Below, piece by piece: positions 1 through 64,000 of a stretch of 64,000 nt of DNA. The stretch comes from Alphaproteobacteria bacterium. Its GTDB lineage: Bacteria; Pseudomonadota; Alphaproteobacteria; Micropepsales; Micropepsaceae. Under the pieces are notes generated by a model that made no database searches, was not told where the DNA came from, and saw only the letters and a program-made list of their open reading frames with translations. The stretch lies in contig JAHFQC010000011.1 of NCBI GenBank assembly GCA_023259375.1, positions 1 through 64,000 of the forward strand, given 5' to 3'. The first letter of the stretch is position 1; each line of letters starts with the position of its first letter. The position numbers and the translations under genes are program-made.

Positions 1-547
1 TGTGCCGCCCCTCCTCGGCAATCACCGGCTCGAAGGTGTCGACCAGCTCGGGCGGGAAAAAGCCGGTGCGACGGGCCGATTCGAACAGGCCGAAGGCGAA
101 GAAACTGTCGATGCACTCGGAAAAGCCGACCTGGACAAAGGCCCACTCGGGGTCCTTGGGCGCCGGATAGGCCGGCTCGGGCACCAAGCGGATGCCGTAA
201 GCCTCGACAAGATTGGCCAGCACATGGCGATGGCGGCGTTCCTCGAAGGCATTGAGTTCGACCGCCTGCTTCAGCAGCGGATCGCGGGCCTTCGGAGCAT
301 ACGAACCGACCCAGACGCCGGCCCGGTTCTCGGTCTGCACCGCGATATCCCAGATCGGCAGCGACGTGATGAGGTCCTGGGTCTTGGGCTCCAGCTTGGG
401 CCAATCGATCACTGCCGGCTTGTAGGGATTGAAGGTTTCGAGCAGCGTCTTGCAGGACAGGCGAAGGTGCTCCGGCGAACCCAGCCGGATCGGTCCCTCG
501 GGCACCGCAATGGGTTCAAAGCTGAGGTTCGGCAAAGCAAGCGTCAC
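1..547 (-). CDS. Ferritin-like di-iron domain protein, C-terminus beyond window edge
   Basis: About 182 codons are visible and the gene runs off the left edge of the window. The reading starts at a GTG preceded by GGAG about a dozen bases upstream; no ATG start fits better. Two Glu-x-x-x-His-type motifs, FEERRHRH (near residue 100) and AEEGRH (at the edge), look like the paired metal ligands of a ferritin-like four-helix di-iron fold. The N-terminal 60 residues contain PYKPAVIDWPK and no signal peptide, so the protein is probably cytoplasmic. The substrate or reaction cannot be read from this fragment. An overlapping open frame on the opposite strand has no family features and is a shadow. 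The call rests on motif spacing only; a family search of the complete protein would settle it. Confidence 0.6.
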   Translation of the reverse strand, partial: MTLALPNLSFEPIAVPEGPIRLGSPEHLRLSCKTLLETFNPYKPAVIDWPKLEPKTQDLITSLPIWDIAVQTENRAGVWVGSYAPKARDPLLKQAVELNAFEERRHRHVLANLVEAYGIRLVPEPAYPAPKDPEWAFVQVGFSECIDSFFAFGLFESARRTGFFPPELVDTFEPVIAEEGRH

Positions 548-1739
548 AGGCGGGGCTCCGGGTATTGGTTCAGAATAAGTCTAAACTACAACCGTAAAGC
601 GCTCAAATCCCGGGACGCAAACAGGATCTGCAAAAACGTGAATTCAATTCGGCGATTTTAGGCCTAAACCGCAGACCAATCACGAAAATCGCCTTGCGGT
701 TCCGGCGACAAGAAACCGACACGAACAGGCGGGCGGCCAGAATCGAAATCGAATCGTTCTAAACTGATGACGCGATTGCGACGCAGTTCGTTGGCACCAT
801 TCCAGCGCGGTCAAACAGCTTCATAGAGGTAGGTGTACCCGCGCCGATTTCAAGACGGCCGGGACGTCCGATACACGGCACAACTCCGGACCTTCGCGCT
901 CCGTACCGCTGGCGCCAATACCGGTCATTCGTCGTTGATCACCTTCCGGCACTCTTGGTGGTGGGATATTGTTAGTTTCAAGCAGATCTCGGGGGGGAAT
1001 GTACAGTTCTCTGGAGCGATTTCCCACGTGGTCGGTTTGGCCGTTGGCGTGCCGATCATGTTGGCCGGATTTATCTTTGGAAATCCCGTCGCGGGCTCGC
1101 AGCGGCGTTGGGTGCAGGTGTGATAATCACTGCAGCTACCCAAAACGAACTGGCGGCGCGCATCTGGGTCCACACTGAATTCTCGGACACCATTCCCTAA
1201 TGCAACCAATCAGAAGACCCGCCCTACGGGCGGTCATTTCTTATGAGAGCACAATCGATGATTCCGCGTTGGCAAATGGTCGGGGCTTTCGTTGCTGTTA
1301 TTCTGGTTATCGCCCTCGGGATAGCGTCTTCTCCAAATAGTTATACGTTCTTGTTCCTTACAGGTCAGTGCGACAGGTGTCCCACCCCGACACCATGCCT
1401 CCAGCACTTGCGATGGGGCGGAACAGCACATTACCGCTGTCCGGGTAATGGCCCGGCAAAGCCAATTCCGGGATTAAGAAACGAGCCGAGTGGAAATGGT
1501 GGTGGCGCGGGCAATCCATAACAGTAGCCTGCCACGACCTATGTCCACAAATGGCGCACATCAGACCAACATCGGTGGGCGAGATCGCCCGACGTCGAGA
1601 GAGAAGCGGACGATGTGACGCGGCTCGGTGATCTCCCGCTATCCGTCGACGCGTCGTGCTCCGCGAGGGAGATGCGGGCGGATTGTCTGCTCCGTCTCCG
1701 ATACTGGGTCTGGCCCGGTATTGAGAAAGAACTGCTCTC
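548..1739. other. Gene-poor stretch with a GC-rich hairpin
   Basis: No convincing gene is seen in these 1.2 kb. Two short plus-strand readings, 833-1123 and 1243-1521, each contain one hydrophobic segment. They lack good ribosome binding sites and turn into Arg/Pro/Gly-rich sequence, so I do not call them. A hairpin with CCGCCC/GGGCGG arms lies at 1219-1233 without a T-run. The stretch may be decayed coding sequence. Confidence 0.5.
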
Positions 1740-3068
1740 TCAGGGCTCGACCTTTTCAGCCGGCACGTCGCGGCCGCCCTGGTGGAGATAGACTTTACCT
1801 CCCGCTTCGAAACGGAACGTGGCATCGACGCTCTTGGCGAAGAACTCGTTGGCAGATTGCGGGAAGATCTCGGTCCGCTGCTGGCCGGTGGCCTGGGCAT
1901 AGAAGTGCGCGCCGTCGCGAGTGAAGGCGATAAGGAATTGCGGTGAGAATTGATAGGTGCCCGCGTAGGCATCGAACGCGGCGGGATCGATGGCGACCGC
2001 CTTGCGCTCGCTCGGCAGCGTCAGCGGTTTGTCCAACGCCAGGGTCACGAGATAACCGGCCAGTTCGCCCGGCGCCACACCATTGAGATTGCCTAGAACC
2101 ACCACGACGGCTTTGTCGTCCGGCAGATAGTCCCCACGGGTGTTGAAGCCTTCGATCGCTCCGGAGTGGGTCACATCGCGGTGCCCCGCGACGTCCTGAA
2201 TCCAGAAGCCGCAGCCGTACTTCTCCAGCAACGGCGTCGTCATCGTCTTCAAATTTTCGGCATTCAACAGCTTGCCACCGAACAGGCCCTGCTCCCACAA
2301 CAGGATGTCGTGCGTGGTCGAATACAACGCGCCGGCGGAATACGGGACGCTCATATCGACGTACCCGGCCGGCTCGACGCCCTTCTTTCCCGGCGAATAC
2401 CCAGAGGCATGACGCGCGATGACCGTGTGGTTCGAGTCATAGCCGGAATCGTGCATGCTGAGCGGCGTGAAAATGTTGTCGGCGAGGAACTGCTGATAGG
2501 TCATGCCGCTCGCTTTCTCAATTACGACGCCGAGCAGAATGTAGCCGGAATTCGAATAACGCCACTTGCTGCCGGGCACGAACTCCAGCGGCTTATCCTT
2601 GAACCAAGCCACCATCTCGGCGGGCTTGGCGGGCTTGCGCTCCCAATCCGGATAGGAGGGCATGTCGGTGAAATTGGGAATGCCGGAGGTGTGCGTGAGC
2701 AGGTGATAGAGGGTGATCTTGTCCCACGCCGCGGGCGCATCCGGCACGTATTTCTTGACGGGATCGTTGATGTTCAGCTTGCCGCGTTGCTGCAGCAAAA
2801 GAACCGCAGCGGCGGTGAACTGCTTGCTCATCGAGCCAAGGCGGAATTTTGTATCCGGGCTGTTGGGCACCTGCCATTCGAAATTGGCGTAGCCATAGCC
2901 CTTGTCGAGCAAGGACTTCCCGTTCTTCCACACCAGGACGGTGCCCATGAACTTGCCGTCTTTGACGTAAGACTGGACCACCTCATCCATGCGCGCGGTA
3001 TCCGCCGCCTGCGCGGCAGCGAGCGTCGCCGCCATCACAATGACCGAAACGAAACGGAAAACCTTCAT
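1740..3068 (-). CDS. Secreted serine hydrolase, class C beta-lactamase/DD-peptidase fold
   Basis: A 442-residue protein with a signal peptide (about residues 1-22, ending in alanines) and a penicillin-binding-like transpeptidase domain. The nucleophile motif SMSK (S-x-x-K) is near residue 79, the YSN (Y-x-N) motif near 171 and an HSG triad equivalent to KTG near 327. The last ~100 residues form a small domain (AYAGTYQF) common behind such hydrolases. The start chosen is the ATG after GAGG at 7-base spacing; a longer open frame upstream has no signal peptide at its end. Family members act on beta-lactams, D-amino-acid peptides or esters in the periplasm, and the substrate here is unknown. It stands alone, with no ampR-like neighbour. 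The fold is confident; the activity is not. Confidence 0.85.
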   Translation of the reverse strand: MKVFRFVSVIVMAATLAAAQAADTARMDEVVQSYVKDGKFMGTVLVWKNGKSLLDKGYGYANFEWQVPNSPDTKFRLGSMSKQFTAAAVLLLQQRGKLNINDPVKKYVPDAPAAWDKITLYHLLTHTSGIPNFTDMPSYPDWERKPAKPAEMVAWFKDKPLEFVPGSKWRYSNSGYILLGVVIEKASGMTYQQFLADNIFTPLSMHDSGYDSNHTVIARHASGYSPGKKGVEPAGYVDMSVPYSAGALYSTTHDILLWEQGLFGGKLLNAENLKTMTTPLLEKYGCGFWIQDVAGHRDVTHSGAIEGFNTRGDYLPDDKAVVVVLGNLNGVAPGELAGYLVTLALDKPLTLPSERKAVAIDPAAFDAYAGTYQFSPQFLIAFTRDGAHFYAQATGQQRTEIFPQSANEFFAKSVDATFRFEAGGKVYLHQGGRDVPAEKVEP

Positions 3069-3238
3069 GCGAACCTCGGCGACAATTCCACGAAGACGTT
3101 CAGCTGCAGCAAAATCCGCATGCATCGCGTCGTGACTTTTCTCGCCGCGAGGGTGGAGCTTTTCGTTCAGGTCAACAACGCGACACGCTGACTAAGATGA
3201 ATTACAAATAGCGAAACGCAGCGGTCCGACGCGAGAAA

Positions 3239-3418
3239 CTACGAGGACTTTGCCGCCACCGCTTCGCGCAACGCTTTCAGTTCATACACGACAGCAGACA
3301 GGCCGGCGCACATCGCGGCACAGCGGTAATAGACGCTTTGGTCTTCGTGCTTCTCGATGGCGCGAAGATAATCACTCATGATCTTCAACGCTTCCATCGA
3401 ATCCGGTTTGGATGTCAT
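3239..3418 (-). CDS. Small protein of unknown function (59 aa)
   Basis: A short protein beginning MTSKPDSMEALK, with GGAGG well placed before the ATG. A longer open frame reaches further upstream, but the ribosome binding site decides this start. The sequence is a predicted helical hairpin with paired cysteines (YYRCAAMCAG) in the middle and a charged C-terminus. No membrane span or signal peptide is evident. It lies between the serine hydrolase and the pentapeptide gene on the same strand, but the gap of more than 100 bases to each side does not argue for an operon. I do not recognise a family. Confidence 0.55.
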   Translation of the reverse strand: MTSKPDSMEALKIMSDYLRAIEKHEDQSVYYRCAAMCAGLSAVVYELKALREAVAAKSS

Positions 3419-3533
3419 GGCATCCTCCAACGGTTGAAGGCGGCGCCATTCTACACCCGACGGCAAATACTTTCCTCCCCTGCGGAGCACTTACCGCAAA
3501 GGCGCTCGATTTCGGATAGCGGGGGAGGAACGA

Positions 3534-4607
3534 TCACTCCCTAATCGCCACATCCAGCTGGTTTTCGGCAATTTCGGCGCCAGTGAAATCGCACGGCAGA
3601 TAGTCGCCCGAATGCAGCCTCAGCGGGCGCAGATCGGCGCCCCTGAAGCGGGCGTGGTCGAGGCGGGCATTGTGGAAGCGTACGCCGCGCAAATCGGCGT
3701 TCTCGAAATTGGCGCCGCGAAGGTCGGCGTTCTCGAAATTGGCGCCTTGCAGCTCGCAGCCGGAGAAATCCATCATCACCGCGATGGCGCCCTTGGCGGA
3801 AATCGCCGTAAGCTTGCACTGATGCACGACACCGGCGAGCGGACGCAGGTCATCGCCGTCGAACACCGCCGCGGCGCCGTCACGGCCATCGGTTTCGATC
3901 CAGTGCTGATGGGCTTTGAGCTTTTCGAGCTGACGACTGCGCCCCGTCACCGAATGCTCCGAGGGCGCCACGATGCAGGTCTTGAGCACAGAGGCCGGCA
4001 CCTGCAATTCCGAAAGATTGACGCCGCTCAGAACCGCGTCCTGGAACACGGCGTTCTTGAGGCTGGCGCCCTTGAAGCGCGAAGCCTCGATGATCGCACC
4101 GGAGAAATCGGCGCCTTCCAGCCGGGCATTCTCGAAGTCGACATCGCTCAAGAAACTATGGCTGAAGCTGGCGCTGGCGACCTGCGGATCGATGACGTCC
4201 TTCAGTCCGCCCTCGCCCGATTGCAGCATCCGGCCCGGGCGACAATCGGCACAATTGAGCCGGGCATGGGCCAGATTGCACCCCGAAAGGATTGCGCCGC
4301 GCATGTCGGCATGGCTGAAATTGGCATAGCTGGCATCGGCCCCTCGAAGGTCGCAACAATAGAGGTTGGCGCCGACGAATTCGGTAAAGTGCAGCATGGC
4401 GCCAGCCAGAACCGAGCCCGACAGATCGGCATCGGAGAGAACGCGGTTGGCAAAATTGGCGCCCCTCAAATCGCACGATTTCAGTTGGGCGCGCAGTCCG
4501 CCTGCCACCCGCGAAACGAACGCGGAATGCGACCACAGAATCTTCTCGAGGTCCGCATTTCCCGGCCGCTGGAGAGCAGCAGCGCACTTCTGACCGGCAG
4601 ACGTCAT
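3534..4607 (-). CDS. Pentapeptide-repeat protein
   Basis: A 357-residue protein built from repeats of the A(D/N)LxX type, for example ANFENADLRG. They occupy roughly residues 40-200 and again 265-350. Such repeats fold into a right-handed quadrilateral beta helix. The middle (about 205-265) is non-repetitive and includes an HQHWIETDGRDG stretch, so two repeat blocks flank a small insert. Several cysteines sit at repeat positions. AAGGACG lies before the ATG. There is no signal peptide. Some members mimic DNA and protect gyrase, but nothing here points to that, and most members have no known role. Codon use matches the backbone. Confidence 0.9.
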   Translation of the reverse strand: MTSAGQKCAAALQRPGNADLEKILWSHSAFVSRVAGGLRAQLKSCDLRGANFANRVLSDADLSGSVLAGAMLHFTEFVGANLYCCDLRGADASYANFSHADMRGAILSGCNLAHARLNCADCRPGRMLQSGEGGLKDVIDPQVASASFSHSFLSDVDFENARLEGADFSGAIIEASRFKGASLKNAVFQDAVLSGVNLSELQVPASVLKTCIVAPSEHSVTGRSRQLEKLKAHQHWIETDGRDGAAAVFDGDDLRPLAGVVHQCKLTAISAKGAIAVMMDFSGCELQGANFENADLRGANFENADLRGVRFHNARLDHARFRGADLRPLRLHSGDYLPCDFTGAEIAENQLDVAIRE

Positions 4608-4898
4608 GGCGACCGTCCTTGAGCAGCCGGGATATCCTAGGAAACGGCGGCTAATTCCGCGTTAAGGGTTCGCCGCGGCGGCTGGCCGGCCTGTGCCGCA
4701 CCCAAAGAGCGCTCGCGGACGCGCGGAAACTGCCTTTTCCACGACATAAGTAGTACTACCAACAGACTGCGAAAATGCCGGTCTCTTCATTGTTGGCTCT
4801 GACAGTCTTGCGATAGATAGAACGTTTCTTTACCGCCCCCTCTTACCGTCATCAAGGAATGCCACCGGTCTCGACCGGTTCGGCCTGGGAGACACGGA

Positions 4899-5138
4899 AT
4901 GAGCGACGCTGCCGGACTGCCGCCGAGAACCCATCCCAACTGGAATGCCGTCGCTTTGGGAAAAATCAAGCGCCCGTGGTCCGCTCTCGGCATGAAGATC
5001 ATGATGACCCGCATCGCGACGGAGATCGCCAAGGACGGCTCGCCGGCCGCCGTGCAGAAATTCGGCGACGAAATCTACGGTTTCTTCAAGAAGAACGAGA
5101 AGATCGCGGCGCAGGATTTGCGCGCCATTTTCAGCTGA
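4899..5138 (+). CDS. Small conserved-looking protein (79 aa)
   Basis: The protein begins MSDAAGLPPRTHPNW, with GGGAGA upstream of the ATG, and is rich in charged helices (a KFGDEIYGFFKKNEKIAAQDL segment). It has no signal peptide or clear membrane span. It ends 22 bases before the next plus-strand gene, so the two are very probably cotranscribed. The composition is that of a real protein, unlike the opposite-strand readings. No function can be assigned from the sequence. Confidence 0.65.
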   Translation: MSDAAGLPPRTHPNWNAVALGKIKRPWSALGMKIMMTRIATEIAKDGSPAAVQKFGDEIYGFFKKNEKIAAQDLRAIFS

Positions 5139-5160
5139 TTGCAGCGAAAGGGCACCCCAG

Positions 5161-6153
5161 ATGACCAAGAACGGACTCTATTCCGTCGCCGAAGCCACCG
5201 CCCTCATCGCGAGCGGAAAAATCCTCTTGCTGGCGGGAGACGAAGCGCTGCTGACGCAGCTTCCGGCGGGCAACTGGATCGGCGGCACCGCCGTTTCCTT
5301 CATGACCGGCGAAGGCGGCATGACCAATTACGACCGCGTCTTCGTGCACGACCTCACCGGCATCGCGAGGTCGGCGCGGATCAAGCGCTACACGGCGGAC
5401 GACTTGGCCCACATCGGCGCCGATTATCCCGCCTCCGGCTTCTCGGTGGTGATCGTCCCGGGCGGCAGCGACGTGCACCGCCGCTTCGCCAAGGAAGTGC
5501 AGAATTACGAAGGCGTCTTCAACAGCCCGCTGCTCGGCTGGATCGCAGCCGTCGATGTCGCCGCCATCGGCAAACGCGAGCCGAAAGTATTCGCCGGCTC
5601 GCCCACCCCCATCACCGGCGACGCGGTGGTGATTCACGTCGAACTGCAGCCGGGAAAAATGGCGGTGCTCGACATCATCAATCCATTCCGGCCGGGAAAC
5701 GGCGACACCATCGTGTTCGATTCTGAAGGATTTTCCGCCACCGGCGAGTGCCGGATCGCGGACCAGCCCGCCAACCTGGCGCGCTACATCCGCGACAACG
5801 CGATCGACACCAAGCTGCCGCTGATCGCCGACTATAACGGCGCGCACATCAACGTCTCCATCCAGTCGGTCGACGATGCGACCGGGACCGTGCGGTTCTA
5901 CGCGCCGATCTTCCCCGGCATCGCCTATCGGTTTGCCGAGCCCGTTGTCGATTACGTCGAGGCGTTCGAAAACGCCGGCAACACCGGCGCCGACGGTCTG
6001 GCCTTCTCGTGCAACTGCATCCTGAACTACATGTATGCCGAGCTTGAAGGCGAGATGACCGGGAATTTCGATGGTCCCGTCACCTTCGGCGAAATTGCCT
6101 ACATGGTGCTCAATCAGACGGTGGTCTATCTCAAGATCATCGACATCGCGTGA
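5161..6153 (+). CDS. Conserved protein of unknown function with FIST-like C-terminus
   Basis: A 330-residue soluble protein without signal peptide or membrane segments. The C-terminal ~100 residues contain a Cys-rich turn (LAFSCNCILNYM), a Gly-rich loop and the ending FGEIAYMVLNQTVVYLKI. This resembles the C-terminal half of FIST-type ligand-sensing domains, where a cysteine-containing core is followed by a GE motif and an asparagine. The N-terminal half has a VIVPGGSDVHRRFAKE segment. FIST domains in other bacteria are usually tied to chemotaxis or signalling proteins, but none adjoins this gene. It follows a 79-aa protein by 22 bases and is convergent with hpnK, ending 3 bases before it. 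The FIST relation is a weak visual match. Confidence 0.6.
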   Translation: MTKNGLYSVAEATALIASGKILLLAGDEALLTQLPAGNWIGGTAVSFMTGEGGMTNYDRVFVHDLTGIARSARIKRYTADDLAHIGADYPASGFSVVIVPGGSDVHRRFAKEVQNYEGVFNSPLLGWIAAVDVAAIGKREPKVFAGSPTPITGDAVVIHVELQPGKMAVLDIINPFRPGNGDTIVFDSEGFSATGECRIADQPANLARYIRDNAIDTKLPLIADYNGAHINVSIQSVDDATGTVRFYAPIFPGIAYRFAEPVVDYVEAFENAGNTGADGLAFSCNCILNYMYAELEGEMTGNFDGPVTFGEIAYMVLNQTVVYLKIIDIA

Positions 6154-6156
6154 GCG

Positions 6157-6999
6157 TCAGCCGCCGGCGAAATCGGCAAAACGGCCGAGGCGGACCGTGC
6201 GCGCGCGCTCGATCACTTCCGGCGCCAGTAGCGCGGTGAGTTCGTCGGTGTAGCGATAGCCCGGTGCCGAGCCGGGATAGGCCGACAGCGCGGGGTGGCA
6301 ATAGATCTCGCTGACGCCGTCGGGCAGGTTTTCGATGAGCGCCTTCACGCGCGAACGGTTCATCGCGCCCGACCAGGCGAGGCCGAACACCTGATCCGGC
6401 GACCAGATGCGGCTCGCCCACAGCCGGTCTTTGAGGCGCGCGCCGACGAAGCGCTCGAGATCGCCGCCCGTGGCATTGGGATCGATGCGGCGGATGATTT
6501 CCGGCGGCTCGATCGGGCTGCGCATCGCCGTCATGCCGTAGCGCTTGCCGATCTTGACCGCGAGACGGCCGATGGTCGGATGCAGATGGAAATGCTTGTG
6601 GGCGTTGACGTGATCGAGCTTGAGGCCGGTCGCGGCAAAAGCGGCGAACTGGGCTTCGATCTCAGCGGCGAGCTGGCGCCTCACCCATGGCAGCATCGCC
6701 ATGCCGAACGAGGCCTTGACCATGTCGGTGCGGAAATTGCCGTCGGCACCGACCAGATTGGGAATGCGCTCGGGCGGCAGCACCGGCCTTCCTTCGACCA
6801 GAACCAGATGCAGTCCGACGCCGAGGCTTGGTGTTGCTTTGGCGCGCTTGACCGCATCGCCCGCCGCCGCACCCGCCACCATCAGCGAAGCGCAAGTGAG
6901 AATGCCCTCGCCGTGCGCGCGCAGCACCGCCTCGTTGACCTCCGGCGCGGCACCGAAGTCGTCGGCAGTGACGATGAGAGCTTTGGTGATGGTGTTCAT
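6157..6999 (-). CDS. hpnK: Hopanoid biosynthesis deacetylase HpnK (YdjC/ChbG family)
   Basis: A 280-residue protein of the YdjC/ChbG carbohydrate-deacetylase fold. The metal site shows as VTADDFG near the N-terminus, with LDHVNAHKHFHLHP mid-protein and EIYCHP near the C-terminus. In hopanoid producers HpnK removes the N-acetyl group placed on bacteriohopanetetrol by HpnI, giving BHT-glucosamine. The identification rests on this fold together with the adjoining hpnJ and hpnI on the same strand. Two starts are possible: the ATG used here or a GTG six codons upstream, and neither has a strong ribosome binding site. A palindromic repeat element separates it from hpnJ, so it may have its own transcription start or be affected by RNA processing. 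Confidence 0.88.
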   Translation of the reverse strand: MNTITKALIVTADDFGAAPEVNEAVLRAHGEGILTCASLMVAGAAAGDAVKRAKATPSLGVGLHLVLVEGRPVLPPERIPNLVGADGNFRTDMVKASFGMAMLPWVRRQLAAEIEAQFAAFAATGLKLDHVNAHKHFHLHPTIGRLAVKIGKRYGMTAMRSPIEPPEIIRRIDPNATGGDLERFVGARLKDRLWASRIWSPDQVFGLAWSGAMNRSRVKALIENLPDGVSEIYCHPALSAYPGSAPGYRYTDELTALLAPEVIERARTVRLGRFADFAGG

Positions 7000-7018
7000 G
7001 GAAATCGCGAAACCCACT

Positions 7019-7214
7019 TGTCATCCCCGGCCGAGCCATCCGAGCGAAGCGAAGGATGCAAGGGGAAGGGGACCCAGGTCACGACGACGCTCGATCGCTG
7101 ACGAACTGGGTCCCTTGCTCATTCTGCCGCGTCGGAGCGGCTGAAACACCTGGGTTCCCTTCCCCTCGCCCTTCATCGCGGCTCTGCCGCTCGAAGCGCT
7201 CGGCCGGGAATGAC
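7019..7214. repeat. Dispersed palindromic element between hpnJ and hpnK
   Basis: The ends are complementary (tgtcatccccggccgag against cggccgggaatgaca). A 19-bp inner pair at 7061-7079 and 7148-7166 matches at 18 of 19 positions. Elements of this 'gtcatccccggcc' type are scattered through many alphaproteobacterial genomes. It can form a long stem in the hpn transcript. Confidence 0.75.
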
Positions 7215-7246
7215 ATTATTTTCCAGGCCGCGGGGGAGGAAAGCTC

Positions 7247-8674
7247 TTACGAAACGATCATGTCCTCGCGGGTCTTGAGGAAGTCGAAGAACTCCACGCC
7301 TTCGCGCAGACGGCGGCCGAACATTTCGGGGTTGGTCACCATCTCGCCGACGATCTCGGCGATCTTCGACGGGCGGAAGTAGAACTTCTTGTAGAACATC
7401 TCCACCGCTTCGAAAATCTCGGTGTGGCTGAGATTGTCGTAGTTCAGCGGCGCGATCTGGGTGCCGTCGTCGGTCAGAAGATCGACGTCGGAGGCGAACC
7501 AGCCGTTTTCCTTGGCCTGATTGTAGAGGAAGGTGCCCGGATAGGGCGCGGCCAGCGACACCTGCAGGGTGCGCGGGTTCACTTCCTTGGCGAAGTTCAG
7601 CGTCTCCTGGATGGTCTGCTTGGTTTCGCCCGGCAGGCCGAGAATGAAGGTGCCGTGCACCAGGATGCCGAGTTCGTGGCAATCCTTGGAGAACTGACGC
7701 GCCACGTCGACGCGCAAACCCTTCTTGATGTTGTGCAGAATCTGCTGATTGCCGCTCTCGTAGCCGACCAGGAGAATGCGAAGACCGTTCTCCTTCATGA
7801 TCTCGAGCGTCTTGCGCGGAACGTTGGCCTTGGCGTTGCACGACCAGGTCACGCCCATCTTGCCGAGTTCCTTGGCGAGGGCTTCGACGCGCTCGTGGTT
7901 GTCGGTCAGGGTGCCGTCGTCGAAGAAGATTTCGCGCACCTGCGGGAAATTCTCCTTCATGTAGCGCACTTCGTCGAGCACGAACGGAATCGAATGGGTG
8001 CGGTAGTTGTGGCCGGAAATCGTCTGCGGCCACAGGCAGAAGGTGCAGCGCGATTTGCAGCCGCGGCCGGTGTACCACGACATGTACGGATGCTTGAGAT
8101 AGCCGCCGTAATAGTTCTCGATCTTGAGATCGCGCTTATAGACCGGCAGCACGCTCGGCAGCTTGTCCATGTCCATCAGGAGGCCGCGTTCGGCATTGTG
8201 GACGATCGAACCCGAACCGTCGCGATAGGAAATGCCGGCGAGGCCTTCCCACTTGGCGCCGTTGGCGATTTCTTGGATGGTGAATTCGTATTCGTTGCGG
8301 GCGACGAAATCGATCGCCGGCTCCGCCTCGAGGCTTTCGGTCGGCTGCACCGAAACCTTGGCGCCGATGAAGCCGAGCTTGCAGTGCGGGTTGACCTCTT
8401 TGATCATCCGCGCGGTCTTGCAGTCGGACTTGAACGACGGCGTCGAGGTGTGGATCACGATCAGCTCGTGATTCTTCACATCGTCCTCGATGTCTTTCCA
8501 ATGCAGCTTGTGCGGCGGGGCGTCGATCAGCTTGGAGCCTTCGACCATGGCGGCCGCCTGGGCGAGCCAGGTCGGATACCAGAACGACTTGACCTCGCGC
8601 TTCATCTGATAGCGCGCACCGGCCCCGCCGTCGTAACCGTCGTAAGAGGGCGCCTGCAAGAACAACGACTTCAT
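7247..8674 (-). CDS. hpnJ: Hopanoid biosynthesis radical SAM protein HpnJ
   Basis: A 475-residue protein. The N-terminal ~170 residues form a B12-binding-like Rossmann region (LIVIHTSTPSFKSD, KLGFIGAKVSV). A radical SAM barrel follows, with the cluster motif GRGCKSRCTFC (C-x3-C-x2-C) near residue 205 and a downstream GYESGNQ motif. In established hopanoid pathways HpnJ contracts the glucosamine ring of BHT-glucosamine to form BHT cyclitol ether. Its place between hpnI and hpnK supports the name. GAGGAAG precedes the ATG. It starts 22 bases after hpnI ends, so the two are cotranscribed. Confidence 0.92.
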   Translation of the reverse strand: MKSLFLQAPSYDGYDGGAGARYQMKREVKSFWYPTWLAQAAAMVEGSKLIDAPPHKLHWKDIEDDVKNHELIVIHTSTPSFKSDCKTARMIKEVNPHCKLGFIGAKVSVQPTESLEAEPAIDFVARNEYEFTIQEIANGAKWEGLAGISYRDGSGSIVHNAERGLLMDMDKLPSVLPVYKRDLKIENYYGGYLKHPYMSWYTGRGCKSRCTFCLWPQTISGHNYRTHSIPFVLDEVRYMKENFPQVREIFFDDGTLTDNHERVEALAKELGKMGVTWSCNAKANVPRKTLEIMKENGLRILLVGYESGNQQILHNIKKGLRVDVARQFSKDCHELGILVHGTFILGLPGETKQTIQETLNFAKEVNPRTLQVSLAAPYPGTFLYNQAKENGWFASDVDLLTDDGTQIAPLNYDNLSHTEIFEAVEMFYKKFYFRPSKIAEIVGEMVTNPEMFGRRLREGVEFFDFLKTREDMIVS

Positions 8675-8696
8675 CTACTTCCTCATCGATTGGCCA

Positions 8697-9839
8697 TCAG
8701 CGGCCGGACAACGCACCGTCGCCACCGACCCGAAGGCGCTCCTTCTGCCAGACAACGGCTGATCCGAAAAGCGACGTGACGAACACGCAGAAGGTTAACA
8801 CATCTCGCACCGGCATAAGCCAAGCGGGACCTGCGGGTTCCCCAAACGCCGTGTCGATACACCATTTCAGCACGAGGCGCGCAAGGATTGTAGTGGCCAG
8901 TGCCCCCCAGGCCAGCGGGGCCAAACCGGTCAGAAATAACCCCAGCAATGCCAAGGGAATGGCGTGAGTCACTAGGGAACCCGCGTGTCCCGCGGGATCC
9001 ACGGTCCGAATGGTCCGCATCCAGCGCAACTCATGCGATAACCACTCAGAGCACGTGGTCTCGGTGGCGGCATGACGCACCGCGAATGGCGGGATGGCGA
9101 CTTCGTAACCTTTGGCCCGCACCGCCCGGCCGATCTCGTTGTCGTCGGCCAGCTGGTCGGCAAAGGCGGCCAATCCGCCGATCTCGCGCGCCACTTTGCC
9201 CTTGAGGGCGATGGTCGAGCCGAAACACGGGGCGGTCATTTTGAGGCCCAGCCCGGCCATGACGTTGGGCAGGAAGTGATAGCTGACGCCCATCGCCGAC
9301 AGCCGCGACACCAGACCGGCGGCGGCCAAGCCGGTGTAAACACAGGTCACCGCCCCCACCCGCTCGGGCGCCAGCGCAGCAGCGATTCGGCGCAGATAGC
9401 CCGGCTCCACCGCGATGTCGCTATCGGAGAGGATGATCACGTCGTGGCGGATGGCGCCGCGCATGTTCATCAGGTTGGAGATTTTTGGATTGGTGCCGTG
9501 GCGGGCCTTGTCGACCACGAGGACGGCATCGGCCGCGGGATGACGCTTGAGCAACCGCTCGACCACCGCAATCGCCGCATCGTCGGGCGACTGGACGCCG
9601 AACACAAACTGGCACGGCGCCGGATAGTCCTGCGCGAGAAACGATTCGAGATTTTCTTCTAGTGCCGGCTCGTCGCCATGCAGCGGTTTCAGGATCGACA
9701 CCGCCGGGAAATTCGCGGTCAGTTCCTCGGCCCGTGCCGCGAACCGCCGCGCGAACCACGCCGCCATGGCGGCATACCCCGCCCCGGCGAGGCCGAGCAC
9801 CACGAATATCCAGCCGAGAATGATCATCACGCCGGACAC
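8697..9839 (-). CDS. hpnI: Hopanoid biosynthesis glycosyltransferase HpnI
   Basis: A 380-residue family 2 glycosyltransferase of the ceramide-glucosyltransferase-like type. An N-terminal membrane helix (about 5-27) is followed by the catalytic domain, with SILKPLHG, the metal site ILSDSDI, a DDNE acid motif and a RWMRT acceptor motif (equivalent to QxxRW). Two or three membrane helices close the C-terminus. HpnI adds N-acetylglucosamine to bacteriohopanetetrol at the inner membrane, the first step of the HpnI-K-J series. The GTG start follows GGGAGGG; an ATG four codons later is possible. It is first in the minus-strand order hpnI-hpnJ-hpnK. No squalene-hopene cyclase (shc/hpnF) is in the window, so the core pathway lies elsewhere. 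Confidence 0.9.
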   Translation of the reverse strand: MSGVMIILGWIFVVLGLAGAGYAAMAAWFARRFAARAEELTANFPAVSILKPLHGDEPALEENLESFLAQDYPAPCQFVFGVQSPDDAAIAVVERLLKRHPAADAVLVVDKARHGTNPKISNLMNMRGAIRHDVIILSDSDIAVEPGYLRRIAAALAPERVGAVTCVYTGLAAAGLVSRLSAMGVSYHFLPNVMAGLGLKMTAPCFGSTIALKGKVAREIGGLAAFADQLADDNEIGRAVRAKGYEVAIPPFAVRHAATETTCSEWLSHELRWMRTIRTVDPAGHAGSLVTHAIPLALLGLFLTGLAPLAWGALATTILARLVLKWCIDTAFGEPAGPAWLMPVRDVLTFCVFVTSLFGSAVVWQKERLRVGGDGALSGR

Positions 9840-10298
9840 GGCCCAGCCCTCCCTGAGACAGGACTTCTAGACTGCGACGATGGCCCGGCCAAGTGGCGGG
9901 CACCCCGTTGCCCTGCGCGACGTCAAACGATGAGCCCTGGGGTCGAGTATGACCGGTCAGGAGATGTCGGTCGGTTGTCCGACGTGGGCGCAGGAGGTGC
10001 AAGCGTCCGCAAGGCTTAGAATATTCTCGGGTTGAGCGGACTATAGCTGAAGCTGAGTTGTCAGAGTTCAACTCGCTAGACGGATTCCCGCGAGTTTGGT
10101 ATGCCATTAGACGGCGGTGGCCGCACTGCATGGGTAGTGATCCCGTACAGCGCGGCAAACCGCTAGAGATTTAACGCGCGCACTTTGCGCACTGAGCAGC
10201 ACCTCCCTTCGGGGTAGGCCCGGCTAGGGGCTTGGTTAGCGGGAACGACCCGCCGTTAAGGGCCACGATGAACGCGAATTCGTCGTGGCCCATTTTCT
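9840..10298. other. Non-coding stretch upstream of hpnI with a 9-bp hairpin
   Basis: I see no gene here. A hairpin with arms gggccacga (10260-10268) and tcgtggccc (10283-10291) lies at the far end and is followed on the plus strand by attttctt. It could act as a weak terminator for plus-strand reading. The hpnI promoter should lie near 9,850-9,950, but no clear -35/-10 pair stands out. Confidence 0.5.
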
Positions 10299-10730
10299 TC
10301 ACCGCCGCACCCGATCCTTGAGCGCGATCCTCTGCCCGTCACGGACGATGACTTCGCGCTTTTTGAGGTCGGACAGATACGGCAGGAAACTCGACTTCGG
10401 AATTTCTACGTTGAACACGCTCGCAATAAAGGCGTGCAGTTGGTCGCTGGATTCAAACCATGCCTCAGGCGCGTTCTGCAAAGCTGTGGTTATCAGGGAC
10501 TTTTGCGATGATAGTTGCGCCGGAGGCTCAAGGTTCAAAACGGGTTTGGCCTTGTGATCTTGGTCGACGCCACTCTTCGTTCCGCTAGACGTCATCGTCG
10601 TCTTGACGGCGAGCCGCATTAGCGTGCGCTCGGTGATTTCGAGATCACGCTCTTCCGCATCCAGAGATTCCCTAATGCGGCCGATTTCGGCGCGACGGGC
10701 GCGCACCAGTTCTAGCGTTGGATCGCTCAT
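10299..10730 (-). CDS. Hypothetical protein, coiled coil plus winged-helix-like end
   Basis: A 143-residue protein starting MSDPTLELVRARR, with a GGAG overlapping the start region. Residues 5-45 are strongly helical and charged (EIGRIRESLDAEERDLEITE), suggesting a coiled coil. The C-terminal 60 residues (ITTALQNAPEAWFESSDQLHAF onward, to YLSDLKKREVIVRDGQRIAL) have the length and pattern of a winged-helix domain. No enzyme motif is present. The gene is more AT-rich than its neighbours and stands alone between hpnI and the kdg operon, so it may have been acquired. The DNA-binding idea is inference. Confidence 0.6.
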   Translation of the reverse strand: MSDPTLELVRARRAEIGRIRESLDAEERDLEITERTLMRLAVKTTMTSSGTKSGVDQDHKAKPVLNLEPPAQLSSQKSLITTALQNAPEAWFESSDQLHAFIASVFNVEIPKSSFLPYLSDLKKREVIVRDGQRIALKDRVRR

Positions 10731-10905
10731 GCTCCGCTATATAGCTCCCGCACTTGGTTCCGTCAAGTTTCTGCCGCCATCAACTTGATGGATTTAAGCC
10801 GTGCAAGAACATAACCTGTTTAACAGTTGGTTTGGTCAATGTTTTTATTGACAAATGGATTTTCCAGAGTCCCGCGGACCATATCCATTTCAAAGATATT
10901 TGGCG

Positions 10906-10941
10906 TAAAAGAAAAGGCGCGCGAACCGTTGCTCGCGCGCC
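10906..10941 (-). terminator. Rho-independent terminator of the kdg operon
   Basis: On the minus strand a perfect 9-bp stem (ggcgcgcga / tcgcgcgcc) with an 8-base loop is followed by TTTTCTTTT. It lies 26 bases past the kinase stop codon. Confidence 0.9.
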
Positions 10942-10966
10942 CTCTATAACTAACAAATTCAGATGC

Positions 10967-12073
10967 TTAGCGGATGACGCGGGCGCCTTTGCCCTTCATC
11001 ACGGCTTCGACTTCCTTGTAGTTGACCATCGAGGTGTCGCCCGGGGTCGACATCGCCAGCGCACCGTGGGCGGCGCCGTACTCGACGGCGGCCTGCGGGC
11101 CCTTGCCGGTGATGAAGCCATAGGCGAGGCCCGAAGCAAACCCGTCACCACCGCCGACGCGGTCGTAGATTTCCAGGTTCTCGCGCATCGGGGCTTCGTA
11201 GAAATTGCCGCCGGCCCAGATCACTGCGCCCCAATCATTGACCGAAGCGGTCTTGGCATTGCGCAGCGTCGTCGCCGCCACCTTGAAGTTCGGATATTCC
11301 TTCACGGCGGTCGCGATCATCTTCTTGAAGTTGGCCGGATCGATCTTGGAGATGTGCTCGTCGAGGCCTTCCACTTCAAAGCCGAGGCAAGCGGTGAAGT
11401 CTTCCTCGTTGCCGATCATCACGTCGACATACTTGGCGATCTCGCGATTGATCTTGCGGGCGCCTTCCTTGCCGCCCTGGCTCTTCCACAGCTGGCCGCG
11501 GTAGTTGAGGTCGTAGGCGACGATGGTGCCGTACTTGTGGGCCGCCTTCACCGCTTCGATCACGACTTCCGCCGTGTTCGGAGCCAGCGCCGCGAAGATG
11601 CCGCCGGTGTGGAACCAGCGCACGCCCTCTTCGCCGAACAGCTTGTCCCAGTTCACTTCACCCGGCTTGATCTGCGAGGCGGCGGTGTAGCCGCGATCGT
11701 TGCAGCCGAGCGCCGCGCGCGGGCCATAGCCCTTTTCGGTGAAGTTGAGACCGAGGCGGGTGTTGCGGCCGATGCCGTCGAACTCGCGCCAGATGATGTG
11801 CGAAGTGTCGACGCCGCCCTGCATGATGAGGTCTTCGCAGAGCCAGCCGATATCGTTCTCCGGCAATGCGGTGACGACCGAGGAGCGCATCTTCCAGCAC
11901 TTGCGGAACGCGCGGCACACATTGTACTCGCCGCCGCCTTCCGACACCGCGAACTGGCGGGTGGTGCGGATACGGCCGAAGCCGGGGTCGAGGCGCAGCA
12001 TCACTTCGCCGAGCGACACCACATCCCACTTGCACTCTTCAGCGGAACGGATTTTCAGGATTTCGTCTGCCAT
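10967..12073 (-). CDS. kdgK: 2-keto-3-deoxygluconate kinase (PfkB family)
   Basis: A 368-residue ribokinase-like sugar kinase. The N-terminal SLGEVMLRLDPG and a Gly-rich SEGGGEYNVCRAF match PfkB signature 1. The C-terminal YDRVGGGDGFASGLAYG carries the catalytic Asp and anion-hole glycines of PfkB signature 2. It would phosphorylate 2-keto-3-deoxygluconate with ATP to KDPG, feeding the Entner-Doudoroff pathway. Its partner, the KDPG aldolase, starts the operon 15 bases upstream, which supports the substrate; related kinases use other sugars. AGGA precedes the ATG. A strong terminator follows, so the operon ends here. Confidence 0.87.
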   Translation of the reverse strand: MADEILKIRSAEECKWDVVSLGEVMLRLDPGFGRIRTTRQFAVSEGGGEYNVCRAFRKCWKMRSSVVTALPENDIGWLCEDLIMQGGVDTSHIIWREFDGIGRNTRLGLNFTEKGYGPRAALGCNDRGYTAASQIKPGEVNWDKLFGEEGVRWFHTGGIFAALAPNTAEVVIEAVKAAHKYGTIVAYDLNYRGQLWKSQGGKEGARKINREIAKYVDVMIGNEEDFTACLGFEVEGLDEHISKIDPANFKKMIATAVKEYPNFKVAATTLRNAKTASVNDWGAVIWAGGNFYEAPMRENLEIYDRVGGGDGFASGLAYGFITGKGPQAAVEYGAAHGALAMSTPGDTSMVNYKEVEAVMKGKGARVIR

Positions 12074-12088
12074 TGGATTTTCCTGTTC

Positions 12089-12760
12089 TTATTTACCGCG
12101 GATCTTCTTCACGAGCGCGACGGTCTCGGCGACCTTCTTCTCAATGCCCTTGAAGTCCTTGGCCTTCAACAGATCGGAAGTGATCAGCTTGGAGCCGATG
12201 CCCGAAGCCACGATGCCGGCCTTGTACCACTTGGTCAGCGACTCTTCGGTCGGATCGACGCCGCCGGTCGGCATCAGCTTGGTCCACGGCATGGGGCCGA
12301 GGATGTTCTTGACGAAGTCCGGACCGCCGACGCACGAGCCGGGGAACACCTTGACGATCTCGCAGCCGAGTTCGTGGGCGTAGTTCACTTCCGAAGCCGA
12401 ACCGCAGCCCGGGCTATAAGGCACGCAATGGCGGTTGCAGACTTTGGCGACTTCGGCGTTGAGCAGCGGGCCGACCACGAAGTTGGCGCCGTTGGCGATA
12501 TAGAGAGCCGCGGTCGGGGCATCGATGATCGAGCCGACGCCCATGATCACGCTCGGGTCCGCCTTCTGGAAGTGCTTGGTGACGTCCTTGAAGACTTCCC
12601 AGGCAAAATCGCCGCGGTTGGTGAACTCGATGCACTTGGCGCCGCCGTTGGCGCAAGCCTGGATCACGTTGATGCACAGCTCGACGTCGCTGTGATAGAA
12701 AACAGGGATCACCCCCTGCCCGATGATCGCCGACAGTACGGCCAACCGGTCTTTTGCCAT
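12089..12760 (-). CDS. eda: 2-keto-3-deoxy-6-phosphogluconate (KDPG/KHG) aldolase
   Basis: A 223-residue TIM-barrel aldolase. CIEFTNRG carries the acid/base glutamate, EIVKVFPGS the Schiff-base lysine, and LMPTGGVDPTEE the phosphate loop. It cleaves KDPG to pyruvate and glyceraldehyde-3-phosphate. The start chosen is MAKDRLAVL, preceded by GAGGAG; a longer open frame reaches 34 codons upstream but has no ribosome binding site. It is first in a two-gene operon with the kinase. The window has no dehydratase or uronate isomerase genes, so the sugar source (uronates or gluconate) is not shown. At 223 residues it is slightly longer than short Eda proteins. Confidence 0.88.
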   Translation of the reverse strand: MAKDRLAVLSAIIGQGVIPVFYHSDVELCINVIQACANGGAKCIEFTNRGDFAWEVFKDVTKHFQKADPSVIMGVGSIIDAPTAALYIANGANFVVGPLLNAEVAKVCNRHCVPYSPGCGSASEVNYAHELGCEIVKVFPGSCVGGPDFVKNILGPMPWTKLMPTGGVDPTEESLTKWYKAGIVASGIGSKLITSDLLKAKDFKGIEKKVAETVALVKKIRGK

Positions 12761-12949
12761 CCGTTTTTCTCCTCGTAACGCACACGGTCGGGGCGGACCG
12801 CGGCTGAAATCGTCCGATGCGTAGCACGGCCGGCCTCCCTTACGGGATCTATCGACCGGCAAAATTCATGATACCGCTAACAATACCCTTCTGCGGCACG
12901 GGTCAAGCACGCGACACGACGGCAGGGTAAACCGTCGCATTCGTTTTAT

Positions 12950-12961
12950 GACACCGGTGTC
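12950..12961. promoter_or_regulatory. GACACCGGTGTC palindrome, candidate operator
   Basis: A perfect 12-bp palindrome, set in AT-rich flanks, lies about 190 bp upstream of the aldolase start. The CCGG-centred form is typical of LacI-family (and some GntR-family) operators controlling sugar catabolism. The regulator is not in the window, and the distance leaves room for a promoter between. Confidence 0.5.
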
Positions 12962-13185
12962 TATACCGCGCTGGACACGGCTTTCCAAGAGCCCTCGTCG
13001 GCCACCGACGCGACGGACGGTCGCCGATCAAGAGTTGTCGTGCGGTGGACGGAAAACCGGATTTGCCGAAACTGCCGAACCCACTGGCCCTACCGGCGCG
13101 CTCCGTAAAGTTTTGTTCAACCATGTTCCTTCAGATGCGCTTAATACGCCTAAGTCAAAGTGGGCCAAGGAGAATCGGAGAAGCC

Positions 13186-14409
13186 GTGAACTCGTCGCGC
13201 CCCAAATCAGACAAGCCGCTTTCGGCGGCCGAAGCCCTGCACCTTCTGGAGCAGCATGCCCGCCAGTCGCAGGACGTCTTGGCGTCCCGCGCCGATGCCG
13301 GTCCTGATGTTCTCAATTACCTCGCCGAGAATGGCGCCTCCGCCACCCGGCGCGCGGTTGCCGCCAATCCCGCGACACCGGTCGAGACCAACTGGTATCT
13401 GGCCGACGACATCGACAAGAATGTGCGCAAGGCACTGGCCGGCAAGATCGGCCACCTGTTTCCCGGCCTTTTGGCCGACGAAGAAAAGCACTTACGCGAC
13501 CTGACCATCGCCACCCTGGAAAAACTGGCGCGCGACGAGGTGTCGGAAGTGCGTGCCATCCTCGCCGAAGAAATCAAGATCCACGACTGCGTGCCCAAGC
13601 CGGTGATCGAGGCGCTGGCCAACGACGCCGACCCCAAGGTGGCGCTGCCGGTGATCGAGTTCTCGCCGCTGCTCGACGATCGCGATCTGATCGGCCTCAT
13701 CGTGGCAACGCGCGCGTCGAGCATTCTGTCGGCGGTGGCGCGCCGCAAGCATCTCTCGGGCGATGTCTCCGAAGCAGTGGCGACGACCCTCGACATCGAT
13801 GCGGTGGCGGCCTTGCTCGCCAATACCGATGCGGCGATCCGCACCAAGACGCTCGACAAGATCATCAGCCAGGCGGCGGAAGTGGCCGAATGGCATGCCC
13901 CGCTGGTGGTTCGCGCCGATCTGTCCAAGAGCGCCATCCGGCGGCTGGCCTCGTTCGTCGGCAGCGCCTTGATCGACGCTTTGGCGGCGCGTTCGGGGCT
14001 CGACGAACCGACGCGGACCCTGCTCAAATCCAAGCTGGACGAGCGCCGCCGCACCGAAGCGGCCGCCGAAGCCGCGGTGGTGGAAGCGGCCCGCAAGGCC
14101 GGCACGCTCAACGAAGCTTTCGTTGCTGAAGCGGTGGAAGAATGCCGCAAGGAGACCGTGGTCAAGGCCCTCGCCGTGCTCGGCAAAACCGACGAGGCCA
14201 CGGTGCGGCGGGTACTCGACAGCGGTTCCGCCAAAGGCGCGACTGCCCTGGTCTGGCGCGCGGGCCTTTCGATGCGCGTCGCCTTCAAGCTGCAGACCCA
14301 GGTGATGCGCCTGTCCGGCCCCGACCTCCTCGCAGCCCGCCGCGGCATCGACTTTCCGCTGACCGAGGACGAGATGCGCTGGCACCTGGGGTATTTCGGG
14401 ATCACGTGA
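13186..14409 (+). CDS. DUF2336 domain protein
   Basis: A 407-residue, wholly helical protein of the alphaproteobacterial DUF2336 type, with HEAT-like repeats such as NYLAENGASATRRAVAANP and RDEVSEVRAILAEEIK through the first 230 residues. A charged ERRRTEAAAEAAVVEAARKA helix sits near residue 290, and the ending is DFPLTEDEMRWHLGYFGI. There are no membrane spans. The GTG start is favoured by CGGAG 5 bases upstream; an ATG 47 codons earlier gives an N-terminus that does not look like protein. DUF2336 proteins have no settled function, though some lie near cell-cycle or signalling genes. It ends about 220 bases before tRNA-Gly, the island junction. Confidence 0.82.
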   Translation: MNSSRPKSDKPLSAAEALHLLEQHARQSQDVLASRADAGPDVLNYLAENGASATRRAVAANPATPVETNWYLADDIDKNVRKALAGKIGHLFPGLLADEEKHLRDLTIATLEKLARDEVSEVRAILAEEIKIHDCVPKPVIEALANDADPKVALPVIEFSPLLDDRDLIGLIVATRASSILSAVARRKHLSGDVSEAVATTLDIDAVAALLANTDAAIRTKTLDKIISQAAEVAEWHAPLVVRADLSKSAIRRLASFVGSALIDALAARSGLDEPTRTLLKSKLDERRRTEAAAEAAVVEAARKAGTLNEAFVAEAVEECRKETVVKALAVLGKTDEATVRRVLDSGSAKGATALVWRAGLSMRVAFKLQTQVMRLSGPDLLAARRGIDFPLTEDEMRWHLGYFGIT

Positions 14410-14626
14410 GCGCCAGTCCGGCGTCATCGCACCCGCCCGGCCGCGGATCGGCCTGCGTGTAGAACCGTCCGACCAACCCGATGACGAGATTCCCCGCCCG
14501 CCACCGGCAAACGCGTTTATCGCACCTCTGCGCCGCCTCCGTTTTTGCCCTGTTGCTATCCCCAGCTCCGGCGACAAGGGGTGTTTCGTTCCGCCCGGAC
14601 CTCGTGCTAAGAAGCCCGTCCTGCCC

Positions 14627-14700
14627 GCGGGCGTAGTTCAATGGTAGAACGGCAGCTTCCCAAGCTGCATACGAGGGTTCGATTCCCTTCGCCCGCTCCA
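14627..14700 (+). tRNA. tRNA-Gly, anticodon CCC
   Basis: Complete cloverleaf. Acceptor arms are gcgggcg and cgcccgc, followed by the discriminator t and an encoded CCA (14698-14700). The anticodon stem gcagc/gctgc encloses the loop ttcccaa, reading GGG codons. The T arm is gagggttcgattccctt. It is close to the classical bacterial glycine tRNA for GGG. Its 3' half is the integration site of the island. Confidence 0.97.
14654..14700 (+). repeat. attL: 3' end of tRNA-Gly, 47-bp direct repeat
   Basis: From the anticodon arm to CCA, this stretch is identical over 47 bases to 35,689-35,735. The flanks differ immediately on both sides, as expected for site-specific insertion that restores the tRNA. 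Confidence 0.95.
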
Positions 14701-14830
14701 GCACTTAGCTGAAATCACCCCACCGGTTTTACACCGAGTTTTACAGTTTCGTTCCAGGGACGTTCTTGGGGGTACCAGGAATAGGCTGCTCAATTCGCGG
14801 GTCGATGACCGAGAAACGATGGTGTCCAGC

Positions 14831-15976
14831 CTAAGCTGTCGAGCGTCCAGATAATGAACTCGGCTTGAATTTTAGCCGAAAGACTAGATCGAGTTCTCCG
14901 TCTCGCAGTTCCAGCCCCGTCACAAGACCGTGCTCTTCTGCCTTTTTGAAGGTGAGTTTGGCACGATCCGATACATCAAGGCGTCCATATCGGAGCGGTA
15001 CATTTATATAGGCTAATCTATCGGCTAAAATTGCCCTAAATGAACGCCAACGCAAAAACCTCAGCTCCCTAAATGAACACCTACGCAAATACCGCAGCCG
15101 ATCTAAATGCATTTCCTCGTTGCGCGCCGCACGATCACAGAACTCATCGAGAGAAATGGTCTCAAAATCCCTAAAGTCGACCAGCCACGCGAATTCACGA
15201 GCACACTCACGTCTAGAACTCAACCGGTCGGAATAATCTTCGATTGCCACCCCAAACTGATCAATGCGGTATTTTATGACGAGCGAGAATACCCCAATCA
15301 GCACTCCGAATAACCCAATGCAGGCGGCCAACATCTTTGCTATGCGTTTTGCACTTTGGCGTTGAAGTGTCTCTACCATTTGCATTTTCAGTGCGAATTC
15401 TTTTTCGCTAACCGCCGGTTGCGCAAGCGTCCCTGAGGCCGTCTTCACGGCATTTGGGCTATCAGAATTTTGTTTCTGAGACTTGGGGGCGTCCAACAAT
15501 CCCTGCTCTGCAGCCTGGAAATCCTTCACTGAAGAGATTGGAAATCCCAGGCCCATTGGGATGTCAAAAATTCTGTCCGCTTCGCTATAGAATGCAGCAA
15601 CAAGCGCGGAAAAACCGGAAATAAATGTCGCAACACGGGCTAAGTGCTTTAGCCGAGATAGCTTTGCCGTGCCCCTCCTTTTAGTCTCTGCCTTAATTGT
15701 CTCCATCTCTTGGCGCGCTGTTTGTGTTGCCAGCACAGTCACCAAGGACGGTAATTGAGAACTGTACAGCGTCGCTAATGACTTGTGATCAATATGTTCC
15801 AGCGCAGTATTGCGTGCCTCGGTAAGTTTTATGAAGTTCTCGTCATCGCATTTGGAATCCCTATTGCTAGTGTCGGGATGAACCTGCTTTGCCCTGCTAC
15901 GATAAGCCTTATCAATATCAGCTGCGCTCGCATTTTGATCAATTCCGAGCATTTGATAGGCGTCCGTTATCTCCAT
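14831..15976 (-). CDS. Membrane-anchored J-domain (DnaJ-like) protein
   Basis: A 381-residue protein starting MEITDAYQMLGIDQNAS. Residues 1-70 form a J-domain with the HPD motif at 33-35 (QVHPDTSN), the element that stimulates Hsp70 ATPase. Two hydrophobic segments follow (about 112-130 and 215-236) around a soluble stretch of ~85 residues. The C-terminal ~140 residues are basic and soluble, with paired Arg-rich helices (LRYLRRCSFRELRFLRWRSF). It has no zinc finger or G/F region, so it is not a classical DnaJ. It follows hsdR by 57 bases on the same strand inside the island, suggesting it belongs to the restriction operon or is co-carried cargo. Its role is unknown. Confidence 0.8.
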   Translation of the reverse strand: MEITDAYQMLGIDQNASAADIDKAYRSRAKQVHPDTSNRDSKCDDENFIKLTEARNTALEHIDHKSLATLYSSQLPSLVTVLATQTARQEMETIKAETKRRGTAKLSRLKHLARVATFISGFSALVAAFYSEADRIFDIPMGLGFPISSVKDFQAAEQGLLDAPKSQKQNSDSPNAVKTASGTLAQPAVSEKEFALKMQMVETLQRQSAKRIAKMLAACIGLFGVLIGVFSLVIKYRIDQFGVAIEDYSDRLSSRRECAREFAWLVDFRDFETISLDEFCDRAARNEEMHLDRLRYLRRCSFRELRFLRWRSFRAILADRLAYINVPLRYGRLDVSDRAKLTFKKAEEHGLVTGLELRDGELDLVFRLKFKPSSLSGRSTA

Positions 15977-16033
15977 TTCCCCCTCCAGCGCTGCCCCCCG
16001 TTAAAAACTTCTGTGTGGAGAAACCCAGCGTAA

Positions 16034-18400
16034 TCACGCCGCCGGCTGATACAGATACTTCTGAAATCCGCAGAATGTCGCCCGGATTTCGTCCGGATCG
16101 CCTAGATCGTTGACCGCGTCGTCGATAGAGTCGTTGTACTTGAGCTGGAGCAGCGGGGTCAGCTTCTCGCTGTCCAGTTCCTCGACGCCCTGCTCGATAT
16201 AGTGGGACAGCACGAAGTCCAGGAAGACCTGCTGCTTGGTGCTGAAATGGGTGGTGATGATCACCTTGGCGCCTTGGGCACGCTCTTGCCGGGTGAGCGG
16301 TGGGACGGCGTAGGCGACATGGGCAAGAACATCGAACAGGTCGCTCTTCTCGGCGTCTATGATCTTCTGCATCTCGGCGAGCTGGTCGTGCCCGAAGCCC
16401 TTCTCCGCCAGTCCGGCAAGCAGTTTGGCGCGGGTGTCCGGATCGCTCCAGATCGCCCGTAGCTCGGCCTCGTTCTTGAAGAAGTCGGGCAGCTTACCGA
16501 ACAGCGTCTCCATGAACTGCTGGGCGGACATCGGCGTGCCGTCCGGGTGCCAGAAGCTGGTCACCATCATGCTTTGGATGTTTCGCATCTTGCCATCACC
16601 CAAACGGACCTTGATCTTGCCAGGACGGGGCGGCCTCGGGCCTGGCCCTGGCGGAGGTTCTCCAAAGCCTCCAGGAGGGCGTGGGGGAGGCGGTGGCTCA
16701 GGTTCCAAAGGCTCGCCATCCCATTCCGGGTCGTTGAAGTGGTGATGCGCCTTCACGAAATCGTAGATCGTGAAATAGTCCTTGCCCTCGTACAGCCGCG
16801 TGCCGCGCCCGATGATCTGCTTGAACTCGATCATGGAGTTGACCGGGCGCATCAGCACGATATTGCGGACGTTACGCGCATCTACCCCGGTGGAGAGTTT
16901 CTGCGAGGTCGTCAGAATAGTCGGGATGGTCTTCTCATTGTCCTGGAAGGCCCTCAGATGCTGGTTGCCGAGCGCGCCGTCATCCGCCGTTACCCGGTGG
17001 CAATAGTTCGGGTCCTTGCTCGTCTTCATCTGGTTGATCAGGTCGCGAACAATGAGCGCGTGGTCTTGGGTAGCGCAGAAAACCAGCGTCTTTTCCCGCT
17101 GATCGATAGCATCCATAAATATTCGAACGCGCGTCGCTTCGCGTTCCGTGATCTCGATGACCCGGTTGAAGTCGCGCTCCTCATAACGCTTCTTCTTGTC
17201 GACCTCACCTTCCTCGACCGTATCGTCCGGCGTGTAGACGTAGTCGTCGAGGGTCGTGGATATCTGGCGCACCTTGAACGGCGTCAGGAAGCCGTCGTTT
17301 ATGCCGTCCTTCAGCGAATAGGTGAACACCGGCTCGCCGAAATACTTGTAGGTATCAACGTTGTCCTTGCGCTTGGGCGTGGCGGTGAGGCCAACCTGCA
17401 CCGCAGGCGCGAAATATTCCAGAATATCCCGCCAGGAGCTTTCGTCGTTGGCGCCGCCGCGATGGCATTCGTCGATGACGATGAAATCAAAGAAATCCTT
17501 CGGGTAGGCGCCGAAATAAGGTGACGGCTTGCCGTCCTTTTCCGGGCCGCTCATGAAGGTCTGGAAGATCGTGAAGAACACATTCCCGTTCTTGGGCACC
17601 CGCTTCTTCTTGCGGATTTCGTCGGGTTCGATGCGGACCAGCGCGTCTTCGGCGAACGCCATGAACGAGGTGAAGTCGTTATAGGCTTGGTCGGCAAGAT
17701 TGTTGCGATCAGCCAGGAACAGGATGCGCGGGCGCCGGGACGGCTCGCCGCCCGATTTCCAATCGTTCAGGTTCCAGCGCGCCTGAAACAGCTTCCAGGC
17801 GATCTGGAACGCGATAGAGGTCTTGCCGGTCCCGGTAGCGAGGGTGAGCAGAACCCGGTCACTCCCGTCTACAATGGATTCCAGCACGCGATTGACCGCT
17901 AGCTCCTGATAATACCGAATTTCCCAGGAGCCGCTCTTATCCGGATAAGGAATGGCGGCGAAGCGGTCGCGCCAGGCGTTGGACACGGCGAAGGTGCGCT
18001 GCCACAGCTCGTCCGGAGTCGGAAACCGCGGCGTCTCGCCTTCGGTGCCCTCCTCCATGTCGATGCCATAGATGCCCTTCCCGTTGGTCGAATAGGTAAA
18101 GCGAACGGCGAGCTTACCGGCATAGGCTTTCGCCTGCCCGACGCCCTTGGTCAGCGGCTCTGTATCGGCCTTGGCCTCCACGACGGCGAGCGGCGTGTTG
18201 CGGTAGATCAGCAGGTAATCAGCGATATCGGCCTTGCCGCGCCGGCCATGACCTTCGAGGCGGCCCTGGGTGATGCGGTATTCCCGGGCGATCCGGCTAC
18301 CGTCAACAATGCCCCAACCCGCGTCTTTCAGCGCAGGATCGATCAGTTCGGCCCGTGTCTCGGCCTCGTTCAAGGACGCCCCCTCACAGCTCCCCGGCAA
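16034..18400 (-). CDS. hsdR: Type I restriction endonuclease subunit R
   Basis: A 788-residue motor/nuclease subunit. The N-terminal PD-(D/E)xK nuclease has D61 and VVEAKA (E75, K77). The superfamily 2 helicase shows Walker A ATGTGKT (188-194), DECH (310-313), a GLTATP motif and IIGRGTR. A Pro-rich linker (about 585-620) precedes the C-terminal helical domain, which would bind the methylase core. It cleaves unmethylated DNA after ATP-driven translocation, as part of an R2M2S1 complex. Its start overlaps the end of hsdS by 17 bases, showing translational coupling. All catalytic motifs are intact. Layout and length resemble the EcoEI-like class. Confidence 0.95.
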   Translation of the reverse strand: MPGSCEGASLNEAETRAELIDPALKDAGWGIVDGSRIAREYRITQGRLEGHGRRGKADIADYLLIYRNTPLAVVEAKADTEPLTKGVGQAKAYAGKLAVRFTYSTNGKGIYGIDMEEGTEGETPRFPTPDELWQRTFAVSNAWRDRFAAIPYPDKSGSWEIRYYQELAVNRVLESIVDGSDRVLLTLATGTGKTSIAFQIAWKLFQARWNLNDWKSGGEPSRRPRILFLADRNNLADQAYNDFTSFMAFAEDALVRIEPDEIRKKKRVPKNGNVFFTIFQTFMSGPEKDGKPSPYFGAYPKDFFDFIVIDECHRGGANDESSWRDILEYFAPAVQVGLTATPKRKDNVDTYKYFGEPVFTYSLKDGINDGFLTPFKVRQISTTLDDYVYTPDDTVEEGEVDKKKRYEERDFNRVIEITEREATRVRIFMDAIDQREKTLVFCATQDHALIVRDLINQMKTSKDPNYCHRVTADDGALGNQHLRAFQDNEKTIPTILTTSQKLSTGVDARNVRNIVLMRPVNSMIEFKQIIGRGTRLYEGKDYFTIYDFVKAHHHFNDPEWDGEPLEPEPPPPPRPPGGFGEPPPGPGPRPPRPGKIKVRLGDGKMRNIQSMMVTSFWHPDGTPMSAQQFMETLFGKLPDFFKNEAELRAIWSDPDTRAKLLAGLAEKGFGHDQLAEMQKIIDAEKSDLFDVLAHVAYAVPPLTRQERAQGAKVIITTHFSTKQQVFLDFVLSHYIEQGVEELDSEKLTPLLQLKYNDSIDDAVNDLGDPDEIRATFCGFQKYLYQPAA

Positions 18401-19583
18401 ACGCCTTATGCAGCAGCGATTTCTTCAATTCGTCAAGTGCGGCGAGTTTGCGGCTGTAGATGGCTTCGAGAGACAGACACTCAGCCTCGATCTCGACGAT
18501 CCTTTGGACCACCTTCTCCTGCTCCCCCGGTGATGGTGGGAAGAAAATGGGATAAGGCTCCAAAGTCTCCTTGGTTAGCCCGATTTGTCCCGCCGCTCGT
18601 TCCGAGTGATAGATGACATGTTGCAGGATACTGGGGTGCTTTAGGAAATAGTACAAAAAATCCTTCGTGATTTGTTGTTCGTCCGGGGCTGCTTTCATAA
18701 GCGCCACATTATAAGCGCCCTCTAATCCGCGCAAAATCTGAAACAGCGGCGGACCGTAACGTCCGATCATCACATCCGTCGTGCTACAAAACCTTCTGGC
18801 TTGGCTGCGAGGAATATAGACAATGTGATTATCGCTCTTGTAATCGCGAATCTGAATTAGCCGGATGTTCGTGGGCATTTTCGACTTTGAAAAAACTGAT
18901 TTTGGAGGTTGAGAACCTCCAATAAATTCGCAGACATCACCCAAGGTTTTCTCGACCCACTCTTCTTTTTGGCTGGTAAACGTCTCTTCCAGATAGCTGT
19001 TAAAAAGCGCGCGGCAGTTTTGGAGGTTCTTTTCGTCACTGGCCTTGGCAACAGCGATGTCCTTGAATGCCTCGTCGAGAATACCGACGATGCGCCACTG
19101 TTCAGATAACGAGGACGGAATTTCAGCGACAAAATCTTCAAGCTGCGTTTTTGTTATAGCCTGACGAGTGGCGCCTGCGTCACCAGTCAGCAGCAATCTG
19201 TCCTTGTACTGCGGAGCGCAAAGTAGATACCGGAGGAACTGGGGGACAAGCTGTTCTTTCCGACACCTCAAAATCGAAACGTGCTGATTGACCCGCGCGG
19301 GCAGAATATATTGTGGAACTAAACAGCAGCGAGCTATTGATGCTCCCGTAATATTAAAAAGCAGGTCGTCTGCTTCAACGACGACGTTCTTTAGAGCATC
19401 AGCCTGCTGGTCGTCTATGCGAGCCAAACCGTCATTATCAAAGCCATGGTCGTGGACATTCATGCTCCGAATGAGAGCAACACCTTCTTGCTTGTAAGCA
19501 GCAGAACCACCGAGAGGCGTCGCGCCACTACCAATTTTAGTGGTGACTGCGCCTAGTTTGCGATTTACCCAACCTGGCTTCAC
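18384..19583 (-). CDS. hsdS: Type I restriction-modification specificity subunit S
   Basis: A 399-residue protein with two target-recognition domains. TRD1 spans about residues 1-160, then a conserved helical spacer (IVGILDEAFKDIAVAKA), then TRD2 about 205-350, then a second spacer helix (VVQRIVEIEAECLSLEA, ending LLHKAFAGEL). The half sites cannot be predicted from the sequence. It overlaps hsdM by 4 bases (ATGA) and hsdR by 17. Base composition is lower in G+C than in hsdM and hsdR, as is common for S subunits that are swapped by recombination. Both TRDs look complete, so the subunit is probably functional. Confidence 0.93.
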   Translation of the reverse strand: MKPGWVNRKLGAVTTKIGSGATPLGGSAAYKQEGVALIRSMNVHDHGFDNDGLARIDDQQADALKNVVVEADDLLFNITGASIARCCLVPQYILPARVNQHVSILRCRKEQLVPQFLRYLLCAPQYKDRLLLTGDAGATRQAITKTQLEDFVAEIPSSLSEQWRIVGILDEAFKDIAVAKASDEKNLQNCRALFNSYLEETFTSQKEEWVEKTLGDVCEFIGGSQPPKSVFSKSKMPTNIRLIQIRDYKSDNHIVYIPRSQARRFCSTTDVMIGRYGPPLFQILRGLEGAYNVALMKAAPDEQQITKDFLYYFLKHPSILQHVIYHSERAAGQIGLTKETLEPYPIFFPPSPGEQEKVVQRIVEIEAECLSLEAIYSRKLAALDELKKSLLHKAFAGEL

Positions 19584-21031
19584 AGCAGTGCCCTGATGTT
19601 CGCCAGCACTTCGGCGCTCTCGGTATCCAACGCGGCAATCTCGTCGAGGATTGCTTCAGGGCTGCGGTGGACGACGACTTCGCCGCCGTTCGGGTTCTTG
19701 ACCGATAGATCGAAGCTCGCCTGATCGATGGATTTATCGTCCAACGACCAGCTCTTGGGCGTATCCGCAAACGTCTTCTGCAGCCGGACGAATTCAGCCA
19801 AATCGTCGTCGTTCAGCGGATTGGTCTTGCCTAGGCTGCGGCCCGGATCGAGCTGGTAGTACCAGATCTTCCGTGTCGGGGCGCCTTTCTCGAAAAACAG
19901 CACCACCGTCTTCACGCCCGCGCCTTGGAAGGTGCCTTGCGGGCAATCGAGCACGGTGTGCAGGTTGCAGCTTTCGAGCAGCAACTTGCGCAGCGAGATG
20001 GACGCGTTGTCGGTGTTCGACAAGAACGTGTTCTTGATGACGATGGCGCCGCGCCCGCCCGCCTTCAACATCCGGATGAAGTGCTGGAGGAACAGAAACG
20101 CGGTCTCGCCGGTGCGGATCGGGAAGTTCTGCTGCACCTCCTTGCGTTCCTTGCCGCCGAATGGCGGATTGGCAAGGATCACGTCGAACCGGTCCTTTTC
20201 CTGGACGTCAGCCAGGTTCTCGGTCAGCGTGTTGGTGTGCAGGATGTTCGGCGCCTCGATGCCGTGCAGGATCATGTTCATGATCGCGATGACATAGGCG
20301 AGCGACTTCTTCTCTTTGCCGTAGAACGTTCGCTCCTGGAGGACGCGGGCATCCTTGGTGGAGAGCTTACCGGCCTTCAGATACTCGAAGCTCTCGCACA
20401 AGAACCCAGCCGAACCGCAGGCGCCGTCATAGATGCGTTCGCCGATCTTGGGCGCGGTCACTTGGATCATGGCGCGAATGAGCGGGCGCGGCGTGTAATA
20501 CTCGCCGCCATTGCGCCCGGCATTGCCCATATTGCGGATCTTGGCTTCGTAGAGGTGGGAAAGCTCGTGCTTTTCGGCCTGAGAGCCGAACTTCAGCGCA
20601 TCGACGGCATCGATGATCTCGCGCAGATTGTAACCAGAGGTAATCCGGTTCTTAATCTCGCCGAAGATCTCGCCAATCTTGTACTCGATGGTGGCGGCAC
20701 TTTCCGCCTTGGCCTTGAAGCCCTGCAGATATGGGAAGAGCTTGCCGTCGACGAACTCGATCAGGTCGTCGCCGGTCATGGCTTTGTTGTGGTCGATCTC
20801 GCCGTTCGCGTTCTTCGGCGCAGCCCAATTCCCCCAACGGTAGTCCGGAGAAAGAATGTAGGCGACCTTCTTGCCCTCCAGCTTGGCCTTGGTCTGGCGA
20901 TCGCGCTCCAGGCTATCGAGATAGCGCAGGAACAGGACCCACGAGGTCTGCTCGGTATAGTCCAGCTCGGTAGTACAGCCCGCCTCCTTCCGGAGGACGT
21001 CGTCGATGTTCTTGAAGGTCTGCTCAAACAT
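19580..21031 (-). CDS. hsdM: Type I restriction-modification DNA methyltransferase subunit M
   Basis: An N6-adenine methylase of 483 residues from the start used here. It has an N-terminal helical domain (MFEQTFKNIDDVLRKEAG), SAM motif I DGACGSAGF near residue 202 and the catalytic NPPF near residue 288. It modifies host DNA and is the core of the restriction complex. An ATG 10 codons upstream is also possible, but MFEQ..KNIDD is the usual N-terminus and AGGT lies before it. It is first in the operon hsdM-hsdS-hsdR. No toxin or anti-restriction gene is inserted. The integrase gene lies 120-150 bases upstream on the same strand. Confidence 0.93.
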   Translation of the reverse strand: MFEQTFKNIDDVLRKEAGCTTELDYTEQTSWVLFLRYLDSLERDRQTKAKLEGKKVAYILSPDYRWGNWAAPKNANGEIDHNKAMTGDDLIEFVDGKLFPYLQGFKAKAESAATIEYKIGEIFGEIKNRITSGYNLREIIDAVDALKFGSQAEKHELSHLYEAKIRNMGNAGRNGGEYYTPRPLIRAMIQVTAPKIGERIYDGACGSAGFLCESFEYLKAGKLSTKDARVLQERTFYGKEKKSLAYVIAIMNMILHGIEAPNILHTNTLTENLADVQEKDRFDVILANPPFGGKERKEVQQNFPIRTGETAFLFLQHFIRMLKAGGRGAIVIKNTFLSNTDNASISLRKLLLESCNLHTVLDCPQGTFQGAGVKTVVLFFEKGAPTRKIWYYQLDPGRSLGKTNPLNDDDLAEFVRLQKTFADTPKSWSLDDKSIDQASFDLSVKNPNGGEVVVHRSPEAILDEIAALDTESAEVLANIRALL

Positions 21032-21179
21032 GGGGACCTGACGCGTGGAATACGATGACATTGACCCAACCGACCCCGGACGACCACAGCCTCGCTGCGG
21101 CGCCCGTGGGAACCCAAATCACAATGGCCTGTGATAACCTAATTTGAGGAAAAATGGGCGAGCAGATGGCCGCGCGGGG

Positions 21180-22217
21180 TTATTCGGCAGCTTTCCGGCG
21201 GCGTGCCGCCTCGTCCAGCATCCGGATTTGCTCCTGGACCAGGGCGCCCTTGGTCACGTAGCGCTTGATGATGTCTTCCACACGCTTTTCCGACCAGCCC
21301 ATAATCTCGGCAATGGCCCGAAGCTCCAGGTTCGCGAGATAAAAGCGTGTTGCCGCAGTACCCCGCAGGTCGTGGAAGTGCAGGTCCTCGTCGTGGAGGC
21401 CTGCATCCTTCTTGGTCTGCCAGAAGGAGGTATTGAACCCATCCTCGGTCCAGGCACGCTTCCTAGAATTGGTCAGGATCGTTGTGGAGCGCTTCGGAAT
21501 TTGGTCCAGAAGTTCACGAAGCTCCGCTGAGATAGGAATGGTTGCGGTCTGCTGTCCCCGGCTCTTGGCTGTGTGCAGTTCGATAGAATTATTGTGGACG
21601 TGGTTCCAGGAAACCTTGAGGAGGTCCCCGCGGCGGAGGCCGGTAAGCAGCGCCAACCGGATTGCGTATCGCATCTCCTCGGAGGCAACTGCCAGCACCT
21701 TTTCGAGCTGCTCGTCGGACCAAACCTTATCCGCCCGGTTGGCGTGATAGAGCGCCTTCAGACCAGCGCATGGATTGCTGGCGATTTTTCCCTGTTCCAC
21801 CCCAAATGACATAAGCCGGGAGAAAACTTGTATCGCGTAGTCGGCAGCACGCGGCGTGGCTTTCATCTTCGATCGCCATGCGATGATCTCTGCCCGGATG
21901 GTCGGACGCTCGAACTGTCTCAAACTGAGTTTGCCGAAATCAGACCGGATGCGATCCAGCCAGCGGACCCATTGCGCTTTGGTGCTGTCCGCCAGCTTCC
22001 CGTATTCGTCGCTTTCGCGATATTCGACCACCAGACCAGCCAGGGTGTTTTCATCCGGGCGGCCTCGCTTCTTCCACGCCAGTTCCAGTTCTTGGATGAA
22101 CTCCGGCGTGCCGGGTTTGGCGTTGAGACGGGGCGCACCTGCACCCCGCCAAGCGTAATAGTAGGTCCGGCCTTTCGACCGGACCTTGTGGACGAATTTG
22201 AGCTTAATGTTCGCCAC
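21180..22217 (-). CDS. int: Tyrosine recombinase (phage-type integrase)
   Basis: A 345-residue recombinase. An N-terminal arm-binding region (KFVHKVRSKGRTYYYAWRG) and SAM-like core-binding domain (about 55-150) are followed by the catalytic domain, with R195 (TGLRRGD), H282-x-x-R285 (HDLRGT), W308 (MGWS) and nucleophile Y320 (IKRYV). All are present, so it should be active. The GTG start is preferred because the frame upstream overlaps the preceding small gene and reads poorly; overlap with that gene is 14 bases. It is the only tyrosine recombinase in the island and so the best candidate for tRNA-Gly integration. It lies 6.5 kb from attL, unusual for a tRNA-targeting integrase. Confidence 0.93.
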   Translation of the reverse strand: MANIKLKFVHKVRSKGRTYYYAWRGAGAPRLNAKPGTPEFIQELELAWKKRGRPDENTLAGLVVEYRESDEYGKLADSTKAQWVRWLDRIRSDFGKLSLRQFERPTIRAEIIAWRSKMKATPRAADYAIQVFSRLMSFGVEQGKIASNPCAGLKALYHANRADKVWSDEQLEKVLAVASEEMRYAIRLALLTGLRRGDLLKVSWNHVHNNSIELHTAKSRGQQTATIPISAELRELLDQIPKRSTTILTNSRKRAWTEDGFNTSFWQTKKDAGLHDEDLHFHDLRGTAATRFYLANLELRAIAEIMGWSEKRVEDIIKRYVTKGALVQEQIRMLDEAARRRKAAE

Positions 22218-22398
22218 GGCTACGCTTCCACTCTGCCAGCTCACGGTCGAGGTCGTCGTCCGCGCTGATAGTTTGGTCACCAAAGCACAAGGCAATCGTC
22301 CCGTCGGGCCTAATTTCGACGCGGGACGGTCCAGAGCCCATGTTTTTCACCGCACGAAGCGCGCGTTCAACGGCTTTCTGACTGAAGTTGACGCGCAT
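22204..22398 (-). CDS. Small protein coupled to the integrase (64 aa)
   Basis: The protein starts MRVNFSQKAVERALRAVKN, with GAGGGAG before the ATG, and contains RVEIRPDGTIALCFGD. Small proteins of this pattern often sit directly upstream of integrases in alphaproteobacterial islands. The stop lies inside the start of int, so the two are translationally coupled. It may assist or regulate recombination, but its fold is not that of a recognisable excisionase. Function not known. Confidence 0.65.
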   Translation of the reverse strand: MRVNFSQKAVERALRAVKNMGSGPSRVEIRPDGTIALCFGDQTISADDDLDRELAEWKRSRGEH

Positions 22399-22541
22399 GG
22401 CCCGCTCCCTCACCCGACACGTTCGGTTGAAACAGCGAGCGCTCGGTTCTTCTCAACCATTTAAGAAGCGAACCGGCGGCAATCCAGTTGGGACTTCTGG
22501 AACACGTGCGATCCCATTGCTGCGACACCAGCTCCGAGCGA

Positions 22542-23240
22542 TTAGCGAAGTCGAGCATAATGCGCCCTCCCCTTTGCCGACGAAGCGATCATCGTCGAGC
22601 CCCAATTGAGACTAGAAAATTCTGAAATGCCCCGTACCGGCCAGGAGATAACAGACATATCGTATGATTCCATACGAAGATCGCCGAGGCGCGATCCAAA
22701 ATGATCGGTCAACTCACCCGACACATCGCTCACCCTCTCTCGAAACATAATTTCGAACGCGAGTTCCTCGACACAAGCCTGCACTCTCGGATGCGCGAAG
22801 ATCGTCAGCGCGCCATCCCAAACGGCAAATACCACCGATTTGATTTCGCGTTCCGACGAGCTAACGGCCTCCAATGCTCCCCGCGCAAACTTAAGATCGT
22901 TCCAGGCCGTATCGTAAGCGTAGGGCAACTCAGCCCAGTGATAGGGGCACGCGTAGAGTGCCGCAGAACCGGAGACCCAAATGAAGGCTTGGTTCAACAC
23001 CTTCGCCAGATCCTCATCAGTGACCCCACCGCATTCGTCATAAAGGGGATCGAAAAACGTGAGATCGGTGCCGAATTCCACCAAGAACGATCCGGAATCG
23101 CCTTTCTTTCGATAGCGTATCGCTTTGGGCGTTTCTCCGCAGAGCCAGTCAGCTGTCGCTCTCGCCGCCAGATAGTAGCTATGAAGAAACCGCGGATTTC
23201 TGATCTTTTCTGCATCGGAGATCGAATACGTAATACTCAT
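22542..23240 (-). CDS. Hypothetical island protein (232 aa)
   Basis: The protein starts MSITYSISDAEKIRNP. It is acidic and rich in aromatic residues (WVSGSAALYACPYHWAELPYAY) with no signal peptide. Predicted helices dominate the middle, including ELAFEIMFRERVSDVSGELTDHFG. It is more AT-rich than the backbone and has no recognised family. It lies upstream of the integrase pair on the same strand, about 140 bases away. It reads as a real protein over its full length, but I cannot name a role. Confidence 0.6.
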   Translation of the reverse strand: MSITYSISDAEKIRNPRFLHSYYLAARATADWLCGETPKAIRYRKKGDSGSFLVEFGTDLTFFDPLYDECGGVTDEDLAKVLNQAFIWVSGSAALYACPYHWAELPYAYDTAWNDLKFARGALEAVSSSEREIKSVVFAVWDGALTIFAHPRVQACVEELAFEIMFRERVSDVSGELTDHFGSRLGDLRMESYDMSVISWPVRGISEFSSLNWGSTMIASSAKGRAHYARLR

Positions 23241-23786
23241 TCATGCACGGCACGCTGTGCCGTCCTTCTACTCCATATTGTTGTTGATGGTTCCGGCGCG
23301 CTTCTTTTGCCGGGGTCATCCACCGCCTTATGCGCGGTAGTGCGGTCGTCGTTGTTTATCCGTGGATCGCGGCGCGACCCGGAGAATCTTTTATCATCAA
23401 TGACTGACAAAGAAAGAGAGAAGCGACACGGTGAAGGACATTTATTTGGTGTGGTGTCGGATGACCTGCTCCCGCTCCCCACGTGTGCAAATATGTATAA
23501 GGGATATCCCGCGGCCTACGCCGATACCCGATCCACCCGGGTCACCTTCTTTCATTCTATCTAAGACTTCGTCTCACTCGGGCCACACCGGGTCACGTCG
23601 ATGGGTTTCAATTGGTTTTCTGCACTGAGCCTTGCGCGATATCGCTTCGCGGCTCGACCTGTATCGATGAAGTATACCCCGGTGAGACACCGACCTGAGT
23701 CAATCTAGCCGTCTCTTTTGACCCGACGGGACGGTTTCGAGACACTATTTGAAGGAGGTCTAGAAGCAAAAAAGACAGAGGATCTC
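23241..23786. other. Non-coding stretch upstream of the resolvase
   Basis: No gene is seen. The part nearest the resolvase has several short related motifs (cacccgggtcacc near 23,536; caccgggtcacg near 23,588; ccccggtgagacaccg near 23,677; gacccgacggg near 23,720). They could be recombination subsites or operators for the resolvase, but their spacing is not regular enough to call a res site. Confidence 0.4.
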
Positions 23787-24329
23787 ATGGCAGTTGTTGG
23801 TTACGCCCGGGTTTCCACTACCGGGCAATCACTCGAAATCCAATCTGAGCAGCTTGTGGGTGCGGGTTGCACTAAGATTTTTAGAGAGAAGCGTACGGGA
23901 ACAACCACGAGCGGACGTGAGGAGCTTCAGCGAGCCCTGGATTATGTCCGGGAGGGCGACGTGTTTATTGTTTGCCGTTTGGACCGGCTGGCTCGATCTC
24001 TCTCCGACCTTCAGCAGATCATCGACAAGCTCAATGCAAAGGAGGTTGGGTTCCGTGTCCTCCAGCAGGCGATCGACACAACCCGGGCTGAAGGTCGCCT
24101 TTTGCTCCACCTGCTTGGCGCCTTTGCAGAATTCGAGACTGATCTTCGCAAGGAGCGCCAGTTGGAGGGGATCGCAAAAGCCAAAGCAGCAGGGAAATAC
24201 CGTGGCCGTCCCGCCACTATCGACCCGGTTAAGGTTGCCGCGTTGATGTCTGACGGTCTAGGTGCCTCTGCCATAGCGAAGAAGCTCGGGATCAGTCGTG
24301 CCTCTGTTTATAGAATCAGGACCGAATAG
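23787..24329 (+). CDS. Serine recombinase (resolvase/invertase family)
   Basis: A 180-residue protein. VGYARVSTTGQS near the N-terminus holds the catalytic serine. CRLDRLARS carries the arginines of the active site, and EFETDLRKERQLEGIAKAKA is the long E helix. A C-terminal helix-turn-helix follows (GLGASAIAKKLGISRASVYRI). Its length is that of Tn3/Pin-type resolvases and invertases. The start is set by GAGG 6 bases upstream; a longer frame upstream is not needed. No inverted repeats or transposase were found next to it, so it may resolve dimers of a formerly circular element or invert a segment. Its target is unknown. Confidence 0.92.
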   Translation: MAVVGYARVSTTGQSLEIQSEQLVGAGCTKIFREKRTGTTTSGREELQRALDYVREGDVFIVCRLDRLARSLSDLQQIIDKLNAKEVGFRVLQQAIDTTRAEGRLLLHLLGAFAEFETDLRKERQLEGIAKAKAAGKYRGRPATIDPVKVAALMSDGLGASAIAKKLGISRASVYRIRTE

Positions 24330-24355
24330 CCCAGCACATAGAAAGTACCCGGTTT

Positions 24356-24703
24356 CTATTTACGCAAGGCGATTTGGGACAGCCCCACAAGCCAATCGGT
24401 CACGGGCATAGCAGTTTTCAGTTCCCCTGATGGACTTGCGGCGATGAAGACTAATGCCCCACTAGACGGGATCGTCACAAGATAGATGGGATTGCAACCG
24501 TCCTCGCGGTGTATGATCCGAGCGCGGCCTTCACGGATATCCCGCGCTATTTCCTTATGGTCGCCGGGAGCCAAGATGATTCTATACCGCTCCCAAAGGC
24601 GTCTACAGAAATGCCAACGACTCTGTTTGACGTACCCACCCATCCAACCCGGATCGATTTGCCATTCCTTTGAAGCTGTATTGCTTGAGATATTTGCACT
24701 CAT
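24356..24703 (-). CDS. Hypothetical island protein (115 aa)
   Basis: The protein starts MSANISSNTASKEWQIDPGW and contains an Arg-rich segment (RRLWERYRIILAPGDHKEIARDIREG) followed by a beta-rich half (ARIIHREDGCNPIYLVTIPSS, GALVFIAASPSGELKTAMPV). It looks like a small compact alpha/beta protein without signal peptide. It converges on the resolvase and lies last in a possible minus-strand chain of very small genes. The start lacks a good ribosome binding site, so it may depend on coupled translation. No family recognised. Confidence 0.5.
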   Translation of the reverse strand: MSANISSNTASKEWQIDPGWMGGYVKQSRWHFCRRLWERYRIILAPGDHKEIARDIREGRARIIHREDGCNPIYLVTIPSSGALVFIAASPSGELKTAMPVTDWLVGLSQIALRK

Positions 24704-24718
24704 GGTGTTGGCTGAAAG

Positions 24719-24805
24719 TCAGCAGACTGGTCCAGCGGAGCAGCACATACCGGTGGAGTTGAGCTTACCGTCAATGTCCTCGTGGGACTGGACGACCATT
24801 GTCAT
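24719..24805 (-). CDS. Possible 28-aa Cys-rich peptide
   Basis: A short reading, MTMVVQSHEDIDGKLNST followed by GMCCSAGPVC, ends 15 bases before the 24,703 gene start. Its ATG overlaps the stop of another tiny frame. It has an acidic leader-like half and a Gly/Cys-rich tail, which is what a modified-peptide precursor would look like. No Shine-Dalgarno sequence and no maturation enzyme are seen nearby. This could easily be chance. Confidence 0.2.
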   Translation of the reverse strand: MTMVVQSHEDIDGKLNSTGMCCSAGPVC

Positions 24806-25006
24806 TAAGAAGGTTCTGTTTCATAGGTGATGCCAATTGCCCATTGGGTGGGAAACGCAGACATCACTTGGAGATCATTCTCTTTTGCGAACTGGGGTCA
24901 AAATCACGTAAAGGCTTTGCCCTCGCCGACTTTCGATTATCGCCCGGTAAACTCGCACTTTATTGCTGCCCGCCGGGAGGGACTTCTGGATCTTGGCCTC
25001 CTCCGC

Positions 25007-25108
25007 TTAGCGTCTCTCAGCAATTTCAAGCTGATGCTTGAGGTGGAGACCATAGGCCACGAAGCCGGCTGCAATCGCGGCAATCGTGTACAGCATGCCG
25101 TTGGTCAT
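25007..25108 (-). CDS. Small membrane protein (33 aa)
   Basis: The reading MTNGMLYTIAAIAAGFVAYG followed by a charged tail (LHLKHQLEIAERR) is one membrane helix with a basic/acidic end. Its ATG overlaps the stop of the upstream gene as ATGA, the usual form of translational coupling. Similar tiny proteins occur in phage and plasmid modules. Function unknown; the overlap is the main support. Confidence 0.45.
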   Translation of the reverse strand: MTNGMLYTIAAIAAGFVAYGLHLKHQLEIAERR

Positions 25109-25518
25109 CGCGCAGAACTAGGCTCCGGAGGATTCTCGACAGCCGATACCAACCTGAAAGAATGCGTTCCTTTGTGACGCTTTCCAGCGTCATGCTCTCG
25201 TTCGTAAGCAGCTATCGCGTGCTCGATAAGCTCCACCAGCAGTAGACCATCTCGAATACACATTTCACGAACATGTGTGTCGAATTCGGGCGTCAGCCTT
25301 ACCGAGATTTGGCGAGTCCGATTGGTACGTCGCCATGACCGTCGATCATAGCGATATTCAGAGACCGGGAGCCGCACATCTGAAGTGGCCTGCCGCTCTC
25401 CTACCTCGTTTTCTGTCCCTCCTGTTGCCTGAGCATTCTGTGCATTCGCCGAAGAAGAACTCATATTCGCTTCCTTGATTTCACATCCTGGCACCCTTCG
25501 AGGCTTCAAAAACATCAT
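25105..25518 (-). CDS. Ribbon-helix-helix-like small protein (137 aa)
   Basis: An AGGAGGT sits 7 bases before the first ATG, the strongest ribosome binding site in the island. A second start (MSSSSANAQ) has its own AAGGAAG 18 codons later. The N-terminal ~60 residues are polar and disordered. Residues about 65-110 (RQISVRLTPEFDTHVREMCI, then VELIEHAIAAYE) show the strand-helix-helix pattern of RHH DNA-binding proteins of plasmids and phages, often repressors or partition/mobilisation accessories. A perfect 20-bp palindrome lies 165 bases upstream and is a natural candidate for its binding site. Role inferred only. Confidence 0.6.
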   Translation of the reverse strand: MMFLKPRRVPGCEIKEANMSSSSANAQNAQATGGTENEVGERQATSDVRLPVSEYRYDRRSWRRTNRTRQISVRLTPEFDTHVREMCIRDGLLLVELIEHAIAAYEREHDAGKRHKGTHSFRLVSAVENPPEPSSAR

Positions 25519-26175
25519 CTTAGGTACCTCCTGGTTTGGTCTCAGAGCTAGGTAGCCAGTCCCGCGAAATCACTTGCCGATGTTCGGCAAATCGCCAGCC
25601 CAACTAGGCATTCAAAAAACCAAGGAGCAAGCCTAGATCTTTCCCAGAGATCGCGCTAACCTACTGACAGTGCTAAAAAAAATACAATCACGCGTGATTG
25701 TAAAACCTAGAGTGCATCGAAATAAGAGCACCGCTCTCGCAAAAACGGTCTTCAGACCTCCCTCACCCTTCGGGCTCTGCCTCGGCCTGATTGAAGATGG
25801 TCAGCGCTAGCTGGAATTGGTGCCGAGAAGACCGAGTACACGGGTTCTCCCTTCCAGACGCATCTGGAAGCTCATTGATGAGAGTATTCGAACGAAGTCA
25901 GCGGTAGGAAGAATCTGCTGGGCTCCGCAAGTGCTCCGCCCAGCAGGTGTTGCCGCTCCGCTCGCTCGCCCTTCGGGCATCGCATTCGCTTCGCATCAAC
26001 ACCATGCTTTGAATCCTTGGGAGGAAGACCATGCCCAGAAGCAGATCATTGGGCATTAGGTAATAGAATCCAATAAGGCCGGTTTTGCCGTCCCTAAAGT
26101 ATTCTATTGATAATCCACCGGACCGTATCCTTCCCCACCCACGCGTCGGGCAGTGGACGTATACCGGCTTCCCAA
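25519..26175. other. Gene-poor stretch upstream of the RHH-like gene
   Basis: Holds the leader of the 25,518 gene and the palindrome at 25,683-25,702. A minus-strand TTG-initiated reading (25,898-26,209) is protein-like for about 60 residues (GFYYLMPNDLLLGMVFLP) but then becomes Arg/Ser-rich. It overlaps the neighbouring broken gene. I leave it uncalled. Confidence 0.4.
25683..25702. promoter_or_regulatory. Perfect 20-bp palindrome, candidate operator
   Basis: TACAATCACGCGTGATTGTA is its own reverse complement and follows an A-rich run. It sits in the leader region of the strongly initiated RHH-like gene. A dimeric repressor site or partition-type site fits best; which protein binds is unknown. 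Confidence 0.6.
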
Positions 26176-27027
26176 CTAGCGGATGATCCGGCCTCCGTGC
26201 CTGCGCCAAACACGTTTGCCAACGCTGGGCAAGTAAACGCCGGGGTGGAAAGGATCCATCCGATAGCAGCGTGCTGGATCGTCAATGCCAAGCCGGGAGA
26301 AATGTTCACAAAGCTCCCAGTAGTTATAGGTGTAGTCGTTCACATCGATGGACTTCGCCCCCTGCACCTCCGTCGCCGCCCGTTTCCACGTCTTGGTGTC
26401 GTAGACGAAAACGTTCTCTACATCATTGTAGGTTTGAAGCTTTTGAACCTTAGCGGTGCCCGCTGGTGCTAAGCGCCGCTGCGTTCGATCAGATAGGCTT
26501 GGAAGGAAAAGTGAACGGTCATATGGATCATTCCACGCCATCCACGGACGCCCTCCCCGACTGAGGACGCTCCATGCGAGATCCTCGTTGTGCTTGTCGA
26601 TTTCGAGACCGTGCGGACTATTCTTCGCGGGCGCAGTGTCTAGTGCCCAGAGCAGAAACCACTACCGCCACGTTTGCTCCATCGCGTTCCGGCACGACAG
26701 AATGATGTGAGCGTGAGGGTTGGTTTGAAGGCCTTCCGGAAATACGAAGCCATTGAACCGCATCTCAGGAGGAAGGTGGTGGGGCTTTACGCAGCCCGTG
26801 TAGGCGCGGTCGAGTTGGTATAACAGCTCCTTGATAAGCTCACGGAGGCGGTCGGCTTGATTACGGCTGGACGATGGACGCGAAGCCCGGCTGAACCGTC
26901 CCTCGAAGGCGAAGTTGGGCTGGACCGTTACCGCGATGGGGAAGCGGACAGTCCTGCAAAAAGCAGTGATGTACGCATGCCGTTGCCGGACGTAGAGGGG
27001 TTCTTCAAGGAGCTTTTCTTCGGCCAA
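26176..27027 (-). pseudogene. HUH-endonuclease-like replication protein gene with in-frame amber stop
   Basis: Two adjacent readings, 26,662-27,027 and 26,176-26,541, are in the same frame. The only break is a TAG at 26,662-26,664, with sense codons running through the gap (TAG, then WFLLWALDTAPAKN). Joined, they give about 283 codons. Residues 105-107 read HAH within LQTNPHAHIILSC, the His-hydrophobe-His metal motif of rolling-circle Rep and relaxase-type nucleases. A later NDYTYNYW segment offers tyrosine nucleophiles. The start is a TTG without ribosome binding site, and protein-like sequence in another frame upstream suggests a second lesion. I read it as a broken Rep gene; amber readthrough is possible but unsupported. 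Confidence 0.6.
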
Positions 27028-27277
27028 GGGTCAAACGGCAAACGCCTCCCACGGGTGCAGGTCGGGTTGCCAAATGGCTATTCACCTGACGTCCGATGCC
27101 GCGGGTCCATGCGCGCGGCAGCTCTCCTGCTGTTATTCGTGCTAATTATCCCACAACAAAGTTGCGGAAGCAACACACGATCATGTTTGCCGGTTTCTTG
27201 GTCGTCCATTATTGCTTGGCGGCAGGGGTAGGACTAGCGGGACGCGCTGGACGGAGGACTATCCCGTACCGCTCAAG

Positions 27278-27640
27278 CTAACATCTGTGAAAATCACGGC
27301 GGCCCCTGACTGATAACCGGTCAAATCGAGGAGCATGAATGCGCGGATCGCCCCACTTCGGCGCCTTCGACCAACGGAGCCAGAGAACTTCCGCCCACAG
27401 GATCGACTCCAGCGCCGGGCATTGGTCGATGATCCAGATCGCGATCATTTCGACCGGGTCCATGTCCATCGCTTCAGCGATGGGGGCCAGCTCGCGCAAT
27501 GGAGGAAGGCTTTCGCCTTCAAGCCACTGCTTCACGATGTACGGTTGGCGGTAGCCGAGCGCGTCAGCGAGTTCGACGGGCTTGATGCCCTTCGTGAGCA
27601 AGGACTGGTACAGGTGGAATGAAAAATGCGGGTGGTCCAC
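27278..27640 (-). CDS. XRE-like helix-turn-helix protein (120 aa)
   Basis: The GTG start follows GAGGAA. Residues about 8-70 (LYQSLLTKGIKPVELADALG, then YRQPYIVKQWLEGE, then LPPLRELAPIAEAMDMDP) match the five-helix XRE/Cro fold. The tail (MIAIWIIDQCPALESILWAE) is hydrophobic and may mediate dimerisation. It is divergent from a second XRE-like gene at 27,962, and the two share the pattern GYxxPxIxxWxxG, pointing to common descent or a competing regulator pair. The shared 320-bp gap would hold their operators. A longer upstream frame is not supported by a ribosome binding site. Confidence 0.72.
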   Translation of the reverse strand: MDHPHFSFHLYQSLLTKGIKPVELADALGYRQPYIVKQWLEGESLPPLRELAPIAEAMDMDPVEMIAIWIIDQCPALESILWAEVLWLRWSKAPKWGDPRIHAPRFDRLSVRGRRDFHRC

Positions 27641-27961
27641 GTCGCGTTCCTCGTGTTGGTGCGAGGAAAATGTAGTGGTCTTGAATGCGGGGATCGGGTG
27701 GGAAATGCGATCTATTGCACGGGATGTAGAATTGCGGTGTCTCGGGCGCACGTGCGGCGGTAGAGGCGAGCATTCGCAGAGGTCGGCTGTTACGATATGC
27801 CCACACCCGTCTCGAATGATGCTTAGCCCACCGAAGGTCGCCGCAGACAGACTATTTCCGGCATGTGTCGATCATTAACAAGGTGACAGTTCACCGGGAC
27901 CATTGCGTGCCCGCGCGAGACCGCCATACTACATTCAGGATCCCTGTATTGTGTCGGTAAC

Positions 27962-28630
27962 ATGAGAAAGCGAAGCGCCATACCCGCCAATCGAACGAGC
28001 GGAAGACAGTTGGCAGAGCGCCCGAGCGGACCGGGGACCGCGTTCGCCAACTTTCTAATCGATACATTACCCGCGCTAGGCATGACCAATGATGCGGTGG
28101 CTGCTGGGTTGGGCTACGCGCACCCCACGATCATCTCCATGTGGAAGACCGGGCGAACCAAAGTCACCCTCGACGTTCTCCAACCTCTTTCGGAGCTACT
28201 CGGCGTGGACTTGGGCTATCTCCTCGCCTTGTATTTCGAGCAGTACGTCACCAACGCGCATGGCGGCGTAACCAAATTTGCCGAAATCCTGGATACCGTA
28301 AGGCGGATTGTGACGCCGGAGGAGATGAAGATCATTGACGCGGTCAGGGTGGCTCGTCGAGGTAACTCGTTGCCTATGACAAAAGCGCAAAAAGCTGGGC
28401 TATCAGAGCTATTTGCAGTGTCCTCCGACACTCCGGAAGGTCCATATGGGCCATCACGGATGATCGACACGACGAAGATTGGTATCGGTGACCGCACACG
28501 GTTCGAACGGCGTGGAATGGTGGATTATTCGGTCACGGAGGAAAAAGAGGCTGAAACTCGACCGCAGAGCAAGAACCACCTACGGAAAGTGAAGCGGGTC
28601 GCCGCGGGACGCCGGGAGAAGATGGACTGA
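27962..28630 (+). CDS. XRE-like helix-turn-helix protein with C-terminal extension (222 aa)
   Basis: Residues about 25-95 form an XRE-type DNA-binding domain (MTNDAVAAGLGYAHPTIISM, WKTGRTKVTLDVLQPLSELL, then GVDLGYLLALYFEQY). A helical segment (EILDTVRRIVTPEEMKIIDAV) and a long basic, probably disordered tail ending KKRVAAGRREKMD-like follow. It reads away from the related 27,278 gene. No protease (ImmA/IrrE) or toxin partner adjoins it. The unusual inverted-repeat structure begins about 60 bases after its stop, so it may control or bind that region. Ribosome binding site is weak. Confidence 0.7.
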   Translation: MRKRSAIPANRTSGRQLAERPSGPGTAFANFLIDTLPALGMTNDAVAAGLGYAHPTIISMWKTGRTKVTLDVLQPLSELLGVDLGYLLALYFEQYVTNAHGGVTKFAEILDTVRRIVTPEEMKIIDAVRVARRGNSLPMTKAQKAGLSELFAVSSDTPEGPYGPSRMIDTTKIGIGDRTRFERRGMVDYSVTEEKEAETRPQSKNHLRKVKRVAAGRREKMD

Positions 28631-28691
28631 TTGCCGGAGATGGTTGCCAAATGGCAACAGGTCAACTATTTTATGTCATTCATGACTGAGA

Positions 28692-28829
28692 AAAACCTTG
28701 ACACAAACTCTCATCCGCGGGACTATAGAGCGAAGCGAAGCGAGCGATATAGTCCCCAATATATAATATTACTTGTTATTAGATATTATATATTTACTTC
28801 GTGCGGACGCGATTTGCTGTCAAGGTTTT
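28692..28829. repeat. Nested inverted repeats with AT-rich hairpin containing TAATATTAC
   Basis: Three perfect stems lie within 138 bp. The outer pair is AAAACCTTGACA (28,692-28,703) with its complement at 28,818-28,829. Inside are GGGACTATA (28,719-28,727) with TATAGTCCC (28,748-28,756) around a gcgaa-repeat loop, and AATATATAATAT (28,758-28,769) with ATATTATATATT (28,783-28,794) around a 13-base loop. TAATATTAC, identical to the nick nonanucleotide of some rolling-circle replicons, spans 28,764-28,772 at the stem-loop edge. A single-strand origin, resolution site or structured RNA could explain it. Confidence 0.6.
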
Positions 28830-28850
28830 GAACCTCTCCGCCGGAAATGC

Positions 28851-29009
28851 CTACATCGGGTTTGCCGACACTAACTCCTCCGGCTGCACTTCGACCAGCA
28901 CCGCCGTGTTCGCGGTACCTGTATTGATCTCGTTCGGGGCGACACCTCCGGCACCTCTGGAATGATGGCATTCACTTTCAGAAGCGCTACGAGAGTCACC
29001 GGCGGTCAT
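28851..29009 (-). CDS. Possible small protein (52 aa)
   Basis: The minus-strand reading starts MTAGDSRSASESECHHSRG and ends in a valine/glutamate-rich segment (TANTAVLVEVQPEELVSANP). GGAAG lies about 7 bases upstream of the ATG. The C-terminal half looks like genuine beta-strand sequence, but the frame is short and no family is known. It abuts the outer arm of the nested repeats, so it may be the remnant of a larger gene. Confidence 0.25.
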   Translation of the reverse strand: MTAGDSRSASESECHHSRGAGGVAPNEINTGTANTAVLVEVQPEELVSANPM

Positions 29010-30147
29010 TTGTGCGCTTCCGGTTTCGCAGAAGCTGGAATCAAATCGCGCCGTAGAGTCTTCCTAGCTCATCTCTGCGCATTCTCGACACGGACCTTCC
29101 GCAGCAATCGAGAAGCTCATCGCTCACCTGCAGGTATACCGAGCTATACCGCACCAAACGTCGCCAGGCGGTCGCTGGCGGTCAAGGCGGTTCCGGAGTC
29201 CAGAGCACCAATGACCCGCGCCCCTCCAGCCTGCGAGCTTCCCAGCGTGCCTCGCACGATGTGCACCTCCATGCGCGCAGATCAATCCGCCGGAGCAGCC
29301 CTGAAAGACCCGCGAGAGCTCGCCAAAGTGGAACCGCGGAGGTGTAAGGCGAAACTCATACGCGCGAAGCGATGCGTGTGCTGATCCGTCCTTTTGCGCC
29401 GTACTTCGGCATCGTGATGGAGCCTTATACTAGCTCCCGCCTCCGCTGGGGCTCGACCGTCCCCATTATGGCGAACTCCACACCGCTACCTCTCCCGGAA
29501 AAAGGCGGCGCCGTGATGTCGCGATTTCGCCATACAGTCTCTCGCACAGGAGGCTGTCCCTTACACCTCGCCCACCTTCCGAGCGGCTACTTCGGAAAAT
29601 CGCACTTGCGTTTGCATGCCCCATTGTCTGGTTGATGTTTGGCGGTCGCCCCGGAAATTTCCTTACAGGTTACGTACAGGTTATATCAGGTAAGTTCCCT
29701 TCGTGCGTGTATCAAACAGGTGCCGCAATAGGAGCGATCTTCGGGATCCATAGAGGCTGCGTTCGGCATTTTGCGGTTTGCGTCTATGGATATCGGCTGC
29801 AGCAGGACTGAAATAGGTGCGATTTTCAGGAACACACCAACTTACGTTCGGCCTTTTCCGGTAGAGGCATAAGGGTAATCGTCGTTGGAAGGCGGCGACA
29901 CAAAGGACCAGGGTCCAGTCCGGTCGATTTCTTCTAGGACTTCGCAACCCGCGGTGCGGACGTCCGAGGCATGATGGTCTCGGATCGCTTCGGCGACGAT
30001 CTCGCGCTCCAGATGTACCGGAGCGAGGACACACCGAGCTTTTTAACGGCGCTTTCTACTCCGTGATCGGAAACGATCCGAAACCCGGATAGCGTTTACG
30101 AACAAGTCCCTGATCTCGCACGGAACGAGTGCAGGTTCGGCTGGAAC
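29010..30147. other. Gene-poor part of the island
   Basis: No gene is supported. Several short minus-strand frames of 40-50 codons have protein-like composition (one begins MEVHIVRGTLGSSQAGG near 29,274), consistent with eroded coding sequence. The longer readings at 28,962-29,384, 29,372-29,635 and 29,681-30,034 are Arg/Pro/Ser-rich shadows. Confidence 0.45.
29727..29861. repeat. Imperfect 50-bp direct repeat
   Basis: Copies begin at 29,727 (aataggagcgatcttcggga) and 29,812 (aataggtgcgattttcagga). Ungapped, they agree at 35 of 50 positions, best at the two ends. The first copy also contains arms ccataga/tctatgg that can pair. Origin and role unknown. Confidence 0.5.
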
Positions 30148-30546
30148 TCATTCTGCTTTTTCTGACAGTTGCTCTGCTAGAGCGATAATGGTTTTCCGTA
30201 CCTTGGGATCTGTGATTCTCGAAAAGGCTAGACACAAGCGCCAACCATCCGCGCTGGCGATCATCTGTGAAATCTTTTGCATCGCCAGATCTCTATCGGA
30301 GACATCCTCGGCGGTCGCTTCCCGCTCTGGATAGAGGGCATAAACCGGGACCTGAAGAACGTCGGCCATCTCATAGAGACGACCAGCCCCAATCCTGTTC
30401 GTACCGTTCTCGTATTTCTGGATCTGCTGAAACGTTACGCCCAGTTCTTTTGCGAGGTCGGTTTGAGAAAGTCCAAGCGCTTTACGGTGTGTACGAACTC
30501 GCGCAGCGACGGCGATGTCGATCGCTCCGACCTGCTTGCCACCCAT
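30148..30546 (-). CDS. XRE-family transcriptional regulator (132 aa)
   Basis: A classical XRE helix-turn-helix at residues about 13-67: VRTHRKALGLSQTDLAKELG, then VTFQQIQKYENGTNRIGAGR, then LYEMADVLQVPVYALYP. The C-terminal ~55 residues are helical (ITDPKVRKTIIALAEQLSEK). This size and layout are common in alphaproteobacterial phage-like and stress regulators. GGAGG 7 bases upstream fixes the ATG used; an earlier ATG has none. It follows the 30,662-30,919 gene by 115 bases on the same strand. Targets unknown, but it is the most conventional repressor in the island. Confidence 0.9.
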   Translation of the reverse strand: MGGKQVGAIDIAVAARVRTHRKALGLSQTDLAKELGVTFQQIQKYENGTNRIGAGRLYEMADVLQVPVYALYPEREATAEDVSDRDLAMQKISQMIASADGWRLCLAFSRITDPKVRKTIIALAEQLSEKAE

Positions 30547-30661
30547 GGATACGCCTCCACCCACTCGCCAACGACACTCGCAATGCAATCAGGATGTGGG
30601 AGATAGTTAGGCAAACCGAAAGCGAAAGCAAAGTCGGCGCCAGGGCGTGCCGGCAGATCGC

Positions 30662-30919
30662 TTATGCACCAGGGCGCTTTCTTTTAGCCACACGCAGTTC
30701 CGGAGGTGAGACGTGGTCCACAACTCGCACTTCACTCTCAAGTGCAAAAAAGAAGAGCTCTAGTTCTTCCTCAGAAAGCTCATTGGCACGAGCAACGGCG
30801 TCAATCCACGCAATTCCCAGTAAATACGAAGTTTTTTCCCAACCAATGGAACGCGCCAGTTGATTGGCCTGATCGATATGGGAAATCAGCTCTTTCATTG
30901 GTGGCGATATGCTATCCAT
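30662..30919 (-). CDS. Small helical protein (85 aa)
   Basis: Starts MDSISPPMKELISHIDQANQ with GGAGAG about 8 bases upstream; a longer open frame upstream has no ribosome binding site. The sequence LARSIGWEKTSYLLGIAWID, followed by an acidic ELSEEELELFFFALESE helix, suggests an all-helical soluble protein with a basic tail. It precedes the XRE regulator on the same strand and may be cotranscribed. No known family; likely real because of its composition and signal. Confidence 0.6.
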   Translation of the reverse strand: MDSISPPMKELISHIDQANQLARSIGWEKTSYLLGIAWIDAVARANELSEEELELFFFALESEVRVVDHVSPPELRVAKRKRPGA

Positions 30920-31076
30920 GACGAGCTCTCCGCATCGGATTTCAGACGCACCCAATAAGTCTTTGTATGGTGCGCATAATTTAGGATAGGCGGGGGATCG
31001 CATTGTGTCAGTGGCTCAAATTGGAGAGGGGCGCTCCATCTATGGAGCACCAATAGGGATCACCGCCGACTGGGAT

Positions 31077-32126
31077 CTAGAAGAACTCCTTGAAGCCCTC
31101 GAAAAGCTCGCCAATGGGAATGTCCTCAACGTGCGAAGGAAGATCGTTCGGGTGGATAAATTCGTCTCCGAACCAAGGATAGCGCTTGGTCGAAAACACA
31201 GCGATGAGCCAGTCGATTAACCGCCGCACACGAGGAAGCCTCGCAGCATCTGCATGGTACACAAGCCAGATGTCCTGACTGATCCTCAATTCCGGGATAT
31301 CAATGGGCACCAATTTTGTACCGATAGCGGGGGCATATGTCGGTAGAGCACCAATGCCGGCGCCACGAGCGATCATCCAATAGTGGGTTGTGCTGACATT
31401 CGTGCGAAACGCCACGGTTCCCACTTGCGGCGTATTAGGAAAGAGTTGCGCGTACATTTCCGCCGTCGTGATCTGATCGGATATCTGCAGAACGAGGTGG
31501 TGCTTCGCTAATTCCGAAATGCTCGTCGGGCAACCATGCATCGCGATATAGGACGGCGCGGCAAACAGCATCGCGTGCAGTCTGCCCACCCTGACGATTC
31601 GCAAGTCCTTCGTAGTTGGCTTGGTTATCTGGATACCGACATCAGTCTCCAGACGAAGGATGTCTGCGGGATGCATCGCACACCGTACATCAATGAGGAG
31701 TGATGGGTAGGCTTGGCGAAACTCCACCAAGCGTGGGGCTACCCAGAACGTACCCAAACCTTCCGTAATTCCGACGCGCACCTCGCCTTCCATCGAAACG
31801 CCGAGGTTTCGAACGCGCGCGATGTCTAGCGCGGCAGTTTCCATTCGCTGGGCTGTCTCAACAATGAGCTTACCCTCGGCGGTCAGCCGAACGCCATCAA
31901 CATGACGAGTTAGCAACGTTATACCGATCTCTCTTTCGAACTCTTCGATATGGCGCCGCAGAGTATTGGACGAAATGCCCATCGACTGAGACGCAGCGCG
32001 GAAACTGCCACCACGCACGACTTCGAGCAGAGAGCGGGCACCCTCCCAACTTCGCAATCGAGAATCAGGTGTCAACCCGAAGGCGTGTTCCATTTGTGGG
32101 TCACCCCGACCTCGAATCTTAGGCAT
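31077..32126 (-). CDS. LysR-family transcriptional regulator
   Basis: About 349 residues from the start used; other in-frame ATGs lie 4 codons earlier and 12 later. The N-terminal winged helix reads SLLEVVRGGSFRAASQSMGI, then SSNTLRRHIEEFEREIGITL, then LTRHVDGVRLTAEGK. The C-terminal periplasmic-binding-like effector domain begins near VRVGITEGLGTFWVAP. It is divergent from the GNAT-isochorismatase-PaaK operon with only about 50-65 bases between starts, the classic arrangement in which a LysR protein controls the opposing operon and itself. The ligand would be the operon's substrate or product. No other target is evident. Confidence 0.92.
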   Translation of the reverse strand: MPKIRGRGDPQMEHAFGLTPDSRLRSWEGARSLLEVVRGGSFRAASQSMGISSNTLRRHIEEFEREIGITLLTRHVDGVRLTAEGKLIVETAQRMETAALDIARVRNLGVSMEGEVRVGITEGLGTFWVAPRLVEFRQAYPSLLIDVRCAMHPADILRLETDVGIQITKPTTKDLRIVRVGRLHAMLFAAPSYIAMHGCPTSISELAKHHLVLQISDQITTAEMYAQLFPNTPQVGTVAFRTNVSTTHYWMIARGAGIGALPTYAPAIGTKLVPIDIPELRISQDIWLVYHADAARLPRVRRLIDWLIAVFSTKRYPWFGDEFIHPNDLPSHVEDIPIGELFEGFKEFF

Positions 32127-32192
32127 ACGCCACCCCATAAGTCTTCTACGGTTTCCGAATATCAAACAGTCGGAGATAGGAGACAACGGTAC

Positions 32193-33428
32193 ATGACCAT
32201 CCAGCCAGTTGGCCTTGCCAGTAATTTCCATCTGGCGGAACGCCGGATCAGCCGAAATCACACCCTCGACGAACTCGACGCCAAACTTGGTCAGCGCACT
32301 GTCGTTTTCACGCCAACCGGAGAAGCTGTCGCCGACGTTGTCGCCGCCGCTGGGCGGGAAATCCGCGGGCTTGCTAGTGTTTCTGCAGTGAACCGCGTCC
32401 TCTCGCACAATCCGGATGCCTTGTGGGGTCTCGCCAGTCGAGAACGATACAATGTCGCGGAGCCTCGGGCAGAGGGACTAGTCGCTTACCTGATGCTCAA
32501 TGCCAAAGGCCTTCGCGCGCTCGGTGACGGAAACCTCAATCGCTCCGACCCTGATTTGGCGCTGGTGGCACGACAGAACGAACGCCCCGCCGGGATCTAT
32601 TGTTGGGCCATCTATGCGCCAGCGTTTCTGATGGGCGCGGTGCCGCTCGCCTATGAGAAGATCTGCATCCCGCGCTATGCCGGTATCAGCATCTACGCCT
32701 GGGCCGCAACAGCCGATGGGCACCGAATCTGCCAAACGCTCGGATTCACGCGAGGCGCCCCCCTGAAAGGAGATTTCGCGCCTCAGCTCTACTACTATCC
32801 CCGCGGCGAAGAACGCAAGGAGATGAACCCCACATACGATCGGTATCAACCCACGAGCAACGAACGCCGCGTGACGGTATCCGTCGCGCGCTCGTTTGAT
32901 GACTTGATGCGTATCGTCTCTCTCCGGAGTGCAGTCTACATCGCCGAACAAGAGTGCCCTTACGAAGAAGAATTCGACGGCAACGACCTCGCCGCAACCC
33001 ACCTCATCGGCTATGTCGGTAACGAGCCCGCAGGCTGTTTGCGGTTACGGTTTTTCGGCTCTTTCGCCAAAGTCGAGCGCCTCGCCGTGCGCCACGAATT
33101 TCGAAACACAAGACTTTCGTTCAAGCTCGTTCGCGCCGGGATCGACCTCTGCAGAGAGAAGGGTTATCGCCGGCTCTACGGCCATTCTCGCGCGGACCTT
33201 GTGAAGTTCTGGTCGATGTTCGGCTTTCGACCGGTTCCAGACCGGCCTCAATTCGCTTTTTCCGATGTCGCCTACGTGGAGATGGCACTCGACCTCGAGC
33301 TCGCTTCTGGAGCGCTCGCGATTGGCGAAAACCCATACCACCTACTTAGGCCGGAGGGGCGTTGGCACGAGAAGGGCATTCTCGAAAATTCCGCCTCGCG
33401 AGGCGTCCGCACGAATTCTGGGGAGTAG
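32193..33428 (+). CDS. Two-domain GNAT acyltransferase-like protein
   Basis: A 411-residue protein. The C-terminal half (about 220-370) is a GNAT domain: SFDDLMRIVSLRSAVYIAEQ, CPYEEEFDGNDLAATHLIGY, PAGCLRLRFFGSFAKVERLA and VRHEFRNTRLSFKLVRAG (acyl-CoA pyrophosphate loop region). The acidic EEFD segment resembles that of acyl-homoserine-lactone-type synthases. The N-terminal half ends YAGISIYAWAATADGHRICQ, then TLGFTRG, which looks like a second, degenerate GNAT. It would move an acyl group from CoA or a carrier to an amine. It is first in an operon of three, with 5 bases to the next gene. Substrate unknown. Confidence 0.75.
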   Translation: MTIQPVGLASNFHLAERRISRNHTLDELDAKLGQRTVVFTPTGEAVADVVAAAGREIRGLASVSAVNRVLSHNPDALWGLASRERYNVAEPRAEGLVAYLMLNAKGLRALGDGNLNRSDPDLALVARQNERPAGIYCWAIYAPAFLMGAVPLAYEKICIPRYAGISIYAWAATADGHRICQTLGFTRGAPLKGDFAPQLYYYPRGEERKEMNPTYDRYQPTSNERRVTVSVARSFDDLMRIVSLRSAVYIAEQECPYEEEFDGNDLAATHLIGYVGNEPAGCLRLRFFGSFAKVERLAVRHEFRNTRLSFKLVRAGIDLCREKGYRRLYGHSRADLVKFWSMFGFRPVPDRPQFAFSDVAYVEMALDLELASGALAIGENPYHLLRPEGRWHEKGILENSASRGVRTNSGE

Positions 33429-33433
33429 ATACC

Positions 33434-34075
33434 ATGACCTGCATGCCTGCTAGTTCTGCTTTTCAAAAATCGCTTCCGATATCGACACTAGTCCTGATCG
33501 ACATGTGCAAACCTAATCTTCCGCAAGGTCTCAAACGTGCACCCGGCGGAACCATCCTGCAGAATTGTCGCCGCGCGCTGTCTTTTGCGCGCCTGCATGG
33601 ATGGCGCGTCGCGCATGTCAGGAGCGAGCACGCTCTTTTGCCGGGAAGCGACCAATCGATCGCAGGCTTCGAGCCCGAGCGGATCGACCCGAAGTTCGAG
33701 CGAAGAGCGCTATCGTGCTATTCAAGCCCCTATTTCCAGTCCGTCATGCGGGAGACCGGTGGTTCTTACGTGCTCGCAGGCTTTCTTGGCGATGGCGGCG
33801 GACTTGCAACGCTCGCCGACACCCTTTTGTATGGAGACAGCGTAACTCTCCTCGCGGACGCCTCGCTCGATGAAGTATCGCGACGTGTCTTTTCCGAGCC
33901 CGTATTGAGCCTTCTCACCACCCATACAAGCTTGAGGTTCAATGTCGTTTCCACATCGGCTTGGCTTCGGGCGCTTGAGGGCATTGGCGCTGGCGCAATG
34001 ATGCGGACTTCGCGGACGGAAAAGCATGCAGCTCAACGCCAGCGCAGGATAGCGGGCGGCGAAGCTCATCCGTAA
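33434..34075 (+). CDS. Isochorismatase-fold protein lacking the catalytic cysteine
   Basis: A 213-residue protein. STLVLIDMCKPNLPQG supplies the conserved Asp, with HGWRVAHVRSEH and a C-terminal GFLGDGGGLATLADTLLYGD, then SVTLLADAS, in family order. In active isochorismatase-like hydrolases a cysteine occupies the GDGGG position, and here it is glycine. The protein is therefore probably a non-catalytic member or uses different chemistry. GGGGAG overlapping the end of the upstream gene sets the ATG. It sits between the GNAT and PaaK-like genes, whose products it may bind. The C-terminal 40 residues are basic and likely disordered. Confidence 0.72.
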   Translation: MTCMPASSAFQKSLPISTLVLIDMCKPNLPQGLKRAPGGTILQNCRRALSFARLHGWRVAHVRSEHALLPGSDQSIAGFEPERIDPKFERRALSCYSSPYFQSVMRETGGSYVLAGFLGDGGGLATLADTLLYGDSVTLLADASLDEVSRRVFSEPVLSLLTTHTSLRFNVVSTSAWLRALEGIGAGAMMRTSRTEKHAAQRQRRIAGGEAHP

Positions 34076-34142
34076 CCGATACACGACCAAACGCTGACAT
34101 TGCTTTTGGCGCCTGAATCGCCAACACCGGAAAGGGTCTCAT

Positions 34143-35534
34143 ATGGACCGGCTCGATATCGCCATCGAAAACATGCGCGCGCTGCATTATGCGCACTTCT
34201 GCAACATCATGCCCGAACTTGTGAATCGACTTTCCTGGTCGCACAAGAAAATCCATGAACATCAGATAGCGGCACTGAAATCGATGCTCCGCCATGCCAA
34301 GGCGCAGTCCCCCTGGCACGCAGAAAGACTCGCCGGCATAGATCCGGAAGCCATAACTCTTGCCGATCTGGCACAGATTCCGACCATGACCAAGGGCGAC
34401 CTTATGGAGCATTGGGATGATATCGTCACCGTGCCTGGCGCATCCCGCTCCGAAGCAGAGGCGGCCCTGAGAAACATGCGGGATCAGTTCTACATCTGGG
34501 GTGATAACACGCTTTTCACGTCAGGAGGGACCGGCGGGCGCCCTGGCATCTTCGTCTACGACTGGACATCATTGGCATTGAATTGGGGCGGCATGTGCCG
34601 GTCGATGGAGACCTATATTGCAACCTTGCCGCTCGCCAACGGGCACAAGCCCCGCCGCCTCCGACTGGCGGCTGTCGGTGCTGAACTCTCGGCCCATGGC
34701 TCCTTTGTCGTCGGAAGGGTCTTCTCGAATCCATTCAACCAAACACAGATGCTTTCGGGATGGCGATCGGTCGAGCAACTCATTCCGAAGCTGAATGCCG
34801 CGCAGCCCGACATCTTCTCCTGCTATCCCAACCTGATCCCGGCTCTGGCTGCTGCGGCTCAGGCGGGAGATCTGAAGATCACCCCCCTCCTCATCGCTTG
34901 CGGCGGCGAGCATTTTCCGGAATCCAGCCAGAAATTCGCCAAGGAGGCTTGGCCGGCCACGGACATACTCTCCTGTTGGGGGACCAGCGAGGCGGGCGGC
35001 ACGTTTCCGTGTCCACTTGGCGACGGCTTTCATATATCCGAGGACCTAGTCATCATCGAACCCGTTGATGAAACCGGGCAACCAGTGCAGCCGGGTGAGC
35101 GGTCGGCGGGAATTTACCTGACCAATCTGTACAACAAGGCCCTGCCCATCCTGCGGTACTATATCGACGACGTGTTCGAGCTTGATGACAAGCCGTGCGC
35201 CTGCGGCTGCATTCATAAAAAAGTGAAACAGGTCCATGGACGCGGCTTCGAGAAATTCCAGTACCGGAAGACGGTCGTCCATCCAGTGACGCTACAACTC
35301 GCCGTCTTGGAGCAGCCGCAGATCCTCGAATACCAGATCCGGCAAACGCCCAGCGGTGTCCACTTGAGCTATCGCAGCCAGGGCAATGCCGATGAGGGAC
35401 GCCTCCGGTGCAAGCTGCGGGAAGCGCTTTTGAGCTATGGCTTGGGCGAGCCCGACGTGGCGGTGGAACGAGTCGATCAACTGCATCGGACAACAGCCGG
35501 CAAGCTCAAACGGTTTGTGCCGCTTTTGGCGTAG
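34143..35534 (+). CDS. PaaK-like adenylate-forming (acyl-CoA ligase-type) enzyme
   Basis: A 463-residue ANL-superfamily enzyme of the phenylacetate-CoA ligase/F390-synthetase-like branch. The ATP loop TSGGTGGRPG is near residue 125, SCWGTSEAGG near 279, a Cys-rich turn (CACGC) near 357 and HGRGFEKF near 370. The C-terminal domain ends RTTAGKLKRFVPLL, where the lysine is the usual adenylation residue. It would activate an aromatic or fatty acid as acyl-AMP and pass it to CoA or an amine. Third in the operon behind the GNAT and isochorismatase-fold genes, it probably supplies the acyl donor. No carrier protein gene is seen. Confidence 0.85.
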   Translation: MDRLDIAIENMRALHYAHFCNIMPELVNRLSWSHKKIHEHQIAALKSMLRHAKAQSPWHAERLAGIDPEAITLADLAQIPTMTKGDLMEHWDDIVTVPGASRSEAEAALRNMRDQFYIWGDNTLFTSGGTGGRPGIFVYDWTSLALNWGGMCRSMETYIATLPLANGHKPRRLRLAAVGAELSAHGSFVVGRVFSNPFNQTQMLSGWRSVEQLIPKLNAAQPDIFSCYPNLIPALAAAAQAGDLKITPLLIACGGEHFPESSQKFAKEAWPATDILSCWGTSEAGGTFPCPLGDGFHISEDLVIIEPVDETGQPVQPGERSAGIYLTNLYNKALPILRYYIDDVFELDDKPCACGCIHKKVKQVHGRGFEKFQYRKTVVHPVTLQLAVLEQPQILEYQIRQTPSGVHLSYRSQGNADEGRLRCKLREALLSYGLGEPDVAVERVDQLHRTTAGKLKRFVPLLA

Positions 35535-35666
35535 CAGAAGGTTTGGGGGCTCCTAAGCTCGTCGCCTCGGATAGAAGAAGGTCGTCATCCTCGAAAAGTT
35601 TTACGCCAGAAACCTAAGCAGTTGTTCTAATTAGATAAATTATGACTGCGTTTTCGCCACAAGCGA

Positions 35667-36005
35667 TTGATCCGTATAAGGAAATTCGAGCTTCCCAAGC
35701 TGCATACGAGGGTTCGATTCCCTTCGCCCGCTCCAAGGCTCAACCAGGCACGGCAGGCCTTCGGATATTCGCAACAGCTACACTGCGGCAAACCGGGAAC
35801 AGTATTCCGCGGTCCCCGCCTCCACACCCACAGCGAGGCACGCGACCTCAATAATTGGCCTGCGTATTGGGACATTCTGTTTCATCGCCGCCCGCGTCGC
35901 CGCACCGCGAAGAAACTCGTGGCAAAAATCAAGAGCGGCCACCTCGATCCCGACGACACAGCTTGGCCGCTCGGCAATCACAAACCGCATCATTACTACT
36001 GGTAA
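35667..36005 (+). CDS. Small backbone protein with start altered at the island junction
   Basis: The C-terminal 50 residues (PAYWDILFHRRPRRRTAKKL, HLDPDDTAWPLGNHKPHHYY) read as a real basic small protein. The frame upstream contains only the attR repeat and no ATG or GTG; the first possible start is a TTG inside the island. The native start may have been lost or changed by the insertion. A perfect terminator follows directly after the stop, supporting expression. No function known. Confidence 0.45.
   Translation: MIRIRKFELPKLHTRVRFPSPAPRLNQARQAFGYSQQLHCGKPGTVFRGPRLHTHSEARDLNNWPAYWDILFHRRPRRRTAKKLVAKIKSGHLDPDDTAWPLGNHKPHHYYW
35689..35735 (+). repeat. attR: duplicated 47 bp of tRNA-Gly
   Basis: Exact copy of 14,654-14,700, ending in CCA. 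It lacks the 5' half of the tRNA, so it is the right attachment site of the island and not a second tRNA gene. Confidence 0.95.
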
Positions 36006-36033
36006 AAAATGGCGCCCTAACGGGCGCCATTTT
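36006..36033. terminator. Bidirectional Rho-independent terminator
   Basis: Perfect 12-bp arms aaaatggcgccc and gggcgccatttt enclose TAAC. A-run and T-run on opposite sides make it usable from both directions: after the small plus-strand gene and after the minus-strand methyltransferase. Confidence 0.92.
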
Positions 36034-36067
36034 CACAAGAGACGGCGGACCGCGATCAGCACGCGTG

Positions 36068-36772
36068 TCAGCCGGGCTTGCGGGCGTCCATGTAGAGCGT
36101 GTTCAGGGCGCGCCCTTCGGAATCCATTGCCGGATCGAACGCACGGCGCCGCACATCGGTGAAGCCGGCCTGGCGCAGCACATGGTCGAGGCTCTCCGCG
36201 TCATAAGCGAATTTGTGTTCCTGGCCTTGGCGGGCGTGATGGTGCAGATGCTCCATGCGCGTGACGCACCATTTCGGATGCCACAGGCGCTTGGCCATGG
36301 CGAAGACGTCTTCATCGGGAAAGCCGGCCTGGCGGCGACCGCTGTTTTCGGCCCCGCAATAGTCGAGCATGTACCACTCGGTATCGGGCACGCCGACGCT
36401 GAAGCGGCCGCCCGGCTCGAGAACACGGTAGCACTCGCGCAGGAACGCCAGCGTATCGCCGGGATATTCGAGGTGCTCGAGGAAATGCTCGCTGTAGATG
36501 ATGCTGCACGATCCATCGTCGAGCGGCATCGGCCGGCGAAGATCGAGCGCAAGATCGGCCGCCTTGTTCAGGTCGACGTTCACCCAACCGGGCTTTGTCG
36601 CGTAACCCGATCCGAGATTCACCTTGAGGCCGCGTTTGCCTTTGTACAACGCCGCCTTCCTGACCGACCGGCTGTGCCGGTAAGGCAACCCGAGCTCGGA
36701 CCGCAGGTTTTTGACGGCTCCGACCACCCCCGGCGAAGTCACACCAGCCAGTACGCGCTTAAGGGTCCCCAT
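36068..36772 (-). CDS. SAM-dependent methyltransferase
   Basis: A 234-residue class I methyltransferase. Motif I is KVNLGSGYATKPGWVNVDLN, motif II lies near IYSEHFLEHL, and the Gly-rich YRVLEPGGRFSVGVPD is post-motif. The HLHHHARQGQEHKFAYDAES region may shape the substrate site. The N-terminal 45 residues form a basic extension. GAGGAG lies before the ATG; an upstream open frame of 70 codons is not supported. Members next to polysaccharide or hopanoid genes methylate sugars or lipids, but no such neighbour exists here, so the substrate is open. The gene ends near the shared terminator. Confidence 0.85.
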   Translation of the reverse strand: MGTLKRVLAGVTSPGVVGAVKNLRSELGLPYRHSRSVRKAALYKGKRGLKVNLGSGYATKPGWVNVDLNKAADLALDLRRPMPLDDGSCSIIYSEHFLEHLEYPGDTLAFLRECYRVLEPGGRFSVGVPDTEWYMLDYCGAENSGRRQAGFPDEDVFAMAKRLWHPKWCVTRMEHLHHHARQGQEHKFAYDAESLDHVLRQAGFTDVRRRAFDPAMDSEGRALNTLYMDARKPG

Positions 36773-36859
36773 CCCGCTCTCCTCTCGCGGCCGCCGCGCG
36801 CCAATCCCGGAGGGCGAGAACATCACCAAGCGGAAGGTAACGGGCGAGTACCTGCAGGT

Positions 36860-36876
36860 CGTACGTATTACGTACG
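36860..36876. promoter_or_regulatory. Perfect CGTACGTA-T-TACGTACG palindrome
   Basis: Two 8-bp arms around a single base, about 90 bp upstream of the methyltransferase start and pointing to a dimeric regulator. The regulator is unknown. Confidence 0.5.
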
Positions 36877-37103
36877 TGTTGGCCATATTCCTGTCAAACA
36901 TCACCTGCCTGCCGGGCACCAAACAGACCTCCCCACAGTGGCGGCATCCGGCGGCCAAACGGCCTTGCTTGCGCACCCACATCGCCCAAAAGTGTCACTG
37001 CCGTTTACACCATTACGGGAGTGATAGAACCGAAGGTTCCGCGAAGTTCCCGAACCCCTTGAATCTCCACGGCCATCCTGACAGGTCGTCAGGAATCTCG
37101 AAG

Positions 37104-37119
37104 TGGCACGAGTCGTGCT
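37104..37119 (+). promoter_or_regulatory. Candidate sigma-54 promoter of the PEP-CTERM gene
   Basis: TGGCACGAGTCGTGCT matches the -24/-12 consensus (TGGCACG-N4-TTGCW) except for one base, with GG and GC correctly spaced. It lies 37 bases before the ATG. Upstream, CCTGAC-N5-GTCAGG (37,077-37,093) could bind an enhancer-binding protein. PEP-CTERM genes in other bacteria are known to be driven by RpoN with PrsK/PrsR. Confidence 0.65.
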
Positions 37120-37155
37120 GTTCCTGACACCAGTCATTTTCTTGGGGAACAGGTA

Positions 37156-38169
37156 ATGGGACTGGGTTTGAAGGTTTTCGTTGGGGCATTGCTCGCCTCG
37201 TCCATGGTGTTGCTGAGCACCGCCGCATCCGCCAATCCGATCGTCAGCACGACCTACACGTCATCGCTGCCGCAGAGTTCGACCGATTGGTCGTCGGCGT
37301 TCAATATTCCGAAATTCAACCCGGCGCTGGGCACGCTGTTGTCGGTTGAGGTGAACCTGACCGGTGGGCTGCAAGGTTCGCTCAAGGTCGCCAACACCAA
37401 GACCTTCAACAACGTCATCACCGCGACCGGCGCAACACCGTCGACCGCGGGTTGGACCAACGGGTCGCATAACACCCATTGCACGGCGGCAAGCACGACC
37501 TGCTCGATCTGGAATATCACCTACACCTCGACGCCGCCGTCCGTGATCCCGGCCAGCACGATCAATTCCTCGCTCGGCGCGACGATCACGATGCACCTGG
37601 GATCGAATTTGGTCGTCGTCCTGCCGGTCGCCAATGTCAGCGACACGCTCGATGCCGGACCGCAGAATAATCCGGCGACCTACACCTTCACCAAGCAGTA
37701 CGGCGCTGCCAACGGATCGAGCGCGCCGATCGCCAAGTCGGCGGCTTTGGCCAAGACGATTTCCGGTCCCGGCATCCAGTCTCCCGGCACCGTTCCCGCG
37801 CCCGGCGGCCTCTCGTCGCCGTGCGATGGCGTCTACGGGCCGTGCACGGTCGGCTCTCATACCTACAATGTCGGCGACACCTATGCTGGGCTGACGGCCA
37901 CCGACAGCACGTCGGCCGAATACACCGCGCCATCGGATCTCGCCTTCTTCCAGGGCCTGGGCTGGCTCGTGGTGCCGGTCAACGCGGTCGGCACCTCGGC
38001 GCACGACGGCGGTGCCAACGTCGATTTCGCCTCCACCGCCAGCGCCGATGCGCAGGCGAGCTTCACCTACACCTATGTCGATGCCCCCGAGCCGCTGACG
38101 CTGGCGTTGGTCGGCGGCGGCATCTTGGCGGCCGGTGCTCTGCGGCGCCGCCGGAAGAACCGCGCGTAA
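37156..38169 (+). CDS. Exported PEP-CTERM sorted protein
   Basis: A 337-residue protein. The signal peptide is residues 1-26 (GLKVFVGALLASSMVLLSTA, then ASA). A large beta-rich, Ser/Thr/Asn-rich domain with 'choice-of-anchor'-like character follows (YTSSLPQSSTDWSSAFNIPK). The C-terminal sorting signal is APEPLTLALVGGGILAAGAL, then RRRRKNRA: the PEP motif, a membrane helix and a basic cluster. It would be processed by an exosortase and displayed at the cell surface or in exopolysaccharide. No exosortase gene is in the window. A terminator follows the stop. Four cysteines in two close pairs (HCTAASTTC; PCDGVYGPC) may form disulfides. Confidence 0.9.
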   Translation: MGLGLKVFVGALLASSMVLLSTAASANPIVSTTYTSSLPQSSTDWSSAFNIPKFNPALGTLLSVEVNLTGGLQGSLKVANTKTFNNVITATGATPSTAGWTNGSHNTHCTAASTTCSIWNITYTSTPPSVIPASTINSSLGATITMHLGSNLVVVLPVANVSDTLDAGPQNNPATYTFTKQYGAANGSSAPIAKSAALAKTISGPGIQSPGTVPAPGGLSSPCDGVYGPCTVGSHTYNVGDTYAGLTATDSTSAEYTAPSDLAFFQGLGWLVVPVNAVGTSAHDGGANVDFASTASADAQASFTYTYVDAPEPLTLALVGGGILAAGALRRRRKNRA

Positions 38170-38199
38170 GCGGTTCGACACAGCCTTCGCAGCCGACCT

Positions 38200-38231
38200 C
38201 GGCCAGAGCAATTTGGCCGGGGTCTTTTTTT
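38200..38231 (+). terminator. Rho-independent terminator of the PEP-CTERM gene
   Basis: CGGCCA/TGGCCG stem with an 8-base loop, then ggtc and a run of seven Ts, 31 bases after the stop codon. Confidence 0.85.
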
Positions 38232-38351
38232 GTCTCATCGGCAGCCACGCCTTCCGGAATGCCTTTGCGTTGCATCCGCCGTTTGGCAGCGCGTTCAAAA
38301 TTCCACCGAACGGATGTAGGCTCCCCATCGACAGAGGCGATGGGGGCCGGG

Positions 38352-38672
38352 ATGAAGAAATTAGGCATCGTGATGCTGGTCGCAATGGCGCTCGCGACAG
38401 GAGCAGCCAGTGCCGACGACCAGTTCTGGATCGTCAACGGCACGCGCTCGGCCATGATTGCCGTGCAAGTGCGCCCGTCAGGAAAGCGGCCGCCCTCGCC
38501 GTGGGTGCCGCTGGCACAGCGCGGACCGCTCGGCTTCAACGAACGGGTGGCGATGCCGCTCGCCGGAAAGTGCGAGCGCTTCGACATTCAGGTGCTGTTC
38601 GACGACGGGCGCCGCCTGATCAAGACCAATCAGCCTATGTGCGCACCCGGCACCTACAAAGCCGCGTTTTGA
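38352..38672 (+). CDS. Small secreted protein (106 aa)
   Basis: A signal peptide (MKKLGIVMLVAMALATGAAS-A) is followed by an ~85-residue beta-rich domain (DDQFWIVNGTRSAMIAVQVR, then CERFDIQVLFDDGRRLI). Cysteines in CERF and MCAPG could form a disulfide. The preferred ATG begins MKK; another ATG four codons upstream overlaps a weak GAGG. The protein should be periplasmic. It converges on the patatin gene, leaving 3 bases between stops. No family recognised. Confidence 0.7.
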   Translation: MKKLGIVMLVAMALATGAASADDQFWIVNGTRSAMIAVQVRPSGKRPPSPWVPLAQRGPLGFNERVAMPLAGKCERFDIQVLFDDGRRLIKTNQPMCAPGTYKAAF

Positions 38673-38675
38673 ACC

Positions 38676-41600
38676 TTACCACGGCCGCGGTTGGCACGCC
38701 TTGCCATTGGCGGCGAGCAGGCAGAGCACGCGTCGGTACGAGCCCAGCACCCGGTTCTCGTCCAGCGGATCGAGCGCGTGGGTATAGCTGGCGGCGGGGA
38801 TGGTGGTGACATCGGCGGCTTCCATACCGTCCACCGCCTCATCGATGTAGCGGCGCGAGGCATCCGACAGCACCCAAGTCAGTGGCACATCGGTGTTGGT
38901 CTTGTTGAAGAAGCGCAGTGTCACCGCACAAACGATCCCGGTGCAACTTACGTCGTCGCCAGCGCCGTCAGGTCCCGCGTTCAACTCTTCGATCAAGGCC
39001 GTGGTGGTGCGCAGCGCTTCCGAGGTGTAATTGGCGCGAGCATCGCGCGTCGACAACAGGGCTTTGACCGGCGACAACAGTTCGCTCCAGGCGCCGGAAG
39101 CCCGGATCTGCGCTTCCTCGCACGCCAGCCCCTGTACCCGGCGCGTACACGGCTCCGACTGGATGATGATCACGACAAAGACCGCGTTGCGGGCGACCGC
39201 GACCGCTTTATCCAGCCTGGCTTTGTCGTTCACGTCGGCAAGATCCATCGGGCACGCCGCATCCTTGAGGCACATCTGCTCGCTGACGAGATTGTGCAAC
39301 AGGCGCGACAGCATGAAGGTGCCGGAGTTCTCGAAATAACCGCCGTCGACGAAATGGCCGTCGTAACTGAGCAGCGGCTCGCCGGTGCGCGGATCGACGA
39401 ACGTGGCCGCCGGCGTGAGGAACGGGAAGCGGGCACTGACGATCGCTGCGGAACTGAGCGGAATCGGCGCAAAACTGTCCTTGCCGGGCTTGATTGAAGG
39501 CGGCGACGGCGACAGCAGCACGCAGGCGCCGCGGCTCTCGCGCCAATCCTTGCCACAGTTGATGTTGCCGTCGTCGATCTGCGCCCGCCCGGTGAGCTGC
39601 GGATCCGACAGGCTGGCCGTCAGCAACGGCACATTGGCGCCGCTGCCGGTTTCGGTCGAATTGAGGATCAGGTTCGGCACCGCATTGTGCGGCGTATAGA
39701 GGTCCTCGGCGGCGTGGGCGAAAACATCCTGATCGGGCGCATTGGCACCGCCCCAGTGAACGGACGCGTCCTTCCACGACTTTTCGACCGCATATTCGAG
39801 AGCGCGGGCGCGATCGAACTCCGGGATCGGGAACGGCAGCATACGTTGCAGCGCATCGGGGAAGAGCATGGCGCCTAGGAGCGGCGACAGCAGATCGGCC
39901 GACAAAGTCTCGCGCGCCTTGAGGACAAGCTTGCGCTGACTCTTATCCATGACGGCAACATCGGCGCCCGCCAGCCGGCATTGCGGATTGGCGTCACGGC
40001 TGGCTCCACCGGAAGCGAGCGCAGCGAACACGCTCGCTCCAAGGCTGCCGCCCGACACGCCACTGATCGCGAGCGCATGCTGGGCGAACGCCGGACAACG
40101 CTCCTGCAACGCTGCCAGAACCGTGGCGGTGAAATACGCGGCACGGGCGCCGCCGCCCTCAGTAGCGACGAGGAAGACCGGGTAATGCTGGCCGGGTTGG
40201 GCATAGCGGTCGAGATCGTTGCGCGAGGCGATCCACTTCACCAGTTCGAGCGTCTGCCCTTTGTCGACGATGCCGGCGAAATCCATTTTCGCCGTGGTGG
40301 TCTTTGCGACCGCCGCATTCTCCACCAGGCGGATGCCGTGATTTTCATTGATGTTGAAGCCGGCGAACGCCAGCGAGGCGATGGCGATGATGGTGAGGAA
40401 CGGAATATGGGTGGCATGTCCGATGTAACTGAGGAAGAACAGCACGGCGGTACACGTGGCACCCCACAACAGGATGATCCCGACCGGACCGATCGATTGC
40501 GGCACGCCTACCCAGCTCAAGTTGGCGAACACGAAGAAAATCACGCCGCCCAGGAGCAGCAGTCCGCGGATGAACCAATGCCAGAACGGATCGAGTGCGG
40601 CGAGCCGGCGGGCGCTATGAACGAAGCGGCGTCCGACGCTGGGAGAGTCGTGCCACGATCCGGCATCGGCGAAACGGCTGCTGGCACCAAAACTCGCCAG
40701 CACGCCGATCAGGACATAAACGGCCATGATGCCTGCAGCGACGATGACTTCGGCCTGGTTCAACACCACACCGGCCTGGAAATAGGCGGCATAAAGCTGC
40801 GCCGCGACGCCGACGCCGAGACCGGCCGATGCGAGCGGCGGCAGTATGCGCCGGATCAGACGAGCGATACGCCCTCCACTGCCGAGTCCGGGCAGAATGA
40901 GATCGACAAACGCCGCCACCGCGAGGCGCGAGGCATAACAGGCGGCGAACAGCGACAGCAGCATCGCCAGCACATACGCAATCGAATAGGCCGCGTCGAC
41001 GAAGTGGCGCGGATAGACATCGCTATCGCGCATGCTGGGACTGTTGTCGGTGATGTACGGCGCATAGCGGCTGAGCCGGGCGGCGTCGCATTGGCCCGGA
41101 TCGGGGTCGCGGCTGCCGCACACCCAGGTCCACAACAGGTTCTGTTCGTTGGCCTTGGAGGCGTCCGCGAACGGTGCGATGACGGCCGCGGAATAGCGTT
41201 CCAACGCATGGTAGCTGATACCGGGTCGGGCGCTGCCCATCACCGCAAGGGCGAACGTCGCCGCCAACAGCAGCGGGAAAAGCGCCAGGCCCATGCGCGT
41301 CACGATCGACGGTTCGCAGGTTTCGAACTTCGGCGTGTGTGGTCCGGGCGCGATGACGGCCACGAACAGAGCAATGAGAACGTAAAGTCCGGCGACGGCG
41401 GCGGCAAAGCCTTGCGCTGCGGTTTTGGCCGGCACGCCGATGCTGGCCGTCACGCCGCGGAAAACGGCGCCCGCGGCGGCATGGTCCCCGGCAAGGCTGC
41501 TCTTCAGGATTTCTCCGTCAAGAATGATCTGGACCAGCGGCACCGCCACGGCAAAGCCGAGCGAAAGCGCCAGCAGCCGCGGCACCAGATGCGCGATCCG

Positions 41601-41891
41601 GCGGACCGGCCCATGCAAGAGATCGGGCGCCACCAGTTCGATGATGGCCTCGCCGCTGTAGCGCACCGCGCCGCACGCCAGCAACAGCGCCACGGCGATC
41701 ACCGCAAACTGGTACCAATGCGCCTGATCGAGCAGCGAATAACGCAACGCCTCCTTCATCGATCCGGGGATGAGAAAATCGAGCAGGATGACGAGCATCA
41801 CTGCAGTGACGATGAGAGGACCACGCAGCAGAAAAAGGACATAGGTCAGCGGGCCGACATCGCGCGCAACCGCCGTCTTCGACTCGTCCAT
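38676..41891 (-). CDS. Large membrane protein with patatin-like phospholipase domain
   Basis: A 1,071-residue protein. The N-terminal ~540 residues hold about ten membrane helices (for example LLRGPLIVTAVMLVILLDFL; FAVIAVALLLACGAVRYS; GVIFFVFANLSWVGVP). The C-terminal ~480 residues are a patatin lipase with all parts: GGGxR as TEGGGARAAY (oxyanion), nucleophile elbow GVSGGS, and DGG dyad in HFVDGGYFEN. It would hydrolyse membrane lipids or acyl esters, probably on the cytoplasmic side, though topology is uncertain. The start MDESKT follows GGGGGCGAC. Extra cysteine pairs (CLKDAAC, CTRRVQGLAC) in the lipase part are unusual for a cytosolic domain. It is monocistronic. Confidence 0.88.
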   Translation of the reverse strand: MDESKTAVARDVGPLTYVLFLLRGPLIVTAVMLVILLDFLIPGSMKEALRYSLLDQAHWYQFAVIAVALLLACGAVRYSGEAIIELVAPDLLHGPVRRIAHLVPRLLALSLGFAVAVPLVQIILDGEILKSSLAGDHAAAGAVFRGVTASIGVPAKTAAQGFAAAVAGLYVLIALFVAVIAPGPHTPKFETCEPSIVTRMGLALFPLLLAATFALAVMGSARPGISYHALERYSAAVIAPFADASKANEQNLLWTWVCGSRDPDPGQCDAARLSRYAPYITDNSPSMRDSDVYPRHFVDAAYSIAYVLAMLLSLFAACYASRLAVAAFVDLILPGLGSGGRIARLIRRILPPLASAGLGVGVAAQLYAAYFQAGVVLNQAEVIVAAGIMAVYVLIGVLASFGASSRFADAGSWHDSPSVGRRFVHSARRLAALDPFWHWFIRGLLLLGGVIFFVFANLSWVGVPQSIGPVGIILLWGATCTAVLFFLSYIGHATHIPFLTIIAIASLAFAGFNINENHGIRLVENAAVAKTTTAKMDFAGIVDKGQTLELVKWIASRNDLDRYAQPGQHYPVFLVATEGGGARAAYFTATVLAALQERCPAFAQHALAISGVSGGSLGASVFAALASGGASRDANPQCRLAGADVAVMDKSQRKLVLKARETLSADLLSPLLGAMLFPDALQRMLPFPIPEFDRARALEYAVEKSWKDASVHWGGANAPDQDVFAHAAEDLYTPHNAVPNLILNSTETGSGANVPLLTASLSDPQLTGRAQIDDGNINCGKDWRESRGACVLLSPSPPSIKPGKDSFAPIPLSSAAIVSARFPFLTPAATFVDPRTGEPLLSYDGHFVDGGYFENSGTFMLSRLLHNLVSEQMCLKDAACPMDLADVNDKARLDKAVAVARNAVFVVIIIQSEPCTRRVQGLACEEAQIRASGAWSELLSPVKALLSTRDARANYTSEALRTTTALIEELNAGPDGAGDDVSCTGIVCAVTLRFFNKTNTDVPLTWVLSDASRRYIDEAVDGMEAADVTTIPAASYTHALDPLDENRVLGSYRRVLCLLAANGKACQPRPW

Positions 41892-42330
41892 TGTCGCCCC
41901 CGTCGCGCCGCCACCCAAGCGCTACCGCACCCCGTTTTGCATGCAGTCTATGTCACTTCAGGCACGCCACCAATTGCGATCTCATCGGCGGTCGCGGCGG
42001 CAACGTGTGCCGGCAACAAACATGCGCAGCGTCTGTTTGTCCAATTTGCAAACGAGAAGCGCTATCGCCACGGTAGCGCCAATGCGCAGATCAGAACGTC
42101 AACCGGCGCGGGATTCACTCGATCAAACAAGAAGCTACAACGCGATTTCGAACTGAGGCGGCAGCGCGAAGTTGAGGGTCTCTGTCGAATTTGACGGTGC
42201 CCTGACACTGGCGGAAACCGCCTGCTTCATAAATGCAGCGGACCGAACAAATTACGCGGCCAGTCCTCGCCTCGTCTTTTCGCCGTCACCGTCTCACACT
42301 AAAGTTTGCGGACAAGGTGTGGGGGCTACG

Positions 42331-44130
42331 ATGGCACCGGCGTTTGCGGCCATCCGCGAAGAATACGCGGCGCTTTGGAATAACATGGCATTGCAGCCCA
42401 CGTGGCTGCGATCCTTTCAGCGCGATGCGCAGAGAATCCTGCGAAACCGCGAGCGCTACGAAAAAGTCTCCGCGGCCACCAATGTGCCGTGGTTCGTCAT
42501 CGGCTTGATCCATTCGATGGAGAGCGGGCTCGATTTCGACACCCATCTGCACAACGGCGATCCCTTGACCGATCGCACGGTGCATGTCCCGCGCGGACGG
42601 CCGCTGACCGGCAAGCCGCCGTTCACCTGGGAAGAATCGGCCATCGACGCGCTGCAGCACGACGATCTCACCGGCGTTTCCAATTGGTGCGTCGAGCAGA
42701 TCGCCTACATGCTCGAGGCCTATAACGGCTGGGGCTATCACTACAAACGCATTCCGACGCCCTATCTATGGAGCGGCAGCAACAACTACGTGCGCGGCAA
42801 ATACGTCCGCGACGGCCAATTCGATCCCAATGCCGTGTCGGAGCAGACCGGCGCCATGCCGATCCTCAGCGTGATGCGGGATCTCGAGACCGGCATCCAA
42901 CTGACCTATTTCGACGGCTCCGACGCTTCGCACGAACCGACAACGGCGGTCCTCCCCCCCGAAGGCGCGGTAGCGCAAATGCCGAAATCGACCATTCCGG
43001 CCGATACCATCACAGTAGCGAGCGGCGGCGCCGCGGTAGCCGTCGCCATCAGCCATTCCTCGCCGACGCCTGCAACACCCGAAACACCGCCCGCTGCGAC
43101 CGCGCCGGTCTCAACGGCGCCCGCAGTGTCCACACCGCCTCCTTCCGCAGCAACACCGCCCGCCGCTACGCCACCCGCCACGGCTCCTACACCGAGCACA
43201 CCGGCGCCCGCTCAGCCGACACCAACGCCTACTCAGCCCGCGACAGCACCTGTGACCACGGCTCAGCCGGCCACGACACCACCCACCAAAGTCACGCCGC
43301 CTGCAACCACGACCCACACCGGCACCGTGCAGCCGGCGCATCCGTCTTTGATCGACACCTATTACCCGGCGATCTTCGGCGGCCTGCTCGTCGTTTTCCT
43401 GATCGGCCTTTTCCTGTCCTGGCGAGTCCGCAGCGGACGCGCCCGTTCGGCGCAGACTTTCGGCACCGCGCTGCCGGAACTTCTCACCCGCGCCGCCTCG
43501 GGACGGGACATCGCATCGGCACCACTGGTCCGCAACTTACGCGCACGCCTGCTGACTCTGGCGTGGGTCGCCGCCACCATCGGCATCAACGCGATCGCTC
43601 TCGCCAAGCTGCTGCAGTATTTTCGTCTGGTGCCGGTGAACTGGTACCCGCCATTCTCCTCGCTCGGCAATCTGTACGACTCGCTGTCCGGACAGGCTTT
43701 CGTCGTAGTCGCCAACGCGGTGCATGCCACGATGGGATTCGACATTTCCCACTGGCCATGGCTGATGCCGTTCGTGATCGTTTATCTGTCCACCGCGTCG
43801 GCGTTCATGGTCGCAAGCTCGGGATTGATGCAGCGCCAGACCTCGGCCGAGTCGTTGTGGGGGGCCGTCGTCCATGCCGGCTGGTTGTTGGCGTTGCCGA
43901 CGTTCCTGCTCGACGCGCTGCGCTATCGCGTGGTGGACCGCTTCGCCCGCCAGAACACGGTGCTGTTCTTCGCCTATATTGCCGCGTTTGCGTTCGTCTA
44001 TGTCGGCGCCCGCTTCGTCAACGACGATTTCCTGGCGTCCTATGTCCACCAGCATCCGCAAGTCGCTTCTGCGATCGATCATGCCGTCGAGGCGGACGTG
44101 ACGCCGCTGATCACCACAGCGGGACGGTAA
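42331..44130 (+). CDS. Lysozyme-like domain with Pro/Thr linker and membrane helices
   Basis: A 599-residue protein. Residues about 30-190 resemble a family of lysozyme/chitosanase-like muramidases: VPWFVIGLIHSMESGLDFDT carries the expected Glu, then HLHNGDPLTDRTVHVPRGRP and YNGWGYHYKRIPTPYLWSGS. A Pro/Thr/Ala-rich linker (~245-340) leads to a first membrane helix (IFGGLLVVFLIGLFLSW) and about four more. There is no N-terminal signal peptide. The order enzyme-linker-membrane needs the N-terminus outside, an uncommon topology, or an intracellular role. GTGGGGG precedes the ATG. Neighbours do not clarify its role. Confidence 0.75.
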   Translation: MAPAFAAIREEYAALWNNMALQPTWLRSFQRDAQRILRNRERYEKVSAATNVPWFVIGLIHSMESGLDFDTHLHNGDPLTDRTVHVPRGRPLTGKPPFTWEESAIDALQHDDLTGVSNWCVEQIAYMLEAYNGWGYHYKRIPTPYLWSGSNNYVRGKYVRDGQFDPNAVSEQTGAMPILSVMRDLETGIQLTYFDGSDASHEPTTAVLPPEGAVAQMPKSTIPADTITVASGGAAVAVAISHSSPTPATPETPPAATAPVSTAPAVSTPPPSAATPPAATPPATAPTPSTPAPAQPTPTPTQPATAPVTTAQPATTPPTKVTPPATTTHTGTVQPAHPSLIDTYYPAIFGGLLVVFLIGLFLSWRVRSGRARSAQTFGTALPELLTRAASGRDIASAPLVRNLRARLLTLAWVAATIGINAIALAKLLQYFRLVPVNWYPPFSSLGNLYDSLSGQAFVVVANAVHATMGFDISHWPWLMPFVIVYLSTASAFMVASSGLMQRQTSAESLWGAVVHAGWLLALPTFLLDALRYRVVDRFARQNTVLFFAYIAAFAFVYVGARFVNDDFLASYVHQHPQVASAIDHAVEADVTPLITTAGR

Positions 44131-44145
44131 CGGTCGGGCGCACGA

Positions 44146-45171
44146 TCACGCCGTGCGCTCGTACCATCCCTTGGACCGGTTCACGACCCAGACCACCGAC
44201 AGCATCACCGGCACTTCGATCAACACGCCCACCACCGTGGCGAGCGCCGCGCCGGAGTGAAAGCCGAACAGGCTGATGGCCGCCGCCACGGCGAGCTCGA
44301 AGAAGTTGGAGGCGCCGATCAGTGCCGAAGGGCCGGCGACACAATGCTGTTCGCCGCTGACGCGGTTCAACAAATAGGCGAAGCCGGCGTTGAAATAGAC
44401 CTGGATCAGGATCGGAACTGCCAACAGCGCGATGACGGCCGGCTGGGCGATGATCTCCTGCCCCTGGAAACCGAACAGCAGTACCAGAGTCGCCAGTAAG
44501 GCGACCAGCGACACCGGCGCCAGCGTGTGCAGCACGCGACCGAGGGCCGGCGCGCCACCCGACGCCAGCAGCGATCGGCGAATGACCTGCGCGACGATGA
44601 CAGGCACCACGATATAGAGCAGCACCGACAGGACGAGCGTGTCCCACGGCACCGTAATGGCCGACAAGCCGAGCAAGAGGCCGACGATGGGAGCGAACGC
44701 CACCACCATGATGAGATCGTTCAACGCCACTTGCGTCAGGGTGAAATGCGGCTCGCCTTTGGAGAGGTTCGACCACACGAACACCATCGCCGTGCACGGC
44801 GCGGCGGCGAGCAGGATCAATCCGGCGATGTAGCTGTCGATTTGCGCCGCCGGCAGCAACGGCCGGAACAGGGTGCCGATGAACAGCCAGCCCAGCGCCG
44901 CCATCGAAAACGGCTTGATTGCCCAGTTGATGAACAGGGTGACGCCGATGCCGCGCCAGTGCTGCCCGACTTCCTTCAACGCCGCGAAGTCGATCCTCAG
45001 CAGCATCGGGATGATCATCAGCCAGATCAGCACCGCCACCGGCAGGTTGACCCGGGCGATCTCGGCGGTGCCGATGACCTGGAACACGCCGGGCATCACC
45101 TGGCCGAGCAGAATGCCGGCGGCGATGCACAAACCCACCCAAACCGTCAGATAGCGTTCGAAGGTCGACAT
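44146..45171 (-). CDS. acr3: ACR3-type arsenite efflux permease
   Basis: A 341-residue protein with ten predicted membrane helices. The motif ILLAAAPCTAMVFVWS carries the conserved cysteine and proline of ACR3 permeases, and FNAGFAYLLN plus GASNFFELAVAAAI match the second half. It exports arsenite using the proton gradient. It is last in the ars operon, 6 bases after the arsC fusion, with GAGG 5 bases before the ATG. The operon order is arsR-arsM-small gene-arsC-acr3. No ArsA ATPase is present, as usual for ACR3 systems. Confidence 0.92.
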   Translation of the reverse strand: MSTFERYLTVWVGLCIAAGILLGQVMPGVFQVIGTAEIARVNLPVAVLIWLMIIPMLLRIDFAALKEVGQHWRGIGVTLFINWAIKPFSMAALGWLFIGTLFRPLLPAAQIDSYIAGLILLAAAPCTAMVFVWSNLSKGEPHFTLTQVALNDLIMVVAFAPIVGLLLGLSAITVPWDTLVLSVLLYIVVPVIVAQVIRRSLLASGGAPALGRVLHTLAPVSLVALLATLVLLFGFQGQEIIAQPAVIALLAVPILIQVYFNAGFAYLLNRVSGEQHCVAGPSALIGASNFFELAVAAAISLFGFHSGAALATVVGVLIEVPVMLSVVWVVNRSKGWYERTA

Positions 45172-45177
45172 GGCGCC

Positions 45178-45999
45178 TCAGAAGGAAATGGTTTTCGACA
45201 GTAGCACGGCACTCGACGGGCACAGCGACTTCGCCTGCCGGGTTTCCAGAATGGCTGCGGGCGCCTCGGTGCGCGGACGGCGCTGGAATTTGATCTTCTC
45301 GAAAAAGTCCGCCGCTGTATTGGTGAGAAGCCACGCCGTGCGGGCACCTTGGCGATAAGCGCGATAGAGCAACAGCGGCACCAGATTGCGGCCGATGCGC
45401 TTGCCGCGTCCGTCCGGCGTCACCACGACCGAGCGCAGGAACACGTCCTGCCCGTACAGCTCATAGCCGCCATAACCGAGAACGGCGCCCGCGAGAGTGC
45501 GGTAGACATAGAACGTCCGGTTGGGCTCGCTGAGGTCATCGGTCGGCAGGTTTTCGTCCTTGAGCGCCGCAATCAGGCCGGCGTTGTCGGGCGCAATCGG
45601 GACATCGCGAAGGAAGCTGACGCCCTCCTCCTTGAAGGCATCATTGCCCGTCATCACCGGCAATAGATCCAGCACGACGTCGGATGGACGGCACAGCGCC
45701 GCGGCCTCGTCGGTGACCACCAGCGGACGATTGATCAGAATGGGATGGGCGATCATCGCATCCAGCAAGGCATCGTCGCTGGCGGCTGCGAGGCCGAGCT
45801 CGGCGTAAGGCGTGCCCTTCTTGCGCACCACCTCGCGCGCCGCTAGGCCTGCCTTGGCGAGGACCGCCACCAGCTCGTCGCGCGACGGCGGCGTCTTCAC
45901 GTATTCGATCACCTTGGGATCGATGCCGAAATGCCGGATCAACTTGAGCGTGTTGCGCGACGTGCCGCAATCGGGATTGTGATAGATGGTGACAGGCAT
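45178..45999 (-). CDS. arsC: Arsenate reductase fused to a GNAT acetyltransferase domain
   Basis: A 273-residue protein. Residues 1-~115 are a glutaredoxin-type ArsC: the catalytic HNPDCGTSRNT holds Cys11 and Arg15, with KTPPSRDEL and LINRPLVVT arginines following. Residues ~130-270 are a GNAT of the ArsN type (VFLRSVVVTPDGRGKRIGRN, LVPLLLYRAYRQGARTAWLL). ArsC reduces arsenate to arsenite; ArsN-like domains in ars operons acetylate arsenic-containing amino-acid analogues such as arsinothricin. Fusion puts both on one chain. The start has a GAGA ribosome binding site. The second-domain substrate is inferred from context. Confidence 0.9.
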   Translation of the reverse strand: MPVTIYHNPDCGTSRNTLKLIRHFGIDPKVIEYVKTPPSRDELVAVLAKAGLAAREVVRKKGTPYAELGLAAASDDALLDAMIAHPILINRPLVVTDEAAALCRPSDVVLDLLPVMTGNDAFKEEGVSFLRDVPIAPDNAGLIAALKDENLPTDDLSEPNRTFYVYRTLAGAVLGYGGYELYGQDVFLRSVVVTPDGRGKRIGRNLVPLLLYRAYRQGARTAWLLTNTAADFFEKIKFQRRPRTEAPAAILETRQAKSLCPSSAVLLSKTISF

Positions 46000-46010
46000 T
46001 GCGTCTCTTA

Positions 46011-46154
46011 TCAGTGATAGAAGATTTGGAGGAGGCCGACCGCCAGACTCGCGGCACCGAACAGTGCCGCGAGCGCGAGGTAGGTTTTACGGACAACAGC
46101 GATATCGTCGAGACCGGGGCTGTCAGTACAACAGCCGTGGACGGGACAGTTCAT
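46011..46154 (-). CDS. Small Cys-rich membrane peptide in the ars operon (47 aa)
   Basis: Sequence begins MNCPVHGCCTDSPGLDD and continues as a single membrane helix (LALAALFGAASLAVGLLQIF). The ATG overlaps the arsM stop (TGATG), and the arsC fusion starts 11 bases after it ends, so it is squarely inside the operon. Three cysteines and a histidine before the helix suggest metal or metalloid binding at the membrane face. It is short and embedded in a longer open frame whose first half overlaps arsM. Function unknown; possibly passes arsenite to the permease. Confidence 0.6.
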   Translation of the reverse strand: MNCPVHGCCTDSPGLDDIAVVRKTYLALAALFGAASLAVGLLQIFYH

Positions 46155-46987
46155 CAGTGCCCTCCGCAGCAGCCGCCCGGCTTGGTGGCGCGAATGAAAG
46201 CGCTGATCACCTTGCCGTCGGCATGGGCCGCGAGCGCCAGTTGGCTCGGCGTCATGCGGAGATCCTTGAACCATTCCTTGGCGTCGTCGACCGTGTAGGT
46301 ATGGGTCTGCTCGATGCCGATCTCGGTAAAGCCCGCCGCCTTGAGCTTGGCTTCATATTCGACATCGGCAAGCGATCCGGCGAGACAGCCGGCCCACAGC
46401 TCCATATCCTTGCGCAACTCGTCGGGGATGGCGCCGCGCGCGACCGTATCGGACACGGCAAACCGCCCGCCCGGCTTGAGGACGCGGAACGCTTCACGAA
46501 ACACCTTGTCCTTGTCGCCCGAAAGATTGATCACGCAATTCGAAATAATCACGTCTACCGAGGAATCCGGCAGCGGAATGACTTCGATCTCGCCCTTGAG
46601 AAATTCGACGTTGGTCAGGCCGGACTTCTCCTTGTTCTCGTTGGCGAGCTTCAGCATTTCGTCGGTCATGTCGAGACCGTAGGCTTTGCCGGTGGGACCG
46701 ACGCGACGCGCCGAGAGCAGCACATCGATGCCACCGCCCGAACCGAGATCGAGCACCGTCTCGCCCGCCTTCAATTCCGCCAGAGCCGTGGGATTGCCGC
46801 AACCGAGCGAAGCCAGCACGGCCTTGTCGGGCAAGCCGGCGGTTTCGGCCATGTCATAGAACTCGACTTTCACGTCCTTGCCGCAACAGCAATGCTGCGC
46901 GTTGCTGCTGTTGGAATATTTCCCCGCGTCGGCGCGCTTGGCGGCTTCGGCGTAATGCGTACGAACGGCTTCCTTGACGTCGCTCAT
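46154..46987 (-). CDS. arsM: Arsenite methyltransferase
   Basis: A 277-residue SAM methyltransferase. TVLDLGSGGGIDVLLSARRV is motif I. The arsenic-binding cysteines appear in NAQHCCCGKD, in ISNCVINL and in AGCLAG, and the chain ends KPGGCCGGH. It methylates As(III) to less retained or volatile forms. AAGGAACGCTC lies before the ATG. It overlaps arsR by 4 bases (ATGA). In many bacteria ArsM gives resistance together with an exporter, as here. All catalytic cysteines are present. Confidence 0.94.
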   Translation of the reverse strand: MSDVKEAVRTHYAEAAKRADAGKYSNSSNAQHCCCGKDVKVEFYDMAETAGLPDKAVLASLGCGNPTALAELKAGETVLDLGSGGGIDVLLSARRVGPTGKAYGLDMTDEMLKLANENKEKSGLTNVEFLKGEIEVIPLPDSSVDVIISNCVINLSGDKDKVFREAFRVLKPGGRFAVSDTVARGAIPDELRKDMELWAGCLAGSLADVEYEAKLKAAGFTEIGIEQTHTYTVDDAKEWFKDLRMTPSQLALAAHADGKVISAFIRATKPGGCCGGH

Positions 46988-47331
46988 GAGCGTTCCTTTC
47001 CACAACAGGTGACTTTTTTCGGTTCGACAACCCGATTGCGGGTGCAGCATTCGGCGTAGAGAAATGCCAGCAACTCCTGCAACGCCTCATTATTGGCCAT
47101 GTAGCGCAGGAACACGCCCTCGCGCTTCACGGTGACGAGGTTTTCGTTCTTCAGCTTGTCGAGATGATGCGACAGCGTCGAATTGGGAATGCCGAGCTCT
47201 TCGCCGATCTCGCCCACCACCATTCCCGCGGGATGGGCGGACAACAACAGCCGCACGATACGCAAGCGCGGCTCCGTCCCCATCGCCGCCAGCATGTCGG
47301 CGTAGCGGATCAATTCGGCGTCTTCAGCCAT
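46984..47331 (-). CDS. arsR: ArsR-family arsenic-responsive repressor
   Basis: A 115-residue winged-helix repressor: GEIGEELGIPNSTLSHHLDK is the recognition region, followed by the wing LVTVKREGVFLRYMAN. Candidate sensing cysteines are at the C-terminus (AECCTRN and KVTCCGKE), an arrangement seen in some alphaproteobacterial ArsR proteins, instead of the CVC of the classical type. The ATG start follows GGAG; a TTG four codons upstream is less likely. It leads the operon and an inverted repeat lies about 20 bases upstream of the start. It should release DNA on As(III) binding. Confidence 0.93.
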   Translation of the reverse strand: MAEDAELIRYADMLAAMGTEPRLRIVRLLLSAHPAGMVVGEIGEELGIPNSTLSHHLDKLKNENLVTVKREGVFLRYMANNEALQELLAFLYAECCTRNRVVEPKKVTCCGKERS

Positions 47332-47349
47332 TCCGGTCTCCAATTTCTG

Positions 47350-47371
47350 TATTTCTACATATATGGAAATA
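47350..47371. promoter_or_regulatory. Candidate ArsR operator
   Basis: TATTTC-N10-GAAATA inverted repeat in an AT-rich stretch directly upstream of arsR. Its position overlaps the likely promoter. AT-rich 'ATA...TAT' dyads are usual for ArsR repressors. Confidence 0.65.
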
Positions 47372-47423
47372 TACGGGACGTCAAGGCATATCCCGGCCGC
47401 ATATACGGGCCCCGGCAGAACGG

Positions 47424-48212
47424 TCAGAGCGACTGGCCGAGTAGGCGCTCCAGCTCCATGCGATAGTTGCGGCTGACGCGGGAGCGGGAGCCGTTCTTCA
47501 GCACCACCTCGAACTCGCCGTGCGAGATCGGCTCGAGCTGCACGATCGAGTCGATGTTGACGATCGCGGAGCGGTGCACGCGCACGAAGCGCTGCGGATC
47601 GAGCTTGTCGGCGATTTCCTGCAAACCGGCGCGATAGAGCAGCTCCTTGCCGCCGACATGCAGGTTGACATACATGCCCGCCGCCTCGATCCAGTCAATG
47701 TCGGCAATGCGGACGAAGCGCGTTGTTCCGCCCGATTTCACCACCAACCGGTCCCAGCGCTCGTCGGGCACGCTCGATTTCGACGCCAACTCCAGGAGCT
47801 GACGGCCGAACGCGCGCAGGTCTTTGTCTTCGAGACGCGCCTTGACGCGGGCCAAGGCGGTTTCGAAACGTTCATCGCTGAACGGCTTCAGAAGATAATC
47901 GAGCGCATTGGCCTCGAAGGCACGGATGGCATGCTTGTCGTAGGCCGTGACGAAGATGGTGAGCGGCATGGCGTCGGCACCGATCGCCTCCACCACGTCG
48001 AAGCCGCTGAGGCCCGGCATCCGCACATCGAGAAAAACGAGATCGGGACGATCGTTCTTGATCATCTCCACGGCCACGGAACCATTGGCGCATTCGTCAA
48101 TTCCGCCGATCTGCGCATCGCGGCTCAACAAATCGTGCAGACGCTGGCGTGCCGGCGCTTCATCGTCGACGACCAGGGCGCGAATTTCACGCAAGGGCTG
48201 CGGTCCGTTCAT
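47424..48212 (-). CDS. LytTR-family response regulator
   Basis: A 262-residue protein. The receiver domain (1-~125) has VVDDEAP acidic residues, phospho-acceptor D62 (VFLDVRMPG) and K near KPFSDERF. The LytTR DNA-binding domain (~155-260) has FVRVHRSAIVNIDSIVQLEP and RVSRNYRMELERLL. It is the partner of the kinase whose gene overlaps its start by 26 bases. Such pairs (LytR/AlgR, YehT) control cell envelope, adhesion or nutrient transport genes. Targets are unknown; the TonB-dependent receptor on the other side is a candidate only by proximity. Confidence 0.92.
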   Translation of the reverse strand: MNGPQPLREIRALVVDDEAPARQRLHDLLSRDAQIGGIDECANGSVAVEMIKNDRPDLVFLDVRMPGLSGFDVVEAIGADAMPLTIFVTAYDKHAIRAFEANALDYLLKPFSDERFETALARVKARLEDKDLRAFGRQLLELASKSSVPDERWDRLVVKSGGTTRFVRIADIDWIEAAGMYVNLHVGGKELLYRAGLQEIADKLDPQRFVRVHRSAIVNIDSIVQLEPISHGEFEVVLKNGSRSRVSRNYRMELERLLGQSL

Positions 48213-49287
48213 CCGTAACCTCCTCAGTCAAACGCAGTGGCAGGGAAACAACGACCTCGGTGCCGCCTCCCCGCCGCGGCCGCACCACGAGGCGGCCATC
48301 AGGATAGAGACCGGCGATGCGCTCGCGGGTCACCGACAAGCCGAGTCCGCTGCACTTGTCGAACTGCCAGCCGGGCGGCAGACCGACGCCGTCGTCGAGA
48401 ACCCGGATCTCGACGAAATTGCCGCTGCGCTGCGCCTCGATCTCCAGCGAGCCGGCCGCCATGCGCCCCGACAGTCCGTGGCGGATCGCGTTCTCGGCCA
48501 GCGGCTGCAGGAACAGCGACGGGACGGAGGCGAATTTCACTTCGGGGGCAATGCGCATTTCGACATTGAGCCGGTCGCCGAAACGCAGCTTCTGGATCGC
48601 CAGATAGTGATCCATGAACGCCAGCTCCTCCGACAGCGGCACTTCCTGCCGGTCCTTGCTTTCGAGCGACAAACGCAGCAGGTCGCCGAGATGCTCGAGC
48701 ATCGCGCGCGCCAGTTTGGGATCGCGTCCGACCTGCGAGGAAATCGTGTTGAGCGCGTTGAACAGAAAATGCGGATCGAGCTGCATCCTGAGCGCATTCA
48801 TCCGCGCCTGCATGAACTGCCGCTCGAGCCGCTCCATTCTCAGTTCGCCGCGAAGATAGCGCTTGTAGTAGCGACGCGCCAAAAGCGCGCCGAGAATCCA
48901 GGCGTAGACCGTCCAGTCCCACACCAGCCATTCGAAGACGTTGAGCGGCCTGGTCCACAGATTCCAGTCGTTGAAGCCGATGTAATAGGCCGCCGTGGAC
49001 GCCACCACCACATAGAACACGGTGAGGAAGATTCCGAACAGGGCGTGCGCCGCCATGCGGCGGGACATCTGCTTGTCCGAAAACGGCAGCCGCTCGTCGA
49101 AAAGAATCGCAAACGGCGTCAACAGAGCCCAGAGCCAGAAATTGAAGAACTCCGGCAGCAGCGACTTGAGCGATGCTCCGCGCAGTAACATTGGCGTGCC
49201 GCAAACCAGCGCCACGCCGGAGAAAACGACGAGCAGCAGGACGATGCGGATAATCCACACGCGGATGGATGATTTCGGTGCTTGCAT
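48187..49287 (-). CDS. LytS/YehU-type sensor histidine kinase
   Basis: A 366-residue protein from the ATG used (MQAPKSSIRVW). Four membrane helices lie in the first ~150 residues (WIIRIVLLLVVFSGVALVCG first). A His_kinase domain (LQLDPHFLFNALNTISSQ with the phospho-His) and an HATPase domain (PLAENAIRHGL N-box; LDDGVGLPPG; SGLGLSVTRERI) follow. It lacks a HAMP or PAS domain, so sensing is presumably by the membrane part. A longer upstream frame exists without a ribosome binding site; no strong one precedes this ATG either. It is first in a two-gene operon with the LytTR regulator. Confidence 0.9.
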   Translation of the reverse strand: MQAPKSSIRVWIIRIVLLLVVFSGVALVCGTPMLLRGASLKSLLPEFFNFWLWALLTPFAILFDERLPFSDKQMSRRMAAHALFGIFLTVFYVVVASTAAYYIGFNDWNLWTRPLNVFEWLVWDWTVYAWILGALLARRYYKRYLRGELRMERLERQFMQARMNALRMQLDPHFLFNALNTISSQVGRDPKLARAMLEHLGDLLRLSLESKDRQEVPLSEELAFMDHYLAIQKLRFGDRLNVEMRIAPEVKFASVPSLFLQPLAENAIRHGLSGRMAAGSLEIEAQRSGNFVEIRVLDDGVGLPPGWQFDKCSGLGLSVTRERIAGLYPDGRLVVRPRRGGGTEVVVSLPLRLTEEVTDERTAALA

Positions 49288-49482
49288 GCTTGGTCGCGGC
49301 CTGAGCCCCCAGACGGCCCAGTCGTCCGCAGCGGCTTTTCGCACGCTCACACCGGTAAATGTTTTTTTTGAGACCGTGACTGTCACACGACGCCTCCGTT
49401 CCACACGACGCGGACGGCGTGCTGCGTGGTCATCTTCACAAAGCCGTGAGCATGGAACATGCGACACTGCGGCAATTCGTGG

Positions 49483-49514
49483 AAAAAAAGCCCCCGACAA
49501 AGCTGCCGGGGGCT
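49483..49514 (-). terminator. Rho-independent terminator of the TonB-receptor gene
   Basis: On the minus strand AGCCCCCG/CGGGGGCT with a 10-base loop is followed by seven Ts, 55 bases past the stop. Confidence 0.92.
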
Positions 49515-49568
49515 CAAGGCATCAACTGGGAGGGCCAACTCGCCAGTCGAATTGTGTTGTGCCGAACC

Positions 49569-52500
49569 TTAGAAGTTCGTGCGCAGAACCACGGCAAACT
49601 TGCGATCGGCCTCGATCCAGTTCACGCGCGGATGGTAATCGGCGTAGCCCTGATCGGTGTAGAAGACCTCACCCGTAATGTTAGTGAGCTGAACGCCGAT
49701 CTTGTAGTGATCGTAGAGCGTGTAGAAGAGCGATCCATCGAGCTGGCCATAGGCCTCCAGCCACACCGGATCGCGCGGCTCGCCGGAGCTAGCCGACGAC
49801 GACATGAACGACGAGCGCCAGTTCCACGCCAAGCGGAAGTCGATGTCGTACTTGGCGTACAACAAGGCCAAGTTGTAGCTGTCCTTCGACAGGCCTTCCA
49901 TCGGCAGATCCATGCGGTTGCCGCTGGCCACCGCGTCGGGCGCCGTGACGTTGGCCGAGTTGTTGTGGCCGCCCCAGTTGAAGATCTTGGTGTAGTTGGC
50001 CTGCAAGCCGAAGCCGCCCCAGAAGCCCGGCAGGAAATCGTAGAACTGCTGATAGGCGATTTCCCAACCGTCGACGCCGCCCTTCGTACCGTTGACATAG
50101 GTCGTGTAGTCGAACGCCATCGATTGGCCCGATGCGGGGTTGGTGATGACCTGCGACTGGGTCTGCGTATAGATGTAGTTGCTGATGCGCTTACCGAACG
50201 CCGACATCGTGATACTGCCGCTCGGCGAGAAGTACCATTCGAGGCTGGCGTCAAGATTGGTCGAGTGCATCGGATTAAGGTTGGCGTTTCCGCCGTAGCC
50301 TGACGGCGCATACTTGAACGCAAACGCCTGGCCGTACGTAGAGTCGCCAAAATTGAACGACAGCGACGCATCGTTGTTGGTGTAGCCGAAGTCGGGCCGC
50401 AGCATCGACTCGGAATATCCCAGGCGGGCCTGCAATTTGTCCGACAGCATGGCGCGCAGATTGAAGCTCGGCAGGATGTTGTCGTATTCGGTGGTCACCG
50501 GATCCGGCCGCAGCACGGCGTACGCCGCCTTGTCATACGTGCCCCAGAACTGCATCGCCGTATGATAGTCGTTGCAGCTCGTCACAATCGAGCCGGGCTT
50601 GGTGGGATCCAACTGCTGACCAAGAGCATCATCGCAACCAGTGCCGCTCTTGTATTGCGTTTTGACATCGGGCGCCTGCGGCATCACCAGCTTGCCGTTC
50701 TGCACCGTATGCTTGGTGTGGACATAGCGAACGCCGATATTGCCGTCGATCGGGATGTTGAGGCCGAACGGGTTTTCACTGGCGAAATTGGCCTGGGCAT
50801 AGCCGGCATAGGTGTCCATCGACTGCGGGCTGATGGTGTTGCCGGTCACGGCGTTGCCGACCGTGGTGTTCTGGTAGGCCTTGATGCAGCTGACGGCTTC
50901 CGTCTTGCAGCCGACGTCATAGGTATAGCTCTGCCAGACACTCCAGCCGGGATTGATGGCTTTGGTGAGTACCGTGGAGTCGTAGGTATTCATCGTCACG
51001 ATGGACGTGCTCGGAACCCACAGCGACGGCACCTTGTTGCCCATAACCCGCTGATAGCTGAACAGCTCGGCATAGGAGTTCATTTTCTTGAACGAGTCCG
51101 GCGTCGCCCCCGAAGCGGGGATCACCGTGCCATCGGCCGCCGTATAACCGGAATTTCCCGGCCGCGGTGAGCCGTCCAGCATGTAACCCGGAGCGCCCCA
51201 GCTCATCGGATCGATCGACGACCAGTTGTAGCCGGTCTGGCGCGCGACCGACAGCTTCTCTTGCGCCCGGAAGCCGCCTTCCACGCTTTTGACGAAGCCG
51301 AGCAGTCCGTCACCGCCGAACTTATACTTCGCATCGATGCGGCTCGCGTAGGAGTGCGCGGCGTTGTACTCCATATGGTCCATGGCCGCGTACCAGAAAT
51401 AGTTCGACGGCTTGGCAGCCTCGCCGTCGCCCGGGAAGGTGAATGTCGGGTTGTCCTGGTCGGCAACGTCGAGTTTCACCTTCATCGTCGGCAGATAGCC
51501 GGTGTACATCACATTGTTGAGGTACTGGCGGCTGCTCTCGACAAATTGGACGTCCGCCGTGATTTCGAGATTGTCGTTCGGCGTCCATTTGGCGTTGAGG
51601 TTGAGATCGGATGTGCGGTTGTGGCCTGCGCCGCCGCGGGTATCGATCGAGCTGAGCGGCATCTCGCCGCCAGTCCAATCGTGGCCGGAATTGTATGTCG
51701 AATTCGAGGCGACGAGGTCGGCATAGGTCGAGCCGACCGACATGTTCACATAATGCTCCATGTCGGTGAAGTGGGCATACGTGTTCAAGCCCGACAGCGT
51801 GAACTCGAGCGTCTCGCTGGGCCGCCATTGCAGGACGACGTTGCTGGCAAGACGCTGCTGACGGAAGTCCATCTGACGCCAGGCAAAGCCCTGAGGCGCC
51901 ATCACATGGTCCTTGTTGGACGTGCAGGTGTCGTATTTGGCGCCGTCGGTGGCATGCGACCAGCCCGCCGACGTCCAGCAGTCGAATGCATTGATGTTGA
52001 TGCCCGAAGTCCGGGTCAACTGGTCCTGCCAGTCGATCGAGCCGAGAATGCCGAACTCGCCGATGCCGGTGTTGAAGCGGTCGCTGATCAGGGCATTGCC
52101 CGACGGCAGCGCGCGATCGGACTTGTCGCCATAGGTATAATCACCCGACATGGCGAACTTGAACCCGTCCATGTCGAACGGCTTGCGGGTCTTGAGATCG
52201 ATCGTGCCGCCGATGCCGCCTTCGATCATGCTGGCGGTCGGGCTCTTGTAGACGTCCACACTCGAGAGCAGATCGGCCGAAATATCGGCGAAGCTCATGG
52301 TGCGGCCGTTGATGGCGGAGAATTCGTCGCGGCCGTTCATCGTGGTCTGCACCCACGACATGCCGCGGATGAACACCGAATTGCCGGTCGATCCCATGCG
52401 CGTGAGATCGTTGGGTGCGTCGTTACGCTGGAGCGTGACGCCCGGCACGCGCTGCAGCGCTTCGGCGACGTTGCGGTCCGGCAGCGCGCCGATGTCTGTC

Positions 52501-52697
52501 GACGTGATCGAATCCACGACTTGGTTGGAATTCTGCTTGATCATCTGCGCCGATTCCAAGCTGGCGCGGATGCCCGACACCACGACGGTCTCGATGCCAC
52601 CGCTTTCCTGCGCGACCGCCGGAAATACGACAGCGCTTACCGCAAACGACGAAACAGTGGCTAGCAAGAGCCTTCTAGCATTTTTCAATGTACTCAC
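49569..52697 (-). CDS. TonB-dependent receptor
   Basis: A 1,042-residue outer-membrane receptor. The GTG start follows GGGAGGG; the signal peptide is STLKNARRLLLATVSSFAVS (ending VAQ). A TonB-box-like segment (IETVVVSGIRAS) and a plug domain (STDIGALPDRNVAEALQRVP; IEGGIGGTIDL) come next. A beta barrel ends in the aromatic FAVVLRTNF, the usual C-terminal signature of outer-membrane barrels. The layout is that of the large alphaproteobacterial receptors for plant or chitin sugars and other nutrients. No sugar genes or TonB adjoin it, so the substrate is unknown. It has its own terminator and is monocistronic. Confidence 0.93.
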   Translation of the reverse strand: MSTLKNARRLLLATVSSFAVSAVVFPAVAQESGGIETVVVSGIRASLESAQMIKQNSNQVVDSITSTDIGALPDRNVAEALQRVPGVTLQRNDAPNDLTRMGSTGNSVFIRGMSWVQTTMNGRDEFSAINGRTMSFADISADLLSSVDVYKSPTASMIEGGIGGTIDLKTRKPFDMDGFKFAMSGDYTYGDKSDRALPSGNALISDRFNTGIGEFGILGSIDWQDQLTRTSGININAFDCWTSAGWSHATDGAKYDTCTSNKDHVMAPQGFAWRQMDFRQQRLASNVVLQWRPSETLEFTLSGLNTYAHFTDMEHYVNMSVGSTYADLVASNSTYNSGHDWTGGEMPLSSIDTRGGAGHNRTSDLNLNAKWTPNDNLEITADVQFVESSRQYLNNVMYTGYLPTMKVKLDVADQDNPTFTFPGDGEAAKPSNYFWYAAMDHMEYNAAHSYASRIDAKYKFGGDGLLGFVKSVEGGFRAQEKLSVARQTGYNWSSIDPMSWGAPGYMLDGSPRPGNSGYTAADGTVIPASGATPDSFKKMNSYAELFSYQRVMGNKVPSLWVPSTSIVTMNTYDSTVLTKAINPGWSVWQSYTYDVGCKTEAVSCIKAYQNTTVGNAVTGNTISPQSMDTYAGYAQANFASENPFGLNIPIDGNIGVRYVHTKHTVQNGKLVMPQAPDVKTQYKSGTGCDDALGQQLDPTKPGSIVTSCNDYHTAMQFWGTYDKAAYAVLRPDPVTTEYDNILPSFNLRAMLSDKLQARLGYSESMLRPDFGYTNNDASLSFNFGDSTYGQAFAFKYAPSGYGGNANLNPMHSTNLDASLEWYFSPSGSITMSAFGKRISNYIYTQTQSQVITNPASGQSMAFDYTTYVNGTKGGVDGWEIAYQQFYDFLPGFWGGFGLQANYTKIFNWGGHNNSANVTAPDAVASGNRMDLPMEGLSKDSYNLALLYAKYDIDFRLAWNWRSSFMSSSASSGEPRDPVWLEAYGQLDGSLFYTLYDHYKIGVQLTNITGEVFYTDQGYADYHPRVNWIEADRKFAVVLRTNF

Positions 52698-52962
52698 GAG
52701 TTTCCCTCCCGGTTTCTCTGTCCAGCCGCCGGAATGCAATTCGACATCGCTGTCACGAAGCGACGTCCACTCCCCTCACACGTCGGACAGATTCCATCCT
52801 AGGTGGCGAAAACAGGGCCGGAAAAAAATGTGACGCGCAGGACAGTCCGGCAGACAACCCGGTCCGCCGCCGAGACGAACCGGTCGTGACGAGAACGGCA
52901 TTCAGCCGATTTTCGTCATTTGTCATATAATCCGTACACGGATATCGTGCCGGAACGTGCCT

Positions 52963-55900
52963 CTATTTGCGGCGGGAATGCACCAAAAGGAACAGCGCCG
53001 GGATCACCGCGAGCGTCAGTATTGTCGATGACACCATTCCGCCGATCATCGGCACCGCGATGCGCTGCATGATCTCCGAGCCGGTGCCACGCGACCACAA
53101 GATCGGCACCAGACCCGCCATGATTGCTGCCACCGTCATCATCTTGGGGCGTACGCGATCGACCGCGCCGGTCATCACCGCGCGCATCAAATCGGACGTC
53201 GTCGGGCTCCGGTTCTCCGTCGCCGCTTTCGCCCGTTCCTCTTCCCAGGCGTGATTGAGATAGATCAGCATCACCACGCCGGTTTCCGCCGCCACACCGG
53301 CCAGCGCGATGAATCCGACCGCCGCCGCGACCGACAGGTTGAAGCCCATCAGCCACATCAGCCAGAATCCGCCGACCAGCGCAAACGGCAGCGACAGCAT
53401 CACGATCAGCGTATCCGAGATGCGGCGGAAGTTGAGCCATAACAGGAACAGGATCAGTCCCAGCGTCGCCGGAACCACGATGCGCAGCCGCTGGTTGGCG
53501 CGTTCCATGTATTCGAACTGGCCGCTCCAGCGCACGTAATAGCCCGGCGGGAAATGCACCCGCTCCGCCACCGCCCGCTTGGCATCATCGACGAAACCGC
53601 CGAGATCGCGATTGTGAAAATCGACATAGACGTAATTGACGAGCTGCCCATCTTCGGTGCGAACCATGGTCGGTCCGCGATCACGGCTGATCTTGGCGAC
53701 TTCACCGAGCGGCACCGCGCCGCCGTCCGGCAGCGACACCAGCGTGTTGGCGGCGAGTTCTTCCGGCGTGGACCGTACATCGCGCGGATAACGCACCACC
53801 ACGCCATAACGCTCGCGCCCTTCCACCGTGGTGGTGACCATTTCGGCGCCGACCGCGCCGGAAATCGTCGCCAGCACATCGTCGATGGAAAGCCCATAGC
53901 GCGCGATCTGATCGCGATCCGGCGCGATGTTGAGATAGTAGCCGCCGTTGATGCGTTCGGCATACGCGGAGGTCGTGCCCGGCACCGCATGCACCGCCGC
54001 TTCGATTTCACGACCGAGACTTTCGATTTCGGCGAGGTCCTTGCCGTAGATCTTGATCCCGACCGGCGTGCGGATGCCCGTCGACAGCATATCGGTGCGC
54101 GCCTTGATCGGCATGGTCCAGGCGTTCGAGATGCCGGGGAACTGCAGCGCCGCATCGAGCTGGGCAATCAGCTTGTCGGTGGTCACGCCCGCGGGCCATT
54201 GATCCTGCGGCTTGAGGTTGATCACCGTTTCGAACATTTCGACTGGCGCCGGATCGGTGGCGGTTTCCGCCCGCCCCGCTTTGCCCCACACCGACTCCAC
54301 TTCAGGGAATGATTTGATGATACGGTCCTGGGTTTGCAGGATCTGCGCCGCCTTGGTGATCGAGAGGCCCGGCAGCGTCGACGGCATGTACAGCAGCGTG
54401 CCCTCGTTCAGCGTCGGCATGAATTCGCTGCCGGTGCGCAGCACAGGATAAATGCTGACCGCGAGCACCACCGCGGCCGCGCCGATCGTCGCCCAGGGAC
54501 GCCGCAGCACCAGTGCGATCACCGGCCGATAGACGCGGATCAGGAACCGGTTGACCGGGTTCTTGGCTTCCGGCGCGATCTTGCCGCGGACGAAGACCGC
54601 CATCAGGGCCGGCACCAGCGTTACCGACAACAGCGCCGCCGCCGCCATGGCGAAGGATTTGGTGAAGGCGAGCGGATGGAACAGCCGCCCTTCCTGCTCT
54701 TCCAGCGCAAAGATCGGAATGAACGACACGGTGATGACCAGCAGACTGAAGAACAGCGCCGGACCGACTTCGATCGCCGCCGCGATCAGCACTTTCGTGC
54801 GCGGCTCATCGGGTGCGGCACGTTCCAATCGCTTGTGCGCGTTCTCGATCATCACGATCGCGGCATCAACCATGGCGCCGATGGCAATTGCGATGCCGCC
54901 GAGGCTCATGATGTTGGAACCGAGTCCCAGCGCATTCATCGCAATGAACGCGATCAGAATGCCGACCGGCAGGGTGAAAATCGCAACCAGGGCACTGCGC
55001 GCATGCATCAGGAACAGAAAGCACACCAGCGCGACGATGACGCTTTCCTCGAACAGCGTACTTTTCAAGGTCGATATTGCGCGTTCGATCAATTGCGAGC
55101 GGTCGTAGACCGGGATCAGCGAAACACCCGCCGGAAGGCTGGCGGTGATTTCGGCGAGCCGCGCCTTCACGGCATGAATAACATTCAGCGCATTGGCGCC
55201 GTAGCGCTGCACCACGATGCCGGAGGCGACTTCGCCTTCGCCGTTCAATTCGGTCAGCCCGCGGCGTTCGTCGGGCACTTCTTCCATATGCGCAACGGCG
55301 GAAAGATAGACCGGCGTGCCGTCCTTCGCCTTCAAGGCGATGCGATCGAGATCGGCCTGCGATTTGAGATAGCCGCGACCGCGGATCATGAATTCGGTTT
55401 CGGACAGTTCCAGCGTGCGGCCGCCGACATCGGCATTGGCCCCGGCGACGGCGGAACGGATTTGCGCCAGCGTGATGCCATAGCTGCGCATCTTACTCGG
55501 ATCGGCCACCACCGCATATTGCTTGACGAAGCCGCCGACGCTGGCGACTTCGGCGACGCCTTCGGTCTTGGCCAGCGCATAACGCAGATGCCAATCCTGC
55601 AGCGAGCGCAGCTGTGCGAGATCCTGCTTGTTGCCGGTCAGCGCGTATTCATAAACCCAGCCAACGCCGGTCGCGTCGGGCCCGAGGCTCGGCGTCACGC
55701 CTTGCGGCAGCTTTTGCGCCGCGCCGTTCAGGTATTCCAGCACGCGCGAGCGCGCCCAATAGATGTCAGTGCCTTCGTCGAAAATCACATAGATGAACGA
55801 CACGCCGAAGAACGACACGCCGCGCACGGTCTTGGCCTTGGGCACGCTGAGCAGGGCCGAGGTCAGCGGAAACGTAACCTGATCCTCCACCACTTGCGGC

Positions 55901-56070
55901 GCCTGACCGGGATAATCGGCATAGACGATGACCTGCGTATCCGACAGATCGGGAATAGCGTCGAGCGGAATGCGGCTGACGGCCCACAGACCGGCGATCA
56001 CGACGACAGCGGTGGCGACCAGCACGGCCGCCCAATGCTGCGCCGACCAGCGGATGATGCGCGCGATCAT
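52963..56070 (-). CDS. cusA: Heavy-metal RND efflux pump inner-membrane subunit (CusA-like)
   Basis: A 1,035-residue RND transporter with 12 predicted membrane helices and two large periplasmic loops. LDAIPDLSDTQVIVYADYPG near the N-terminus and DAAIVMIENAHKRLE in the fourth-helix region are heavy-metal RND (HME) hallmarks. EGTLLYMPSTLPGLSI and TGIRTPVGIKIYGKDL are typical of CusA-type periplasmic domains. It exchanges protons for Cu(I)/Ag(I). Overlap with cusB is 4 bases (ATGA). Together with the Met/His/Cys-rich small proteins upstream this favours copper or silver over cobalt-zinc-cadmium. No outer-membrane factor gene lies here. Confidence 0.9.
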   Translation of the reverse strand: MIARIIRWSAQHWAAVLVATAVVVIAGLWAVSRIPLDAIPDLSDTQVIVYADYPGQAPQVVEDQVTFPLTSALLSVPKAKTVRGVSFFGVSFIYVIFDEGTDIYWARSRVLEYLNGAAQKLPQGVTPSLGPDATGVGWVYEYALTGNKQDLAQLRSLQDWHLRYALAKTEGVAEVASVGGFVKQYAVVADPSKMRSYGITLAQIRSAVAGANADVGGRTLELSETEFMIRGRGYLKSQADLDRIALKAKDGTPVYLSAVAHMEEVPDERRGLTELNGEGEVASGIVVQRYGANALNVIHAVKARLAEITASLPAGVSLIPVYDRSQLIERAISTLKSTLFEESVIVALVCFLFLMHARSALVAIFTLPVGILIAFIAMNALGLGSNIMSLGGIAIAIGAMVDAAIVMIENAHKRLERAAPDEPRTKVLIAAAIEVGPALFFSLLVITVSFIPIFALEEQEGRLFHPLAFTKSFAMAAAALLSVTLVPALMAVFVRGKIAPEAKNPVNRFLIRVYRPVIALVLRRPWATIGAAAVVLAVSIYPVLRTGSEFMPTLNEGTLLYMPSTLPGLSITKAAQILQTQDRIIKSFPEVESVWGKAGRAETATDPAPVEMFETVINLKPQDQWPAGVTTDKLIAQLDAALQFPGISNAWTMPIKARTDMLSTGIRTPVGIKIYGKDLAEIESLGREIEAAVHAVPGTTSAYAERINGGYYLNIAPDRDQIARYGLSIDDVLATISGAVGAEMVTTTVEGRERYGVVVRYPRDVRSTPEELAANTLVSLPDGGAVPLGEVAKISRDRGPTMVRTEDGQLVNYVYVDFHNRDLGGFVDDAKRAVAERVHFPPGYYVRWSGQFEYMERANQRLRIVVPATLGLILFLLWLNFRRISDTLIVMLSLPFALVGGFWLMWLMGFNLSVAAAVGFIALAGVAAETGVVMLIYLNHAWEEERAKAATENRSPTTSDLMRAVMTGAVDRVRPKMMTVAAIMAGLVPILWSRGTGSEIMQRIAVPMIGGMVSSTILTLAVIPALFLLVHSRRK

Positions 56071-57593
56071 TTGCCGGCTCCGAAGGTTTGCAGCGCCGTT
56101 TGCAGATTGCTTTCGGAGTCGATCAGGAAATTGCCCGCCGTCACCACCTGCTCGCCTTCAGTAAGACCGGACTTCACTTCCACCGTGCTGCCGCCGCGGG
56201 CGCCGAGTTTCAATGTGCGCGGTTCGAACACGCCGCCGCCTTTGGCGACGAAGGCGATCTGGCGCGTGCCGTCATCGATCACAGCCGAGGCCGGAATGGT
56301 GAGTGCCGCCATTGCGGGCGCGGGCGCGGCGATGCGCACGTCGGCATATTGACCAAGCCGCAAGCGGCCATCTTTGTTGGCCACGGCGATACGCACCTTG
56401 GCGGTGCGGGTGGCCGGATCAAGCTGCGGATAAACAAACAGCACCTTGCCTTCGAACGACGCCGACGGCTCGTTGCGGAAGCTGACACTCGCGCTCTGTC
56501 CCGCGCGCGCTGCGGCGAGATCGCGCTCGGACACATCGGCAAGCACCCAGACGCGCGACAGATCGGTGGTCTTGAACAGCGTATCGCCGGTCGCGAAATG
56601 CATGCCCTGCACCACTGGCTTTTCCATCACCGTGCCGCCGGCCGGCGCCACGAAGGTGACCGAGCGGGTCGGCACGCCGCTTTTCGCCATCGCATTGAGT
56701 TCGGATTGCGCCACCCCATATTGCCGCAGCAGATTGGCCGCGACCGCCGCATGGGCCGTGGCGCCGCTTTGCAACGAACCGATATAATCGGCTTCCTTGA
56801 TCAACAGCTCCGGGCTTTCGATCCACACCCGCATCAGCGGCTGGCCGGGGCGCACCACGTCGCCGGTCTGCGAGACATAAAGCTTTTCGACGAAGCCGGT
56901 GAAGCGGGCGCTGAGGATCGCCTGCCGCGTTTCATCCGCCGCGACGGTGCCGGTGGCGCGAATGGTGCTTGCGAGCGCCGACCGCGTGACCGGCGTCGTG
57001 CGCACACCGGCGCGCTGGATTTTCTCGGTCGTCAGACGCACCGCGCCGCGCACCTTCTGCACCTCATCGGCATAGACCGGCACATAAGCCATGCCCATCG
57101 CATCCGCCTTCGGCACCGGCGAAGTGTCGGCAAGACCCATCGGATTGCGATAGTAGAGAATCTTGCGGCCCTTCCCGGCAGTGGTGGCGGGAGGCGGCGA
57201 TGCCGCCTCCGCGCTCTTCCTGGTCGCCGTGACGACGACCGATCCCGTCACCGGCTTGCCGACGACGGTGCCTTTGAGGATCACCGCCCAGCGTCCCGGG
57301 GCGTAGAGATTGGTCTGGACCGTCACCACGCCCGACGCCTCGCTTTTCACGATCTTGGCATCGGCCGTCATGTCGGCCATGGCATCGGGACTCATGTCGA
57401 CGCGCACCGACGCACCGGTGACCGTCTGTGCGACCGGTTTGCCGCTACCGTCCACCAATTGCAGGCGGATGGTACGGGTTGTGTTGAAGGAAACCGACGA
57501 ATCGAGAGCCTTGAAGCCCAACCCCGATCCGGCGAAGGCCGAAATAGCAAGCGCCGCCACGACGGCGAACGCAGCACCCAGTAAGCGTTTCAT
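56067..57593 (-). CDS. cusB: RND efflux periplasmic adaptor (CusB-like)
   Basis: A 508-residue protein. A signal segment (residues 1-22) is followed by a ~110-residue N-terminal FixH-like immunoglobulin region (LQLVDGSGKPVAQTVTGASV). A heavy-metal-binding motif follows (ILYYRNPMGLADTSPVPKAD; MGMAYVPVYADE), then the adaptor body: lipoyl (GFVEKLYVSQTGDVVRPGQP), helical hairpin and beta barrel (RVWVLADVSERDLAAARAGQ). It joins CusA to an outer-membrane channel. The extra N-terminal domain makes it longer than the typical ~400-residue CusB. First base of cusA overlaps its end, so the two are coupled. Confidence 0.9.
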   Translation of the reverse strand: MKRLLGAAFAVVAALAISAFAGSGLGFKALDSSVSFNTTRTIRLQLVDGSGKPVAQTVTGASVRVDMSPDAMADMTADAKIVKSEASGVVTVQTNLYAPGRWAVILKGTVVGKPVTGSVVVTATRKSAEAASPPPATTAGKGRKILYYRNPMGLADTSPVPKADAMGMAYVPVYADEVQKVRGAVRLTTEKIQRAGVRTTPVTRSALASTIRATGTVAADETRQAILSARFTGFVEKLYVSQTGDVVRPGQPLMRVWIESPELLIKEADYIGSLQSGATAHAAVAANLLRQYGVAQSELNAMAKSGVPTRSVTFVAPAGGTVMEKPVVQGMHFATGDTLFKTTDLSRVWVLADVSERDLAAARAGQSASVSFRNEPSASFEGKVLFVYPQLDPATRTAKVRIAVANKDGRLRLGQYADVRIAAPAPAMAALTIPASAVIDDGTRQIAFVAKGGGVFEPRTLKLGARGGSTVEVKSGLTEGEQVVTAGNFLIDSESNLQTALQTFGAGK

Positions 57594-57649
57594 AGCAATT
57601 TTCCCGCTAGCGAACCGGAGCCGGTTGCCCGGCCCCAGTCGAGTTCCAA

Positions 57650-58051
57650 TCAGCCGTTGACTGTGACGGTCAGCCGGACGGACTTGCCGTCCGGGCCGAG
57701 CGCGCGGAACGCGACGACATCACCGGCGTGATGATCGTGCGCGCAGACGAAGTCGCCGGCGGCATCGCGTGTCAGCGCGACGGGCACGTTTTGGATCATG
57801 GGAAAAGCTTTGACGCCGCGCCACGCCGGGCGAAGCATCGCGACGGAGCCGTCGACCGCGTGGCCATCGGCGTCGGTGAGCGCCAGGACCAGCGGCTTGC
57901 CGGACACGGGCGCGCCGACCAGTTTGAGCTGATAAGCGGCCTCGGTCCCGGGCGCAGCGGCGGGCATGCGGTGGATGGGAGCGCCTGCAAAGGCGGAAGT
58001 TGAGAGAATGACGGCAGCAAGAGCGCCGAAAAGCGCATGTTTCGTATACAT
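57650..58051 (-). CDS. Secreted small protein upstream of cusBA (133 aa)
   Basis: A signal peptide (MYTKHALFGALAAVILSTSA-FAG) precedes a ~105-residue FixH-like/beta-sandwich domain (YQLKLVGAPVSGKPLVLALT; FVCAHDHHAGDVVAFRALGP). The same fold type appears at the N-terminus of the neighbouring CusB. CAHDHH offers metal ligands. GGAGGACATC precedes the ATG. It lies 56 bases before cusB and is most likely in the operon. A role in delivering or sensing copper in the periplasm is inferred. Confidence 0.75.
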   Translation of the reverse strand: MYTKHALFGALAAVILSTSAFAGAPIHRMPAAAPGTEAAYQLKLVGAPVSGKPLVLALTDADGHAVDGSVAMLRPAWRGVKAFPMIQNVPVALTRDAAGDFVCAHDHHAGDVVAFRALGPDGKSVRLTVTVNG

Positions 58052-58141
58052 GATGTCCTCCAGCCGGGGCTTCGCCCGGCAATATCGTTTGAAAGCAGCG
58101 GCTACGGCCGCGCGTACGCGTCTACGAAAAGAAGCGCAGTT

Positions 58142-58513
58142 TCAGACGATGGGAGGACGGTCGTCGGGTGGAGCGGTTAAGCCAACGAGGGTTTGATGCC
58201 GGACAGGCACGCGCTCACCAGCCACCGCAACGAACGGCGTGACGGCATCGTGCACCACAGCGGCCAAACCGAGGCAGCCGAGCATGCCGGCGCAGATCTG
58301 CATGTTCTTGCATGGCGAGCCGGAGTTTTTGACCGGCTGCATGTGATCGCACTGCGAAGCGGAAGACGTCATGCAATCGCTGCCAGACATGGCGCTATGC
58401 ATGGCGCGTTGCGGCATCGGCATGGCCATCGCCCCCGGCAAAACGGCGACGAAGAACACCAGCGCCAGAATGGCACTGAGGACCGCGCGCACCGGGGACT
58501 TTCTCGACCGCAT
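58142..58513 (-). CDS. Cys/Met/His-rich exported protein, probable copper handling (123 aa)
   Basis: A membrane or signal segment (VLSAILALVFFVAVLPGAMA) is followed by a Met/Cys/His-rich stretch (MPMPQRAMHSAMSGSDCMTS, SQCDHM, SPCKNMQICAGMLGC), a hydrophobic region and a short disordered tail. Such spacing of Met, Cys and His is characteristic of periplasmic copper-binding peptides. It leads the cus gene set on the minus strand, about 90 bases before the next gene. Upstream a GAACGTTC palindrome (58,531-58,538) may hold the regulator site. Family not recognised. Confidence 0.7.
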   Translation of the reverse strand: MRSRKSPVRAVLSAILALVFFVAVLPGAMAMPMPQRAMHSAMSGSDCMTSSASQCDHMQPVKNSGSPCKNMQICAGMLGCLGLAAVVHDAVTPFVAVAGERVPVRHQTLVGLTAPPDDRPPIV

Positions 58514-58694
58514 GACGGATATATAGGTTAGAACGTTCCTAAACGCAAAGGAGCAATCGTCACACGTGTTTTCCGGGTGCCCGACAACTTCGGGCCCAAC
58601 CTCTGCAAGTGCCTATTCATCCTCGGAAATCCGGCACTTGTGTCGCGGACCCGCATAAGCTGTGACGGCGCGGTAAACCCGCTAATATGGGCGC

Positions 58695-60205
58695 ATGAGT
58701 GACTCTACCCCGTCGGCCCAGCACGCCGACTACCGCGCTTATGCGATCAGCCTTGTCTATACCGCCGCCGCACTTGGCGCCGGCTTTGTGCTGAAGCGCT
58801 ATTTCGGCGTCGCCAATGTCGGGCTGGTGCTGCTGCTGGCGGTACTGGCGACCGCGGTGCGATACGGGCTGTGGCCGTCGCTGGTTTCGGGCGCCGTCGC
58901 GGTGCTGGCCTTCAACTTCTTCTTCCTGCCGCCGGTCCACACCTTCACCATCGCCGATCCCGAAAATATCGTCGTGCTGGTGACGTTCGGCATCGTCGCG
59001 GCGATCGCCAGCAATCTGGCATCGCGGGTACGGGCGGAGGCGCTGGTGGCGCGCGAGCGCGCGACCGTGACCGAAAGCCTCTACCAGTTCTCCAAGAAGC
59101 TGGCGGGCATTTATGCGCTCGATGATTTGCTGTGGGCGACTTCGTATCAGATCGCGCAGATGCTGCAGGTGCGCGTCGTGATCCTGATACCCGAAGACAA
59201 ACGCCTCACGGTGCGCGCCGGCTACCCGCCGGAAGACAGACTTGACGGCGCGGAAGCGGCCGCCGCGCATTGGGTGTGGGAGCATGCAACCCCGGCCGGC
59301 CGCGGCACGGCTTCGCTGCCCGATGCCAAGCGGCTTTATCTGCCGATCCGAACCGGGCGCGGCGTCGTCGGCGTGATCGGCCTCGACAGCGACAAATCGG
59401 GCATACTGCTGACGCCCGATCAGCTCCGTCTATTCGATGCTCTCGCCGATCAGGCCGCGCTGGCCATCGAGCGCATTCTTCTCGCCGGCGACATCGAGAA
59501 AAGCCGCCTTGCCGCCGAGACCGAAAAGTTGCGCACTGCGTTGTTCACCTCGATCAGCCACGATCTCAGGACGCCGCTGGCGGTGATCCTCGGCGCCGCC
59601 TCCAGTCTGAAAGACCTCGCCGGTGCGCTCGATCCGGAGAGCCATCGCGAACTCGTCACCACCATCGAAGAGGAAGGCCAGCGGCTCAACCGTTTCATCG
59701 CCAACCTGCTCGACATGACGCGGCTGGAATCGGGCGCCGTGGCGCCACATTTCGAACTCACCGATGTCGGCGATGTAGCGGGCAGCGCCGCGGCGCGCGC
59801 AAACCGCGTTCTCGCCGGTCACAAGCTGACGCTCGCCATCGAGCCCGATCTGCCGCTGGTGAAACTCGATCCGGTGCTGTTCGAGCAAGTGCTGTTCAAT
59901 CTGCTCGACAATGCGGGCAAATACGCGCCCGAAGACACCACCGTCAATCTCAGGGCACAGCGCGACGGCAGCGTAATCAAGATCGAAATCGCCGATGAAG
60001 GTCCCGGCATTCCGCCGGCCGATCTCGAACGCATCTTCGACAAGTTTTATCGCGTGCTGGCGGCGGACCGAAAGCGCGCCTCCACCGGCCTGGGGCTTGC
60101 CATTGCTCGCGGTTTCGTGGAAGCCATGGGCGGCACGCTGACGGCCGCCAATCGCGACGACCGCCGCGGCGCGGTTTTCGTCATCACCTTACCGGTCGAA
60201 ACGCC

Positions 60206-60209
<4 letters not shown>
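58695..60209 (+). CDS. KdpD-like sensor histidine kinase without the KdpD N-terminal domains
   Basis: A 504-residue protein. Three to four membrane helices (DUF4118-type, ~15-115: VLKRYFGVANVGLVLLLAVL; LAFNFFFLPPVHTFTIADPE) are followed by a GAF domain (~130-260). The kinase core has phospho-His in SISHDLRTPLAVILGAASSL, N-box LLDNAGKYAPE and G-box ADEGPGIPP/STGLGLAIARG. Full-length KdpD has ~370 extra N-terminal residues (KdpD and Usp domains), absent here. It overlaps the kdpE-like gene by 4 bases. No kdpFABC genes lie in the window, so potassium control is not shown. Confidence 0.88.
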
Positions 60210-60889
<680 letters not shown>

Positions 60890-60983
60890 GCGCTTCCCGA
60901 TAAGTGGGGACCGGTTATCGGACAAGAAGCGCGACCAAACAAAGACAGTTCACGCTTTCGCGTGCTAATGCCATAATGACGGC

Positions 60984-62258
60984 ATGCTTATCCTCGAACT
61001 GGCCGTCGTCGCCTTTCTGATCCTTCTCAACGGCGCCTTGGCGATGTCGGAACTGGCCATCGTTTCCTCCCGCCGGGCGCGGTTGAAGAGCTTTGCCGAC
61101 CGCCGTATCGCCGGTTCGCGCCGCGCCCTCGAACTCGCCGACAATCCGGGGCGGTTCCTTTCCACCGTGCAGATCGGCATTACGCTCGTCGGCGTGTTGT
61201 CGGGCGCGTTTTCCGGCGCCACGCTGGGCCTCAAACTCACCGCCTGGCTGATGACGCAGGGCCTTCCCGAAGCCGCTGCCGATGCGCTGGGCGTCGGCAC
61301 AGTGGTGGCGGGGATCACCTATCTATCGCTGATCGCGGGCGAGCTGGTGCCCAAGCAGATCGCGCTCGCCGATCCCGAACGCGTCGCGGTCAAGGTGGCG
61401 CCGGCGATGGTCGTGCTGCAGAAAATCGCGAGCCCCTTGGTGTGGCTCTTGGAAGTATCGGGCACTGCGGTTCTGCGCCTGATCGGCCGCAGCGAATCCA
61501 AACGCCAAGGCCCCACCGACGAGGAAATCAAGACCCTGATCGCCGAAGCCGAAAGCGCAGGCGTACTCGAAGCCGACGAGCGGCGGATGATCTCCGGCGT
61601 GATGCGGCTCGGCGACCGGCAGGCACGCGGCGTGATGACTCCGCGCACGGAAGTCGCGTGGATCGACACCAACGCCGCGCCGGAAGAGATCCGCGCCATC
61701 GCGGTCTCGACGCCGTTCACGCGCCTTCCCGCCGGCCCGAACATCGATGAGTTGTTAGGCGTCGTGCGCATTCATGAACTCCTCGCCGCCTATCTCAGCG
61801 GCCGGCCGTTCGAGATGGGAAAACTGATCCGGCCTGCGCCGGTGGTGTACGATCAAGCCGATGCGCTCGACGTGCTGGCGCTATTGCGCACCGCCAGCGT
61901 GCCGATGGCGCTGGTGCATGACGAATACGGCCACTTCGAAGGCGTGGTCACGCCCGCCAACATGATGGAAGCGATCGCCGGCAATCACGACGGCGCCCCG
62001 GGCGAACACGGCGCGGTGCGGCGCGAGGACGGTTCGTGGCTGATCGCGGGCGATCTCAATGCCGACGAGATGGCCGACATCATCGGCTTTGCTCTGCCCG
62101 CCCGTCGCGATTACCAGACCGCGGCCGGGTTCGTGCTGTCGCTGGCGCGCCATCTGCCGGTGACCGGCGAAGTGTTCTTGTCGCAGAACTGGCGTTTCGA
62201 AGTCGTCGACATGGATGGGCGCCGCATCGACAAGGTACTGGCGTCACGCCTGCCGTAG
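60984..62258 (+). CDS. CorC/HlyC-family membrane protein with CBS domains
   Basis: A 424-residue protein. The N-terminal CNNM/DUF21 membrane domain (1-~195: LAVVAFLILLNGALAMSELA; SELAIVSSRRARLKSFADRR) has about four helices. A CBS pair (~205-325: RQARGVMTPRTEVAWIDTNA) and the C-terminal CorC_HlyC domain (REDGSWLIAGDLNADEMADI) follow. Family members are linked to magnesium or cobalt homeostasis or heat tolerance; many have unknown substrates. It begins 94 bases after the KdpE-like gene and may be cotranscribed with it. Its 3' end overlaps that of the convergent symporter by 15 bases. Confidence 0.92.
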   Translation: MLILELAVVAFLILLNGALAMSELAIVSSRRARLKSFADRRIAGSRRALELADNPGRFLSTVQIGITLVGVLSGAFSGATLGLKLTAWLMTQGLPEAAADALGVGTVVAGITYLSLIAGELVPKQIALADPERVAVKVAPAMVVLQKIASPLVWLLEVSGTAVLRLIGRSESKRQGPTDEEIKTLIAEAESAGVLEADERRMISGVMRLGDRQARGVMTPRTEVAWIDTNAAPEEIRAIAVSTPFTRLPAGPNIDELLGVVRIHELLAAYLSGRPFEMGKLIRPAPVVYDQADALDVLALLRTASVPMALVHDEYGHFEGVVTPANMMEAIAGNHDGAPGEHGAVRREDGSWLIAGDLNADEMADIIGFALPARRDYQTAAGFVLSLARHLPVTGEVFLSQNWRFEVVDMDGRRIDKVLASRLP

Positions 62259-63629
62259 GCGCTTGCGCAGCATTCCGGCGCATATCACCACAGCGCTGAC
62301 CGCCAGCCCGACAAACAGCGGATGCAGCGGCAGATGGAAGACAAAGCGTCCGCACACCGCCGCCAACGTCGCCAGCGCCATTGAGGCGGCGGCCCAATGC
62401 CCCTTCAAATGCCCAGGCCAGAACACGGCGAGCGCCATCGGCAGGAACACGCCGGCACCGCGCAGCGCCATCGAGAGATAATTCCACGCCAGCACCTGAC
62501 TTCCGGCATTGGCGAGCGCAATCGCAAACGCCAGCGCTGTTACCGCCAGCACGGCGAAGCGGTTGAGCCACAACAACGCGTGCCCATCGCGGATTTTCAA
62601 AAGCCCGCGGCCGAAATCGCCCGCGATCATGGTGCCGATGCCGAGCGCCAGTCCCGAGATCGAGCCTACCACCGAGAACAGGATTCCGGCGAGGCCGATA
62701 CCGCCGATCACCGATGGCACTTCAGTGACCAGAAACACCGGCAGGGCGTAGATCGCCGCCATTTGCGGGTGCACCACATGCATCGCCATGCCGATCGCCA
62801 CGCACGGCAAGCCGACCGGAATGCAGAGCAACGCCGCCAACATCGTCCCGCGCGCGGCGGTTTTGGTGTCGACGGCGGAGAACATCGCCTGGATATAGGT
62901 CTGGGTGCAGATCATGCCGACCAGCAGCGCCACCACGTCGGCGACGGTTTCGGAAACGCCGTGCGCGAACGGATTGAACCACGGATCGAGCGGAAACGTC
63001 GCCGCGAAATTCGGCAAGCGGCCGAGCAATATCACCGCGGCAATCCCCGCCACCGCCAGCGCCAATCCGATCGCCGCCATCTTGAGCAGTCCGGCAAGAC
63101 CGGCGCCTTTGAGCCCGCCGAAAAAAACCGTGCCGATCACCAGCGCGGCGATGATCGCGCCCGCCTGCCACGACGCCAATCCGAACAACACGCTGACCAG
63201 CGCCACGCCAGAAATCGCGCTTGCCACTGCGCTGAACAGGATGCCGGTCGACGAGACGGCGCTGGCGATCAATCCGGCGGCACGGCCGTAATGCTGGGTG
63301 AGATATTGCGGCAAGGTTTCGAGGCACGAAGCGCGCAGCGGCTGGGCGTAGAGCCGCGCCATGATGATCAGCGCGATACCAACCCCGAGGGTGAACCACC
63401 ACGCCGTGATGCCGAACGAAAACGCCATCTGGGCGGTGCCGATGGTGGACGCGCCTGCGACCGACGTGCCGGCGATGCTGCCCGCGATCATGGTGGTGCC
63501 GGCACGCCGCCCGGAGAGCGAAAAGCCTTCCGCCGATCCGACTTTGCGCGCCGCATGCACGGCCAGCGCCACGAACGCAGCGAGCGTGGCGAACAATCCG
63601 AACAGATGTCCGAGGGAAAGCGTGAACAC
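62244..63629 (-). CDS. Sodium:solute symporter (SSS family)
   Basis: A 461-residue protein with 12-13 membrane helices. GRRAGTTMIAGSIAGTSVAG lies in the first pair of helices, and ALLVGMICTQTYIQAMFSAV resembles the fifth-repeat region of the LeuT-fold sodium symporters. Members take up proline, pantothenate, acetate, sugars or urea; the substrate is not clear. It converges with the CorC-family gene, sharing 15 bases at the stops. No neighbour suggests a catabolic partner. Confidence 0.88.
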   Translation of the reverse strand: MFTLSLGHLFGLFATLAAFVALAVHAARKVGSAEGFSLSGRRAGTTMIAGSIAGTSVAGASTIGTAQMAFSFGITAWWFTLGVGIALIIMARLYAQPLRASCLETLPQYLTQHYGRAAGLIASAVSSTGILFSAVASAISGVALVSVLFGLASWQAGAIIAALVIGTVFFGGLKGAGLAGLLKMAAIGLALAVAGIAAVILLGRLPNFAATFPLDPWFNPFAHGVSETVADVVALLVGMICTQTYIQAMFSAVDTKTAARGTMLAALLCIPVGLPCVAIGMAMHVVHPQMAAIYALPVFLVTEVPSVIGGIGLAGILFSVVGSISGLALGIGTMIAGDFGRGLLKIRDGHALLWLNRFAVLAVTALAFAIALANAGSQVLAWNYLSMALRGAGVFLPMALAVFWPGHLKGHWAAASMALATLAAVCGRFVFHLPLHPLFVGLAVSAVVICAGMLRKRLRQA

Positions 63630-63731
63630 GGCAACAGCCCTTCGCCAGGGGCGTTACACCCCCGGATCACGGCGATACAGCGTCAGGATTGCCGCATCCT
63701 GCCTCGCGAGACGGACGTATTAACTCCACTT

Positions 63732-63838
63732 CGTCATGGCCGGGCGTTCGACCCGGCCATCCAGGCGGCGGTGAAATCTGGAGCGGCGCTGGTATTTGCG
63801 CCTGGCACTGGATGGCCGGGTCAAGCCCGGCCATGACG
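63732..63838. repeat. Dispersed double-palindrome element
   Basis: Outer arms CGTCATGGCCGGGC (63,732-63,745) and GCCCGGCCATGACG (63,825-63,838) are perfect complements. Inner arms at 63,751-63,764 and 63,808-63,821 are also perfect over 14 bases. It is a common alphaproteobacterial intergenic element and lies in the gap after the symporter's start. Confidence 0.88.
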
Positions 63839-63865
63839 ATAGAAGGGATGTTCTGAATTAGGAAA

Positions 63866-64000
63866 CTACTGCGCCGCCACCGCGGGCGCGAATTTCGGCA
63901 GTTGCGACAGACGCTCGCTCACCAGTTTGGTGAGCAACACTTCGTCCTTCAGCGACGGGTGTGCATGGCAGGCCATCCAGTCGAGGCCGGTGAAGACCAC
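63866..64000 (-). CDS. C-terminal fragment of an unidentified protein
   Basis: The last 44 residues of a minus-strand gene whose start lies beyond the window. The reading VVFTGLDWMACHAHPSLKDE, then VLLTKLVSERLSQLPKFAPA, ends in VAAQ and a TAG stop. It has protein-like composition with a His/Cys pair (CHAHP). No family can be told from this length. Confidence 0.55.
   Translation of the reverse strand: MVFTGLDWMACHAHPSLKDEVLLTKLVSERLSQLPKFAPAVAAQ

Follow-up and report, generated by a model that had tools for sequence, protein, structure and literature searches.

The window, a 64,000-nucleotide stretch of alphaproteobacterial DNA (contig JAHFQC010000011.1), carries, on an island, one copy of a module conserved in Alphaproteobacteria. 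The module reads XRE–(small protein)–LysR divergent from GNAT–isochorismatase-like, and in this copy a PaaK-like enzyme has been added. The module is widespread but unnamed, and no description of it was found in the open-licence PubMed Central literature. As a whole, PaaK-like enzyme included, it may both produce and detect a small signal molecule.

A conserved module at the end of an island

Three intact open reading frames on the plus strand encode a two-domain GNAT protein of 411 aa (32193–33428), a protein of 213 aa with an isochorismatase/cysteine-hydrolase fold (33434–34075) and, after a gap of 67 bases, a PaaK-like adenylate-forming enzyme of 463 aa predicted to activate aryl or acyl acids (34143–35534). 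As a reading of this DNA from sequence only had described, the trio is divergent from a LysR-type regulator gene on the minus strand (31077–32126). Its likely start at 32126, chosen by comparison with the relative in locus L021, leaves 66 bases to the GNAT start, and an alternative start at 32093 leaves 99; no inverted repeat was found in this gap. The LysR protein matches the Pfam substrate domain with 102 bits (cut-off 28) and the helix-turn-helix domain with 49.4 bits (cut-off 26.6). Two further module members, overlooked in the sequence-only reading, lie on the minus strand on the far side of the LysR gene: a small protein of 85 aa (30662–30919), predicted by eye to be helical, and, beyond it, an XRE/Cro-type regulator of the broad PraR-like family (30148–30546; HTH_3 56.4 bits).

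The trio had also been placed at the right end of an integrated island, and the boundaries agree with this. The island is inserted at a tRNA-Gly(CCC) gene on the plus strand (14627–14700) and bounded by two 47-bp copies of its 3′ end, the left one being the last 47 bases of the gene itself (14654–14700) and the right, att-like one (35689–35735) lying 154 bases behind the PaaK-like gene. Between the two repeats sits a gene that, judged by eye, encodes a tyrosine integrase; this name, like those of the resolvase, HsdM/HsdS, DnaJ, lnt and cytochrome oxidase genes and the polyketide synthase (PKS) of locus L023, was read from the first residues. The idea of defence cargo was rejected: PADLOC gave no match for the GNAT, isochorismatase-like, PaaK-like or small protein, the matches of the XRE protein reflect shared helix-turn-helix domains, and the LysR protein has one weak CARF match (E 0.007).

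To compare loci, we merged overlapping order-level and named sets by a 100-residue key into 97 non-redundant GNAT loci, excluding GNAT proteins shorter than 250 aa, split and single-domain ones among them. The 80 named loci are the best 80 of 537 confirmed, so the sample leans to close relatives, and because the rows are related species, locus counts do not represent independent events. Genes were predicted with a codon-based caller, which overlooked the window's isochorismatase-like gene and ran some genes together, and families were tallied as single-linkage blastp clusters.

In this sample, whose named part is the best 80 of 537, a LysR gene is adjacent to and divergent from the GNAT gene in 72 of 97 loci (a contig edge cuts off a further 4), making LysR, not a LuxR receptor, the usual partner; an isochorismatase-like gene follows in 65 (64 tallied plus the window), and a gene of up to 130 aa lies behind the operon on the same strand in 59, a tally that accepts any gene of that size and is not a homology count. 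XRE genes are enriched, occurring within six genes in 43/97 loci (named part again the best 80 of 537) and directly behind LysR in 32, compared with 10 of 928 genes lying at least four genes away. Among the named loci (best 80 of 537), relatives of the module are found in Bradyrhizobium, Methylobacterium, Microvirga, Pseudolabrys, Tardiphaga and others, and M. fujisawaense DSM 5686 carries a copy (L135), GNAT–LysR pair included. One related group has a PAS_5 protein as the GNAT partner. Across evenly drawn genomes of the class, 14 of 192 gave a match to the GNAT profile at E 1e-30. Only the two that belong to the window's genus matched over its whole length; in the remaining 12 the match was confined to the C-domain.

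The GNAT and isochorismatase-like proteins

The GNAT protein scores 37.3 bits against its Pfam family (cut-off 20.7). The EEFD motif noticed earlier in its acyltransferase domain, here the C-domain (residues about 213–370), extends to EEFDGND and is invariant except for F/Y in all 43 aligned sequences, window copy included. YjcF, ElaA and SACOL1063 are the nearest solved relatives of this domain by sequence and fold; their solved chains are single-domain, whereas the window GNAT is fused to an N-domain and tied to LysR and isochorismatase-like proteins. In the fold search, SACOL1063 (Z 18.9), YjcF and ElaA rank above FeeM (2g0b; Z 13.8, rmsd 2.4 over 143 residues), and the FeeM match does not discriminate, since the fold is that of GNATs in general. 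FeeM is a GNAT-fold N-acyl amino acid synthase that uses carrier-bound acyl groups; beyond the shared fold it differs from the window GNAT, which scores 18.2 bits against the FeeM family PF21926, under the cut-off of 27, and whose activator is PaaK-like. The description of the protein as a double GNAT is borne out, in both sequence and fold, for the C-half. For the N-half it was dropped: this half looks GNAT-like by eye in predicted secondary structure alone. Nothing significant came from Pfam (8 N-domain sequences; best unrelated E 0.07) or from profile comparisons with LuxI, the C-half, RimI and mixed GNATs (for the last, E 0.012 over 32 columns).

The C-domain profile matches a set of 11 LuxI proteins with E 3.4e-7 over 126 columns, whereas two control sets, both smaller than the 43-sequence C-domain set, match LuxI with E 0.015 over 52 columns (RimI, 17 sequences) and E 0.0026 over 92 columns (mixed GNATs, up to 9). 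By this profile comparison, the C-domain is closer to LuxI synthases than the two control sets are. It also matches RimI (E 4.6e-7) and mixed GNATs (E 1.3e-7) as strongly as LuxI, over fewer columns. In the LuxI alignment, R245, Y249, EEFDGND, R284/286 and ER295-296 of the GNAT fall in regions matching R24, F28, W34, D46/D49, R69, E99 and R102 (LuxI alignment numbering), which we take to be the catalytic residues; no conserved Trp was seen in the corresponding GNAT region. The GNAT had no match to PF00765 (Autoind_synth) at E up to 1, and none was found in its own genome.

The isochorismatase-like protein scores 29.3 bits against PF00857 (cut-off 27), and its nearest folds are cysteine hydrolases and amidases (one cysteine hydrolase superposes with Z 18.5 and an rmsd of 2.4 over 160 residues). 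It had been called cysteine-less, which is true of the window copy but not of the family, where 31 of 35 aligned sequences keep the nucleophile; judged from this alignment, the absence is a loss in the window copy. The catalytic Asp is present in the window copy and in 32/35 sequences. At the column that we presume to hold the triad Lys, none of the 35 has one, and 6 have Lys one column earlier.

The main rival to the signalling proposal set out below is LysR-run detoxification, in which LysR would detect a toxic amine or antibiotic, the GNAT would acetylate it, the isochorismatase-fold protein would hydrolyse it, a transporter would export it and the PaaK-like enzyme would handle an aryl acid arising in the process. 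The nearest folds of the two proteins, acetyltransferases and cysteine hydrolases/amidases, are in keeping with such a role. Genes of six transporter clusters (MFS11 17, RND9 14, MHS37 7 and others) occur within six genes of 58/97 GNAT loci, a count that has no background rate and whose named part is the best 80 of 537; MFS genes lie directly behind the module in Bradyrhizobium and Pseudolabrys loci; in Methylobacterium, MFP/RND genes are found behind it. Because of this count, which also speaks against a signal, we graded detoxification higher. Another point against a signal is that 84 of 97 loci (named part the best 80 of 537) have no gene of the two acid-activating ligase clusters described below within four genes. 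The missing triad Lys and the Cys-less window copy argue against it, however, as does the CoA loop, whose first glycine, in what we presume to be the usual motif, is kept in just 7 of 43 GNAT sequences, though 28 of them have Ala or Gly at its end. Detoxification also gives the XRE and small proteins no evident role and leaves aside the pairing of the GNAT with acid activators and acyl carrier protein (ACP). We regard it as rather unlikely; if true, the module would still be an uncharacterised and widespread resistance module.

Pairing with acid-activating enzymes

The PaaK-like protein retains the ATP loop SGGTGG, the SE motif, Asp D343 and the GK lysine, which we take to be the adenylate-forming motifs, the last of them catalytic; the earlier description of an adenylate-forming enzyme with an intact ATP loop is thus borne out. 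It matches solved PaaK-like ligases from E 5e-14, its AMP-binding Pfam score is just 20.2 (cut-off 29.9), and its top NCBIfam model is a DVU_1553-family CoA ligase at 92.5 bits (cut-off 300). Being PaaK-like, the enzyme could belong to ordinary aromatic (phenylacetate) degradation, a context that the sequence-only reading had itself set against its proposal. Its score for TIGR02155 (PaaK), however, is 38.3 bits compared with a cut-off of 646, and inspection by eye of the gene neighbourhoods read around its relatives revealed no cluster for aromatic degradation. We rejected this assignment as highly improbable.

Relatives of the PaaK-like protein at >50% identity were found in one genus only, and among the evenly drawn class genomes it was recovered at E 1e-60 only in its own (1/192). 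In 3 of 11 places in the genus (the window, L017 and L021), the gene stands behind GNAT–isochorismatase-like on the same strand. The intervening gap measures 67 bases in the window and about 350 in L021; in L017 it is about 560 and contains a small gene. In a fourth place it adjoins a LysR gene, and in seven it is not next to the module; in L023, a relative lies inside a cluster that reads by eye as a PKS. The trio had been read as one set, and usual separation of its genes had been named as counting against this. By the neighbourhood counts, we rejected the trio as the unit: the PaaK-like gene is mostly found apart, and the pair that recurs is GNAT and isochorismatase-like.

Acid-activating genes recur near the GNAT. 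Two clusters, the PaaK-like one and one AMP-ligase family, are represented within four genes of 13/97 loci, window included, although these 13 are not independent; the background is 4 of 928 genes lying at least four genes away. Loci L074 and L075 read GNAT–isochorismatase-like–ACP–AMP-ligase, with a ligase of the other cluster in the place of PaaK. GNAT and AMP-ligase occur together with a condensation protein in eight loci, six of which also have a phosphopantetheinyl transferase (PPTase) and ACP. In L020, PaaK is beside a FeeM-like single GNAT and a LysR gene. The GNAT tree (93 of the 97 proteins, those under 330 aa left out; long branches) pairs the window with L021 (100/99), whereas the PaaK tree places L021 in a clade without the window (97/98). 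Because the two trees disagree, the pairing has arisen, or been renewed, more than once. PaaK is an occasional addition, and on this phylogenetic evidence it joined, or was exchanged in, the module more than once. This repeated joining, together with other acid activators in its place, suggests that the GNAT consumes activated acids.

The PaaK-like gene might instead be a bystander that arrived with the end of the island and has no functional tie to the GNAT–isochorismatase-like pair. Its 67-base gap, its frequent location away from the module and its relative in the PKS-like cluster would fit. Yet it holds the same strand and side in three loci despite the discordant trees, and a ligase of the other cluster fills the same place in L074 and L075; we consider a bystander improbable. 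A small amide natural-product cluster, antimicrobial or other, with LysR acting only as pathway regulator and no signalling, would agree with the condensation protein, ACP and PPTase beside the same GNAT family, with its occurrence beside type III PKS genes and with the PaaK relative in L023. By eye, however, most named module copies (best 80 of 537) show no further biosynthetic gene, and the conserved partners are regulators. A pathway of this kind seems to us unlikely.

Regulators, small protein and known signalling systems

An amide, made as signal or product and sensed by the LysR protein, as first proposed from the sequence, can fairly be inferred, helped by the LuxI-like C-domain; the acid activators near 13 of the GNAT loci agree with it. 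In the mechanism that we favour, the PaaK-like enzyme would adenylate a carboxylic acid, probably an aryl acid, and form a CoA or carrier thioester; the LuxI/FeeM-like C-domain would then form an amide by transferring the acyl group onto an amine. LysR would sense the amide or a precursor and drive the divergent operon, while the small protein, by analogy with CinS and PraR in Rhizobium, might bind the XRE regulator and lift its action. Taken as a whole, this LuxI/FeeM-like amide-forming circuit with a LysR sensor and a CinI–CinS–PraR-like layout is a tentative proposal, possible but short of probable. Weighing against it are the missing PF00765 match, a fold nearer to ordinary GNATs than to FeeM, the equally strong profile matches to RimI and mixed GNATs, the lost Cys of the isochorismatase-like copy and, in the genome itself, a LysR–XRE–small protein set that lacks a GNAT. 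A doubtful extension is that it represents an undescribed class of alphaproteobacterial cell–cell signalling, island-mobile and combining a LuxI-like two-domain GNAT with a new N-domain, a LysR receptor, a small anti-repressor acting on XRE and acyl choice through exchangeable activators.

Both Bradyrhizobium and Methylobacterium live in partnership with plants, and the signalling for which they are best known is of the LuxI/LuxR type. If the signalling reading is true, these systems would be joined by a second class of signal, perceived through LysR, and the exchangeable ligase would offer a handle on signal identity. In PqsA–PqsR (MvfR) of Pseudomonas, too, a LysR-type protein is the receptor, and an aryl-CoA ligase begins the synthesis of its signal; the chemistry differs from that of the window module, and the system is not known to include a GNAT.

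CinI–CinS–PraR of Rhizobium leguminosarum is reported to consist of an acyl-transferring synthase of a signal, a co-encoded small protein and a repressor of the XRE type (PMC4149787). The window module likewise combines an acyl-transferring enzyme, a small protein and an XRE regulator; the likeness is one of layout, as CinI is a LuxI synthase with a LuxR receptor, whereas the window has a YjcF/ElaA-like two-domain GNAT and LysR. For M. fujisawaense DSM 5686, MmaI–MmaP–PraR has been described, a LuxI–small-protein–PraR path in which a 59-aa protein encoded behind the synthase binds PraR, in a strain where gene deletion works (PMC10790750). This is the strain that carries GNAT module L135, at a separate locus; unlike the window module, MmaI–MmaP–PraR is LuxI/LuxR based and has no isochorismatase-like protein.

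For the PraR described in M. fujisawaense we used the gene next to metK. It is 35% identical to the window XRE over residues 1–68 only (68 residues), and of the five genes in that genome that match the window XRE it does so least well, four others being closer. This recheck weakened a closer PraR assignment, based on a 48% identical own-genome gene beside an lnt-like gene, and because the match is distant, we graded our best explanation and its extension to a new signalling class lower. The small protein is homologous to one encoded just behind the isochorismatase-like protein in Bradyrhizobium, Pseudolabrys and others (hhalign E 4.5e-12 for a set of five including the window protein; 0/60 column shuffles as high), whereas membership of one family was not detectable between the Methylobacterium and Bradyrhizobium small proteins (25/60 shuffles as high). 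Scored against column shuffles, it has no detectable relation to two MmaP proteins and rises only just above the shuffles with a 62-aa protein behind a Ciceribacter LuxI, leaving its candidacy as an MmaP or CinS-like homologue unsupported. The genome itself holds seven further matches to the window XRE (32–52% identity) and a LysR–XRE–small protein set without a GNAT.

The gene block and its island

Three intact genes lie together on the plus strand of the window, encoding a GNAT protein (32193–33428), an isochorismatase-like protein (ISO; 33434–34075) and a PaaK-like enzyme (34143–35534). A LysR gene (31077–32126, minus strand) diverges from the GNAT gene across a gap of 66 bases, and behind it on the same strand follow a small gene of 85 aa (30662–30919) and an XRE regulator (30148–30546). 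This arrangement (hereafter, without the PaaK-like gene, the module) is flanked by repeats of tRNA-Gly: the tRNA gene lies at 14627–14700, and a 47-bp repeat of its end at 35689–35735, 154 bases past the gene block. Between the repeats lie a type I restriction set, with HsdR confirmed by PADLOC and its remaining genes named by eye, and a gene reading as a tyrosine integrase. Because of these elements, the integrated island proposed by the sequence-only reading holds. The island stretch 14831–21061 also contains a DnaJ-domain-like protein, recognized by eye, with the complete-looking restriction set.

Elsewhere, the module of locus L021 adjoins Trb-like conjugation genes (TrbL was matched, the remainder named by eye). 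The contig of L018 carries at its end a copy, 52 bp long, of the island's tRNA-Gly repeat. By contrast, the PaaK-bearing module of L017 (genome G062) lies ~1.4 kb from a gene (3474–4622) that is a 45% homologue of window gene 13186–14409, which sits beside the tRNA-Gly. Yet the window module sits inside the island repeats.

A recurrent module with a two-domain GNAT protein

The GNAT protein occurs in 44 of the 96 genomes of the order at E 1e-12, with up to five matches per genome, and in at least 537 confirmed stretches of a named genome collection. Merging duplicates from the order and the best 80 collection stretches, with GNAT of at least 250 aa, left 97 loci from related species, so that counts are not independent. 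A divergent LysR is present in 72 of these loci, with 4 more at a contig edge; the ISO gene in 64, or 65 counting the window, where the gene caller missed it; and a small gene, counted as any of up to 130 aa behind the operon, in 59. XRE lies within six genes in 43 loci and directly behind LysR in 32. Among 928 background genes at least four genes away, the XRE cluster appeared 10 times, the LysR cluster 6 times and two ligase clusters 4 times.

The C-terminal GNAT domain is recognized by Pfam (37.3 bits; cut-off 20.7), and its closest solved relatives by profile search are YjcF, SACOL1063 and ElaA. The AlphaFold model (mean pLDDT 82.9) matches the same folds (SACOL1063, Z 18.9, 1.6 Å over 143 residues; YjcF, 16.8; ElaA, 16.4), followed by the tandem clavulanate-synthesis GNAT (14.7, for a single aligned domain), carrier-bound SbzI (14.0) and FeeM (13.8). 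Residues E259, E260, D262–D265, R284, R286, K293, E295, R296 and R304 are invariant in 43/43 sequences. The usual GNAT CoA loop reads R-x-x-G-x-G/A; the first Gly is kept in 7/43 sequences and Ala or Gly at the last position in 28/43, these positions being Arg and Ser in the window protein. The proposed double GNAT thus stands for the C-domain by Pfam and fold, while the N-domain gave no significant Pfam match (eight sequences tried) or profile match (RimI, E 0.085; mixed GNATs, 0.012; LuxI, 0.54; the C-domain, 0.37) and has a predicted secondary structure that is GNAT-like by eye alone. At L099 and L101, the halves are separate adjacent genes divergent from LysR, so either they became fused in the window protein or a longer gene was split at these two loci. 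A minimal plasmid-borne relative of the module, in Aureimonas sp. AU20 (L029, 8796–11598), comprises LysR, a single-domain GNAT, two proteins of 87 and 116 aa and a helix-turn-helix gene, and adjoins an exopolysaccharide cluster.

The match between the C-domain profile and a profile of 11 LuxI proteins (alignment A7) covers 126 columns at E 3.4e-7. Two control families drawn from the same genomes, in smaller alignments, matched LuxI far more weakly (E 0.015 over 52 columns for 17 RimI sequences; 0.0026 over 92 for at most 9 mixed GNATs). The C-domain also matched RimI (E 4.6e-7, 75 columns) and mixed GNATs (1.3e-7, 86 columns), and because of these matches and controls we place it, by sequence, between ordinary GNATs and LuxI. 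Judged by Pfam PF00765, which matched neither the GNAT protein nor anything in its own genome, it is not a LuxI.

ISO has a predicted isochorismatase fold (Z 18.5, 2.4 Å, 160 residues). In an alignment of 35 sequences, 32 retain the Asp and 31 the Cys; the window copy has Gly for Cys and is in this sense cysteine-less. Lys is present in 0/35 at what we take to be the PhzD-type triad column and one column earlier in 6/35, and a Ser–Cys pair is near-invariant (Ser 35/35, Cys 33/35). ISO may be an altered hydrolase or a binding protein.

Possible acid activation and efflux

The PaaK-like enzyme retains the SE motif, Asp, catalytic Lys and, as the sequence-only reading had it, an intact ATP loop. 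Its nearest known structures are PaaK-like ligases, and its scores against the named PaaK and F390 models fall far short of their cut-offs. Across the 96 genomes, the enzyme occurs at 11 places in the window's genus, ten of them at 54–68% identity to the eleventh, the window itself, and gives a single match outside it (34%, same family). Recurrence of the trio was borne out for the GNAT–ISO pair (65/97); of the 11 places, the window, L021 and, with the small gene interposed, L017 have the full set together on one strand. PaaK adjoins LysR at L018, where a GNAT start lies at the contig end; is separated from GNAT by genes reading as oxidase genes at L022; and lies beside LysR and a different, FeeM-like GNAT at L020 (Pfam FeeM 26.2 bits, cut-off 27). 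No GNAT match was found at L023, which reads as a PKS cluster, or at L019, L024, L025 and L026; two of these five are contigs of 4–6 kb.

In the GNAT tree, the window and L021 pair (100/99) and L017 falls in a different supported clade; in the PaaK tree, L021 groups with L018–L020 and L022 (97/98), whereas the window's partner is L017 (87/79, not marked as supported). From these differing groupings, PaaK entered the module, or was swapped within it, more than once, and we regard this as the strongest indication that the GNAT would use activated acids. At 13/97 GNAT loci, a member of the two ligase clusters occurs within four genes. Besides PaaK, an acyl-CoA-ligase-like enzyme follows GNAT–ISO–ACP at L074 and L075, and lies next to GNAT, with condensation and PAS_5 proteins, at eight loci.

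These eight (L069, L070, L071, L076, L078, L079, L080 and L083) form an unnamed biosynthetic cluster, with GNAT, AMP-ligase, PAS_5 and a stand-alone condensation protein in 8/8 and an efflux set in most; PPTase with ACP, and MFS, each occur in 6/8, and the other loci either lack these genes or are truncated at a contig end. At L068 (2588–9321), L072 and L077, a divergent-branch GNAT adjoins a DpgA-like type III PKS (its family assigned by a test at L068 alone), two more conserved genes and an EmrB-cluster exporter.

Beyond the established gene facts, we propose a likely scheme of reactions, sensing and regulation. The PaaK-like enzyme would convert an acid through its adenylate to a CoA or carrier thioester, from which the GNAT would form an amide; LysR would sense the amide and drive the operon, and the small protein would act on the XRE regulator. 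The main competing explanation is detoxification with efflux. In loci of Bradyrhizobium, Pseudolabrys and Methylobacterium, the module is followed by MFS or RND genes, and by raw count 58/97 GNAT loci have a member of one of six transporter clusters no more than six genes away. The domains are of known kinds; their combination and the N-domain are unnamed in the libraries searched. Our searches of open-licence PubMed Central papers gave no description of the module, in line with the earlier impression that no pathway with exactly this set was described.

The small protein and the XRE regulator

Five small proteins (window, L017, L021, L022 and L028) have 16 homologues, from Bradyrhizobium, Pseudolabrys and other taxa, that are encoded behind the ISO gene (E 4.5e-12, 0/60 shuffles). 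Kinship with MmaP or a CinS-like protein was expected and is unsupported by shuffle-tested profile comparisons. When the 16-protein set was compared with two MmaP proteins, identified by their position, 2/60 shuffles scored as high; against one Ciceribacter protein behind a LuxI, 0/60 did (E 0.0084; score 16.5, shuffle maximum 15.5). For the five-protein set, 14/60 shuffles scored as high in each comparison. No relation of the Methylobacterium small protein to the 16 was detected (25/60). Because this kinship was not found, we regard the parallel with the known CinI–CinS–PraR (PMC4149787) and MmaI–MmaP–PraR (PMC10790750) circuits as one of layout.

The window XRE has five relatives in M. fujisawaense, the best at 42–44%. 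The weakest (35% over residues 1–68) is the one next to metK, whose position marks it as the published PraR (PMC10790750), so the window protein belongs to the broad PraR-like family and is no more than a candidate PraR in function. The window's own genome holds eight such XRE genes, the window's included. Three of the eight, on contigs C1, C17 and C154, adjoin or lie one gene from a LysR of the module family, and one copy (48%) lies beside a gene reading as lnt. On C154 (L264, 3417–5410), XRE–LysR diverges from a 101-aa small protein next to genes reading as cytochrome oxidase; there is no GNAT, so that this locus has just the regulatory half of the module.
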